Of a DNA stretch of 64,000 bases, positions 1 to 64,000 are shown piece after piece. The DNA lies in NCBI GenBank assembly GCA_029204225.1, contig MU831891.1:1-64000 (forward strand). Reading direction: 5' to 3'. A model generated the notes under the pieces. It was not told the origin of the DNA. It ran no database searches and saw only the letters and a program-made list of their open reading frames with translations. Made by a program: the position numbers and the translations under genes. Position 1 is the stretch's first letter. Each line of letters starts with the position of its first letter. The DNA comes from Diphasiastrum complanatum. Its lineage: Eukaryota > Streptophyta > Lycopodiopsida > Lycopodiales > Lycopodiaceae.

Positions 1-660
1 CTTGACTAGTTTTGGTCATATGACTTGTAAATAGTTAGATGGTCATGATGTGGCTTGTCACACGTGCCAAATAGCATAGGATTCCATTCATAAGGATGTT
101 CTCAAGTAGACCTAAGTGTTAGAACCTTTGGAATGAGTCCAAATTATGCTTAGATACAAGGGAGAAAAAATAGGAGCTATTTTTGGTAATTTTTGCATTG
201 TTGAGGGATCTCCAAGATTCCAACTCTAACTTGGTAGGGATGAAAGATCCACCAAAATTAGCATTAGGGATAGGTTTAGGGCTACTCATACCTGCCCAAA
301 AACGTGATGGATCATGTATATATAGGTGATGATATCTCACCAAAATCAATCAAGCAATTTCATGTTTTTTCTCTCATAATGGTGCAATTGCTCTCTATGT
401 TCATAATTGTTTGAGTACTTGTGATTACTAATGATTATAGGATTGAATGTAGGTCTGGTGTAAAGTACTCAGACTGTGGGAGGCCATACTTTCACACGTG
501 TGAAGCCTTCTTCAAGGATTTGGGCCATTTAGTGAGGTTCAAGCATAGATTTTTTATGGATTTTGATGGTTCAACTTGTGCTAATCTTATGAAATCATAA
601 TCTATTGTTTCCCTCATCATTTCAAGTGTTTTAGGATCCTTATTTGCTGTAATTTTTACA
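1..660 (+). repeat. E1 5' LTR (left end cut by window)
   Basis: It matches 5475-6132 almost base for base and ends TTTTTACA directly before the primer-binding site. It would carry the element's promoter and RNA start. Compared with the 3' copy it lacks the TGTTAAAA start because the window begins inside it. Confidence 0.95.
317..324 (+). promoter_or_regulatory. TATA box of E1 LTR
   Basis: TATATATA lies within the LTR; the second copy is at 5792-5799 in the 3' LTR. Position and strand fit the U3 promoter that drives the element's genomic RNA. The role is inferred from context. Confidence 0.6.
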
Positions 661-672
661 TGGTATCAGAGC
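661..672 (+). other. E1 primer-binding site
   Basis: TGGTATCAGAGC directly follows the 5' LTR. This sequence is complementary to the 3' end of plant initiator Met-tRNA and is the usual minus-strand primer site of plant copia elements. Confidence 0.9.
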
Positions 673-1471
673 CTAAGGGCTGAAATGAGCTAAATCCTTG
701 GTTTTCATTCAATTTGATCACAATTTTTGATCTAAATCTTGTGTAGATTGGATCTTAGCATCTAGTATTGATTCTAGAACTCAAAGTGAGTCAAATACAT
801 TGGATATTGGTGTTGTGTGACTTCATTTACAGGTGTTTAGGTGTCTAAAACCAGAGGCAAAGTTGAATTCAATTCACATTACCAAGATAGCAAGTTTTGC
901 TTGCTCCAAGCATTGATTTCTAAGCGAGTTTTGGAGGTGATTTCATAGAGGAGGCTTTCTAGCATTCAAGGAGAGGGAATATCAGAGTTTTGGGGACTCT
1001 TCAAGGCTGTTCTAAGGTGTAGTAGGCACCTCCTAAAGTGATTTAGGTTCAGTCCAACCATTGCTTGACTTATGCACCAAATTAGATCAATTTTTCATCA
1101 ATTTTGATCATTTTTTGCTTGTGATTGGATAGTAGATTTTGTTGCATCCTCATTAAGTTCCATTTAGCTCTTTTACAAGTGATTTTGGAAGTATATTAGG
1201 TTGCTGAAATTCACTCTTGATCAGATCATTTGGAAGCTTTAATGTTCTTTATAGAAAGAGGGGCAATTCTACTAGTATTGTCTACTTCAATCAAGCAAGT
1301 GCATTGTTTCTAGTATTCTATGATTTGATTTTGTTAGAGATCATTCTTAGATCTTTATAGGAAGTCTATTACTTATCTTTTCAGGTCCCTAAGAAGTGGG
1401 ATAAGATAGACCTTCAATCAAATCAATAGAAGTAACCTTCATTTGTGTCAAGTCCTTGATTAGGAGACTAG

Positions 1472-4400
1472 ATGGCATCTATAAATGCATATCTTTTGGA
1501 TACTAATGAAAGGCTCAACAAAACTAACTATTCCATATGGAAAGTTAGAATGGAATCTATCATGATCATGCAATATCTGATGAAAATTGTAAATGGTAAG
1601 GAGGGTGAACCTATTCATCCTCAAGAAAAAGCCAAATACATCAAGAAGTGCAATGTTGCACTACATTGCATAAAAATGAATGTTGCAAATGAACTCTTAA
1701 GAGAGGTAGGAGATTGCACTTCAGCTCAAGATGCTTGGGAGACTTTGCAAAAGGTCTATGAATCCAAGAACCAAACTAGAATGTTAGCTTTGAAGAATCA
1801 AATCTATAGAAGCTATCAAAAGAAAGGAGAGAGTGCACATAATTTTGTCCTAAGAGTAAAGGAATTGAACAAAGAGCTAGCCTTTATAGGTGATCCTATC
1901 AAGGATGAAGAGCTTGTTCAACTCATATTGAATGGACTAAGCTTTGAATTTGACAATTTGGTTCAGGGATATGCAATTATGGGTAAGCTACCCATACTTG
2001 AAGAACTCCAAGGCACACTCATGGTCGAGGAATCAAGAAGGAGCCAAATGCAAGAGAGGATGGATAGGCTTTCCATCCAAGGTGGAGATGACCAAGCTCT
2101 CTTCACCAAAGGCAAAGGCAAGTCCAAAGGCAAAGTATCAACATTCAAGAAGTCTACAAAGCTTGAGGATCAAGAAGGACCCTCAAAGGCATCTCCATCA
2201 ACCACCAAAGTCAAGAAGGACAAATCAAAGGTGAAGTGCTACTATTGTAGCAAGATGGGGCATTATGCCTCGGAATGCTTCAAGAGGAAGCAAGATCAAG
2301 GCCAAGCCAACATGAGCAAAGAGGAGGAGGAGGAGGAGAGTTCACATGAGGACTCTCTCATGATGTCCATATTTTCTTCAACAAGCTTCAAAGGAGAAGA
2401 TCCTTGGTGGATTGACTCGGGTGCTAGTTCACACATGACTAGTAAAAGGGAGTTTTTCTCTTCTCTCTTATCTTATGATGGACCTATAAAGTCTATCTAT
2501 ACAGCAAATGATGAAGCTTGTAAGATTGAAGGAGTTGGTAGAATTCCCCTTTGCTTAGGATCTTCCAAAAAGATCAACATAGAAGGTGTTTTGTACATTC
2601 CTACAATAACAAAGAATCTACTAAGTGTTGGCCAAATGGTAGACAATGGTTTCAATGTTGACTTTGCTTCAAATGAATGTTTCATCAAGAATAAGGGTAA
2701 GATAGTGGCTAAGGGCACTAGACTTGGCAAACTTTATAAGCTGGATGCATTTGTGGATACTAATGTTGTCATGTTGGCCGAGAAGAGCAAGATATCTACC
2801 TTTACTTTATGGCACAAAAGACTTGGACATGTCAACTCGGGTTCCATGGAGGCTATGATCAAGGAGGAGTATGCTTTAGGCCTACCAAGGTCTATTGGGA
2901 AGGAAGACAAGGTTTGTGAAGCTTGTGCCTTATCCAAGGCACATAAGAAGGTGTTTCCTAACTCCATCACAAATTCATCTCATCCTCTTGAACTCATACA
3001 CTCGGATGTGCACATTGCTAGCACCAAATCTAATGGAGGTTCATCCATGTTTTTAACCTTCATTGATGACTACTCAAGATATTGTTGGGTGTTCTTACTT
3101 TCCTTCAAGTCTCAAGTATTTGATACTTTTATAAAGTTCAAGTTGTTTGTGGAAAAGCATCATAATCATAGCATCAAGATTCTTAGAAGTGACAATGGTG
3201 GAGAATTCATCTCCAATGAGTTCAAGGCCTTTTGTGAGGAGGAAGGGATCAAGAAAGAGACTTCTTGTCCTTACACTCCTCAACAAAATGGAGTTGCTGA
3301 AAGAAGGAATAGAACATTATGTGAATGTTTTAAGGCTTTAAGATTAAATTCTTGTTTGCCCAAATCCTTTTGGGGTGAGTCTCTTGTATGTGCAAACTAC
3401 TTGATGAATAGGGTGTCTTGCAAAGCAATTGAAGGCAAAACTCCTTATGAGATGTTGTATGGAAAGAAACCCAATCTTAATCACTTGAAAGTTTTTGGGT
3501 GTATATGTTATGTGCATGTGCCATTGGAAACAAGAACCAAGGAGGATCCATCTTCCACAAGAGGGATCATGCTTGGATATGCAAGCTCAAGCAAGGGCTA
3601 CAAAGTCTATCTCCCATCCTTGAACAAATTTGTTGTTTCAAGGGATGTCATCTTTGATGAACATCATATGCATATGCTTGAAGAAGGCTCAAGTGCTCCA
3701 ACAATCAAGAAGAAGATGGCCGAGGAGCAAGATCGTGGTTTTGAGGAGGAGCTCATGGAGGAGCAAGCACCAAACCCACCTATCACACCAAGGAGATCTT
3801 CAAGGGCAAAAGTGGAGCCATCAAGGCTCACATATCAAGGCAAAGAACAGCAAGTTGAGGGTATCTCATCCACTTCTTATGCTTTATCTAGTTTTGAAGA
3901 ACCGTCTAATGTTGAAGATGCATTGAACTCCAAAGAATGGTATAAAGCTATGTTGGATGAGTATGATGCCTTGATTGAGAATGAAACTTGGTTGCTTGTT
4001 GAGAGACCTCAAAGGAATGTAATAGGATGCAAGTGGGTCTTCAAGCTTAAGTTTAATGCAAATGGGAGTGTTAACAAACATAAAGCAAGATTAGTTGCAA
4101 AAGGTTATGCTCAAGAGAGAGGGATAGACTATGAGAAAACTTTTGCACCCGTGGCCAAGATGGTCACAATAAGGCTAATCATTGCACTTGCATCACATTT
4201 TGGATGGATTCTATGTCAAATGGATGTCTCTAATGCTTTTTTGAATGGTTTTTTGGAAGAGGATATCTATATGGAGCAACCACAAGGGTTCATCAAGCAT
4301 GGAATGGAGAACAAAGTATGCCATCTCCAAAGAAGCATCTATGGCTTGAAGCAAGCCTCGAGATCTTGGAATTCAAGACTACATTGCTATCTTATTTCAC

Positions 4401-5344
4401 TTTCTTTTGTTCAAAGTAAATATGATCCTACTCTTTACATTAAGTTTGATGATGTTGGTATTGTACTTTTACTCATTTATGTAGATGACATCATCATTAG
4501 TGGAAATAGTGTTGATGGTATTGAAAAAATCAAGATAGATCTATCCTTAGAGTTCAAGATGGTAGATCTAGGGTGTCTTCACTTCATCTTAGGCATAGAA
4601 GTACTTAGAGGGTCTGATTTTATCTTTATAAGTCAAGTAAACTATGCTCAAAGTCATTTGAAGAAGTTTAAGATGGAAGTATGCAAAAGTGTTGACACAC
4701 CAATGGAGCAAGATGTAAAAGTGCCAAATGAAGATGATGAAAGATCCTTCATGGACATCACTTTGTTTAGGCAACTTATAGGTTCCTTAATGTGGATCAC
4801 TATAACTAGACCAGATCTTAGCTTTAGTGTATGTACGTTGAGCCAATCCATGCAAAAGCCATTGAATATCCATTGGAAAAAGGCTAAGAGGATTCTAAGA
4901 TACATCTCGGGTACATTGGATTTTGGGATTCTATATAGAGGAGATGTGATTAACCTTCATGCATTTAGTGATTCAGATTTTGCAGGGGACAAGAGGGATA
5001 GGAAATCAACAAGTGCCTATTCAACTTTCATAGGAGAAGGTGTGGTTTCATGGCTTTCAAAAAAGCAAGAAACTATATCTCTATCTTCAACCGAGGCCGA
5101 GTACAAAGCTTTGACAACCACTACAAAGGAGGTACTTTGGATCAAGAGATTATTGGTGGAGCTAAAGATCATGGATTCAGATGAGGCACCAATCATCTAC
5201 AATGACAATATATCAGCCCAACACCTTGCATCTAACCCAATCTTCCATGCAAGATCTAAGAACATTGAGATATGCCATCACTTTGAGAAATGGTGCAAGC
5301 CAAGGAGATTGCTTTGGAGCATGTTCCAAGCAATGAATGTGTAG
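1472..5344 (+). CDS. E1 copia Gag-Pol polyprotein (1290 aa, frameshifted at the extreme C-terminus)
   Basis: A single long frame carries the copia domain order. Gag has a UBN2-type N-terminal region and a CCHC zinc knuckle at about residues 256-269 (CYYCSKMGHYASEC). Protease has DSGAS at 315-319. The pre-integrase zinc motif is H448, H453, C482, C485. The integrase triad is D512, D574, E610. Reverse transcriptase has YVDD at 1003-1006, and RNase H has its DSDFAG and STEAEY motifs near 1165 and 1215. The order protease-integrase-RT-RNase H defines Ty1/copia. The final ~20 residues do not resemble the family; the expected RNase H tail continues in another frame from about 5290, which a 4-base deletion near 5283 would explain. 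All other catalytic motifs look intact. ATG at 1472 follows an 800-base leader. Confidence 0.93.
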   Translation: MASINAYLLDTNERLNKTNYSIWKVRMESIMIMQYLMKIVNGKEGEPIHPQEKAKYIKKCNVALHCIKMNVANELLREVGDCTSAQDAWETLQKVYESKNQTRMLALKNQIYRSYQKKGESAHNFVLRVKELNKELAFIGDPIKDEELVQLILNGLSFEFDNLVQGYAIMGKLPILEELQGTLMVEESRRSQMQERMDRLSIQGGDDQALFTKGKGKSKGKVSTFKKSTKLEDQEGPSKASPSTTKVKKDKSKVKCYYCSKMGHYASECFKRKQDQGQANMSKEEEEEESSHEDSLMMSIFSSTSFKGEDPWWIDSGASSHMTSKREFFSSLLSYDGPIKSIYTANDEACKIEGVGRIPLCLGSSKKINIEGVLYIPTITKNLLSVGQMVDNGFNVDFASNECFIKNKGKIVAKGTRLGKLYKLDAFVDTNVVMLAEKSKISTFTLWHKRLGHVNSGSMEAMIKEEYALGLPRSIGKEDKVCEACALSKAHKKVFPNSITNSSHPLELIHSDVHIASTKSNGGSSMFLTFIDDYSRYCWVFLLSFKSQVFDTFIKFKLFVEKHHNHSIKILRSDNGGEFISNEFKAFCEEEGIKKETSCPYTPQQNGVAERRNRTLCECFKALRLNSCLPKSFWGESLVCANYLMNRVSCKAIEGKTPYEMLYGKKPNLNHLKVFGCICYVHVPLETRTKEDPSSTRGIMLGYASSSKGYKVYLPSLNKFVVSRDVIFDEHHMHMLEEGSSAPTIKKKMAEEQDRGFEEELMEEQAPNPPITPRRSSRAKVEPSRLTYQGKEQQVEGISSTSYALSSFEEPSNVEDALNSKEWYKAMLDEYDALIENETWLLVERPQRNVIGCKWVFKLKFNANGSVNKHKARLVAKGYAQERGIDYEKTFAPVAKMVTIRLIIALASHFGWILCQMDVSNAFLNGFLEEDIYMEQPQGFIKHGMENKVCHLQRSIYGLKQASRSWNSRLHCYLISLSFVQSKYDPTLYIKFDDVGIVLLLIYVDDIIISGNSVDGIEKIKIDLSLEFKMVDLGCLHFILGIEVLRGSDFIFISQVNYAQSHLKKFKMEVCKSVDTPMEQDVKVPNEDDERSFMDITLFRQLIGSLMWITITRPDLSFSVCTLSQSMQKPLNIHWKKAKRILRYISGTLDFGILYRGDVINLHAFSDSDFAGDKRDRKSTSAYSTFIGEGVVSWLSKKQETISLSSTEAEYKALTTTTKEVLWIKRLLVELKIMDSDEAPIIYNDNISAQHLASNPIFHARSKNIEICHHFEKWCKPRRLLWSMFQAMNV

Positions 5345-5444
5345 CTGATCTACTTACTAAACCACTTCAAAAGACACCTTTTATGAAGTTCAGATCATCA
5401 CTTGGAGTGATTAGTAAAGCAATGATTGAACCAAGCTAGATAGT

Positions 5445-5453
5445 GAGGAGGAA
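5445..5453 (+). other. E1 polypurine tract
   Basis: GAGGAGGAA sits directly before the TGTTAAAA start of the 3' LTR. This is the expected plus-strand priming site. Confidence 0.85.
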
Positions 5454-6132
5454 TGTTAAAAATTCACAATTCTAGCTTGACTAGTTTTGGTCATATGACT
5501 TGTAAATAGTTAGATGGTCATGATGTGGCTTGTCACACGTGCCAAATAGCATAGGATTCCATTCATAAGGATGTTCTCAAGTAGACCTAAGTGTTAGAAC
5601 CTTTGGAATGAGTCCAAATTATGCTTAGATACAAGGGAGAAAAAATAGGAGCTATTTTTGGTAATTTTTGCATTGTTGAGGGATCTCCAAGATTCCAACC
5701 CTAACTTGGTAGGGATGAAAGATCCACCAAAATTAGCATTAGGGATAGGTTTAGGGCTACTCATACCTGCCCAAAACCGTGATGGATCATGTATATATAG
5801 GTGATGATATCTCACCAAAATCAATCAAGCAATTTCATGTTTTTTCTCTCATAATGGTGCAATTGCTCTCTATGTTCATAATTGTTTGAGTACTTGTGAT
5901 TACTAATGATTATAGGATTGAATGTAGGTCTGGTGTACACTCAGACTGTGGGAGGCCGTACTTTCACACGTGTGAAGCCTTCTTCAAGGATTTGGGCCAT
6001 TTAGTGAGGTTCAAGCATAGATTTTTGATGGATTTTGATGGTTCAACTTGTGCTAATCTTATGAAATCATAATCTATTGTTTTCCTCATCATTTCAAGTG
6101 TTTTAGGATCCTTATTTACTGTAATTTTTACA
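5454..6132 (+). repeat. E1 3' LTR
   Basis: It begins TGTTAAAA after the polypurine tract and ends TTTTTACA where E2 coding sequence resumes. It is 679 bp and a near-exact copy of the 5' LTR. Confidence 0.95.
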
Positions 6133-7060
6133 TTGGCCGAGTGAGTTAACTGCAAAAGCGATGTCAGGTCTTGTGCAGACCATTGCATACATGAGAGAGA
6201 TCCAAGTATCGATCGATAAGGATACTCTCTCATCTGCTCCTCTTCCTGCTTGGTCTGAGGACATTGGTCCTTCGACAATCGCAGGCCTGGATCCATCGGT
6301 GAGTGAGCTAACTTGCACATAATCAGATTGTATCTTATGAGGACATTGTGAAGATACATTTGTTGAGTAATAAATATCAGTCGTCTCACTTTGTCTCCGT
6401 GGATTTGAATGCCCAGACAGAAGTGAGCGTCACCTAGATCAGTCATGTCGAACTCATAAGACAACATCTGCTTAGCATCCTTCACCAGATTGGTTCAATT
6501 GCTGAAAAGCAATGTATTATCTACATACAAGGTGATAATTATAAAGGATTGATGCACTGACTTGAAGTAGACGTTGTTGTCGGCCCTGCTTGGTTTAAAG
6601 CCTTGTCGGATGAGGAATGTGTTGATCCTCTAGAACCATGCTCTAGCTGATTGTTTCAAGCCATAAAGTGTCGTGTGGAGTTTGTAGACATGATGCTTCA
6701 TACCTTTATGGATGTATCCTTCAGATTGTAGCATGTAGATGTCCTCTTCAATGACTCCATTCAGATAAGTTGTCTATACATCGAGCTAATGTACTTCCAG
6801 GTCGGCTGCTACAACATACGACAGGAGGGCTCAGATTGATGACTGTTTGACTATTGGACTGAAGGTCTCATTGTAGTCAATGTTAGGGATTTGAGCAAAT
6901 CCTCGTGCTACTAGTCTTGCCTTCCTTCAATCAATTGCTCCATTGGCATTGTATTTGATTTTAAAGACCCATTTGCAATCGATGAGATTGCAGCCAGCAG
7001 GAGCTTCGACTAGTGACCATATCTGGTTCTTGATCAGAGAGAAATACTCTCTGTCCATTG
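6133..7060 (-). pseudogene. E2 reverse transcriptase / RNase H, broken
   Basis: Minus-strand translation gives copia RT blocks: a CKWVFKIKYNANG-like start near 6970, an NGVIEEDIYM-like block near 6750, an LYGLKQSARAW-like block near 6650, the active-site box at 6516-6527 and the DLGDAHFCLGI block near 6420. The active site reads YVDN instead of YVDD, and stops fall between the blocks. Near 6133 the sequence reads as the start of RNase H and is cut by the E1 LTR. Two catalytic defects (D to N plus stops) make it non-functional. Confidence 0.85.
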
Positions 7061-7067
7061 CTTCTCT

Positions 7068-8324
7068 TCAGAGATCAAAGTCTAATTGACTAAGTGCCTC
7101 ATCGACTGATGTCACTTCCTGCATTGAAAGACAGACAAACTCAGGAGTATACCTTGTGGGCTGTGTGCACACTCGACTTGATCTTCTTGGAGGAAGTATC
7201 GACTGATGATCCAATCGTCGAATTTTTTGTTGCTGAGTATCAATAGATTCTTCCTCTGACTCGCTGTTGGGTAGTTGGTCGATTATCTGCACGCTTGAGC
7301 CAGAAGCTCGAATTGTCGTGTCAGAGGCAGGTATTGAAAGTTCAATAGGAACTTTGTCCTTGCCTTTGAGGTCGACAAACTGATCCTCGATAAAGACTGT
7401 ATCCCTGCTGAACAAAGTCTGCTGGATATCAGGGTCATACAACTTATAGGTGTCATCATATGAAGTATATCCGATAAATATTGTCTTGAGACCTTGGAAG
7501 TCAAATTTATTCCTTGTCTCTTTCAGGATCTGTGCGAAGGCGATGCATCCGAATACTTGTAGGTTCTTCAATGAAGACTTTGAGTCTGTCCACACCTTGT
7601 GGGGTGTTTAGTCTGAGAGGGCCTTGGTTGAACATCTATTCTGGATGTAAGTTGCAGTGGAGACAGCTTCAGCCCAAAAGCTCTTCGATAAAGATGAGTG
7701 TGCCAGCATACATTTAGCTGACTCGACCAAGGTACGATTCTTCCTCTCGGCTAAGCCATTTGAATGAGGTGAGTAAGGAGTGATAAACTACTATTAAATG
7801 TCTTGGCTCTAGCAGTACTCTTTGAATTCAGTAGAGATGTACTCTCCACCATTATCGAACCTCAGGGCCTAATTCATTTTATCAGTCTCTTTCTCTGCAC
7901 GCTCTTTGAAGATTCTGAAGCAATTGAAAGCTTCAGATTTCTTCTTCATAAAATAAACCATAGTCCTTATGAAAAATTCATCAATAAAAGTTATAAAATA
8001 CTTTGCATCCTGTCGTGAAGGATTTTGCATTGGGCCACAAATATCTGTATGTACAACATCTAGCAATCCTCTAGTAGTATGTTGGTGGCTTGATCTAAAT
8101 GGTTTCCTTGTCTGCCTACCAACTAAACAGTCTTGACAGATAGGTAACTCGACTTTCTTATCAGGATAGTCGAGATCAAGAACAATGAATTGCTTAGACA
8201 TTTGATGTACAGAAGCATAATTCAAATGACCAAGTCTGTAATGCCAAAGTAAACCTTTATTTATCTGAACAGAAGTACTAAGTGCCTGACTAGAGACAGA
8301 AAAACAATGACTTAATCTGTACAA
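7068..8324 (-). pseudogene. E2 integrase and post-integrase linker, broken
   Basis: On the minus strand 8324-7869 gives the pre-integrase zinc motif (WHYRLGH and CQDC) and the first integrase catalytic Asp in the HTDICGPM block. 7595-7068 gives the C-terminal VFGCIAFAQI block, an FIGYTSYDDTYKLYD block and an acidic linker ending PPRRSSR, typical of copia between integrase and RT. The middle of the integrase core (7600-7870) lies in other frames. Confidence 0.8.
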
Positions 8325-8390
8325 GTATCCATGTCTCTTTCGGAGTGCTAGGATATTGTCTATCCTATCGACTACTTTACATTGATCAGA

Positions 8391-8651
8391 TTAAAATTCT
8401 ACTTTATGTCCTAGATATGTAATTCTACTAACGGAGCGTAGATTTGTAGACAAATTTGGTACATGAAGGACATTTGAAAGCAGTTTACATTTATCATTGG
8501 CAAAGCTCAATCTTACTGTACCTTCACCTTTGATAGCTTGTGTGCTATTGTCACCAAGGTGAACATATCGTTTGGTACTATAAGGTGTATAGGACTCGAA
8601 ACAGCCGATATGGCTGGTCATATGTTGTGTGGCACCGAAATCTAGAAACAA
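8391..8651 (-). pseudogene. E2 aspartic protease region
   Basis: The minus-strand frame shows LDFGATQHMT where copia proteases have D-[ST]-G-A. The Ser-to-Phe change is consistent with one C-to-T transition and should abolish activity. The remainder (LLSNVLHVPNLSTNLRSVSR) is the standard copia sequence between protease and integrase. Confidence 0.8.
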
Positions 8652-10075
8652 GAGCTATTGTTGGATGCTTCTTGATGGTTTGTCATGAAGGCAATATGGT
8701 TTGCTTCTTGAATGGGCTGTGGAATTTCTGCAGCTACATTTTTCACTTGATTCGACTGTTTTTTGCTGCTATTCTTTGCTTGCAATATCCGATAGTCTTG
8801 GATCGCATGGTTGGTATGCTTGCAGTATCTGCAGAACAACTTCTTCTTTGTCGACTGAGTCGACTGTTCGTGACGATGTGTCGGTCTATAATCTTTTTTT
8901 GATGGCTTTGTGCCTTTCTTCTTCTGCTTAGTCAAGCCTTTGTTGGTGGATAGGGCGTGAGAGTCAACAGTCGAGGAACTGGAGGCTTCGTTTCTTCGAG
9001 AGTCTTCCTGCAACAACATTGTGATGACTCTTGAAAGAGTCAGTTCAAGGTGTGTCATGATCATCACCCATCTATCGTATGAGCTCGGCAAGCTCTTAGC
9101 CAACTCGATTGAAGCTGCTCCTTTGAACCTATCAAAGCGGCCTTGGAATCCCTGAAGGGCCACTTTGTGTGTTTTCACTTTCTTGAACAAATATGCAATC
9201 TCCGTCAGTGTGATCGAATGATCGAGTATTTGTGTTTGCAGATAGGCATCACGCTCAAGGGTGGTCGCATCCAATTCACCTTGAAGCCGTGTGCGATCTT
9301 CTTCGTCCATCTGTAATTGCCCCTTCAGCAGCTGCACCTGTTGCTTGGCATCTTGCACTATCTTATCTACCTGATCTTGTGCAGTTGTCAGGGCGTTTTG
9401 CAGGGAGATGATGTAGGTTTCCAAGCGATCAGCTTGTTGCTGGGCCAATGTCTTTTCGCTTTCAGCCTTTTCTTCATGTTGCTTGGCTATCTTCACCTCT
9501 CGATCCAGCTGGACAATTTTCTGGCTGATCAAAGTGTTTTCAGATCCTAGATCAGAGATCCTCTGCTCTGTTTTCTTCTTCTTATCTAGCATAGACTGGA
9601 TCACTTGCCCAAGGCTAGAAACTAACCCTAGACCATCACTAGAATCGACGGTCGTGGAGGTGGCGGCAGCAGGAGACCCTGATGGTACTGTCCTTGGTAG
9701 GCGTGGAATAGGTGCTAAGGTCTCTTCTTCATCAAAAGTATCCTCTTCTTCAAACTCTTCAGGCACTGTGGCGTCGAACTGCTTTGGTGACTTTATAGCT
9801 ATGTCGAACCGAAGTGTGGCTAGGCTACCCTGTGTGGGTGGTTGCTGACTGGCATCTCTGACACCAATAGTAGATTCATGGATATGCCCGAATCCTCTTT
9901 TCAGGGGATTGGGGTTGAAAGGGCACTGGGCTCTGGGGCATTTCAAAGATTTCGGTGGCCCCACGGGGGTCGGAATCATCGAACATATCCATGAAGAACT
10001 ATGTGTTGGGTGAGGTCGCTTCGGTGTGCGGGGGTGAGGCGGCCTGGGCAGCTGCGATGGGAATAGTAGGCCCAA
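8642..10075 (-). CDS. E2 gag fused to a long coiled coil (degraded start)
   Basis: The minus-strand frame has a Pro-rich start, an acidic stretch (EEFEEEDTFDEEE), then about 130 residues of heptad-like coiled coil rich in E, K, Q and L. A copia gag block follows (LAKSLPSSYDRWVMI), a basic region, and a zinc knuckle whose third Cys is Tyr (CRYCKHTNHAIQDYR). The coiled coil replaces the usual UBN2 N-terminal gag half. Either this lineage has an unusual Gag or a host coiled-coil segment was captured. The true start probably lies further right, since the coding sense continues to 11019 in another frame. Confidence 0.65.
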   Translation of the reverse strand: MGLLFPSQLPRPPHPRTPKRPHPTHSSSWICSMIPTPVGPPKSLKCPRAQCPFNPNPLKRGFGHIHESTIGVRDASQQPPTQGSLATLRFDIAIKSPKQFDATVPEEFEEEDTFDEEETLAPIPRLPRTVPSGSPAAATSTTVDSSDGLGLVSSLGQVIQSMLDKKKKTEQRISDLGSENTLISQKIVQLDREVKIAKQHEEKAESEKTLAQQQADRLETYIISLQNALTTAQDQVDKIVQDAKQQVQLLKGQLQMDEEDRTRLQGELDATTLERDAYLQTQILDHSITLTEIAYLFKKVKTHKVALQGFQGRFDRFKGAASIELAKSLPSSYDRWVMIMTHLELTLSRVITMLLQEDSRRNEASSSSTVDSHALSTNKGLTKQKKKGTKPSKKDYRPTHRHEQSTQSTKKKLFCRYCKHTNHAIQDYRILQAKNSSKKQSNQVKNVAAEIPQPIQEANHIAFMTNHQEASNNSSCF

Positions 10076-10143
10076 TGGTCATAGACTGTCCTTGTATGGG
10101 AGCAGAGGCAAGGGAAACATCAGAGGCGAGGGGAGTGGGAAAT

Positions 10144-11019
10144 TCAGTGCGAACAACAGCAGGGGGGTGGAAGCGCAGCTGGTGAGGTATGCCTAGTGCG
10201 ACGTCGTGACGCGGAAGGCGAGTCAGGAATTATGATCTCGCTGCGTGGACGACAACGAGAACTTGAGGCTTGATGAGATGACTCGGCTGGTGCTTCTTCG
10301 TAAACCGAAAGCACAGAATCCAGGTGGAAGCCATGGATTCTGTTTTCTAAGTGAGAAGCGGCTAAGAGGGACAATAGAGAGCCAGCAGCAAACTGCTACT
10401 TTGTATTGGCCTTAATAGCTCGCTTGAGCTCACCTGAAATAGTCTTGAACCAGTTATATGGTTCAAGAGGGGCTTTGGCCAACTTTTTGTGGGACTCCAC
10501 TATCCTGTGAAGGATTTGAGATGTGATGCGATCTTTCTTGAGGTTGTCAACCATCAGGAAATGATTCAACAGCTGGGCAACAGCGTGGATGGAAGGCTCA
10601 GTGATAGCTTTCAAGAGGTAGCCATCATTAGTCCAGTGCAGATCATTGGTGAGGTCAATGTATGGCTTGATGGCCTGTTTGGCGTGCTTATGATTGGGTG
10701 AGGCTTGCATACCGGATGAGATTCCTATAGTTGCGAGTGCGGCCTCAGTGACACGCACCTTGTGTGTGGCTCCTTGGAAGGTGATATAAAATTTGGATTT
10801 CTCTTCCTCCCACGTACTGAAGGCAAGAGAGATGAAATCCATATTGATGCGTCCCAAAAAGGCTCTTTCATGAATACCCATTGCAGTAAGGAGAGGCTCC
10901 GCAAGGGTCATTCACTGAGTGACCATGCTTGTGCTAAGAAGAATCATGATGTCCGTTGCAGATGAGACATCACGATGGATAGTATAACGCGGAGACTGGG
11001 AAGTATCGGTAGAAGACAT
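10144..11019 (-). pseudogene. Extra coding region upstream of E2 gag
   Basis: Reading the minus strand from ATG at 11019 gives about 290 residues interrupted by two in-frame stops (TGA near 10912, TAG near 10396). Both could arise from C-to-T changes. The middle block (10911-10396) includes FLGRINMDFISLAFSTWEEE and LLNHFLMVDNLKKD. It loosely recalls the extra plant-retroelement proteins related to the plant mobile domain, but I cannot assign it firmly. It continues as a Ser/Arg-rich stretch to 10144. Same strand and adjacency suggest it was the N-terminal part of the E2 polyprotein. Confidence 0.5.
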
Positions 11020-12764
11020 GATGATCATAAAGGAATTATAACACGTAAAAGTGTATCAGAAGGCAATGTAGGAAATTTGGAAGGCTTTGGTTGCAAGAAA
11101 AATTTGCAAGAGCTTCGCTAGCACAAGCGAGAAATGAACCGAATTCAGCCAACTTATAGGTGAATTTGGTGGGTCCATTACACTAACTAGTAGTTGGGCT
11201 GATCAGTTCTGAACAAAAATTTGCAGGCATGTACAGTAATGTAAAAATAGGCTATAAAAATCTTGGCGAAGGTTTCTAGGGATCTGAATCTATCAGGCGA
11301 ACGTTTTCCAGGGCTGGCGAAGGATGAACCTTCGCCTAGGAGGGTCCTTTGCCCAGGTATTGTCATAAATGTATTTTTTCACAATCTGAACCTATGGACA
11401 ACCTAATTTTGACATTTTAAGATCATCTAGCAGGTCGGTGAAGGTTCATAATGAGGTTATGATACTCGATGAAGGTTCTCAAAATGGCATATCACTGAAC
11501 ATTTGCCTAACTCTATCAGAAACCTTCACCCACCTCAATTTAGATAAATCAAGGGTGGATGTACAGTCTGAGAGCTCAACGAAGGTTTTTAATACTGTAT
11601 TGGCCAAATCTGCCCAAACCAGTGGTTTTCTAAGTCATTTCTCATAAAAAAAATATTGTGCTTCCTTTTCCTTATGCTGATGACTTCCTGACTTTTGCTC
11701 ATCAGTCTTTCCTTATTTATTTAGTTTTTTTTTAACTGTCTTTTTCCACATAAAAAAGTCAGCAAATTAAATACCGAAAACAAAAAATTGAAAACAAATA
11801 AAATGAAAAAATATAAGTTTTTCTTGCATGATTTTTAATTTAAATGAATCGCGGTTGGATTGTGATTTTCTATGTAGACATTGGCACTTATGGCTTATCC
11901 ACTCTTAACACTTGTGGGTCATTATTGCTAAACTAAAGGAAGCTTAAAATTTAAACTTATTTGTCTAAAGGAAAAGGAACTTAAATGATGCCAATTGCTA
12001 GTAAGATTAGTGTTTGTAAACATGCACTTGGAATTCTACAATCTTGAAAGGTCTCAAGGTTTCAAAATTGCCTTCATAATAGTTGTCAAGAATTGAGTTT
12101 TTTGGCTTGAAAATAATGATTTGATGTTAAAGTTTGAACCAATAGTCTATTTAGTGAGATTCATTCAATAAGTGGAGTACATAATTCACTCCATTTGATG
12201 TAACCAACTTCTAATGTGCAGGCAACAATTTTTTCTTCTGATGGAGTATACACATTTCATTTTGTTACCTTTGGCCATACATCAATCTTTGAGAGAAAAG
12301 CTCACAACTTTTCAAGAATGTGTCTTGGCGGCCACTATTGCATCAAATGCAATCCAAGGTATTTCTACTATAACCACTTAGTCACTAGAACACAAAATAT
12401 TATTTACAAATAGAGTAGGAATTCAACTTCAAACACATTGGTGTAGGTCCATTTAAATTTTCTTTTCATAGTCCTTTTCATCTATCCCTTGCAGGACTTG
12501 TTTACCAATAATCTTTTGCATGTACTTTGAACATGCTTTGAATTGTTCCCCATGCTTGAGATAGTGAGGATTCCACACTGAAATGAGGAATTACATTGTG
12601 GTTGACATATGGATTAGGCACAATGCTTGTCTTGGTTTCTTACCAAATTTACATTTTTTGGTCTATCCTCTTCGTCCGTGGGTCTTTATTCTTGACCAAT
12701 AGTTGAGTCCCATAGAACAAGCATTACAACTACAATTTTCACTTTAATGTTCCAAACATGGCAA
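11020..12764. other. No gene recognised; probable E2 leader then unassigned DNA
   Basis: There is no coding signal. 11260-11600 contains several copies of a GAAGGTT-type motif on both strands, including inverted copies near 11300-11330. This part may be the 5' leader or LTR of E2, but no LTR ends or primer site are visible. Confidence 0.4.
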
Positions 12765-13527
12765 ATTTTACCATCAAGATTGCTATTCTTCGGTGACATA
12801 AAAGCATCACTTAAGACTCCCATTTAATTTAAATAAAAAATATTGTTGTAACTGCAAGACTTCAATTGTGCCTAATACTTTTTGTCCTCCGCTGTCTCCA
12901 CTCCCTCCTCTTATCTCCTTCCCCTATTGCTCTTCACACATCAAAGTGCAAGAAAGAGATGACGTGAATGGACCTTGAGTCATTGAGAAAAATATGATGG
13001 ATCAGTGATAAAAATTACTTTGATTCTCATTTATTTGAATGTGCATGTTTGATTTGGATTGGACTTATAACTCATTTCTCAACACATTGGTATTTGTTGA
13101 AACATTAATCACAGAGACTATGTTGTTGTACCTTCTTAGAGGCAACCATACTAGAAACATAGACTTTTGGATTGCATATAGCATCACCTATCAGCTGCAA
13201 CGCATTACAGTGGCATTCATATTGATTTACTATATAACCTAGCTAGGATCGGATCATTTTGCACATCTTAGTCTCTAATCCATCAATTTGTGGGGATGTG
13301 TATCTAAATTTTTATGCTGCATTTGAAATATAACGAGTTCACGATAGTTACTCAAGAAATAATTGTTGTAGTTGGTGAGGTGCACCATGCACAAACCAGA
13401 TAGCAGTTACCTCTCAAATTCGTTAATTAATAGTCATTAGAACTCTCACAAGCCCAAGTGGCAATAATTTCTCACAAATGTTAATTAATATTCACCATAT
13501 TTACTAGAGTGTTGCCCCCTAGCATCA
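12765..13527 (+). repeat. Direct repeat copy 1 (~0.76 kb)
   Basis: It begins ACCATCAAGATTGCTATTC and ends at CCCCTAGCAT. The same sequence recurs at 14487-15257 with scattered substitutions and small indels. No coding sense is seen. The pair could be LTRs of a small non-autonomous element or a segmental duplication. Confidence 0.75.
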
Positions 13528-14486
13528 AGATTGCTTTGCAGGATGTGGCATGTGAGCTAGGCTACCACTTGTGTAGAACCCTATGCTCTCAATCATTAGC
13601 GATTTGACAGTTGAGGTTTCATCTCGCTTAGAACTACCTGTTTGTTAGAAGTCACTATTTGTCCTATTTGTCCTTTAATGGAGATTCCTCTGTTGATGCT
13701 ATGACTGCGAATTTGAGGTACCAGAAGGTACACCCTAGACGGCTGTCAGGTGTCATCAGAGTTTATTTTCTCCTTGGGTGGAATCTTCTCTAGAGATAGT
13801 ACGACGAGTACAGAGCTTTCTCCAGGATTGGATTGCGTGACTTCATGGGTTTAATGCCATATTTCATGAAGTTGGGGCAATGTATATGAAATTAAGGACC
13901 CAAGGAGCATTTTTTAACTTTTGGTCCATGTACTAAAGTTTGGAGGGGCCCAACTCGTAATGGGGGGTCCATGGGGCAAGTGACCTCCTTCTCCAAGTAG
14001 CACTTGGCTGTCCAATGCCAAGGCTTTTCATTTGCTTTTGTAACTCCTATGTAACACATGGCTCTTGGTTGTTGGATTTTGGATATTCCACATTGGGAAC
14101 CATTGGCCTTTGGATTTCTCTATCTCTACCAGCATAAGTAGGCACCCTCTTTTGGCTGAAGAGGAGGAAAAGCTCGAAGAGGCTGAAGGGGAGGAAAAGC
14201 CTGAAGAGGCTGGAGAGACCAAAGAGAGTGGCAATGCTTGTGTGCATACATTCTTTGTATAGAGATTTGTCTCCATTGGTATCCTACTTTGTTTCCACTT
14301 GTATGCATAATTTGTGATTGTTCATAAAACATTAATCACTTAATTCATTGTGAATGTTTCCGCTTCTAGTTCACATTGAATCCCGACACTGCCCACAACC
14401 CAATATCTTGTACATGTTAGCTTTTGGTCTAACACCATTGGCTTGATAGCCACCCTCCACCCTTAGTGTATAACCAATGAGTGAAA
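13528..14486. other. Spacer between the direct repeats
   Basis: 960 bases with no recognised coding sequence. Around 14135-14235 there is a short Glu-rich/GA-rich tract with a small internal duplication (the GAAGAGGCTG motif repeats). No primer-binding site or polypurine tract is evident next to either repeat. Confidence 0.4.
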
Positions 14487-15257
14487 ATTTCACCATCAAG
14501 ATTGCTATTCTCCGATGACATAAAAGCATCAATTTAGACTCCCATTTGATTTGAATACAAATTTTTTTAGCAACTTCACTTGTGCCTAATACTTTTTGTC
14601 CTCCTTTGTTGCCACTCCCTCCTCTTATCTCCCTCCTTCCCGTATTGCTCTTCACACGTCAAATTGCAAGAAAAGATGACGTGAATGGGCCTTGAGGCAT
14701 TGAGAAAAACATGATGGATCAACTATAGAAGTTACTTTGATTCTCATTTATTTGAATGTGCATGTTTGATTTGGATTGGACTTACGACTCATTTCTTAAC
14801 ACATCGGTATCTTGTTGAAACATTAATCACAGAGACTTTGTTGTTGTACCTTCTTAGAGGCAACGCTACTAGACTTTTGGAGTACATATAGCATCACCTA
14901 TCGGTTGCAATGCACTACAGTGGCATTCATATTGATTTGGTGAAGGTAATTTCAATACAAATTACAACCTAGCTAGGATTGGATCATATTGCGCATCTTA
15001 ATCACTAATCCATCAATTTGTGGAGATGTGTATGTAAATTTTTATGCTCCATTCGAAAGATAATGAGTTTATGATAGCTACTCAAGAAATAATTGTTGTA
15101 GTTGGTGAGGTGCACCATGCACAAACCAAATAGCAATGACCTCTCAAATTCGTTAACTAGTATGCATTAGAACTCTCACAAGCCCAAGTGGCAATAATTT
15201 CTCACAAATGCTAATTAATATTCACCATACTTACTAGAGTGTTCGCCCCTAGCATAA
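14487..15257 (+). repeat. Direct repeat copy 2 (~0.77 kb)
   Basis: Second copy of the 12765-13527 sequence in the same orientation. It carries a short extra segment near 14940-14965 (GGTGAAGGTAATTTC) absent from copy 1. Confidence 0.75.
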
Positions 15258-15849
15258 TTGATTTTAATAATTGTAGTGTCGCTCACCCAAACAAGTCATC
15301 CCTAGATACTCAAAATCTTCCTAGATACCTTGGTCCAAGTAGCTATCCCTTGTTGGCTGATCTTAAAGAAGTTTTGGATTTTCTTAATGGACACCTAGCC
15401 TTTCTATACCCATGTACCTTTGATGGCTTGAGTTTTATGAAATAGTTGGCCTTGTTGTATCTGCGTGTTGCCACTTGTGGGCCTTTGTGCCATCAGGCTA
15501 CTAGTCGGTCGTCCTCACGTCTTGTTAGCAAATCATGATTGGCTCTTGTGCTTTGATTGCACCTTCTTGCCCGTTGGGTGCTGCTGCAACTAGATCACTG
15601 ATCACCCCCCCTCCCTATCAACTCACTTCATTAGTACTAAGATATAAGTGACCCCTTTTGTCATCAAAATGAATTAAATTGAATCTCAAATGTCAAAATG
15701 GCAATTATAGGATATAACCTGCAGTGAGTTATGAATTAAATCACAAACCGTAATATCAATGAAGCTTAAATCGACAAGCACAAAGCAATCTAAAATCTCC
15801 CATGAAGAATACCAAATGGCAACAATATAATCAATAGCTAAAGCCTTAC
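15258..15849. other. No gene recognised
   Basis: AT-rich sequence with no coding signal or repeat structure that I can see, ending at the E3 target site. Confidence 0.4.
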
Positions 15850-15854
15850 AAGTA
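15850..15854. other. Target-site duplication of E3 (AAGTA)
   Basis: AAGTA precedes the 5' LTR here and follows the 3' LTR at 28629-28633. The exact 5-bp match across 12.8 kb proves that both LTRs belong to one insertion. Confidence 0.9.
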
Positions 15855-16335
15855 TGTTGGAATGTGAATGGAATTCATTACATTACCATAGGTTACTTTG
15901 ACCCAAAAGGTCGAGAGTTGTGTAACCATGGTCATTTATTGTATTAGGCCTACTAAACTTAGAGTTAGCTAAGTTAGGATGAAATTAACTTGGTAGGGAC
16001 TCATGGGTCCACTAGGCCTAATCGTGACATTAAGTACCCAAACTTGACATATTGGAGGTACCTTATTCTTTCTATGTAACTTATATAAAGTTGGATAGTC
16101 AATAGTCAAGTAGTTGGATAGCCAATAGTCATGTAGTTAAATAGTCATCTTGGACTATATATATATGTGTGCATCCCATTTGTATGAGACACTTTTGTAA
16201 GCAATACTGACTATTCTCCTTGGCTGTCCACGAGTTTCTACAAGAGGATTTCTAGCCATCTCTCTCTTTCTTTTAAGAATGCTTTCTGGGATTGAATAGT
16301 TAAAATTTTGGATCCTTAGGCTTCTATTTTCTACA
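15855..16335 (+). repeat. E3 5' LTR
   Basis: 481 bp, TGTTGGAATG to TTTTCTACA, with a TATA run at 16156-16166 that probably serves as promoter. It matches the 3' LTR at 28150-28628 with scattered substitutions, clearly more than between the E1 LTRs. Confidence 0.93.
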
Positions 16336-16347
16336 TGGTATCAGAGC
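16336..16347 (+). other. E3 primer-binding site
   Basis: TGGTATCAGAGC directly follows the LTR and is complementary to initiator Met-tRNA. Confidence 0.9.
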
Positions 16348-16894
16348 CTTTAGGTGATCATATTGCTTGCAGGACGGCGCCAAATAGGAAGTTATCTTCT
16401 TTCCCTTTTGGTAGCAAAAAATCATCAAGCTGCTAATTTTTGCAGGAGAAGAATCTGTTCATCTTCTTATAGCTTTTTTGCAGGAAATTGCAAGGCACCT
16501 TCACCTATTTGAGAGCTAGCAATAGGGCACCCATGCTCAAACCAATTGCATGTGATTTTGACTCAATTACATGCTGAAAATTTCAGATTTACTTCTTAAA
16601 TGAAGATACATGTGTTTTGGACACATTTCTTGCTGAAATTTCCCTGTTGGTGAGCTTGGAGTAGGGCGCTACCATCAGCTCTATATGGACATAGTGTGCA
16701 CTCTTTTTAGCCACAAATTTTTGGTTTTGGTTTTGGCTTCATTCGAAGTCTACCTATTTGTGAGCATTCTGTTTTTTGTGCAGAAATCAGCCACCTATTT
16801 CATTACTTGTTGAGCATATTACATGTGAAGTATTGCAATCTATTGTGCTCAAAATTTTAGCTTTGAGGTTGCTGCCCTTTGAGTAGAATTTGTC

Positions 16895-17287
16895 TTGGAA
16901 AGTCTATTTACTATCTACTACAAGTTGATATCAGAGTCTATTGGTTCTTTATTTAATGCAGATAGGCTGGATGGCACAAACCATTCCTTCTGGTGCTACA
17001 TGATAAAGAACCTTCTAATGGCTAAAGGTTTGTGGGAAGTAGAGAGGCCATCTACTTCGGCACCTATTACACCATCTAGAACAACTACTTCTTCATCTAT
17101 GGAGGTGTCTTCCAATGAGCAAAAGAAGTGGGATCGACGAGATGCACAAGCACATTCCGTCATTGCATTATCAGTGAAGAGATCTATCCTTCCTCATATT
17201 AGATCATGCAAGACTTCCAAAAGTGCTTGGGAGACTCTTGCCAAGATGTTTCAAATAAAGAATGTGGCAAAAGTCGTATATCTTTGA
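16895..17287 (+). pseudogene. E3 gag, N-terminal part
   Basis: The frame includes DRLDGTNHSFWCYMIKNLL and a KSAWETLAKMF block, both typical of the copia gag UBN2 region. It stops at 17287, after which gag continues in another frame. Confidence 0.8.
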
Positions 17288-17386
17288 AATCAACTTTATA
17301 TCTTGAAGATGCAAGAAGGTGATTTGCTTACAAACCACTTGACGAAGATCAAGGATCTTTGAGAGGAGCTTCTTAGTATTGATGAG

Positions 17387-18682
17387 GTGATTGAGAACTC
17401 ACAATTTGTATCTATTACTCTAAACTCTCTTCCTAATTCTTACCTTCCATTTGTGTCATCATTGAGCATTTTTCTTAGGGGACAACAAATCTCCTTCGAC
17501 GAACTTGTTGGCTTACTTCTTCAAGAAGAGCAAACAAGGATCAACTTTGGTGAACAAGAATATCAAGCTTTCTTTGCAAAAGGCAAAGACAAAGACAAGT
17601 GGAAAGGGAAGCCTTCTTTCAACACTTCCAAAGATGATCAAAAATCTAAGGAAGCTCAAGGTCAAGGCTCCAAGAAGAAGGGTAAGTGCCATTATTGCAA
17701 GAAGTTTGGGCATCACATCAAAGAATGTAGGAAGAGGCTTGCAAAGGAAAAAGAGAAAGGTAACGATACAAGTACCGCAATCATTACTTTGGAACAACAA
17801 TTTGGAAAGGAGGATAATCTTTTCAATAATGATTATGCTTTTGTCACTAGTAATCTCATCTCTCCCCAAGACGAGATTTCTGCCACTTCAAATCTTGTTG
17901 ATTTTCTAGCAGAAAACAGCTCATCTTCAGCTTTACAAGTTGCTGTTTTTTCATCTATTGATTGGGTAATTGATAGTAGTGCCACACGCCATATGACTTA
18001 TCACAAAGAAGTCTTCACAAAGCTTGTAAAAGTGCATGGTGGAAGGAAAGTTCAAGGTGTTGATAACACCTCTTATCCTATCAAAGGTATTGGAGTGATC
18101 CTCATTATCTTACCCAATGGTGAGGAGAAGTACATTCGTAATGTACTTTATGTTCCAAAAATAAAAAAGAATCTCATTTCGGTGTCTACAATTATGAACC
18201 AAGGATTGGTTGTGGAATTCAAAAAAGACAAATGTCTTATCAAAGACCTAAAGAGATCTCTTATGATCATTGCTTCGGGAACATTATGTGGTGGATTGTT
18301 CCTTATGGATACCTATGAGCGAAGAGCTTCATCATCTTTTTGTCTTGTTGCATCAAGTTCACATTCTTTGGAGTTGACTGAATTATGGCATGCTAGGTTT
18401 GGACATCTCAACTTTGCTAACTTGAAGATGTTGAAGAGATTCAATATGGTTGAAGACATTCTTAATATTGAGCATCCCGAAGGACATGTATGTGAATGGT
18501 GCATACTTGGAAAATTTCAAAAGCAAGCTTTTCCAATTGATGGAACTATTCGAGTTGATGGCAAATTTGATTTGGTTCATAGTGATGTATGTGGTCCAAT
18601 GAGGACCGAATCCATTGGAAGTTTAAGTACTTTGTTACTTTTATTGATGGCCTTTCAAGATTTACATGGATTTATCCTATGA
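17387..18682 (+). pseudogene. E3 gag C-terminus, protease and pre-integrase
   Basis: The 431-residue frame holds the end of gag, a basic region and a zinc knuckle at about residues 100-113 (CHYCKKFGHHIKEC). A protease site follows with DSSAT (family D-[ST]-G-A, so Gly is replaced). A pre-integrase zinc motif (LWHARFGH and CEWC) precedes the first integrase Asp in a VHSDVCGPM block. A one-base shift near 18615 moves the rest of integrase into the next frame. Confidence 0.82.
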
Positions 18683-19310
18683 AGGCAAAATCTGAAGTTT
18701 TTCAACGCTTTAAGGATTTTCTAGCAATGATAGAAAACCAGTTTGGGCACTCTTTGAAGATCGTACGTACCGACCGAGGAGGGGAATATATAAAGAATAC
18801 GTTCGATACTTATCTTCAAAGCAAAGGTATCCATCATCAAATGACAACTCCTTACACATCTCAACAAAATGGTGTTGCCAAAAGAAATAATCGCACTATC
18901 ATGGAGATGGCTCAATGCATGCTTAAGGCAAAGGGCCTACCTCACAAGTTTTGAGTTGAAGCGGTTATAACGGCGGCCTACATTAGTAATTGGTGTCCTA
19001 CTAAAGCCTTGAAGGTATTAACTCCTTTTTAAGTTTGGTACGGTAAGAAGCCTATTGTTTCTCACTTACGCATCCTTGGTTGCACGGCTTATGCTTTCAT
19101 TCCCGATAAGCTAAGAACCAAGCTTGATGACAAAGGAGTTAAATGCATATTTGTTGGCTATAGTACGGAAAGCAAAGGCTATAGGTTGTTCAATATGGAT
19201 ACTAATAAAATCATAGTGAGTCGTCATGTTTATTTTGATGAAAAAACCTCCTATGATGTTGCGCCCACTCATGTTATGAAAGGGGACTTCCCCCATGATG
19301 CATAGAAATA
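18589..19310 (+). pseudogene. E3 integrase core and C-terminus, broken
   Basis: Shows the FVTFIDGLSRFTWIYPMK block, the second catalytic Asp (RTDRGGEY) and SQQNGVAKRNNRT, where the usual catalytic Glu after VA is Lys. In-frame stops follow near 18953 (TGA where Trp is usual) and 19030. The later LGCTAYAFIPDKLRTKLD and FVGYSTESKGY blocks are recognisable to about 19230. Confidence 0.8.
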
Positions 19311-19319
19311 TTTCCAGAT

Positions 19320-20645
19320 TTGGTTCTGTCATCTAATCATGAAGATAAGGGACTGCCATCAACTTCTAGTGGACAGCCCACTATTTCTTCAATTTTCATA
19401 GTTCATCAAGAGGAATCTATTTATGGTGAAGAGCAACTTGTTGAAGACATTGGACAGCAAGGTCCAAGTTCGGAAAACATTGGACAACAAGGTCTAAGTT
19501 TGGAACACTTTGGACAGCAAAGTGTTGACGAAGGTAAGGCTATTGGACAACCCAAACCAATCCCTAAATGGTTGTTGCAGACTTTGCAGGACAACAAAGT
19601 GGATCATTTCTATGAAGGGAAGACTCGTCCCTCTAGTAAATTAGTAGAATTTGCTGATTTTTCTGATTTTGCTCTAACTTCTATTGAGGATGGTGCAGTA
19701 GAACCTGTTTTTTATGAGCAGGCCAAAGGAGTAAAATGTTGGGAGGATGTGATGCAAGAGGAGTATAACTCACTCATGAAGAACCACACTTGGGTTCTTG
19801 TTGATCTTCCACATGGGGCTAGAATCTTCATCTCTCAACAATGATACATTGAACATATGTTAAAGCAATCTTCTTTTTTCAAGTCGCCGCAAGTTGATGC
19901 ATATGATGGATGCACTAGTGAAAAGTTTCATGCGAAACCTTTTCAATTTGATGTTTTAGCAAAGGCTGAAAAATTCGAGCACTCTTTAAAACCTTTTTGT
20001 ACTAATCGTGGAGGGAGTCAACATGTGTCAATCAGTACTTTTGTTCAAAGTGTTAAGAGTGAGCATTTGTTTGGAGAGAATTTTTCATTACTTGAAAAAT
20101 CTTCTATGTCATCCCATGCCTCTTTGAGGGACAACTTTGATGATGCCGTCGTTGATGCATCTCTTGATAGTTTGCCAAATTTTTATGATGAAGACGTTGG
20201 ACAACAGGTTTAGTCATCTTCTTTTGGTCATTTACAGCACATTTTACAACATGAGCAGTCCACTATGCTTCAGGAACAACCTGCGGAAGATTATGGACAA
20301 CATGGTCCATGTTGGGAAGACTTTGGGCAGCAAAGTGTTGAACAACCCATAACAGTTCCTTGTCGGCTATTGGAGACTTTGCAGGACAACAAAGAAATGT
20401 CTTACTACGAAGGGAAAGCACATGCCTCTTTAAAATCAATACCTCTTGCTAATTTTTTTGATTCTACACTTACTCTTCATCATGATGTTGGTACATTGTC
20501 TATTCTATGTGAGCAAGTCATTGATGGTAAGGTTCGGGAGGATGTGATGTCAAAAGAGTTTGGTACTCTTTTTTATTGTCCTTATGTTAAGAAGTATTTT
20601 CGAATGATGTGGGAGCCTATGATGGATTACAAGTCCATGTTTTGA
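19320..20645 (+). pseudogene. E3 duplicated integrase-RT linker; RT and RNase H absent
   Basis: Two related frames (19320-19844 and 20265-20645) each carry a GQQ-rich repeat, a block ending LxTLQDNK and YEGK, and the start of the copia RT lead-in (WEDVMQEEYNSL versus REDVMSKEFGTL). A third frame (19857-20213) lies between them and ends DVGQQV. The linker therefore seems duplicated, and no later RT block is found before the E4 insertion or after it. Confidence 0.65.
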
Positions 20646-20784
20646 CTTATTGCCCAAGTTTATGTTGGTTCCCTACTTCGGATGGAGCATGCAAATCCTC
20701 ACCCTTCGACTTGATGCTTCATTATTATGCATTCTTTTTCTTTTATATGTTGGACATGATTGGGGATGAGATTTCGACTACTTC

Positions 20785-21865
20785 TTTTACAAGTAGAGGT
20801 GAGGAAGTCCTCCAAATCCAAGGTAGAGTCTCCAAATGTCCTCCAAGCAACCTACAAGCTTCAAGATGCTCCCCAACTCCAAGCTAGGATGCCTTCACCT
20901 GCAAGTAAGGATCTGCAAGCCTCCAAGGATCTCTCCTCCACCTGTGTCCCTACTCTTTAAACACAAAGATAGATAACAAGCTGGCCTCAAGTATTCACCA
21001 CCCAACCATAGCTAGATCCAAGCTCCAAGCAAGACCTATCTAGCACCCCCTTGCTAACCATAAACAAATCACAAGCATACCACAACACTCCATAGCATAC
21101 TCAAGATCCAAACACTACTTATGTCCCATACCATAAGCAAGATCCAAACCTCAAGCATACTACCACAAGAAAGCACTCTACACAATAGTAGCAACACTAG
21201 AGCATAAGCAAAGCAAACAAGAGAGATCTCCCTCTCCCAATGGACGCCCTACTACCCTCATATAGATGGCCCATGGACCCCTCCAATGCACTATGGAGTT
21301 CCATGCTCATCCAATGAGAGAGAGAGAGAAGCCTAGGGGAGTTAAAGAATCTCCAAGAGCCTCCATAGGCTTATGGAATGTCAAGAGACTCCTTCCATAA
21401 CCTATGACTCTTTGAATGCCTTTCTTGTGGGAGTTGGGAACTCAATGGACACTTTAGAAGGGCTCCCTCCTACTAGGTCCCATTGCCCAAGATTGTGCAA
21501 GTATATTTTGGTCCTAGACCAACAAAGTGATATGGTTCAAGGTTGAGGCCCAAGGTTTAGAAAAATAGTCATCCAATGACTTTCTAACACCTATCTAGGT
21601 TCCATACCTCCATCCAAGGCATAGACACCTACCTGTCTTAACCAAGGACACTAGTACCTTAATCTAAGGCACCTACCCTTAATACTAAGGGTATCTCTTA
21701 TCCAAGGGTCACGTGACTCCGTACCTCCAACTAAGGTATAGTCACTTGTCTGTCCTTATCTAAGGGCACATACCCTTAATCTTAAGGGTACCTTGACATT
21801 TAGCCCCCAATACTAAATGGACTATTAGGGGTCTGAAGTACTGCTAGTTACATAGGCATGTAACA
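20785..21865 (-). repeat. E4 3' LTR
   Basis: 1081 bp. On the minus strand it starts TGTTACATGCC and ends CTTGTAAAA. It matches 26999-28041 closely; most of the length difference is a roughly 35-bp segment near 21140-21175 that duplicates neighbouring sequence. Confidence 0.92.
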
Positions 21866-21877
21866 TTCCTTCCCCCT
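21866..21877 (-). other. E4 polypurine tract
   Basis: Minus-strand AGGGGGAAGGAA directly precedes the TGTTACAT start of the LTR. Confidence 0.85.
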
Positions 21878-21881
21878 AAAC

Positions 21882-22085
21882 TTAAATTTTTCCTTGTAGG
21901 AAAAAAATTGAAAAATTCTTCTGGAGATCAGCCTCCTTTTCCCAGGTATCCTCCTCTTCTGATTTGCCCCTCCACATGACTAAAAATTTCCGAAGCACTC
22001 TACTCTGTAGAGTTTTCTGCCGGCTATTAACAATAGCCTCGGGTTCAGGTGGTCCACTCACGGACTCATCACGAAGAAGTTTCAC
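21882..22085 (-). pseudogene. E4 C-terminal chromodomain
   Basis: The minus-strand frame carries EAIVNSRQKTLQSR, then FLVMWRGKSEEEDTWE, matching the chromodomain signature of a hydrophobic-x-W-x-G block followed by acidic residues and TWE. Chromodomains at the integrase C-terminus define chromoviruses and are thought to guide insertion to methylated-histone chromatin. The domain is in a different frame from the preceding integrase. Confidence 0.8.
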
Positions 22086-23223
22086 TATAGTCTTCCACAG
22101 AGACCAGGGTCTCCCCTACCCCCAACGAGGGTTTCAACTTACTAACGTGGAAAACATGATGAGTTCCAACGTTAGCTGGAAGGTCTAGTTTGTATGCGAC
22201 CTTGTTTATCACTTGGATAACCTTAAAAGGACCGCAATACCTAGGCGCCAACTTTGCACACTTAATAGTTTTCAAGCCCCTAGAGTGACTAGGGACTCTC
22301 AAAAACACCCAGTCGTTGACCATGAATACCTTGTGGTTCCGAGATAGATCAACATAGTGCCTTGCCCTGTTTTGGGCACTTCTTATGCTATCTTTAGCCA
22401 GCTGTAACATTTCTTGCATATCCGCAAGGAAATCAGCTGCGACATGCACCCATAGGTTTTTCATGCCAACACTAATTGGTGATCGAGGTTGAAAACCATA
22501 CATAAGCATGAAAGGGCTGAATCCGGTCACTGAATGTTTTGCACTGTTATATGCAAATTCCACCAGTGGAAGGTACTGTTCCCAATCAGATTGCCGATGG
22601 CCCACATATGCTCGAAGCATATCCTCCATCATCTGATTGGTCCTTTCCGTTTGACCGTCTGATTCTGGATGATCTGTAGAACTCAAACTTAAAGTTGTTT
22701 CCAACTTTTTAAATGCTGCTTGCCAAAAATTCCCAGTTGGGTCACGATCACTGATAATATTGCAAGACAGTGCGCATGGACTATCATGACACTCATGCAA
22801 GATTTGGGCCCTTACAGTGTCATTCTCCAGTACACACACTTTTCCTTTATGAAACAAAATCTTGTTTCGAATTAGGAAATCCGTTTCAGTCTTTCCCTGA
22901 TTCGAGGAATCTTGCAAATCTGAATCGACCCCCGAAAGTACTTGTTGCCAATACTTTCCAAAAAAAGGATCAGACTCATATAGTCCTTGAAGTGATTGAA
23001 ACAACTCTGGTTCTATAATAGTAAAGCACAAGTGATTAATAACCGGTAACCGACTCAAAGCATCCGCTAGAGTATTTTGACTTCCTTTACAATAACGTAT
23101 AGAAAAGTCAAAGATTTGCATCAGCTCAGCCCATCTAGCTTGCCTCCCCTTTAAATCTGTAGCATCACAGAAATATTGAAGAGTCTGATGATCCGTCAAA
23201 ACTTCAAATCTGGCTCCATACAA
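22069..23223 (-). pseudogene. E4 RNase H end and internally deleted integrase
   Basis: The frame begins with the RNase H tail (YGARFEVLTDHQTL, AELMQIFDFSI, ADALSRLP). It passes into the pre-integrase segment and then jumps from an ILHECHDSP block straight to the second half of the integrase core (NIISDRDP and ESDGQTERTNQ). The zinc finger and first catalytic Asp are missing; the sister copy at 42890-43260 still holds this part. The C-terminal integrase domain and GPFKVI block are present. The deletion kept the reading frame. Confidence 0.85.
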
Positions 23224-23232
23224 ATAATGTCA

Positions 23233-24537
23233 TCAAATTTTCAAAGAATGAACAATTGCAAACAGTTCCTTCTCATAGGTACAATACCTAGACTGAGAAG
23301 GATTGAGTTTCTTGCTTTCATAAGCCACAGGATGTCCATCCTGCATCAAAACAGCTCCAATAGCATAATCACTGGCATCGGTCCTAACCAGAAAAGTCTT
23401 ATTAGGATCGCCAATGATTAGTATTGGTGCCGAAGTGACACTTTTCTTAAGCAACTCAAAACAATTATTCATATCCTCCGTCCACACCACTAGTGGACTC
23501 TTAGCCCTCCGGCTTAGCTTCTTATAGCCTTTCAAGGCCTGGGTAAGGGGAAATGCCGATCGAGCAAATTGGGAAATATGCCGACGGAAAAATCCCACAA
23601 ACCCCAAGAAAGACTTGATTTCCTAAACTGTGGTGAGAATAGGCCAATCAATAACCCTCTGGATACGATCAACCTCAATCTCCACCTCCAGTTCGGAAAT
23701 CTTATGCCCAAGTAGGACAATTCCTTAGCAAAAAAGTCACACTTAGACTCCTTGGTAAAGAGCTTTTCCCTTCTTAGAATGTCCAAGACAATCCTAAGAT
23801 GCTCTTTATGTTCCGCCAAAGTCTTACTGAACACTAAGATATTATCTAAGAATACCACTACGAATCTTCCCAAATATGGCTTGAACAAATCGTTCATCAT
23901 TTGTTGGAAAGTTGTCGGTGCATTGGTCAAACCAAAAAGCAACACCAAAAATTCGTAATGACCAAAGCAAGTTCGAAACCCGCTTTTTGGTATATCTTCT
24001 GCCTTAATGCATATCTGATGGTAGCCCGATCTTAGATCTATCTTGGTAAAGTACAGCACCACCAAGATAGTCTATTGGATCATCCATCCGCGGTAGTGGA
24101 TATCTATTCTTAACGGTTACCTTGTTCAATTTCTTATAGTCGACGCAAAACCTTATAGTCTCGTCCTTCTTGGCCACCAGAACCATTGGTGATTCCCAAG
24201 GAGACTTACTAGGTTGTACCCACCCCTTTTTCAGGTAATCATGTAATTGTCTATTTACCTCAGCCTCTTCCAATGCACTCATCCTATAAAGACACTGTGG
24301 GATTGGAATTGCTCCAAGTATTAGGTCAATTTTATGATCAACTGTCCTTTCTGGTGGTAAACCTACAGGAAGGTCTAAAAAAGCATCATTGAATTCCTGC
24401 GTAAGTTCATTATAGGCTTCATATTCTGTAGTGTTATCACTGGGTATATTCATGGCATTTATGTTAAGTTCTTCATCATTGCAGCAAATGATATCATTAT
24501 GAAAACATAAATAAACTTTAAAATCAAAATTCTTCAT
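23233..24537 (-). pseudogene. E4 reverse transcriptase and RNase H N-terminus
   Basis: Minus-strand RT blocks: [56 protein letters not shown], the [15 protein letters not shown] block and the active-site line [12 protein letters not shown]. The box reads FLDN where the family has a D-D pair. RNase H starts near 23440 (LVRTDASDYAIGAVL). Frame changes occur near 24050 and 23700, and stop codons interrupt the join to the RNase H tail at about 23226-23231. Confidence 0.88.
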
Positions 24538-24808
24538 AATAGAATTAAGTTCCTATTTAGAATAAGGGTTAACATTTTTAGTGTCAACACTTAAACTAGC
24601 CTTGATCTTAATTAAAGAATTCTCATGCATAAAAGATAAAGATTTCTCAACAAAATCAATTCTCAATGATTTGTTCTTATCAAAATGCCATTATTGCCCA
24701 AGAACAATATCTACATTAGCTAATTGAACAACATGGAATTCTAGTTTTTCAGAATAATCCTGAATGTGCAATTCTACATCGAAAACAATAAAATCCATCA
24801 AATCGGAA

Positions 24809-25946
24809 TTACTTCCCAATGCCATTGTCACACGGTATTTTTTTCTCATTTTTTTTGGTAGGAAGGTTTAGCCTCTGTACCAAATTTACATCAATAAAGT
24901 TACGAGTGGATCTCGTGTCAAAAAGAACATTAACAACTTGATCATTAACTTTATCTTTAATGCAAATAAGGTCATTAGGACCAAAAACTAAAGAACTAAG
25001 GAAACAAACATCCATCTCACTACTTCGAGATAGATTACCTGAAGTTGAAGCTTGTTTTTTGACGCAATCACGTGCAAGGTGACCCTCGCCATTGCACTTG
25101 AAGCATAGATTCTTCTTACGAGCTTCAGCTTTATCATTGCCACCATGATGATTTTTAAAGTTTTTCTTGGTTTTCTTAGGATTGTTGGAATTGGGATGTG
25201 TTTCATTAACAACTTCCATATCCTTCCTCTTAAATTGAAAAACTTTTTTCCACTCATTAGGCTGTTGACCCCTAGGTGGCTTAAGTGTGTCATCAAAGTA
25301 TTTTGCAGCCCTAATAGCATCTTCTAGGGTTTTTGGATGGTTCCTAAGAACATCCACTTGATAATCTTTTGGTAACCCATCAATAAACATTAACATTTGT
25401 ACCTTAGGCGGAATATCACTATAAAGTGGATTCAGGTACTCATGAGAATCTTGAATAAATTGTTCCAAACCTTTATTCATGGTTAGATGACTCAACTTTT
25501 GGAAGTGTTCATAGTCATCTAAAAGTGGTAAAAAAATAATCCCTAAAAAGCTTGCAAAAATCATCCCATGTACAAGGTTGATTGCCCTTTGCAACTAAGT
25601 CATCCCACCAAACTAGGACTCTTCCTTCAAGGAACATGGTGACAGTGGATAACTTCTCAGATTCAGGGAATTGGTTCATGGCAAAGTATTTGTTCCAAAC
25701 ATTTAGCCAAGAACTTACCACTTGTAAGTTCCTATATTTCTTCTCCCCCTTAAACACTTTTACAGGAGGTGGAATTACATGCTTCTTTTGATTGGCTAAC
25801 CTAGACTCTAAGTCTTGGTTTCTTTGATTAGTTTCAAGAAGTTGCTTATTAGTGGCTTGAATTTGTTGGTATAAAAGTTCAAGAGCTTGTGCCACATTGG
25901 ATGAGTTTGATAGATCAAATGTTGGGTTTTCATTGGTTTGATCCAT
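24809..25946 (-). pseudogene. E4 gag and protease
   Basis: Gag runs from ATG at 25946. Its capsid-like region includes WLNVWNKYFAMNQFPE and VWWDDLVAKG, with a frame change near 25550. The zinc knuckle CFKCNGEGHLARDC lies in the second frame (25594-24809). Protease follows with FDTRSTRNFID, where the expected D-[ST]-G has Arg for Gly. Protease continues to about 24540 in broken frames. Confidence 0.87.
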
Positions 25947-26339
25947 TGGGGTTGCTTGTGTGTTTTCCTATTATGCAAATACAACAACACGTGCTCAAAT
26001 TAGAATGATAGAAATGCTTCAATTGTTACATCCAATGCAAATAAAAGGCATTTACTTCTATTCATTCAATCTTATTGTTTGTAAGCTCAATCCAAGCCTA
26101 CTATTTGCAAGCTTAATCCTTGCTTAAGAGGAAAACAACAAGAAGCTACATTTGCCTTAATCAAAAGCAAAAATGAAAACCAAATCTTTATGTAAACTTC
26201 AATTAACTAATCCAAGCTAATGTTTACATAAAGTTTCCATTCCCATTTCAATTCCATTTGTCATTTCAAAAGCAACCAAGTTTTTCACATTTCTCACTAT
26301 TCTAGATTTCCAAAGCCAAGAAACTAGTGTCTAGAAATG

Positions 26340-26640
26340 GATAACTAATGAAGCTTTATGAAAACTTCGATTTTCAGATCTGATTTTCAGATTTACAGGT
26401 CTGAAAATCAGAACTTCAAAATGACAAAAAATAGAATTTCAAAACTTGTTTTATGCACAAAGTTACAGTACCATTCCCTTCCTACATTGCCATCTTCATG
26501 AAACTAGGAGATAGAAAGGTGTAACTAATGAAGTTTGAATGAAAACTTCACTTTTCAGATCTGATTTTTCAGATTTACAGGTCTGAAAATAAGAACTTCA
26601 AAATGAAAATTAGAACTTCAAACACTTCATTTATGCCAAA
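26340..26640 (-). repeat. 180-bp imperfect tandem duplication in E4 leader
   Basis: The sequence from about 26343 recurs from about 26523 with the same order of motifs (AACTAATGAAG, CAGATCTGA, TTACAGGTCTGAAAAT). It lies between the primer-binding site and gag. Confidence 0.7.
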
Positions 26641-26985
26641 AAAAAACACTAGTTTTGATCAAAACACAAAGCTAGAATCAATCTTTTTGCCAAAAAAAGT
26701 TTGTGTATGTAGAGGAAGACTTCCTCTACCCATTCCACAAATCTTTTTTCAGAACTTTTAAAAACCCAAAGCCCACTTTAAAACTTCTCTAACATGATAA
26801 AAAATCAACCCCTAAACAATTCTATAAGCATCACTACTCTCTTCCAAAGAGAACTAGATTCATTGGGTACTTCAACTACAAGCTTCCTACAACTAGAAAA
26901 GCCTATAATCTTCCCCAAAAAAAAATTTAGTTGGTGATCTTAATAGAACTTGAAGAAGGTTAGAAAGGTTACCATCCTTTGTCTA

Positions 26986-26997
26986 GCTCTGATACCA
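26986..26997 (-). other. E4 primer-binding site
   Basis: Minus-strand TGGTATCAGAGC lies one base inside the LTR end and is complementary to initiator Met-tRNA. Confidence 0.9.
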
Positions 26998-26998
26998 C

Positions 26999-28041
26999 TT
27001 TTACAAGTAGAGGTGAGGAAGTCCTCCAAATCCAAAGTAGAGCCTCCAAATGTCCTCCAAGCAACTTGCAAGCTTCAAGATGCTCCCCAACTCCAAGCTA
27101 GGATGCCTTCACTTGCAAGTAAGGATCTGCAAGCCTCCAAGGATCTCTCCCCCACCTGTGTCCCTACTCTTTAAACACAAAGATAGATAACAAGCTGGCC
27201 TCAAGTATTCACCACCCAATCATAGCTAGATCCAAGCTCCAAGCAAGACCTATGTAGCACCCTCTTGCTAACCATAAACAAATCACAAGCATACCACAAC
27301 ACTCCATAGCATACTCAAGATCCAAACCCTACTTATGTCCCATACCATAAGCACTCTACACACTAGTAGCAACACTAGAGCATAAGCAAAGCAAACAAGA
27401 GAGATCTCCCTCTCCCAATGGACGCCCTACTACCCTCATATAGATGGCCCATGGACCCCTCCAATGCACTATGGAGTTCCATGCTCATCCAATGAGAGAG
27501 AGAGAAGCCTAGGGGAGTTAAAGAATCTCCAAGAGCCTCCATAGGCTTATGGAATGTCAAGAGACTCCTTCCATAACCTATGACTCTTTGAATGCCTTTG
27601 TTGTGGGAGTTGGGAACTCAATGGACACTTTAGAGGGGCGCCCTCCTACTAGGTCCCATTGCCCAAGTTGTGCAAGTATACTTTGGTCCTAGACCAATAA
27701 AGTGATATGGTTCAAGGTTGAGGCCCAAGGTTTAGAAAAATAGTCATCCAATGACTTTCTAACACTTCTCTAGGTTCCATACCTCCATCCAAGGCATAAA
27801 CACCTACCTGCCCTTAACCAAGGACACTAGTACCTTAATCTAAGACACCTACCCTTAATACTAAGGGTACCCCTTATCCAAGGGTCACGTGACTCCATAC
27901 CTCCAACTAAGGTATAGTTACTTGCATGTCCTTATCCAAGGGCACATACCCTTAATCCTAAGGGTACCTTGACATTTAGCCCCCAACACTAAATGGACTA
28001 TTAAGGGTCTGAAGTACTGCTAGTTACATAGGTATGTAACA
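26999..28041 (-). repeat. E4 5' LTR
   Basis: 1043 bp, with the same ends as the copy at 20785-21865. It lies next to the primer-binding site, so it is the promoter-bearing LTR for this minus-strand element. Confidence 0.92.
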
Positions 28042-28141
28042 ACTTTGGTGCGAAGTTTATTTGGTGACATGAAGTTCAGACAAAAAGTTGTATTTTTCTC
28101 TTTCGAGAAGTTACTTCATGTTATGTTATGCATTTTCATAT

Positions 28142-28149
28142 AAGGAGGG
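28142..28149 (+). other. E3 polypurine tract
   Basis: AAGGAGGG directly precedes the TGTTGGAATG start of the E3 3' LTR. Confidence 0.85.
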
Positions 28150-28628
28150 TGTTGGAATGTAAATGGAATTGATTACATTACCATAGATTACTTTGACCCA
28201 AAAGGTTGAGAGTTGTGTAACCATGGTCATTTATTATATTAGGCCCACTAAACTTAGAGTTGACTAAGTTAGGATGAAATTAACTTGGTAGGGACTCATG
28301 GGTCCACTAGGCCTAATTGTGACATTGAGTACCCCAACTTGACATATTGGAAGTACCTTAGTCTTTCTATGTAACTTATAGAAAATTGGATAGTCAATAG
28401 TCAAGTAGTTGGATAGCCAATAGTCATGAAGTTGGATAGCCATCTTGGACTATATATATATGTGCATCCCATTTGTATGAGACACTTTTGTAAGCGATAC
28501 TGACTATTCTCCTTGGTTGTCCACAAGGTTCTACAAGAGGGTTTCTAGCCATCTCTCTCTTTCTTTTGAGAATGCTTCGTGTGATTGAATAGTTAAGATT
28601 CTGGATCCTTAAGCTTCTATTTCCTACA
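28150..28628 (+). repeat. E3 3' LTR
   Basis: 479 bp copy of 15855-16335, ending TTCCTACA and followed by the AAGTA target duplication. A TATA run occurs near 28449. Confidence 0.93.
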
Positions 28629-28633
28629 AAGTA

Positions 28634-29939
28634 GTAGCAAAGGCAAGATTTCTCTCACGAAGAGCCTGAGCACACTAAGGAACATCCAAAATCCATGGAA
28701 CACTAGAACAATTTCGTCAATTTTGAGAGGCTAAAAATATCATCGCAGGCTGGCGAGGATGGGTGACTTTGCCGGAGGATGATAAGGTTTGGAGGGAGTG
28801 GGGTAAACCACTCAAGACCCTGAGGGCAAGGAAAACCAAGGACAACCACATGGTGGAGGAAATAAATGATGAAAAAGATTGTTGGAGGGCGATACCTGCC
28901 GCCCTACACAGAGATGTTGAACAAGTAGCAGTTTGTGGAGTTAGAGTTTGTTGCATCCTATATTGTACACCGTTTTTGGGGAAGAATGATGATGGATTCC
29001 TTGTGCTGTAATAGCTGTTACAAGATCTATAATCTAGAATGCTTGATGCAATTTTGCTTGTGTTGTTGTGTTGTAATTGTGGTCATATCTCTTACTTTCA
29101 TGACACAAGTGATGATTATGTAAGACAATCTGAGCATGGTTTTATATAGTTCTTTGTAGAACATAATGTCTTGTTGTCTACTGAGACCAGGTGAGAATAA
29201 AATTGATGTTAGAGTTATTCTAGAGATGGAGTAGTAAGAGGCTAAGACTATTAGGTCCCTGGTTGAGGATCTATCAAGTTAACTGTGAGATAGTAACTGA
29301 AGTGATGCTTTGAAATATGACAAGATGGAAGGTACATGGGTGGTGAAATGTATGCATGCATGAGTGAAGGTCGTGAGGACTGGTTGAACGATAGCTTGGA
29401 ATAGAGAGAGTTTTATAAATGCCCTTGTGTGAAATGGGAATCAGAAGAGGTTCAATGGGGAGAGCTATAACATCCAACACACCAAGATAGAAGAGAGAGA
29501 AACAACTTTCTGCTTTTATCCATGTATGCAAAGTCCAGTTGTGAGAGAGAAGTAGACCTATCGTGGGATTAGGTTTATTGCATGCAGAGAGGGGGCTTGG
29601 TGATTGGCTGACGAGACAATTACAACATTAGCTAGTCGGGGTTGAATACAAAGTTTTGAAATGCACTGTTTTGTGAACAACATAGTCATCGGGGTAGCTG
29701 AGTTGGTCAGGGAGTTTTGATCTTGACTACATATGCTTAGGAGTTGTTGTCAGTGAACAGAGGCAAGTATGGGGCAAAAATTCACTGCTACATGGGATCA
29801 TGTATTTATACTTGTGCATAGTTTACTTTTATATTGTGGTGTTGAGTTTGATCTTGCCTTTGTGTTTAAACACTGGAGATTGGTGTTGTAGCGTACTTGC
29901 ATCACATTTTCATACCTTTTTTTCTGAAGAGGTTTTACT
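28634..29939. other. No gene recognised
   Basis: Short frames only, none with a recognisable domain. It could be intron or flank of the ASCC1-like gene further right. Confidence 0.35.
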
Positions 29940-30567
29940 CATAGTTGCACAGAATCGTGTTTCTGGGAGGAGACGTTTCGGAAACCGCGTTTTTGAGAAA
30001 CGTGTTTCTCTTCCCAGAATCGCAAAAAAAAAAAAAAAAATTAATTTATTTTTTTTTTTGGAAAAATTGCTTATGGCTGAAATTTTTTTAGGGGATCAAT
30101 GGTCTCTGGTTTTCAATAAATGCTCAGGGGGTTCGGGGGGCGGTAGCCCCTCGGTGGGGAGTTTGGGGGGCAACGCCCCCCAACGACAGGGTCCGGAGGC
30201 TGCCGGTAGACCCCGGCCTCGATGGTAAGGCCTCTTCATGACTTGGCCTGCCAACTCCCTGAGCAAAAACACACTTACTTGGACCATCTGTGATCGTAAC
30301 AGACATGCTAGAGGTTAGTTTTAATTTTTTTACCCTTAACAAAACCCAACATGGATTAATGCACCTGAATTGGACCATCCTGCACCTGAAACAGTCAGTA
30401 AATTACACAATAATTATGCTCTTAATTAGAGATTTCACCTGATACCCATATTGCACAAAAAAAAAACCAAAAAACAAAAAAAAATTAAAAATAAAGGTTT
30501 CTGAAAAAAAATTCCATATTTCCAAAACGCATTTCTGAATGCGTTTCTGGAACGCAATGCAACTATG
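29940..30567. mobile_element. MITE-like element A
   Basis: Terminal inverted repeats CATAGTTGCA and TGCAACTATG bound 628 bp. The flanks end GTTTTACT and begin GAACTTTTACT, suggesting a 7-8 bp target duplication. Inside lie multiple GAAACGnGTTTC-type motifs near both ends and a GC-rich core (30125-30225) with inverted GGGGGGC/GCCCCCC tracts. No transposase is present. Its ends and motifs are shared with element B at 31378. Confidence 0.7.
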
Positions 30568-30989
30568 GAACTTTTACTTCCAATCTCAATCATCAAATAA
30601 TATTTCTCAAGAGTAATAATTTCCTATTATTCATCAGAAGTTAAAGCGTATAATTCGTTTTATGCAGTATTATATTTGGAGAATTATAGATTACTACCCA
30701 TCACCGAACCCCATGATTGGAGGCTGGAATTGTTTGATGCTACTTCAATTTTCTTTTCACTATTTGCTTAAAGAAGTCCGTTTTATGGCGTTTTATTTAT
30801 AATCATGATTCTGATTGTTTGCTTATCCCAAGTAAGAAATTGAAGCTTGATATAGTCTACTTGATGATCTTGTTTTTTTTTGTGGTTTTTGCCCTCACAA
30901 AGTGCCAGTTAAATCTACCAAGCCTAAAGAACATCAATTTTGATTATGGCATTCAAAAAAACATCGGTTGACATGTTCCTGCATCTCAC

Positions 30990-31293
30990 ATGTTGTTAGC
31001 CCCACCAAAAAATGCAGATCATCTGGAAAAGTCCATCTTCATAAGTCCAGAAACATTCCATTTGACCCTGCTCATGCTTCGACTGCATAGCGAAGAGCGT
31101 ATAAAGGCTGCTGCTGAAGTGCTGCAGGTCAGTCTTGCAATTGTATCCATGGTACTTGATGTGTGCATTAGTTAAAGACTCTGTGTCCGTGGGACATAAT
31201 TTTGTTGATCGTTCTCAACTTCTGCAGAGAGCTTTACCACAAGTTTATTCTGCTTTGGAGGGGCGTTCTGTTGCTATCAATATCAAAGGACTG
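30990..31293 (+). CDS. ASCC1/AKAP7-like 2H phosphoesterase gene, two exons (partial)
   Basis: Exon 1 (about 30990-31127) encodes IFISPETFHLTLLMLRL, the first H-x-T motif region of the 2H/AKAP7-type domain found in ASCC1, and ends at CAG before gtcag. Exon 2 (31228-31293) follows a tctgcag acceptor, encodes VYSALEGRSVAINIKGL and ends before gtaaaat; both junctions are phase 0. In ASCC1 homologues these two segments are consecutive. ASCC1 links to RNA processing and transcription co-activation, and plants have homologues of unclear role. The KH domain, N-terminus and second H-x-T motif were not found here. They may lie in other exons, or this may be a remnant. The first codon shown is not claimed as the true start. 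Confidence 0.6.
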
Positions 31294-31377
31294 GTAAAAT
31301 CTCTCGATTTTTTTCATCCTCGGAATTTTGTGATACAAGAAATTTCCAGTGCATCAACTAAAAAAAATGAATCGAAG

Positions 31378-31694
31378 CATAGTTGCACTCCCATTTCAGA
31401 AACGTGTTTCTCAGCAACTTTTTTTTATTTATTTTTTATTTTTGTGGGCAATATGGGTATCAGATTAAAGCTCTCATTATGGGCATTGCATTTCTATAGG
31501 TTGCCAAGTGTTTTGGTTACAGTTGGGGGTCCAGTTTAGGTGTGGCAATCCTTGTTTAGGCCTAGTTTAGGGCAATTTTAGGGCAAATATAAATGTATAT
31601 ATATGTATTGTTTTTCTTTTTTGGCACGATTCTGCTCCTAGAAACGCGTTTCTGAGAACGTTTTTGCCTAGAAACGCGTTTCTGAGCAACTATG
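31378..31694. mobile_element. MITE-like element B
   Basis: 317 bp bounded by CATAGTTGCA and GCAACTATG. It shares with element A the ends, the AGAAACGCGTTTCT palindrome (exact at 31640-31653 and 31670-31683) and an internal ATATGGGTATCAG block that sits inverted relative to A. It lies in the intron after exon 2 of the ASCC1-like gene. Confidence 0.7.
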
Positions 31695-32958
31695 AAATTT
31701 ATGAAAGGTAGATTTGCACTATTACTCCTTAACTTAGAATCTCTCCCAGAATAGTCCCACATGTAAAGGCTTTTTTTTTTTCCCAACTGGCCATCGTTTT
31801 CTGGATATATAGAGGGGCCATGAGACTTATGAACATGACAACCTAATTTCTCTCTAAAGAAGGGCTTTGAGTTTTCAGCCTGAATTGCTGAATCCATCCT
31901 CCTTGATTTGCTGACACTGAAACAGCAATAGAAGACAGGTGCTATGATATTGAAAAGGCAAGATAGTGTTTGAAAATGAAGTTTTACAAATTTAATCAAT
32001 GAGATGACAAATGTTGCTTTTTCTTTAACGTTTCTTACATTGGGGCTCTATTGGAAGATCATGCAATATGTTTAGTGTGTTGAAGCAGGTCTTGGTTCTG
32101 CTCAATACAGGATTTGACATGTTACTTTGGGGTCAGTTGTCTCTCTATTTTGTAAGCTTGTCATCCAAACGATAAGTCTTGTTTTTGGACAACTAAATAA
32201 TGTTATAGTGCATCAGTAAGCAGAGATCTGAAAGTAAGATATGCGTGGCTGAGGATATTATGATGTGTTGTCACCCGGTGCTTTATTTGTTTGAATGCCT
32301 TGAGTATATGATTTTGATAAGGATCCAGTTTGGCTACACAATCCACTGTGACAAACCAAAATCATTCAAGTACATATGTCACCTTTGGGTGGGATGTGAA
32401 AGTTATCGGAGCTTTTGTATACTCTGCTCGTTTGTTGGTTTCATTTTGAGTCTTTTGTGTGCTTTTTGAGACTGCCTCAACAGAAGGGCTCCTCTGTAGG
32501 GGATCACTACCAGGGAGTCTAATGGTCAGTGATTCCCTGTTTTCTTTTCAGAGAGTCATCAATTTTTTGGACTCACCGTTTTTCCCACATATTCTTGATG
32601 CTCATTGCTCTGCTTTATCATGTTGACAATCTTATGAATCATTGTTGCTTCTCTAACTCAGTCCATGAATGCCATATTTTTATAGTCTATGTGTTGACGT
32701 TTTGCTACCAGCTCCTAGTATTTTGCACTTTTATCCCATCAATTCATTTTGGTGAATGGCAAAGAGCAAACTGAATTTGATGCGGTGATCAAGGCTCAGG
32801 AAGATGAGTAGATGAAATGTTAGTGAGCTTGCATAGAGATATTGCACCTTATAAAGGCTTGCACCAGGTGAGCCCTATGCAGGTCCGATTACAATACACT
32901 TGCATTTATTAGCGCTTTAGCATTCAACATTATCATTAAATATACATGAGAGATGTTC

Positions 32959-32961
<3 letters not shown>
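31695..32961. other. No gene recognised
   Basis: I searched for further ASCC1-like exons on the plus strand and saw none that I can support. Confidence 0.35.
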
Positions 32962-33038
<77 letters not shown>

Positions 33039-33049
33039 AAGAAAGAAAG
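32962..33049. repeat. Compound microsatellite (TG)n-(GA)n-(GAAA)n
   Basis: A TG/GT run to about 32991 passes into GA repeats to about 33033 and ends with GAAA repeats. Confidence 0.95.
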
Positions 33050-33231
33050 TAATGTCTTTTCCATGCCAAAAGGCATATAAGACTGGAGAGGTAGTACAAC
33101 AGAGTAAATGGAACTCGGACGGAGCAGTGCCGTCAACAGAAAACTAGACTAAAACTAAAACGTAAATCGCTATGTAAAAGCTCATCTCTCACGCAGGAGA
33201 GGAAATAAATGGCCGTAGCTCAAAACATCTC

Positions 33232-34132
<901 letters not shown>

Positions 34133-34864
34133 TATGTGACTTTAATGCTTTGGATCCTTCATTGCCTCTTGACATCTCAGCAGCTGTCCATGCCATTATT
34201 GAATCACTTTAGTTTTGTTTGCTTGTTTGTCGGTAATAGGAGTTGCTTGCATTATTGGGCACCTTGAGTTCCGAGGATTGAATAAGCTTCAACTTTACCC
34301 TCTCACAGGTTGCCTTCCAAGATCAATTTCGTAAAGGTCAACTTAAATAAAAGCCATCATCCTGTCAGGGCATGTTCTGCTTCTGCTGCTTCTTAGTCAA
34401 AATCCTCTGCTGCCGTCTTTGACCTCCCTGAGAATATTTTTTTGCATGTTTTCCTTGTATTGAGCACCAAGAATGCTTGTTGCTTTTATTGTTTCTATCA
34501 ATATTTCTAGTTTCTTCATTATTCCTTGCACCCTATGAGCAGTGTTGGTACATGCAACTTAGTTGTGGGCATTGTACCAGCAAGAAATGTTGATAGGCGA
34601 TTTTTTTCTTATTGGGTATGTTTACATGTCCTAAGTACTTTCAGGAACTCATGAAGAGAAAATCAAATGCAAAGATTTGGGAGGAATTATTCAAATAATA
34701 GAGTAATCATGATACAAGATTTGTAAAAACTCTCATAAATATCAATATATTTCTCATTTTTTGAGAATGTACATGTGCGTCCTGTATTTTACAATGGATG
34801 CTTTTGCCCATAATTATTCCCAGGGCATTACATCAAAAATGTATATCTCTATTTAATCTATTAT
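34133..34864. other. No gene recognised
   Basis: AT-rich, no coding signal. It may include the left end of the transposon that carries the Ulp1 gene, but no terminal repeat was identified. Confidence 0.35.
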
Positions 34865-36052
34865 TTACAGCTCAAAGTAATATGGATTATCTCCAGCCTG
34901 CACTAGTGTCAGTTGTGGACTTGATTGCCCTCTCGTTTCCGCAGCTGGACTGGGTCTTCCATGAGATAATAAGTTCACCAACATTTCTTGACGAAACTCA
35001 TATATCTCATTCATTGTAAATGCTCGACATTTATACTGCAAATCCAAAATAGTCGAGTCAATCGACTTATCAGAAATGAAATCCAAAATAATCGAAAGTA
35101 ACTTAGTTAGGCCATTAACTAGTCTATTTACCTCTCGTATATCTGGAGCCTCGGATTGCATGATGTACCACTCTAAGAAGTTCTGTATATTGCAGATGGA
35201 GAACCATCCACAGCTGTGTCCATCATCTTGTTGAGCTGACTTCAATCACAAAAGGTATAATAGGTTAGTTGTGCACTCTGAAAAAAACAAATCAAATTAC
35301 TTATCAAATACTTGATGAGAAATACTTACTGTTGCATCAACAATCTCCAAGTGGCTATTTACAGTGGCCCCATCCAGCCTTGGCAAAAATTGCATAATTT
35401 TGTTGTACATGATGTCCATTTCGGCATGGGTGGAGCTCAAGGAATTAATCTTTAAACAGATGGGATTAATGATCCCATCTGAATCTTCCCTAAGGGAGAT
35501 TACATGCATACTCCAATGCTTACTACAAACAAGAGATAATTAGTTAGACTGAAGGAATTACAATACCTAAAACAAAATGTTACTTGAATATATTCTATGT
35601 AATCACTTACTTTTGGCAGTATGAAACATTGAAGACTTTGGTCTCCGAAGTTGTATGGACAAGATACTTCGTCGCCTGAGTTGGACTATGAAGGCTGTGT
35701 GCAAAATAGGACATCACAACCCCAATGTCTTTACTATTATCGCATTTACATCTATTTACAAAATACATCAAACCGGCCTCCACAACTGGATCTGATATAT
35801 CTGATGTCTTATCTTTCAGGGCATCACAAAATTCTTTATTTATGTGATTTACATAATTAATTGAACTTAGACAAAAAGAAAATTGACCTCCTAACTTATC
35901 TATTTCTTTGGCAACATACTCATCAAAAACTATATATCTCTCGGAATCCAAAAATGAATCTTTCGGATCAACATGAAATCTTACACAAAGAACTTTATAA
36001 AAATCACCTATTAAACTCTTATGTAGATCCGATATTATTTTACCTTACAATA
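34865..36052 (-). CDS. Ulp1-like (C48) cysteine protease domain, three exons
   Basis: Exon A (about 36052-35611) ends CAAAA before gtaagt; exon B (35522-35330) and exon C (35239-34865) follow with good acceptors (ttgtag, gattgaag), and both joins keep frame. Exon A gives FNVSYC, exon B opens with KHWSMHVISL (catalytic His-Trp) and later has KINSLSSTH, and exon C has QQDDGHSCGWF (oxyanion Gln and nucleophile Cys). His, Gln and Cys are all in place, but the Asp that normally precedes SL is Asn. The family removes SUMO/NEDD8-type modifiers; transposon-borne copies have no proven role. Exon A is upstream-joined to the H3-like region only through frame changes. The C-terminal ~80 residues show no motif I know. 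Confidence 0.8.
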
Positions 36053-36257
36053 GAGGTCATATCCTCATCATTGTGGGATGGAATGGAGGGAATGGAGGAG
36101 GAACTACTTGAATAGTCAGGGGTGGTGGGAGGAGAAGAACGCTGGGTAGACTGGAGTGATGGTCCAACCACAGGACGAGAGATAGGAGGGGGGGATGGTG
36201 ACTGAGTACTACCCTTTGTCTAGCAGGCCTGGTGGGCTTGGTTTGCTTTTTCCTTCT

Positions 36258-36699
36258 TCATTCAGGAACATGCCCTCTCTCTGTAGGTGGTGGCCTACAG
36301 GTGAAGCCACTCTTAAAAACCTGATCGTATGTACTCCTCAGCCTCATGACAAGATGCATGTCCTGAGGCATGAGCGTAACTCTCTTGGCATGCACAGTGC
36401 AAAGAATAGAGTTCTCATAGAATTTAACCTGAAAGTCCTCATAGGCAGTATGGAGGGCTTCCAAGGCTGTTATGTTCCAGTGAACATCATGTGAGAGTGA
36501 CCTTGTCACTAACCTCACAGACCTGTAGAAAGGAGCATGGAGAATCAGGAGATTCGTTGTCCTCTATAGTCTCCTGATATCCCTTAGCCATGGTCTTCTC
36601 GGACGACCTGCTCTCCTACCAGTGCCCACTGCCCTTCCTATAGGAGGACGAGGAGGCAGCGCAAAATAGTAAGACGGGTGTCTGCTTGGTACGAGCCAT
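36258..36699 (-). pseudogene. Histone H3-like protein, divergent, with in-frame stop and one frameshift
   Basis: ATG at 36699 encodes MARTKQT, identical to the canonical H3 N-terminus including Lys4. One base later the frame shifts and continues with a Pro/Arg-rich tail, LRDIRRL (canonical LREIRRY), a TAG at 36564-36566 where H3 has Gln, then the fold helices and LCTVHAKRVTLMPQDM followed by HLVMRLR. From LC to the final R, 14 of 23 positions equal canonical H3. Loop 1 is about four residues shorter and the tail about ten shorter. After the fold comes a Cys/Pro-rich segment, a TGA at 36258, and a basic RRKKQ stretch. It lies same-strand, about 200 bases ahead of the Ulp1 exon, so the two may once have been one protein. 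It could instead be a captured host H3 copy. Confidence 0.75.
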
Positions 36700-36959
36700 T
36701 TCAAGCTATGGTATCGCTATGACGCGCCCAACAGATAGAACAATGGGTATCGGTGACAGGAGGCGCGTGATGGCGATATAGGAGATGGTGTATCGCTACA
36801 ACGCGCGGAGAGAAAAGTGCTATGAGAATATGAGTGATTGGGCACATGGTAGCGATATGCGGATAGCGACAACAAAAACTAGGAGGAGAGGAGCGCTAGG
36901 GAACCAAGAAATCAGAAATTAAAAAATGAGTCAAAAACGTTCTTTTATACCTGTTGAAT

Positions 36960-37260
36960 GTCGTAATCATTGTCACACGTGTGATGCGACATGTACCTTT
37001 TACCGCACGTGTGGTGACACATGTCAACGTATGGATCACACACACGTCAGGGCATAACTGGTCCGTACAATCGTATGGCTAGCTTGCACGTGCGAGGATA
37101 TGTGTTATGATCTGGTCCACACACGTGTCATGGGATAACTAGTCCGTACAATCGTATGGTTGGCTTGCATGTGCAAGGAAACATGTCATGATCTAGTCCA
37201 TACACGTGTCATGTAATGATTTGGCCATCGTTTTCCACACGTGTGGCTATTTTGACCGCA
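36960..37260. promoter_or_regulatory. CACGTG-rich repeat region upstream of the H3-like gene
   Basis: At least six CACGTG cores, mostly as ACACGTGT-like palindromes, occur in 300 bases. Two copies of an 81-bp unit (GTCCGTACAATCGTATGG start points at 37061 and 37142) carry most of them. CACGTG is the G-box bound by bZIP and bHLH factors in plants. The region starts about 260 bases upstream of the H3-like ATG. It could equally be subterminal transposase-binding repeats. Confidence 0.5.
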
Positions 37261-38460
37261 CGCTTCCAAAACATGGGTACGGTTCAGATCCTCTGAAAGA
37301 AAAGAAAAATTTAAGGCATAGAGTGAATGAAATGAGCGGCAACTATGCCAATGTTGTACTTTCAGTTCTTCTCTAAGTTCTACTATGGCAGTCTCCCATC
37401 TAGTAAAAATACTAAAATCTAGCAAGATCAGACCAATTAGATGATTACAATTCTGTAAACTGGTTTGCATGTGTTAGAAAAAGAGTTGTATGTCATGAAT
37501 TTTCACTTTATTGTGATGAAAAAACTGGAAAATAGTCAAAAATCATCATTTTTGCTTGTTTTTTCATAAAGTTGGATAGTAGGTGGCTGTAAAACACCAT
37601 GTAGAGCTTGTAAAGAGGTGGATCAAAGTCTTTTGAATCTTTCCTTGAATTTAGAACCAAGAATTCCAGCAATTGAACTTGTAGGAAGTCAAAAAAGTTC
37701 AAAAAATGACTATTTTTGGTGATTTTTGGGGGATGGATCTCTCCAAATCCATAAGGAGATCATTCTGAAATTATTTACAACATGATTAGCATTTCTTTTT
37801 ACCTTTCTATCAAGCTATCAGACCTGTAAAATGATGGCCGCTGGCTTATGCATAATCTCCATCAAGTTTTAAGCTATTTTGACTTCTACAAATTAAAAAT
37901 CTTTGTTCTCAGCCTATACTGCATCTTAGGATCTACATGAATGCTTCATGGAAGTCTAATTGATTGTTTAAGACTGTTCGTAGCATCAATTTTGGGCTAG
38001 GATGGGTATTTGCACGTTTTTGCATGATTTTGTCTTGTGGAAATGCGCCCCTACTATAGATTTTATGACACTCTAATCTCGCACACGTGAAGCCTAGGTG
38101 GTAGGCTGATGTGACAAGCATCTTGTTCACCTAATCTTCCTCTGTACTGAGCTTTACAACACCCAATTTGGTGTCTTGTAGCCAAAGTTATGATCATCTG
38201 AAGTTTGGCAGTTTTAATTAGAATATATATAAGAATGTCGTTTTCCGAATTAAGTTTCGCATATCAAGTCTAGCAAACCGACCTGCTCCAAAATCAAAGC
38301 ACACTATATCACTACCACACGCCCAACAAACGTCTCTACAGTACCACTGCTCTCTTGGCACGTAATTTCGATATTCGAAATTCTGTAGCCTGTATATCAC
38401 CATTATGCTCCGTGGACTACATCCTTTAGTTCCCCTTGCTAATTGGCGCCTCATAATGAT
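37261..38460. other. No gene recognised
   Basis: Between the CACGTG repeats and the start of the plus-strand acidic-protein gene. No domain was recognised, and the sequence may serve as a divergent promoter or leader. Confidence 0.35.
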
Positions 38461-39984
38461 ATGGCTTCCTCGTCTACCAGTTCAATCTATGATAGAGCGT
38501 TTAGTTCTTTCCTTGTTGATGTTGGGGTCAGGCTCATTTTTTGTCCTATTTCGATTTTCAGTTTGACATAGAGAGATTTGTCATTGAGCACAGGGAAGTT
38601 TTTCCCAAACTGTAAAAGGATTTTTATGACTGCTTGCAACAGGGTACCCTTTTGATGGACGGCCTAAGATTTGTGCATTTCACAGATTTGAGTCATGCTC
38701 AGCCTAGTGCCAAGCAAAGGCATGATCGTAAGTTTACCAAACTTATCTATCTGTTTAAACGTGTCATACCCTGTGAGGGACACAATCGTGTATGTCGCTT
38801 CGTTCAGGAGGGTATGGCCTTTGTGTTTTTCATATCTGCTCTTATCCCTGACGAGGCAAAATCTTCTTAGTCATCCATGATTGGTTTGCCTACCCCTACC
38901 ACTCTTGTAGCTTCGGAGGTTTCTACTACTGATGAGGTTCTAGGAGATGTAGAGGAGGCCAGACAAGCACAACAATATGATCCTGCCAAGGCTCGTTCTT
39001 TTTCTATCTCTCCCTTATCTATCGTAAGTGAGATTGACTAGAGCAGAACTCTAATGGACATCCCTATGTACCATATGGACGATATTCCATTCTAATCCAT
39101 TAGCGATATCGGAGACGGAATGGATCTTAGAGAAGATGAGATATGATCTCTTATGTCAAGAATGATTTCTGAATTTAATGATTTTATTGACTTTGATGAT
39201 GACGACCTCATAGATGGCATCGACTATGAGGACCAAGAAGAATGGGCAAGTGGCACAGATGCCCTTCAAAGGATGCTATATGAGAGCAAGACATATGAGG
39301 CTAATATGTCGAGTGAGGAGGAGTTTTTGGCTTTTCAAAAAAAGTATCCGCCAGCTCACATATATACTATTCCAACTGACCAGCAATCGACCATTATTGT
39401 TGGTCACAATTTAGAAGCTGCTGGTGTGATCCAAGCTGACAAGGAGAATTTTGTAAGTACATTGTCTCACAAAAATCATTTACTATTTAATGTGTAACTG
39501 ATGATTGATCTGCTAGTTTGACTAACACTTGATTATGTGTTGTAGGAAATCGTTGAAGTTGATGCCTTTGCTAGCAAGCATGGAGGATTGAGAGAGAGAC
39601 AAGGCAGGAGACAGAAGGATGTCTCATTGGCTCATTACTTGAGATAGTTTGTAAATAATGAAATTTGTATTTTTCATGAAAGGTTTTTTGTGAATGCGGG
39701 AACCTTAATCATGGCCATTAAGGCCCTACCTTTTTTGCCCAGGGGCATAAATATCCAAAAAATACATATAAAATCATTTTTTTGTCAAAAGAGATGTTGC
39801 TCTTAAAGTGTTCAATTACGTGCCAGAAAATGTTCCTATGAGATCATATGCTCTGGCAACTCTATCAGGATATATAGATCTGAGAAAAAGGACATCCACT
39901 CGATTTTTAGATCCGTATGATAGGAAAAAGTTCCTTCATGACCACACAACAAAAATTGTCCTTAGAGACAATGCAAAAAAATGA
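38461..39984 (+). pseudogene. Unrecognised acidic transposon protein, degraded
   Basis: A start at 38461 (MASSSTSS) is followed, after one frame change near 38550, by a long readable frame. It includes GTLLMDGLRFVHFTDLSH, then an acidic stretch (FIDFDDDDLIDGIDYEDQEE) and GHNLEAAGVIQADKENF, which ends at a gtaagt donor (39454). After a tgttgtag acceptor (39545) come FASKHGGLRERQGRRQ and SLAHYLR. A TAG and one frame change separate this from FLDPYDRKKFLHDHTTKIV, which ends at TGA 39984. At least six stops occur, nearly all explicable as C-to-T changes of CAG, CAA or CGA. I recognise no family. Position opposite the transposase suggests it is the element's accessory protein. Confidence 0.5.
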
Positions 39985-40092
39985 TTGTACTCTTTTCCAT
40001 TTAATGTATGTTAAATTTGAGAATTTTTTATCACACGCGTTTGATCTTTATTGAATGCCATCAATCTAGTTTTGGCTTATAAATTTACATAC

Positions 40093-41490
40093 TTTTTTGA
40101 ATCTTTGATATTCAGTTGATCTTGTTGTGTATCGAACTTGAGTCTGTCTATAAAACCATTGGAATAGCTGAATGATGTAACTATTTTTTGAGGATGTTCC
40201 ACCATGTTGTGTATTTTGCTGAAATGCTGCTCTTGCCTGCCAATGTGATTTCTCCATTCTTTGTGAGGACCATATACTCAAACTGCCATACTTTTTTGCA
40301 AAAAATGATACATGATGCCTTAGTATGTGCTACAATATCAAAGATTTATGCATTGGTTAGAAACATATGCATTTAGAATCTATCAAGCAAGTTATACTAA
40401 AACTATAAAATTGTAAGACATTGTTCAAATGTATCCTACCATGTAGTGGGTGATGTGATCTGAGCCCCAAGCCACCTGAACTGCATCTACAAACTCTATT
40501 GTTGTTTTCTCCAGTAGGAGTGCATCTGAATATGAAATTGTGTCTTTTCTAAGCACTTCAACCATATTATCGAGCTTTTTCCAAACTTCAACCTTCTTTG
40601 CCCTTGTTGTTCCTTTATCTTCAAAGTCTTGTGTTGCAGAAATAACATCTTTCCAAACCGAGTCTTGGATCTTAGATGACTGTTTAGAATGATTTGATAA
40701 AAATCGACGAGCTTTGACTCCTCCTATGCTAGGTTTACTGGGTACATTTCCTGTTTTTTCCGAAAGATTTTCATCTTTTTGTATTTTAGCATGTCCTTTA
40801 TGAAGGCCCACTTTTGACAACACTTCCTCTAATCGAGCTATTGCTTGTTTTGATGCTAACTCTGGCTTAGTATTCCATGCAAACAACATATGAGAGTATA
40901 TTAATTTCTCTATGATCCTCACCTCTCCATGAAGTGTGCAAATATGAACATTCTGTAAAGGAATTGGTAATACTGGTTTCCAGTTGGGATCTTCAATATC
41001 TCTTGAAACTCTTGTGCTCCTTGAAATGTCACTTGATGATTTCATACAATATAGACATGGATGTTTCGAATTTGCTCCATGAGATACATTGAACAGACAT
41101 TTCAATGACTTCAAGTCTCCAACTAAATGCCATTCCACAAAAAATTCACCTCAGTCAGGAACATTAAGTACTTTGTCGTTCATATGATCCTTTATGGTAT
41201 CTGGATAACTTGTTCTGCTAAAAATCCAGGAAAGAACATCGTGATCCTCTTTGATAACCTGTCCAACATATGGAATCACAAGTTTTTATATATTCAAAAC
41301 ATTTACCAAAAGAAATTGCACATGAATAACACCATATGTTGTTTTCTGATTGCACACTGAAGTTGAGATCCCTTGAGTTTGTTGCATTGTTCAATGTTCC
41401 ATTCATGAGAGTAATACTTACTCTTTCCAACTTTTGTCCTTTTATAACTTTCGATTCATCTAGCTTGACCTCCAGAATAAGTTTGCTCAT
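40093..41490 (-). pseudogene. DDE-type transposase with C-x2-C insert, broken and 5'-truncated
   Basis: Exon 1 (41490-41307) has LERVSITLMNG. An intron (41306-41249) joins to exon 2 (41248-40440) with SWIFSRTSYPDTIKDHM, a TGA where Trp is likely, then EWHLVGDLKSLKCLF and HPCLYCMK, IPLQNVHICTLHGEVRII, and a GGVKARRFL block, ending ITHYM before gtagga. Exon 3 (40329-40093) continues HILRHH, then SQRMEKSHWQARAAF and ends before gtatgt. A conserved Asp in GDLK, a C-x2-C knuckle, and a late Glu followed by a helix with His fit an RNase H-fold transposase. I cannot name the superfamily with confidence. The N-terminus is missing at the junction with E5, and a further 3' exon was not found. Confidence 0.6.
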
Positions 41491-41552
41491 ACTAACACTT
41501 GTAATATTATAGAATTTTTAATTACATTAAAAGTAAAAAAATTGAACAAGGA

Positions 41553-44110
41553 AACCGTTAAGAATAGATATCCACTACAACAGATGGATGACCTAATAGA
41601 TTATCTTGGTGGTGCTGGGTACTTTACCAAGATAGATCTAAGGTCCGGATTAAACATGCATTAAGGCAGAAGATATATCAAAAATTGGGTTTTGAACTCA
41701 CTTTGGTCACTACGAATTTTTAGTGTTGCCTTTTGGTTTGACCAATGCACAGACAACTTTCCAATAGATGATGAACGATTTGTTCAGGCCATATTTGGTA
41801 AGATTCGTAGTGGTATTCTTAGATGATATCTTAGTGTTCAGTAAGACTTTGGCGGAACATAAATAGCATCTTAGGATTGTTTGGGACATCCTAAGAAGGG
41901 AAAAGCTCTAGGCCAAAGAGTCTATGTGTGACTTTTTTTGCAAAGGAATTGTCTTACTTGGGGCATAAGATTTCCAAACGAGGGGTGGAGATCGAGGCCG
42001 ATCGTATCCAGAGGGTTATTGAGTGGTCTATTCTCACCACAGTTCAGGAAATCAAGGCTTTCTTGGGGTTTGTAGGATTTTTCCATCGGCATATTTTCCA
42101 ATTTGCTCGATTGGCATTTTCCCTTACCCAGGCCTTGAAAGGCTATAAGAAGCTAAGCCGGATGGCTAAGAGTCCACTAGTGGTGTGGACGGAGGATATG
42201 AACAATTGTCTTGAGTTGCTTAAAAAAAGTGTCACTTCGGCACAAATAATAATCATTGGCGATTCTAATAAGGCTTTTGTGATTAGGACTGATGCCAGTG
42301 ATTATGCTATTGGAGCTATTTTGATGCATGATGGATATCCTATTGCTTTTGAAAGCAAGAAACTCAATCCTGCTCAGTCTAGGTATTGTACTTATGAGAA
42401 GGAACTGTTTGCAACTGTTAATTCCTTGAAAATTTGACGACATTATTTGTATGGAGCCAGATTTGAAATTTTGACAGATCATCAAACTCTTCGATATTTC
42501 TGTGATGCTACAGATCTAAAGGGGAGGCAAGCTAGATGGGTTGAGTTGATGCAAATCTTTGACTTTTCTATATGTTATAGTAAAGGAAGTCAAAATACTC
42601 TAGCGGATGCTTTGAGTAGGTTACCGGTTATTAATCAGTTGTGCTTTACTGTTATAGATCCGAGGTTGTTTCAATCTCTTCAAGGACTATATGAGTTCGA
42701 TCTTTTTTTTGGAAAGTATTGGCAACAAGTACTTTCGGGGGTCGATTCAGATTTTGCAAGATTTTTCAAATCGGGGGAAGACTGAAACGGATTTTCTTAT
42801 TCGAAACAGGATTTTGTTTCGGTGTGTCTACCAAAAAATGACACTATAAGTGGCCAAATCTTGCATGAGTGTCATGATAGTCCATGCGCATGACATCCGA
42901 GTATACAAAAACACCTGAATTAGTTCGAAGGCAATTTTGGTGGCCTAAGATGAAAAGTCAGGTAGAGGCCTATGTACTTAAATGTACTAAGTGCCAGATA
43001 AATAAAGCAGAGAGACTAAAAGCCAGTGGCCCATTACATCCTTAGATATTCCTACCAGAAAGTGGGAAAGTATATCTATGGATTTTGTGGTCAAGCTTCC
43101 ACGTACAGGGAAGGGCCACGATTCAGTTTGGGTCACTGTTGACAGCCTTACAAAGTTTGCTCAATTTATCCCAACAAAAACTACTGTTAAAGCTTCAGAA
43201 CTAGCTCAACTATTTTTTGAGAAGCTTTTTTGACTATACGAGCTACCTTGCAATATTGTCAATGACCGTGATCCAAAATTCACTGGGAATTTTTGGCAAG
43301 CAGTATTTGAAAAGCTGGAAACAACTTTAAGTATGGGTTCTACAGATCATCCAGAATCAGACGGTCAAACATAAAGGACCAATCAGACGATGGAGGATAT
43401 GCTTCGAGCATATGTAGGCCATCGACAGTCTGCTGATTGAAAACAATATCTTCCACTGGTCAAATTTGTATATAATAGTGCAAAACATTCAGCGACCGGA
43501 TTCAGTCCCTTCATGCTTATGCATGGTTTTCAACCTCGATCACCAATTAGTGTTGACATGAAAAACCTACGGGTGCAAGTCGCAGCTGATTTCCTTGCGG
43601 ATATGCAAAAAATGTTACAACTGGCTAAAGATAGCATAAGAAGTGCCCAGGATAGGGCAACGCACTATGCCGATCTATCTCGAAGGCACAAGGTATTCAT
43701 GGTCAACGACTGGGTATTTTTGCGAGTCCCTAGTCACTCTAGGGGCTTGAAAACTGGTAAGTGTGCAAAGTTGGTGCCTAGGTATTGCGGTCCTTTTAAG
43801 GTTATCCAAGTGATAAACAAGGTCGCATACAAACTAGACCTTCCAGCTAATGTTGGAATTCATCATGTTTTTCACGTTAGTAAGTTAAAACCCTCGTTAG
43901 GGGTTGGGGAGACCCTGCTCTATGTGGAAGATCTAGTGGAACTTCTTCATGATGAGTCTGCGAGTGGACCACCTGAACCTGAGACGATTGTTAATAGCCG
44001 GCCGACAGAGGACTCTACGGAGTAGAGTGCTTCAAGAATTTTAGGTAGGTGGAAGGGCAAATCAGAAGAGGAGGATACCTAAGAAAAGGAGGCTGATCTC
44101 CAGAAGAAAT
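41553..44110 (+). pseudogene. E5 RT, RNase H, integrase and chromodomain, broken
   Basis: RT starts at the family block for NRYPLP (about 41565). Readable parts are RT/RNase H (41928-42437; TDASDYAIGAIL), RNase H tail (42447-42785; ADALSRLP) and integrase zinc region and core in broken frames (42890-43480; FVVKLP near 43085). They end with the integrase C-terminus (43513-44025; [19 protein letters not shown]) and a degraded chromodomain to about 44110. Multiple stops are present, including a TGA at the RNase H Trp shared with E4. Confidence 0.85.
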
Positions 44111-44130
44111 TTAAGTTTAGGGAGAAGGAA

Positions 44131-45109
44131 TGTTACATACCTATGTAACTAGCAGTACTTCAGTGACCCCTATAAGTCCATTTAGTGTTGGGGGCTAAAT
44201 GGCAAGTTACCCTTACGATTAAGGGTATGTTCCCTTATTGGATAAGGGCAGGTAAGTGATTGTACCTTGGTCGGAGGTATGGAGTCAATGACCCATTGGA
44301 TAATGGGTACCCTTAGGATTAAGGGTAGGTACCTTAGATTAAGGTACTAGTGTCCTTGGATAAGGGCAGGTAGGTGTTTATGCCTTAGATGGAGGTATGG
44401 AACCTAGAGAGGTATTAGAAAGTCATTGGATGACTTTTTTTCTAAACCTTGGGCCTCAACCTTGAACCATATCACTTTATTGGTCTTGGACCAAAGTATA
44501 CTTGCACAACTTGGGCAATGGGTCCTATTAGGAGGGCACCCTCCTAAAGGGTCCATTGAGTTTCAAGTTTCACAAGAATAGCAATCAAAGAGTCATAAGT
44601 TATGGAAGATGTCTGATGACCTTCCATAAGCCTATGAAGACTCTTGAACTCCTCTAGGCCACTCTCTTTCTCATTGGATGTACATGGAACTCCATAGTGT
44701 ATTAGAGAGAACTAAATGCCATCTATATAAGAGGAGTAGGGCGCCCATTGGGAGGGAGAGAGATCTCTTTTGCTTGCTTCACTTATGCTCTAGTGTGGCT
44801 ACTAGTGTGTAGAGTAATTTCTTGTGTGTAGCATGCTGAGGGTTTGGATCTTACTTATGGTATGGGACATAAGTAGAGTTTGGATCTTGAGTATGCTATG
44901 GATTGTTGTGGTATGCTTGTGATTTGTTTATGGTTAGCAAGGGGGTGCTAGATAGGTCTTGCTTGGAGCTTGGATCTAGCTATGGTTGGGTGGTGAATAC
45001 TTGAGGCCAGCTTGTTATCTTCCTTTGTGTTTAAGAGTAGGGACACATGTGGAGGAGAGAGTGGAGGAGAGATCCTTGGAGGCTTGCAGATCCTTACTTG
45101 CAGGGTTCA
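44131..45109 (+). repeat. E5 3' LTR, 3'-truncated
   Basis: It begins TGTTACATACC directly after a purine tract (GGGAGAAGGAA) and follows the E4 LTR (in reverse) until TTACTTGCAG, where homology stops abruptly. Confidence 0.88.
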
Positions 45110-45899
45110 AAAGCATGAAAGAAAAAGCTTTTTGAAAATACAAGGGAAAATTAAGCTCCTCTCCTCAGGCAGAGAGAGAATAGAGCTAATTGAAACTCAT
45201 GTAGAGAGAGAAACTCAAACAAGCAAATCTCACCAACAATTTGACTCAAAATCTCAACTTTTTATAATGATCATATGGAGAAGTACACATAGAGTTTGTG
45301 AAGATCCCTCCTTGCATGCTATTGTACCCCTAATCATAGCCTCTTTGATTCTATTGGACCCATAATCATAGCCTCTTTAATCCTATTGGACCCCCTGACC
45401 AAGGCCGACTCTTTGACTTCATCACTCATCAAATTACATGATCACAAGTGTCAAAACCCTATTCATATGCCTATCTAGCTCGAGATTGCATCACTAATGG
45501 CTTTTGGCTCAATAGTGGCTTTACATGTGGATTTGACTATGATAAACTATTTTACACATGTGGGAACATGCTCCACACATGGGAAATGTTCACAAACATA
45601 AAAGACATGAAATTGCCAAGCTAGATTTTTGCCAATTTTTCACATACGGGAGTACACCCCTTGTCCAAACAACATGCAGGAAAGTGGGGGGGGGGGGAGG
45701 GGGGGGGGGGGGGGCGGCTGAGAGGGAAGCAGGGGGGATACAAGAGGAGGGGGGGAGATGTACCCCCATCTTCCCTCCTCCCAATTTTTTTTTTCAAAAT
45801 GGGGACCCAAAAAAAATATTGCACCCTCTTTTTTCTCATTCTAAGTTAATAAATAAATGATTTTTTAAGGCCTTGAAAAAAAAGCTATATTCTCATTTA
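45110..45899. other. No gene recognised; contains a poly-G tract
   Basis: Unassigned sequence with a G-run at 45686-45714 and short pyrimidine/purine tracts around it. No coding signal supported. Confidence 0.4.
45686..45714 (+). repeat. Poly-G tract with single A interruption
   Basis: 28 of 29 bases are G. The tract can form G-quadruplexes on the plus strand and is prone to length errors in sequencing. Confidence 0.9.
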
Positions 45900-47340
45900 A
45901 AAATCAAATTTGAAAATTGTAATATCATCATTGATATGGGTTGAGGAAGTAGAATTAGAGGAGGGTTAGTGGGTGGGTTAGAATTTGGAGACCTAAAATA
46001 CACCATTGGATGTGCCATGTCATATGGACCATTTCATCTTAATTATTACTCTCTCAATGGTACACATATCATCATTAACACTAATTATAATGTGGATTCC
46101 AAAAGCTTATTCACACTTGAATACAAAATTGAGAGAGTAGGATCAGTTTCTATGTGTCTTGGATCCACCAGGAAAGTCAAAGTTGAAGGCGTGTTGTATG
46201 TTCCTAACATTACAAAAAACTTTATAATGTTGGAAAACTTTTGAACAAAGACTTCTTTGTTAGACTTGATGCAAATGCTTGTTTTATTAAGCATAGTGAG
46301 AATGTTATAGCAAGAGGGACAATATTTAGGAGGTTTTCATGTTTTGATGCTTGTGTAAAAGCCAACCATTATGGATTGATTGATGAGGAAAAGACACCAC
46401 AAGTAAAGCCATGTCACAAGGGATTGGTTCACTCTAATTACAATTTCATGGAGTTTATGTGCAAGGAGGAGCTACTCTTGGGCTGGCTAGATCCTTTTCC
46501 AAGGGGTGGTAATGCACGGAAGCATGTGCTTTGGTTAAAGCAGCTAACTTTCATTTCTCAAGATTTATCACACAAAGACATAAAAGTCGCAATTTCTTCA
46601 CTCAAGACTGCACTTTTCAAGTGTGAGAAGCAATGGTGATTCTACTATCTTTGAATCTTTCATAGATGGTGTTAATAGACATGATGGGACTTATCTATAT
46701 CCTTTGTTGATAAAACAACTTCATGTGATAACTACGATGCTTAGATGGAGTACAAAACTTTGGTGTTTTGTGGTTTTCCATTGGATAGCATGTCATTAGT
46801 ATATAGTTCATCTACTTGCTCTTGGATTTTATGCAAGTAAGATCGATTACTTCATCCATGAGTTCGATGATTATGTTTTTCATGTTTTGAGGGATTTTGT
46901 AAACTTGTTATGAGAATAAGTAGATCATCCTCTAGGGACACTTATATCCATAATAAAGTGTTAAGCCTAATTGGATCCAAGATTTAGCATTGAATAGAAG
47001 ATTAGAGAAATGATGCAAAATATTTATAATTTTAGCATGCATAGTCTTGGAAATCTTGATATGCCTACTTGTGATCTTGATAGCATGATGAATCTTTGTG
47101 AGCCAAGAAGGCCTCGAGTTTTCTCAAACTATTTTCAAGGAGAAGGATCTTCTTCAAGCATGGAAAGAATCAATGGCAATGGTGCTAGGATGGTGGAATG
47201 CTCTTCATGGTGTTTGGGAATGGATTTCCATCATGGAGATCTTATCATAATTGTAGTGATCTTACATAAAGTTGAGGTTTATTGGCTAGTTTTCTCACTA
47301 AATTCATGCCAAAGGATCCATTTAAGAAGCTAAGACTAGC
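45900..47340 (+). pseudogene. Degraded copia fragment (protease to pre-integrase, with remnants of later regions)
   Basis: Plus-strand pieces read as copia: LGSTRKVKVEGVLYVPNITKN (46160-46220), then NKDFFVRLDANACFIK in a second frame (from 46241), and NYNFMEFMCKEELLLG at the pre-integrase position. Further on, 47040-47190 has a gag-pol-linker-like acidic and Pro-rich segment. No LTRs could be delimited. The fragment differs from E1 and E3, so it is a separate copia family. Confidence 0.65.
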
Positions 47341-48414
47341 TCTTAAAGTTATGAATAGATCTAGCATACTTTTATTAAGCTAATTTTTGTGAAGTGTGAA
47401 AAATGTAAAATATTAGCTCGATTAAGCCTTGTAAATATGTACATAGGTGGATCCCAAACGTGTGGAGGTTTTTTTCACATGTAAAGGACATGCTTAGTTT
47501 CAATAGGTCCATTTATCATCATTAGTTTAAACCTTTCATCAAGATTCTTTGTGCTATGTCAACCAATCACATTTCTAGGTGTTGTAGGAAGTATATTATC
47601 ATTTGGACCAAACTTGGTAGAGGTAAAATAGCAAGTTAGGAGATGATTAGAGACAACTCACACAAGAGAAATCTAACTCAGACTACTAACTTGGACTCAA
47701 CCATTATGTCTATGCCCTTTGGAATCTCATATTGATAAATGAAAAATTGAGGAGAGTTGGTGAGTTTGTGATTTTTGGCTTCAAGCTCTTGTATATTGTT
47801 CTTATGCATGCATTTCTTCAAGTACAATGCACTGATTACCATTTGTGGTTTGTTCTCAGTCCTCATTTCGTACAACAGGCTATGGTTCACACATGTGAAC
47901 CCTCTTTGATGTGAAGAATATGCAACATTAGCTTGATCATTTTACATTATGATGTACACATGTAGATCACATTTGTGGAGAATGTTCCCACGTGTGAGTA
48001 GTAGGCCTATTTGTATTAGCCAATTCATGCTTTAAAATAGCTTGTTTGCCTTAGCTCGGAAATTGCAGCTAAAAGGTGAATTTTGAAATCGTAGCCAGGG
48101 ATTATAGCTAAAAACAATCACTTAAAAACGTACCCCAACTACTTGTTTTAAACCCTCGAAATTGATCCATAGCTAGGTTGATGTACATTTGAAGCAGATT
48201 TGCAGCTGGGATCATATCAAAAGACAAATAGTTGGGATTATCGCTAGAAACGATCAGTAAAAACAATCACCTAAAAACGATTACCAATGTTTTGGACCCT
48301 AAAACTGCACCCCAGCTACATAACCTTGAAAATTAGCATCTATTGAAAATAGGTACTAATAAAAAACTACATACTAAGTTTCTTTTGGCAAGGCTCATTA
48401 GTCTTCTGTCAAAG
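47341..48414. other. No gene recognised
   Basis: Possibly LTR or untranslated parts of the preceding copia fragment. Around 48060-48310 a short motif (AAAAACAATCACTTAAAAACG) recurs in varied form. Confidence 0.35.
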
Positions 48415-48660
48415 CCTCCAAACTTGCTCAACTTCTTGTAGAAAAGTTGTTCAGGTTGTACGGTTTGCCAAATGATATTGTCAGTGATTGAGACACCAAA
48501 TTCACTGGCAAGTTTTGGCAATCCGTGTTTAATAAACTTGAAACCACTTTAAGTCTTGGGTCATCAGATCATCCAGAATCAGATGGTAAAATTGAGCGTG
48601 CTAACCAGTCTATGGAAGATATGCTTCGTGCATGTGTTTCCAAAAGACAGTCAGATTAAA
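48415..48660 (+). pseudogene. Gypsy integrase fragment
   Basis: Plus-strand translation gives a broken integrase core: LYGLPNDIVSD, FTGKFWQSVFNKLETTLSL, and SDHPESDGKIERANQSMED, which includes the catalytic Glu region. The sequence resembles the E4/E5 integrase but is more diverged. No neighbouring gypsy sequence is present. Confidence 0.8.
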
Positions 48661-50410
48661 CATCCATATTGAGTCCTATGAGGTGTTGACACATGTCATA
48701 AAGTGTAGAAGTGCAAAATTGCAAGTGGTGCACCATTGGTCAAAAACTCATCACATTGACTTTTGAGGTTCAATCAAATTTTGAGGTACAAATCATGGGT
48801 CCAATCATTTTTAGAGGTCACCACAAGTAGGAACTTGAGCTACCAGTATATGGATGTCGACTATCATTGTACTTTCAAAATTTTTGAGAGATGCTTTTGT
48901 TTTGAGTCAAATGCTCTTATTGTACTCTCTCTCTCTCTACTTGAGGGCTCGTCTTTTATCTCTCTACAAGAGAGTAGGATGTGTTTATGACTCTAAAACC
49001 TTGTGTGAGACTTAGTTTTTTCATGAATGTGCATTAAAAATGGCTTGTCTTTGATTGATGATTACTTTTTGTGTACAAGAGCTCTTGCCTAGATCCAGAT
49101 CTTGTTTGATAGCTCATTAAAATCCGAGTTGATCAAGATAGATTTGGTAGTGTGCAACCTCTCATGCATGTAGGTCGTGGTAGATCTATTCAAGGTCCTC
49201 AAAACTCACTTTTTTGACATTTGATGATTTACACTTTGTTTAGATTGTTCTTGCTTACATATCAAGATTGTGTCATTTCTAACTTTGTAAATTAATAGAA
49301 ATGAAGATAGTAATGCAACAAATCCCTTTTGTGGATTGAATGAATCCATTTATGCTCCTAAATGTCATAAATTTCACATCAAAGTTGAAGTTAAGAACTT
49401 ATATATATTTTTATAGTGAATTGCAAACTATACATTGTACAGAATTATTAACCATAAATATGGTGCAAGCATAAATGGTAGCATCAAGAAGAAAAAAGTT
49501 TTATTCTAATAATTTACATTGACAAATTTTGTCATTCGACGTGGCATTCCTTTTAGAGTCTTCTTTGAATTCATAACCTCTCTAATGCATAGATCACCTT
49601 GATAAATCAAGACCAAACTTCTTAGTCCTCATATCAAGGTTGAACATAGGTATATTACTCATCATTTGACTTAATACAGTAAAAAAAACCATAAAAACAA
49701 ACTAACCTTGGAGCATCAAACGAATGTCTATCACCATAAGACCACAACAAACTGCATGAGTTAGTAATATGAGAAAGATAGGTGTCATGATCGGAAGCCA
49801 ATTGTTATCTAGGTCAAAAACATATTTGTTCAAAATGCTTAACATACAAGTATTGATTGATATTTAATACTCCATGCCATTACATAATCTTAAAAGAAGG
49901 TCAAGGATGTAAGAATATCCACCGTACTGACTCGTATTAACTTCCTTGATAGAATCGTTTTATTAGGAATGTTTGTATGTAAAAAACTCAAAGATTCGTG
50001 TTACATGTGTAGATAAATTACCAAGTCCACAATGCAATAGTGTATGGTAAAAGATGTCGAAGTGTTTATACACCATGCAAACCATGTTTATCAACCATAC
50101 AATTTTCTATCAAGGCATTCACCATATCAATCCAACTACACTTGTTTAAAGAATATGTTTAGTTTGATGTGTCTATTCTTCTAAATGAAAACTGGCTATT
50201 TGTAATAAAAAAAAAATCTATATATGTTCATGAGTTTGATTTAACATTGTCATGAGTTCATCACAAAACATTTTCACACCCAATTGAGGTTTTCTAAATC
50301 GGTGGAAAAATTGGGGTTGGGGCTGGGGTGGGGGGGGGGGTGGGGAGAAGGTTTGTGTTTATCTCAAAAGTACTCTATGTTATACATAAAAAATTGTTGG
50401 CCATCGCTTG
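48661..50410. other. No gene recognised
   Basis: AT-rich. A G-rich run at 50313-50346 (several GGGG blocks) precedes the 436-bp tandem array. Confidence 0.4.
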
Positions 50411-51718
50411 CATAACTTTGTACAAGTCAAAATGCCATCATCATCGAACCACATCAACATAGTTGTTGTAATGCAATTGAGTCCATTGTGACAGATGCCA
50501 TGTTTCCACAATACTCACTCACATATCTCATTCCAAATCCAAGTATGGATTGTGAAACTGACAAATTCATAGCCCATTAGAGTGGTTACCATAATTAAGG
50601 CATCTCATTCAGGCTACTTCCAATGTATATCCCAAGAACTCCTATGCAACCCGTGTTTAGTTTTAGCACAATATGGGTGAATTATCCACTATATTATACT
50701 TTATCTATTATAATTAAAATATTAGTATTCCCGGGCCGCTCACGCTGCCTAGGCCGCGCTCACGCTGTGACGGGGAGCGTGAGCGCTGTCCGGGACCCTT
50801 TTTTTTGTAATTTTTTCATGTTTTTTTTGGGGCAACACTCACGCTGCATAACTTTGTACAAGTCAAAATGCCATCATCATCGAACCACATCAACATAGTT
50901 GTTGTAATGCAATTGAATCCATTGTGACAGATGCCATGTTTCCACAACACTCACTCACATATCTCATTCCAAATCCAAGTATGGATTGTAATACTGACAA
51001 ATTCATAGCCCATTAGAGTGGTTACCATAATTAAGGCATCTCATTCAGGCTACTTCCAATGTATATCCCAAGAACTCCTATGCAACCCATATTTAGTTTT
51101 AGCACAATATGGGTGAATTATCCACTATATTAGACTTTATCTATTATAATTAAAATATTAGCGTTCTCGGGCCGCTCACGCTGCCCAGACGGCGCTCACG
51201 CTGTGACGGGGAGCGTGAGCGCTGCCTGGGACCCTTTTTTTTAAAATTTTTTCATGTTTTTTTTGGGGCAGCACTCACGCTGCATAACTTTGTACAAGTC
51301 AAAATGCCATCATCATCGAACCACATCAACATAGTTGTTGTAATGCAATTGAATCCATTGTGACAGATGCCATGTTTCCACAATACTCACTCACATATCT
51401 CATTCCAAATCCAAGTATGGATTGTGAAACTGACAAATTCATAGCCCATTAGAGTGGTTACCATAATTAAGGCATCTCATTCAGGCTACTTCCAATGTAT
51501 ATCCCAAGAACTCCTATGCAACCCGTATTTAGTTTTAGCACAATATGGGTGAATTATCCACTATATTAGACTTTATCTATTATAATTAAAATATTAGCGT
51601 TCCCGGGCCGCTCACGCTGCCCAGGCAGCGCTCACGCTGTGACGGCGAGCGTGAGCGCTGTCCGGGACCCTTTTTTTAAAAAAAAATTTCATGTTTTTTT
51701 TGGGGCAGCGGTCGCGCT
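50411..51718. repeat. 436-bp tandem repeat, three copies, each with a GC hairpin
   Basis: Units start CATAACTTTGTACAAG at 50411, 50847 and 51283, each 436 bp long and nearly identical. Near the end of each lies GCGCTCACGCT, a short loop, then AGCGTGAGCGC: a perfect 11-bp inverted repeat within a GC-rich block in otherwise AT-rich DNA. No long coding frame is supported. Confidence 0.93.
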
Positions 51719-54656
51719 GCCCACGGGCAGCCTTTTTCCTGCCCAAAAAACAAACTCCCCGTTTATCAAATTTTTAACCCTCCACCTGCCCAAAACCCTG
51801 CCCTGCCCGCCCGCAGACTTGCAGGCTCACATCGCTAATAAATAAGTAAGAATTGTTTGGATATTTTTTGTTTTGTTTTGTTTTTTTTGTTTTTTTTGTT
51901 TTTTCTTTTCATTTGAGATTTGTAGTCTTTTGGTCACCTCCGTTTAGTATTCAATATTTCTTTCTATATATGAAACCCTTAATTTTTTGCCTTTATAATG
52001 AAGGCGTAAGTTTGTACAAAAAGAATTAACACCCAAAAAAAAATGTAATGGTTAAACCTTAAAAGCCCCCCATTTGACTTTCCTCTCAATAACATGCATT
52101 TTTATAAGCTTTGAAAACCTCTTCACAAGGGTCATGGATTGTACTTAAACAAATTGATGTACCCTAGGTGAGCCTTATGTACATTAAACCACTTTCACGT
52201 GCAAGAAGGCACAAGGGAGAACGAAAACTTTAAAATAGACACCAAGTGGCCATCACTTGTGCAAAAACGGGGAAAAAACACATGATATAACATGTGCACA
52301 ATCTACGTACTACTAAATACATAGGCTCAAAAGATCATAGCTAGTAGCACGTCCCATTAAGGTTGCCCATTAAGCGATAGCATGACTTGTTAGGATAGCC
52401 ATGAAGATAACATGTAGATTGTGCACCCTTACTCACAGCCAGTCCCCTGGTGTGAACCCTAAGTTTACCTAATGACAACAAACCTTTTGTTGGCATGCAG
52501 GCTAGGTAGGAGGCTACCACCAAAACTTTTCTTCAAAGAAGAGAGGTAAAAGGGTAGGTTTGTACTTCATCACGTCATGTTATACAAGTTTTCCCACACT
52601 TGGAAGCACTAAGTGTGAGTCTCGTGGATCGCATGGTGTTACCCACCTCTATGGTGTGAAGGTGTGGAAAGCATATACTAAGTTAAAAATATTTTATTTG
52701 AATTAAAACTTTCCCAAAGGGATCTTATAGCCCAATGTAAAGGCTAAGAAAAGCCAAACTACTTCCAAAAGCTTATAGAATGCCATAAATCCCGTCGTAG
52801 CAATACCAACACCCAATGAGGTGTATATTAGAGTATGAAAGATATACATATTCATTTCTGTATGATAAAAATAAAAAATACAAAATAAAGAGGGGGCCTT
52901 AATTAATGAACATTCAGCAAGGACTGGGACAGGGAAGTGGGGAAAGAATGATGCAGTATCAACTACAACATTTTGAATTTGTATCACTTCGTTATTTTGA
53001 GCAGTGCCTAAATTCAAGACTCATGGGATATTCAAAACGTGTATTCTTTTAATGAGTAATAAAAAATGGGTCCCGACCAAGGACCAAGAAAAGTTTCACC
53101 TTGATAGAAAACAGCATAAGAGTTCCGAGTTAAATCTCAAATCTCATGTTGAGTTAGACGACATATTTCTTAGGGTAGTAGATATGTTACATACGAATGC
53201 AAAACAAGTTTCTTCAAAACGCTGCTTCTAGGTTTCCAACATAATACCTCACAAGAGCCTTTAAGTTATGTGATTGAAAGAAAAGGCTTCGAAACTACAG
53301 ATAACAAAGAACATTCTTTAGAGAGATTTCTGTGGAAGAGTTTGAAGTCAATGAATCATTCAATGTAGCACAAAGTCATTTGCATGACGTTGAATCTGAA
53401 CCTATGAACACTAATCCCAAAAACAAAAAATTAGTCTCAGGCAAGCTTAAAAACAGGAACATAACTTCACTGTAAATCATGAAACAAGAGTCATTTCAAA
53501 GCGTAGAGAAACTTCCTTTCAAGTGAATCGTAAATATCTGCAGTGGTATGTAGCTTGAAGGCCTAACATAGATTTTATGTATTTATAAGACTGCATTTCT
53601 CGTCATAATTTGACTTCTGCGAGAAGAGCACAAGGTAAATATAATCAAATGGAAATGATAGCAAAACGAGATAGAGAGAGTTGACTATGTCTCAAAAGGT
53701 AGATTTTCTAAAATGGACAGAGGAAAAGCAAAAATTTCAAACCTCACATACGTCAACAGACTGCTTGAAGATGTTCCAGTGCAACAGTAAACTTCCCATG
53801 CTATGCAAAACTGGTAACCTTGAGAATATCAAAGTTCGGTGTTGGAAAAACGGCACAAGTTAACATCCTTTTTCAGCCCTTCCAAAGAGTCTTCATATAT
53901 ATAGCAAAGAATAAAACACTAAGAAACCCACGCAGGCAAGAGCTTTTAAACACTGTCCAGTAGCCCATGACAAATTCCAAGATAACACGTCACAAAATGC
54001 TAATATTTCACTGGAAAGAACAGCAAAGAGCTTCATATCAGCACTATAAACGTACATTAGTGCAATATGCACCATGGAAATTTACAGGTCATACATAAAG
54101 GAGAATGGAAAGTTGATGTTTCAAATTATTCAATATGAAATATATTTTTTGCCAAGATAGATAGTATCACTAAACTTTGACTATGATGACAGCTGTGCAT
54201 AGGGCAGAATGACAATTTAGGATCCTCCAAGATAAGTAACATCCTCAATTCTTAAAAAAATTCGTAAAATAAAAACCTTACTCAATTTCCAATTCACCCT
54301 AAATATAGGAGACCACGACAAATTTCAAACTGATGTGTTACAATAAGACTGCTACTTCACCAGCCACTACTAGGATACTTTCACAACTGGAAACTAGAAA
54401 TACATATTGAACTAGTGCTATATGACTCAAAAGCACAAATTGCTTAAAGAACAAAGAGAGAAAATCTTTCACTTAGGTTCGATGTTAAAGTCATCTAAGT
54501 ACAACCGTGCAATATGCACCCTCCAAATTTACAAGACATGTACTGAAGGTGATGTTTGGATTCATTGTAAAATATAAAGTGCATCCTTTTCAGTAGAATG
54601 ATTAGTATTATGAATTTCCCTTTATGGAAACAGCTGTAAACAGAGTAGAGAAATAA
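51719..54656. other. No gene recognised; includes 3' flank of SRL1-like gene
   Basis: AT-rich with T-runs near 51860-51905. The part next to 54656 may hold the 3' UTR and polyadenylation signals of the minus-strand gene. No domain was seen in the short frames. Confidence 0.4.
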
Positions 54657-57158
54657 TTAGCTCCATGTTGATCCACCGAGCAGAATAACGTCTTCAGTAC
54701 TTGTATCTTTGGTACGACTAGAATACCCCACTTCCTCAGCTTTTCCACTTGTGTCACCATACAAATCTCTTAGCTTCTTAAGATTGTTAATTGAAACATT
54801 ACTAGTGTCCCTTGATGGAGCTGGACTCACGGAGCGCCGCCCAGTACTTGGGCTTTGTTTTGAGGGGCTGTGACTATGGCTACGACTTCGGCTTCGGTGG
54901 TGACCATGATATCTACTCCTTTCAGAAGCTCGATCCTTCTCAAGACTTCGATCCCCGACTCTTTCACGCTCTCTTTCTCTGTCTCTGTATCTATCCCGTC
55001 CCCTTTCAGTTGCCTTATCGCTGTCCCTGTACCTATCATGAGCACTACCTCTACTACTTTCTCTCTCACGATCCCTACCTCTTTCTCTGCTGCCTTCACG
55101 GTGATGATCCCTTCCCTTACCTCTAAGCCTTTCCCTCTCTCGCTCCCTGTCCCTTTCATATTCTCGATCCCTTTCTCTTATTCTTTCTGAATCACGGGAT
55201 CGCTCCCTTTCCCTATCTCTTTCCTTGGCTCGGTCACGATCCTTCAACCTCTCCCTTTCGCGATCTCTATCTCTTTCTTCGATTCTGTCCCTCTCATCCC
55301 TATCACTAGCCTTCAATGGTCGCCGTTCATCAACCCCATTTCTCCGCATATCACTACCAGGAGGAATACTTCGTCTAACAGGTGAAGAGTCCCGAGTTGA
55401 TGCTCTATGGGGAGCACGCTGACCAAAAGATACTGAGAGAGAAGCTTTCACCGAGGGAGGTCGCCGAGCTGCATCATCTGATGCATGACGACCACCAGTT
55501 CCTGTGACTCCAGCTGGCTGAGTAGGAAGCTTCATCCTTTCTAAGTTTGCAGTTATTTGTCTTAACACTGGCACAGGAATCCTTGGAAACAATGTATCAA
55601 AATAGTACTGCATAAAGAGTCAGAAAGCAACAAACAAGAATCAGAATGCTTTACAAATCGTAAGTTTGATACTTACTAGAAATTCAGGAAGATATAGATA
55701 AATAAAAGGAGATGGAAGAGTTCAAGACATTGTAAGTTTGCTTTATAGCTTATCAAAGCAGGACGTTTCAATCATGAAGAGATATCTCATGAACTTTCTT
55801 GCAATTCTAGAAAATTCCTACAACATAAAGTGCCAAAAAGAGTAACTAGAGAACATTGTTCTGGTCTTGTGAAAATGAAAAAGCATTTACAAAGATTTCA
55901 GGTGATCCTCAAGCTATAAAATATGAGTTAGCTCTCTAAAACACAGACATTGGATAGAAAGGTAAAGCTTGACAATCATTTGTAATGCAAAGATTTCAAC
56001 AAAAGGTATCACTCTAAGCTCTTGTTGCAGACTGTTTGAAACTATCACTGTTTTAAGCATTCAATTGATGTCTTTCAACCTATCTGCAGAAAAATAAACT
56101 GCAGAAAGACGATCATATGTTTGCAAAAATCAGCACACTGTAACTGCACCATTATCAAAAGGTACCGAAACAACGTAGTACGCTAAAGGGATATAAATTT
56201 TGAAACAATGCAGCCCACCAGGATATGAATTTTGAAGCCTCCGTAGAAAAAGAACGAACTTGTTGGACATCTACTCGTGATCGAGCTCCAAAGAAACCGA
56301 CATCAGTGTATTCAGTAGTGAATGTCCATAAATGTACATGTGTTAGGTCAAAGTTGCAACCTAGACTTTGCAACCTAGTGAAAGGTTTCAGACATCATCA
56401 TGAAGCTGGAAGATTTTGAACGAATAACTAATTGTAATGTTGAAATCAGCAAATGATTAATCCCAATAATTCTTACTTTTAGGAGAGCCTCGGACCTCAA
56501 GGCTAGACCAGCCAAATAGGAGGACATGTCTCTAAAAGAAAAGCAGAAAGCGGATGCTGAAGCGTAGCATGATTATTGATGTGGCCACATACAAGTTTGC
56601 ATGCAGAGCAAAAAAGTTAGCCTTGCACCTTTGGGAAAATCATATACATCTTGCCATATCCTGAGATCAGCATGACATATTTCCCCAAAATTTAGAATGT
56701 TAAACAACTGCAGCATGAGACAAAATCTAAAGAAAAAGAGAACTGCCCAATACAAACACCAGTGTTGATCTCTTTGATGTCCAGATTAGTGCTATCAGCA
56801 TAAAAAACCAGCATCAAAGAGATTCCTAAGAATATTGACTCAAAACAAGAAGAGTACCACACAAAATCTAGGTGATCTACTTCAAACCTTTGAGAGAAAA
56901 TAGAATGATACTAAAACAACATTTGCCTGATTTGATCTTGGACTTACTAAAACTAAATCACAAAGCACTGAATTGTGCATTGGGTTTTGTTCTTGACCTA
57001 ATCAATGCACCAAGTACAGCAATACATCAATGCACAAACAGTTTGCTAGTATATTACAGAACATAATTAAGTCGGAAATAGCCCACCTGATGTAGGAGGA
57101 GGTCACGAACATATAGGCCCATTGTGGTAACTTTTCCATTTGAGCCTGGCGAAAATTC
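54657..57158 (-). CDS. SRL1: SRL1/PRP38B-like pre-mRNA splicing factor, last two exons
   Basis: Exon at 57158-57087 encodes EFSPGSNGKVTTMGLYVRD and ends CATCAG before gtgggc, 24 codons in phase 0. The final exon (55607-54657) opens YYFDTLFPRIPVPVLRQI after a tgcag acceptor. These are the C-terminal part of the PRP38 domain, which in yeast acts in spliceosome activation. The rest is a long R/D/E/S-rich region with a conserved ARRPPSVKASLSVSFGQRA segment, an RS-type tail, LKKLRDLYGD and a final GGSTW, as in plant SRL1. No disabling change is visible. Upstream exons (the N-terminal PRP38 domain) were not found before the window edge, so the gene extends beyond 64000. Confidence 0.93.
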
Positions 57159-58370
57159 CTGCATATGTAAATGTATTGCGTTACTGACTTGAGGTAGAAT
57201 GTCAAAGTATAACCAGATTGCAGAATTCGGGATATTAAATCTCCAAGCTTTAGGTAGAATATGAAGTATAACTTAAGTGTAGAAATAGGAATTTTGAAAA
57301 TCATCAAAATAAATATATACAGCAACTGGCACAAAAGGAGGCATAAAGGTTGTCCAAAAACCACTTTCTGGGGCAAAAAAATTGTTGAAGAAGCCTGTTG
57401 GTCCACAGAATTCACTATTCAAATATGATTCAAAAACATGATGTCAAACAAGATGATGAGGTAGCAGCCAAAGACCTCACATATTTTCATATTTCCTGTG
57501 CATTTTAAATCTGGAGGCCCTTTTCATTTATGGCTCCTCTCTTACCTCTCCTCTCCTGTCCTTGATACCACCCTCCCTCTACACTTCTTTAAAAACAATT
57601 GCATCAGTTTGTATGGAGGAAACCACGTCGATCTGTCCTCAATTCTTCTCCCTGATCTCTCAAAATAACATCAAAAACATGTTTCAAGTTCAAAGATGAA
57701 AAGCTGGTCAATACAAGGTCTCTTGATCACACACATGTTGGCATCCTTCATTATACATGTTAACAACATCGCATGTAACTTTTTCAAAACTCCACCGTTT
57801 TTCTCTTGACCTGATATTCCACTCCAGCTTACCAGCAAAATAATACTTTGACATCCCCACATCTACTGCAAGCACTCCTAATTTCTTGCTAGCATTCTGT
57901 CTGCTGCCATCATACAGAAACTTAAAATGTCAATGGCCTTTTGTCTGCCCCTCAAAATTCAGAGTGAGTTCTGGCTCACATAAACTCCCCAGAGCACTCT
58001 ACTTTTATCAACCTTTGCCAAACCTCTGCTAGCTCAAGACACTACGACATTTCCTCTCTAAGCTATGCTGTTGTCACCGCTTCACCACAACATTTCCACT
58101 CCAAACTATGCTTATTGTCGTGGCTACATTACGACTGATGGATATATACTGTAGCAGACCCATGATGCCAAACAACTATTGCACCATCACGATTGGACAT
58201 GCTATGGAAAGTTTTATGGATCCATTCTCTAAGTCGAAGTGAGCAATGAGGCAAACGTGCGCCAGACAGTGGAAGTGGCTTGAGAGCGCATCGCTCCACT
58301 TTCGACCATATATATACGTTCACTCTTAGAACAATTATTGAGGCAAAGTTCAAGAGAAAGTGGGTCTATT
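57159..58370 (-). other. Probable intron of the SRL1-like gene
   Basis: Starts at the acceptor of the 57158 exon. No SRL1-type exon is recognisable to the window end, so an intron of at least 6.8 kb is inferred, with the repeats listed below inside it. Confidence 0.6.
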
Positions 58371-60491
58371 GTTGTTTTGTGGACTTCGGATGCCCTTTGA
58401 CTTCGAGCATTGTCACATGCTTAACCAAAGGTTGTGTGATCTTCATTTCTGATCAAGTATTATATTGGCTATCATGGCATTGTAAGAGAGGGCAGTGGGA
58501 TATTTCTGCTTGTCAAAGTGCATATTTGAGCCTGTTCCCAGCACTATAGGAGTGGAGAAAGGTTGCTCGCACTCTCTTACACTATTTGATCTTTGTATTG
58601 ACTAGCTTCAGATGATTATTGGTCAGCATGATGGCCGTGGCTACAGGGTCTCCCTACTATGGAGGGTTTACAACATCATCTTGATGCACTAAACTCCTTT
58701 TGCAAATAGAGAGGTTTGGAGGTCAATGTAAAGAACACTACATCTTGCTCCTTCATGCAAAGATAGATTCCAACTCTCCAAACCTCTCTGCTATTATGCA
58801 TGATCCATCAATTTCGAGGCCAAGTTTGATGTGACCCCCCATATAGGTAGAGGCCATCTTGAGATTAATTGAGCAAGTTTTGTTCTTCTACATGACACTT
58901 CAAATGGAGTTGGATGTAGTTGGGATACTGAAACTACCTTGCTACCTGTATGCAGGTGTATTACGTAACCACTAACCAACAAATTTCCTGGTGAAAGCTT
59001 CATGTTTCCTCACATCCGTTACATGTAGAGCCTCAAGGGGACATCTCAGGAAGACATGATGTGGTAGTTACGTATACAGTGTTCACTGCTCACAGTGAGT
59101 GGAGGGCTGTCCTAGGATATGTCTTGCTATAAGTTTGTCGAGGAGCATGAGTACATGGAGGGGAGTTTCACGAAGTAGATAATCGAGTAGTTATCAATTC
59201 CATCTAGAAAGAGAGAAACAAGTGGTGGGTGCACATGAATTCTCCTGATGTTGGGCATCTCGATAGGAATCATAGGATGTATGACCAACTCACGTGCCTC
59301 TCCTAGCTGTAATAGCTGCTCTCCATATGAAAAAATTGGTCCATCTCTGTCTATTGAGGTCCCTTGGACACCCTACTCTCTGTTATCCAAATCATGTATA
59401 CGTAAAAGATGAGTCTTCACATCGTAAGACTGAAAGGTACATTCTAAGCATGAATCATGACAATAAGAGGCTAAGAACGATTCAGAAATAAAATCAATCT
59501 AAAGCTGGAAATTGTAGCAATACTATAGACTAATAATAATGCAATAGAATGGTCAGCAATCACAATATATTATATATCTATGATGCTACATCTACACAAT
59601 CGAATAGAATAAAGAAGAATTATATTCATAGAGCTCTAGGAAAGAGTCATGAAGATTGTTGTGGTGGTAGCTGAAGTGGATGATGATGCTATCATATGTC
59701 ATGGCGAGCGTTTGTGGTGAAGACGTTGTGATAAATGATTATGGTGTCTTTGAGTAGATATGCAACTGTGAGCAGTGAGCACTGTATACGTAACTACCAC
59801 ATCATGTCTTCCTGGGATGTCCCCTTGAGGCTCTACATGTAACGGATGTGAGGAAACATGAAGCTTTCACCAGGAAATTTGTTGGTTAGTGGTTACGTAA
59901 TACACCTACATACAGGTAGCAAGGTAGTTTCAGTATCCCGACTACATCCAATTCCATTTGAAGTGTCATGTAGAAGAACAAAACTTGCTCAATTAATCTC
60001 AAGATGGCCTCTACCTATATGGGGGTTCACATCAAACTTGGCCTCGAAATTGATGGATCATGCATAATAGCAGAGAGGTTTGGAGAGTTGGAATCTATCT
60101 TTGCATGAAGGAGCAAGATGTAGTGTTATTTACATTGACCTCCAAACCTCTCTATTTGCAAAGGAGTTTAGTGCATCAAGATGATGTTGTAAACCCTCCA
60201 TAGTAGGGAGACCCTGTAGCCACGGCCATCATGCTGACCAATAATCATCTGAAGCTAGTCAATACAGAGATCAAATAGTGTAAGAGAGTGCGAGCAACCT
60301 TGCTCCACTCCTATAGTGCTGGGAACAGGCTCAAATATGCACTTTGACAAGCGGAAATATCCCACTGCCCTCTCATACAATGCCATGATAGCCAATATAA
60401 TACTTGATCAGAAATGAAGATCACACAACCTTTGGTTAAGCACGTGACAAGGCACGAAGTCAAAGGGCATCCGAAGTCCACAAAACAACAA
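58371..60491. mobile_element. Foldback element with ~725-bp inverted arms
   Basis: 58371-59094 and 59767-60491 are inverted copies, nearly identical with almost no indels, around a ~670-bp spacer. The same 69-codon open frame therefore appears on both strands (58794-59003 and 59858-60067). No transposase is visible in arms or spacer. Long inverted arms without coding capacity fit a foldback or long-TIR non-autonomous DNA transposon, or a duplicated inverted segment. Confidence 0.85.
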
Positions 60492-60506
60492 GCGAGAGAG
60501 GTAGCT

Positions 60507-60863
60507 GTCACTTTTGGAAATAACAAGCGAGAGAGGTAGCCGTGTCAAAGGCATGTATGTATCAAGAGGGCTGTCCTGTTGCATATGGCTAAGAAGTGAG
60601 TGGAGGGTATGTGAGCAGTGAGCACTGTCACTTTTGGAAATAACAAGCGAGAGAGGTAGCCGTGTCAAAGGCATGTATGTATCAAGAGGGCTGTCCTGTT
60701 GCATATGGCTAAGAAGTGAGTGGAGGGTATGTGAGCAGTGAGCACTGTATACGTAACTACTCTCCACTCACTTCTTAGCCATATGCAACAGGACAGCCCT
60801 CTTGATACATACATGCCTTTTGACACAGCTACCTCTCTCGCTTGTTATTTCCAAAAGTGACAG
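60507..60863. repeat. 118-bp direct tandem repeat followed by inverted copy
   Basis: Units begin CTGTCACTTTTGG at 60507 and 60625. 60761-60863 is the inverted copy of the unit, with only about 30 bases between arms. The unit shares GAGCAGTGAGCACTG and GTATACGTAACTAC with the inner ends of the foldback arms. Confidence 0.9.
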
Positions 60864-61179
60864 CATAAGCCAAATAGTAGATAAATCTTCCCTCATGAAA
60901 CCTAGTATGATGAGGAATGTCATTACCTCCAATCTTCTTCAAGAAACCAGATTTTTCGGCACATCTTGTTCATTAATGCAACGACACACGTTGGATGGTT
61001 GGCTAATGGAGATTAGCTTCCAATCGGCTAGGCAAGGTGTTAGAATTCCTGTCTAATTCTATTTTAATGAGGACATGACAAGCATGTAGATGTATTATTC
61101 TTAAACAGTCTGTAGAAATACAAAGAAATACCAAACTGTCTGCAGAAATACAAAGGATTCTGGAACAGTGCCAAAATAC

Positions 61180-61490
61180 ACTTGTTATGATTATGGCTAT
61201 TTACAACTACTTATGACCTTACGACTCCTTACGCTTGCTTACAAGCTGTTAAGCCCGTTTACCACCTTACGCTTGCTTACAGGCGTTTATGGCTGTTTAC
61301 GGTGCTTACTGCTTTTACTCCTGCTCATGGGCTTCTTGCTTGTGGCTTTATGACTGCTTATAAACTTTTATGCCAACTCACGGGCTTACGCTAGCTCATG
61401 GGCTTACGCTTTACAACTGCTTACAGGCTTTTACGCCGGCGCATGGGCTTCCGCCGGCTTACGGACATACACTTTATGACTGCCTACGGG
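61180..61490 (+). repeat. Degenerate GCTTACG-type minisatellite
   Basis: GCTTAC, CTTACG and GGCTTACG recur about every 10-30 bases, mixed with GGCTTATG and similar variants. Confidence 0.75.
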
Positions 61491-61891
61491 GCCCTATGAA
61501 TTCAAATCAGCTACGATCTACTGCTTGTACAAAGTATTGTAAGTACTTGGTGGTATGTCAACTACCATCTTTAGTATCAAGTACTTAACCTGGCAGCTAT
61601 CCTAATCTTTTTATGTACTTTTCAAACCAATAATAGTGCTCTCTGTTTATATGCAGAATCAAAGCGCTAAAAATAAGTCCAAGTTGAATTTGTTCTGGTG
61701 CTTCGTATTCTGAGCAATTATATCAATCAGCCAAACTCCTAATCAGCTGTCTGCGCAATAATCTTGGGCAATTCATTATTGTTTTATCAGTTCTCACACT
61801 GATCTGAGAAGTTCCTTTGTGTTCCTCCTCTCCACGTGTGATTGGTGTCTTATACTTTATGAAGTGCCTTATTCTTTGAATCACATGCGCT

Positions 61892-61912
61892 TCTCTCTCT
61901 CTCTCTCTCTCT
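61892..61912. repeat. (CT)n microsatellite
   Basis: About ten CT units. Confidence 0.9.
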
Positions 61913-62429
61913 CATGGATGCTTCTTCACTTGAAGGAACCTCTCTATGCTATACTACGTCTGAAAAACGACCAGCTACCGAAAACTCCAAATTAAAGGTC
62001 CTTAACCAATACTACCCTTAACTTGCACCATATCAATTAAAAAAAAAATTTCCCACTTTTTTTCAGATTAGCTCTAAAAAGGTTTTAAGCTTAGCCGTAA
62101 CAAATGGACAGGATGTGTTTCTCTCTCAAGGCAAAAAGACACCTTCCATGAAACCTCACCACACACCACTAAAAATATCATGCAGTTTCAACTGCTTTTT
62201 CTTACAACACTTTTTGAAGGGAGTTCATTCTTTTTCTCCTCTTGTGATTGCGCCCTACCAAGCTTTCTCTCTTCAGATACTATCTTATGGTAAGAGGATC
62301 ATCTCATTTCATACTAATGCTTTCATCTCTTTTTGCTTTATGCACTTTGATTTTATGCTTCTTAGCAATATGTATGCTCATAGCTTTGTATAATGAGTTA
62401 GTGTTTGTTGAAACATCGTTTGTGTGGCT

Positions 62430-62830
62430 CGCTGACCAGCGATGGACCACTTTCCCTTTTTTTCATTTCACAATATGGATCTCTATGCCATATAGACAAC
62501 GATGGATCACTTTTCATCCTTTTCATCTCATAGAATGTATCTCTATGCCTTCTAGGCAGCGCTGGACTACAAACAACCTTAGTTGATACTTAAAAATATT
62601 TCTTTTTGATGACCTGGCAGCGATGCAAACCACATATCTCTGTTTGCTTGCATGATAGACAACGTTTACGCTAAAACCAATGAATGGTAGCCGTTGTCCA
62701 GCGATGGACAGCTTGCTCGCTCCAACACACATTTTTTATGGACTTCATGTCCAGCGATGGACTGTAGGAAGAATACATGCCTTTCTATAATTGCATAACA
62801 AGTTTGTTTTGAACAATGCAAACCGGTTTT
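62430..62830 (+). repeat. Degenerate repeat with CCAGCGATGGAC core
   Basis: Variants of CAGCGATGGAC recur about every 50-90 bases (near 62437, 62500, 62556, 62618, 62698, 62751, 62844), often next to ATCTCTATGCC. Confidence 0.65.
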
Positions 62831-63519
62831 ACAGCTGTCTGGACAGCGACCTACTACTCACTTTGTGGTTTATAGTTTCCTTACCACTAAAGCTATTTGT
62901 CTTCTCAAATGCTATACACATCTCTTAATGATTTAGTAGCATTTAAACATTAAATGATCATCTACGTTTTGTGATGATGTAGCATCAATTGTTACTACAG
63001 CCTTCTACTACACTCGTTTAGGTTCGAATTCGAGTGATACATTGCTTAGTCTCTACACAGGTACGTCGTTCGGTAAAACATACTAGAATGGCTTGACTTA
63101 AACACTTTTTGAAATGCTCTGTTGGCAAAGAACATACTAAGGAAAAGTTTGATTCTTAAGAAAGATGGATAGACGTTATGTGATTAAGTCTTTATGTACG
63201 GCTGTGTTTTAAAGAAAACAAACCGCTCGTGGGAATAGCATGGCATCCTCCCAGGAAAATACGTCTACAATCATCCAAGTATGACTTCTCTCAACAAATT
63301 TCATGTTATATATAAACCACATACATCATAGACACGGTTATGTTGCAGATTCTAAATGATGGGAAGTGGTCCTTCCAATCTATTTACATATCTAGCTGTC
63401 ATTGGTTTTTTTTACGACATTCAAACCTTACTGCTATTACAAACCGGCTTAACAAGTCTTTTTTACTGTTCTTAAAGTAATCCATACCTTTATCAAAAAT
63501 AGGGTTTCCAAAATAACGT

Positions 63520-63965
63520 TCTTAGACAGCATGGATATGCATAAGATACGAACTTTTTACACAAGGATTAGAACGGCACGGATCTGCCCTAATATCTGGT
63601 AAAAAGCTTGGAAATCCCTTATAAACAACTAACCAAACCTATCCATATCGAAGTCCTATATGCCATTGGTTGAATCTAACGTTTTGAATAGTATGGATTT
63701 GCTCAGAACCAAACATAGCGATACGAAACCAGTTGTTGCATATGCATAACAGGTTTAAGGATTAGCATGGCACGGAAGTGCCCTAATATTAACCTACGTA
63801 TTCTCAACATTCAACCATGGCAGTACGTAATGCTACCCATGTAGGTGTCACATTAGGCTTCTGGTGAGATACGACTGGAAAGCATGGATATGCTCGAAGT
63901 ATGGACAACAGTGCGTGACTCACCTTTTTTAATAAGGCTCACTAATGGAATGGATTTGCCCTAAC
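63520..63965 (+). repeat. Degenerate repeat with CATGGATnTGC core
   Basis: GCATGGATATGC, GCACGGATCTGCCCTAATAT and GTATGGATTTGCTC variants recur about six times at roughly 50-110-base spacing. Confidence 0.65.
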
Positions 63966-64000
63966 ACTAGCACACGTGTCCACACCAAGTCTTTTAGCTA

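What the first reader, a model, noticed from the sequence alone, without database searches (positions are those of the whole stretch)
34865..41545. A DNA transposon that appears to carry a histone H3-like gene alongside a Ulp1 protease and a transposase
Seen: an H3-like sequence, a well-formed three-exon Ulp1-type protease, an unknown acidic protein and an RNase H-fold transposase occupy 6.7 kb with no other recognised gene. Known: transposon-borne Ulp1 proteases occur in plant MULE and CACTA elements. I know of no plant DNA transposon described with an H3-type histone. Inference: the element may modify or mimic nucleosomes at its own DNA or at target sites, with the protease acting on SUMO-type marks.
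Basis: partly seen in the sequence, partly recalled or inferred. Interest (0 to 1): 0.92.

Follow-up and report, generated by a model that had tools for sequence, protein, structure and literature searches.

The report
Transposon encoding a histone–SUMO-protease fusion
A plant jumping gene, present in many copies across one large genome, carries its own histone H3 joined in one protein to a SUMO-type protease, which suggests that it tampers with the chromatin that would silence it.

Summary
Window 34650-41517 is a broken copy, cut at both ends, of a high-copy DNA transposon of the same 1.74-Gb genome. Full copies have imperfect terminal inverted repeats (CATTAGAGGAGTT / CATTACAGGAGTT). Six insertions compared with empty sites show no target site duplication (one differs by a single base). 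In 7 of 12 copies read, H3 and the first part of Ulp1 are one open exon of 362-365 codons. H3 lies inside the inverted repeats at fixed spacing from transposase and Ulp1, and is kept in lineages whose H3 folds share only 51-72% of residues. Its fold is the most constrained part (pN/pS 0.15-0.28; tail 1.03). K4 is kept and K9 lost in all 18 tails read. Best reading: a chromatin-tethered, de-SUMOylating anti-silencing factor. The anatomy is shown; the mechanism is inferred. Precedents are fungal transposons with TET/JBP or captured H3; I found no report of an H3-Ulp1 fusion, but half of my paper searches failed.

The parts
34650..41517 (.). decayed element copy; corresponds to bases 1487-7282 of the 9181-bp full-length copy on C2, so both ends are missing
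   Evidence: blastn of full-length copies to the window; no terminal repeat in the window with up to 3 mismatches
36258..36699 (-). H3 domain of the fusion gene; N-terminus MARTKQTP at 36699, fold in frame 36563-36258, broken by a frameshift and a stop
36046..36260 (-). Pro/Ser-rich linker between H3 and Ulp1, in another frame in this copy, in frame in relatives
35607..36044 (-). Ulp1 first part; same exon as H3 in relatives
35330..35523 (-). Ulp1 second exon: His (KHW, near 35518) and Asn in place of the catalytic Asp (KINSL, near 35446)
34865..35239 (-). Ulp1 third exon with Gln and Cys motif QQDDGHSCGW (Cys near 35212)
   Evidence: 150 genomic matches scored of 4768 candidates
38461..39647 (+). 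acidic protein gene (two exons, several stops), convergent to the transposase
   Evidence: matched beside the transposase in 9 of the 10 other copies (not in C6b), at 33% identity in C17
40069..41490 (-). transposase exons; putative catalytic Asp near 41460 and 41117, Glu near 40254; 5' exons lost
   Evidence: the catalytic residues are assigned by inference from conservation
37290..38209 (.). insertion of about 920 bp relative to other copies, between H3-Ulp1 and the acidic gene
41536..45104 (+). Ty3/gypsy fragment next to the cut transposase side; not part of the element

Best explanation
This is a dead copy of an old, high-copy family of terminal-inverted-repeat DNA transposons in a large plant genome. 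The family encodes a transposase, an acidic protein and a fusion of histone H3 with a Ulp1-type protease (shown by sequence). Inferred mechanism: the H3 domain pairs with host H4 and is built into, or held at, chromatin, and so brings the protease to chromatin of the element or its target. There the protease strips SUMO (or a like mark) from silencing proteins. The H3 part keeps K4 but lacks K9, and in most copies has no other tail lysine, so nucleosomes that contain it could not take the usual silencing marks. The fusion would thus be an anti-silencing factor. Confidence: about 0.95 for element and fusion, about 0.8 that the fusion serves the element, about 0.4 for anti-silencing by chromatin-tethered de-SUMOylation.
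For: Fusion: one open exon from MARTKQ/MAHTKQ through the H3 fold and linker to Ulp1 in 7 of 12 copies fetched for long frames (362-365 aa). Co-mobility. Element ends: 284 matches of the 5' and 223 of the 3' repeat with up to 2 mismatches, none in the reversed controls. Six empty sites without target duplication, of nine joined flanks tried. Selection: pooled pN/pS of the H3 fold 0.28 (9 copies chosen for open frames), 0.23 (14 copies), 0.15 (3 copies, chosen by transposase or the window itself); tail 1.03, linker 0.61, Ulp1 first part 0.45 and 0.43. One origin: three element lineages share 11 fold residues that differ from canonical H3, while 29 of 85 fold residues stay canonical in all three, among them E105, H113, D123, R129 and R131. 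Precedent for transposon-borne counter-silencing: TET/JBP carriers (PMC12730594, abstract and passages).
Against: No expression, protein or activity data. Asn stands for the catalytic Asp in 15 of 15 second exons printed, so protease activity is not assured, although papain uses Asn there (recalled). The tail as a whole shows no constraint among recent copies (pN/pS 1.03); exact ARTKQTAR is seen in 4 of 18 tails, and some tails have one or two further lysines, so the mark argument rests mainly on the shared loss of K9. Both structure models were too poor to use. The protein database gave no fusion relative. Copies for the largest pN/pS sets were partly chosen for open frames. One genome only.
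Confidence: 0.5

Rival explanations
1. Structural rival: the H3 fold serves only as a dimerising DNA-binding module of the transposition complex, and Ulp1 matures or protects transposase or the acidic protein. No effect on host silencing.
For: The H3 fold is constrained while the tail is not; the tail is arginine-rich.
Against: H113, D123 and other residues known from histone contacts are kept (roles recalled), more than a generic DNA binder would need; I saw no polyprotein that would need a maturation protease.
Confidence: 0.25
2. Hitchhiker: an H3 transcript was captured by chance and is merely amplified, as in the fungal hAT elements.
For: Such capture is described in fungi (PMC6710886, abstract and passages).
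Against: Fusion with Ulp1, low pN/pS of the H3 fold, and retention in lineages whose H3 folds share 43-61 of 85 residues.
Confidence: 0.05
3. Targeting rival: the H3 domain steers integration to a class of chromatin (for example newly assembled or centromeric), and Ulp1 acts on the integration complex.
For: An H3 that enters nucleosomes could mark target sites; inference only.
Against: The 150 H3 matches include every one of C1-C23, but clustering within chromosomes was not tested and no chromatin map is at hand.
Confidence: 0.15
4. Artefact: H3, Ulp1 and transposase lie side by side by chance in a repeat-rich stretch.
For: The window is full of nested repeats.
Against: Same order, strand and spacing in many copies, inside the repeats.
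Confidence: 0.01

Closest known systems
Fungal hAT transposons with captured histone H3 (Pseudocercospora, Cercospora, Sphaerulina; PMC6710886)
   Same: A DNA transposon that carries H3-derived sequence in hundreds of copies
   Different: There: hAT transposase, 8-bp target duplications, copies mostly truncated and inactivated by RIP, Ulp1 not mentioned (0 occurrences); its abstract also tells of an H3 amplification in Pyrenophora with potentially active copies. Here: other transposase, no target duplication, divergent H3 fused to Ulp1 and under purifying selection
DNA transposons that carry TET/JBP dioxygenases in fungi (PMC12730594)
   Same: A captured chromatin gene kept by the element, thought to help escape from silencing
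   Different: There an enzyme that acts on methylated DNA; here a histone fused to a SUMO-type protease
Plant MULE and CACTA elements with Ulp1-like proteases (recalled; my search for them failed)
   Same: Ulp1-type protease in a plant DNA transposon
   Different: No H3 domain known to me; other transposases and target duplications (recalled)
Plant VANDAL elements (named in the introduction of PMC12730594 as encoding a counter to silencing; details recalled)
   Same: Element-encoded counter-silencing as the proposed role
   Different: VANDAL anti-silencing proteins are not histones or proteases (recalled)
CACTA/EnSpm and Plavaka (CMCT) and PHIS (Harbinger-ISL2EU-Spy) superfamilies
   Same: Ends CATTA..TAATG resemble CACTA (recalled) and PlavakaB CATCA..TGATG; 0-bp target duplications are known among Harbinger relatives (PMC12730594)
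   Different: No family match of the transposase; the EnSpm and Plavaka cases in the passages read make 2-3 bp duplications

Membership tests
Core histone H3 | Histone fold by profile above the curated cut-off | tested here: met
   87.8 bits for L031 and 63.6 for the window part, cut-off 26.4
Core histone H3 | Closest to H3 rather than H2A, H2B, H4 | tested here: met
   The 60 PDB sequences shown are H3 forms or H3/CENP-A chimeras (174 and 176 matched in all)
Core histone H3 | Canonical tail with K4, K9, K14, K27, K36 | tested here: not met
   K4 kept in 18 of 18, no lysine at 9 in 18 of 18, L031 tail has K4 only
Core histone H3 | Assembles with H4 into nucleosomes | not testable with these tools
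   Contact residues such as H113 and D123 kept; no experiment
Ulp1 / peptidase C48 | Profile match above cut-off | tested here: met
   23.6 and 25.9 bits against 20.7, on hand-spliced exons
Ulp1 / peptidase C48 | Catalytic His, Asp, Cys and oxyanion Gln | tested here: not met
   Asn for Asp in 15 of 15 second exons printed; His seen in 12 of the 13 that reach it; Cys in 13 of 14 third exons found by pattern, all with at least one of the two Gln
CACTA/EnSpm (CMCT) | 2-3 bp target site duplication | tested here: not met
   Six empty sites
CACTA/EnSpm (CMCT) | Transposase of that family | tested here: not met
   No Pfam transposase family; only sub-threshold DUF7619 and Birna_VP3. Distant kinship is not excluded
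PHIS (Harbinger-ISL2EU-Spy) | DDE transposase of that family with 0-3 bp duplications | tested here: inconclusive
   0 bp fits; no Pfam match of the transposase
KDZ / Zisupton | 8-bp target site duplication (Zisupton) | tested here: not met
   8 bp from PMC12730594
Fungal hAT with captured H3 | hAT transposase and 8-bp duplication | tested here: not met
   features from PMC6710886

The most novel reading that the evidence does not exclude
A mobile element has made its own nucleosome part: an H3 variant that can carry the active K4 mark but not the silencing marks on K9 or K27, and that carries a built-in SUMO protease. Copies that load it would write a silencing-proof, self-cleaning chromatin on the element. 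This would be a new class of transposon counter-defence, the histone-fused protease.
Probability: 0.3. Interest if true: 0.96.

Novelty: new variant of a known kind. Interest (0 to 1): 0.87.

Why it matters
Transposons are held down by chromatin marks, and few of their counter-weapons are known. A histone that belongs to a transposon, fused to a protease and kept by selection, would be a direct handle on the question of which chromatin steps (H3K9/K27 marks, SUMO) really silence transposons in plants. It is also a natural H3 variant with most tail lysines removed, which can be tested in nucleosomes.

Tried and rejected
Tried without result: PDB sequence search with the spliced Ulp1 part (three matches, none relevant); viral contigs with the transposase alignment (31 pattern stretches, none a relative); AlphaFold of a transposase relative and of the fusion exon (both too poor for a fold search, none was run); Rfam and tRNA scans of the window (none); inverted repeats of the window copy (no convincing ends, later explained by truncation); protein database with the fusion exon (one weak H3 match among 856 candidates, no fusion). 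A 2-bp target duplication that I first suspected for the C2 copy was rejected once its joined flanks were aligned to the window copia. Chance adjacency and passive capture were rejected (see rivals). I first took the extra H3-like rows of the canonical-H3 search for more subfamilies of this element; reading eight showed another family, without Ulp1 in the 2.1 kb read.

Limits: one genome. Genome counts are lower bounds: the best 150 candidates are scored and 100 repeat places listed of 284 and of 223. In the transposase co-location count I used 85 of the 150 listed transposase rows. The organism is named by no tool. Contigs seem numbered by size; of C1-C23 I saw 20 lengths, 42.5 to 83.9 Mb, then C24 10.9 Mb and C25 0.4 Mb. 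This suggests 23 chromosomes, which I recall for the clubmoss Diphasiastrum complanatum; passages of two papers (PMC10541799, PMC11276031) gave no number, so it stays unverified.

Full report
What is in the window. On the minus strand, 36699-36258 encodes a histone H3-like domain (Pfam Histone, E 2.8e-17 for the in-frame part). It begins MARTKQTP and is broken by a frameshift and a stop. After a Pro/Ser-rich stretch follow three Ulp1-type exons, 36044-34868, with His, Gln and Cys of the active site and Asn for Asp. An acidic protein lies on the plus strand at 38461-39647 and transposase exons on the minus strand at 41490-40069. A gypsy fragment begins at 41536.

It is one element. In the window's own genome (1.74 Gb) the transposase exon, the H3 domain and the Ulp1 last exon each fill the 150 rows that the search scores (of 12213, 5980 and 4768 first-look candidates). 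Of the 150 H3 matches, 65 have a Ulp1 match downstream on the same strand within 10 kb, 57 of them at 1.2-1.5 kb; one pair is arranged otherwise. 33 lie within 15 kb of one of 85 transposase matches, 31 on the same strand and 20 at 3.55-3.72 kb; 0.2 are expected by chance. The other H3 matches have no partner in these capped lists; whether they have one at lower rank was not tested. Among 11 copies examined (10 fetched by transposase, plus the window), H3 matches are present in 8 (only 33-40 residues in 2 of these) and H3 or Ulp1 in 9; C7a and C9 have neither in the stretch read. C7a agrees with the window contig at 100% (rounded) over 8.6 kb, so it is probably the same locus or a recent duplicate.

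Ends and insertion. Two full-length copies are 8379 and 9181 bp long. They start CATTAGAGGAGTTACAAAC and end, read inwards, CATTACAGGAGTTCTCAAAC. The genome holds 284 matches of the first and 223 of the second 28-mer with up to 2 mismatches; reversed controls give none. H3 lies inside them: with 100 places of each listed, 45 of 150 H3 matches have a correctly oriented 3' repeat downstream and 1 has one otherwise placed; 22 have a 5' repeat upstream and 3 one otherwise placed; 8 have both ends. The C2 copy sits inside a copia gene; its joined flanks align without gap to the window copia at 4970-5175 and restore the frame. Of eight more joined flanks, five match an uninterrupted relative across the junction: C10, C5, C12b and C7d without a gap within ten bases of it, C12 with a one-base difference beside it; C3b, C3a and C7b found no such relative. 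None shows a duplication of two or more bases. Of 10 copies fetched for their ends, 4 gave no 3' end in the stretch.

H3 and Ulp1 are one protein. Of 12 copies fetched because of long open frames, 7 have an exon open from MARTKQ or MAHTKQ through the H3 fold, the linker and the first part of Ulp1, 362-365 residues; one of these (L030) lacks a few fold residues and one (L033) has a changed frame in the linker. L031 scores 87.8 bits to Pfam Histone, and its best PDB matches are H3.Y and H3.3. Two distant lineages, C6b and C17, one copy each, have the same H3-then-Ulp1 order; the H3 folds agree at 61 (L031-C6b), 47 (L031-C17) and 43 (C6b-C17) of 85 positions. They share 11 residues that differ from canonical H3, so one capture is likely.

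Selection. Pooled pN/pS within the family is 0.28 for the H3 fold in 9 copies chosen for open frames, 0.23 in 14 copies and 0.15 in three not chosen for open H3 frames (C2, C7b, window). It is 1.03 for the tail, 0.61 for the linker and 0.45 or 0.43 for the first part of Ulp1. The fold is thus the most constrained part of the exon, with the tail as an internal control. Towards C6b and C17 most synonymous estimates are saturated.

What the H3 can carry. K4 is present in all 18 tails read and lysine at position 9 in none; exact ARTKQTAR is seen in 4, and some tails hold one or two further lysines. Contact residues of the fold such as E105, H113, D123, R129 and R131 are kept in all three lineages (their roles are recalled).

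Mechanism. Shown: a mobile element whose third gene is an H3-Ulp1 fusion with a constrained H3 fold. Inferred: the H3 part brings the protease to chromatin, the protease removes SUMO or a like mark from silencing proteins, and the H3 part itself cannot be marked for silencing. Published relatives of the idea are the fungal TET/JBP transposons (PMC12730594: abstract and passages seen). The nearest case of a transposon with H3 is the fungal hAT (PMC6710886: abstract and passages seen), where the copies are broken; I saw no proposed role in the passages read. Searches for a published transposon H3-Ulp1 (in one search only 20 of 212 papers listed) gave none; six later paper searches failed, so absence from print is weakly tested.

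Against. No expression or biochemistry; Asn in place of Asp (15 of 15 second exons printed); no constraint on the tail as a whole; poor structure models; no fusion relative among the proteins searched; one genome.

Verdict. The finding is real, understated in one respect (fusion) and new as far as I could check. The element is a new variant of a known kind, transposons with captured chromatin genes; its transposase family is not placed.

Noticed in passing
L061-L068; most rows below the canonical H3 loci: A second high-copy H3-like family in the same genome: rows at 44-57% identity to canonical H3; eight read, all eight with a Pro-rich N-terminus or its trace and no Ulp1 in 2.1 kb. L061 matches Pfam Histone at 98.9 bits and plant H3.1 best in the PDB. 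That the unread rows belong to it is inferred from identity.
   Followed up: partly
G000 C11, C5, C23: Host canonical H3: 13 full-length loci at 97-99% identity, 9 of them on C11, clearly apart from the transposon H3.
   Followed up: no
window 38558-47150 versus G000:C7:32136982-32145552: The window contig and C7 agree at 100% (rounded) over 8.6 kb up to the start of the acidic gene and then part; the H3-Ulp1 half was not found in the 20 kb fetched there. Haplotype difference or recent duplication.
   Followed up: no
window 54657-55619, minus: Arg/Asp/Glu-rich protein with a weak PRP38-associated match, below the cut-off: perhaps a host splicing-factor exon.
   Followed up: no
window 1472-5344, plus: Open copia polyprotein of 1290 residues; flanking repeats at 1-661 and 5476-6133 are 98% identical, so a young insertion.
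   Followed up: no
window 33000-34090: Long GA repeats and an unknown ORF at 33349-33816 with no Pfam family.
   Followed up: no
window 37005-37213: Direct repeats of about 81 bp rich in ACACGTGT, some 300 bp upstream of the fusion gene, perhaps part of a two-way promoter.
   Followed up: no
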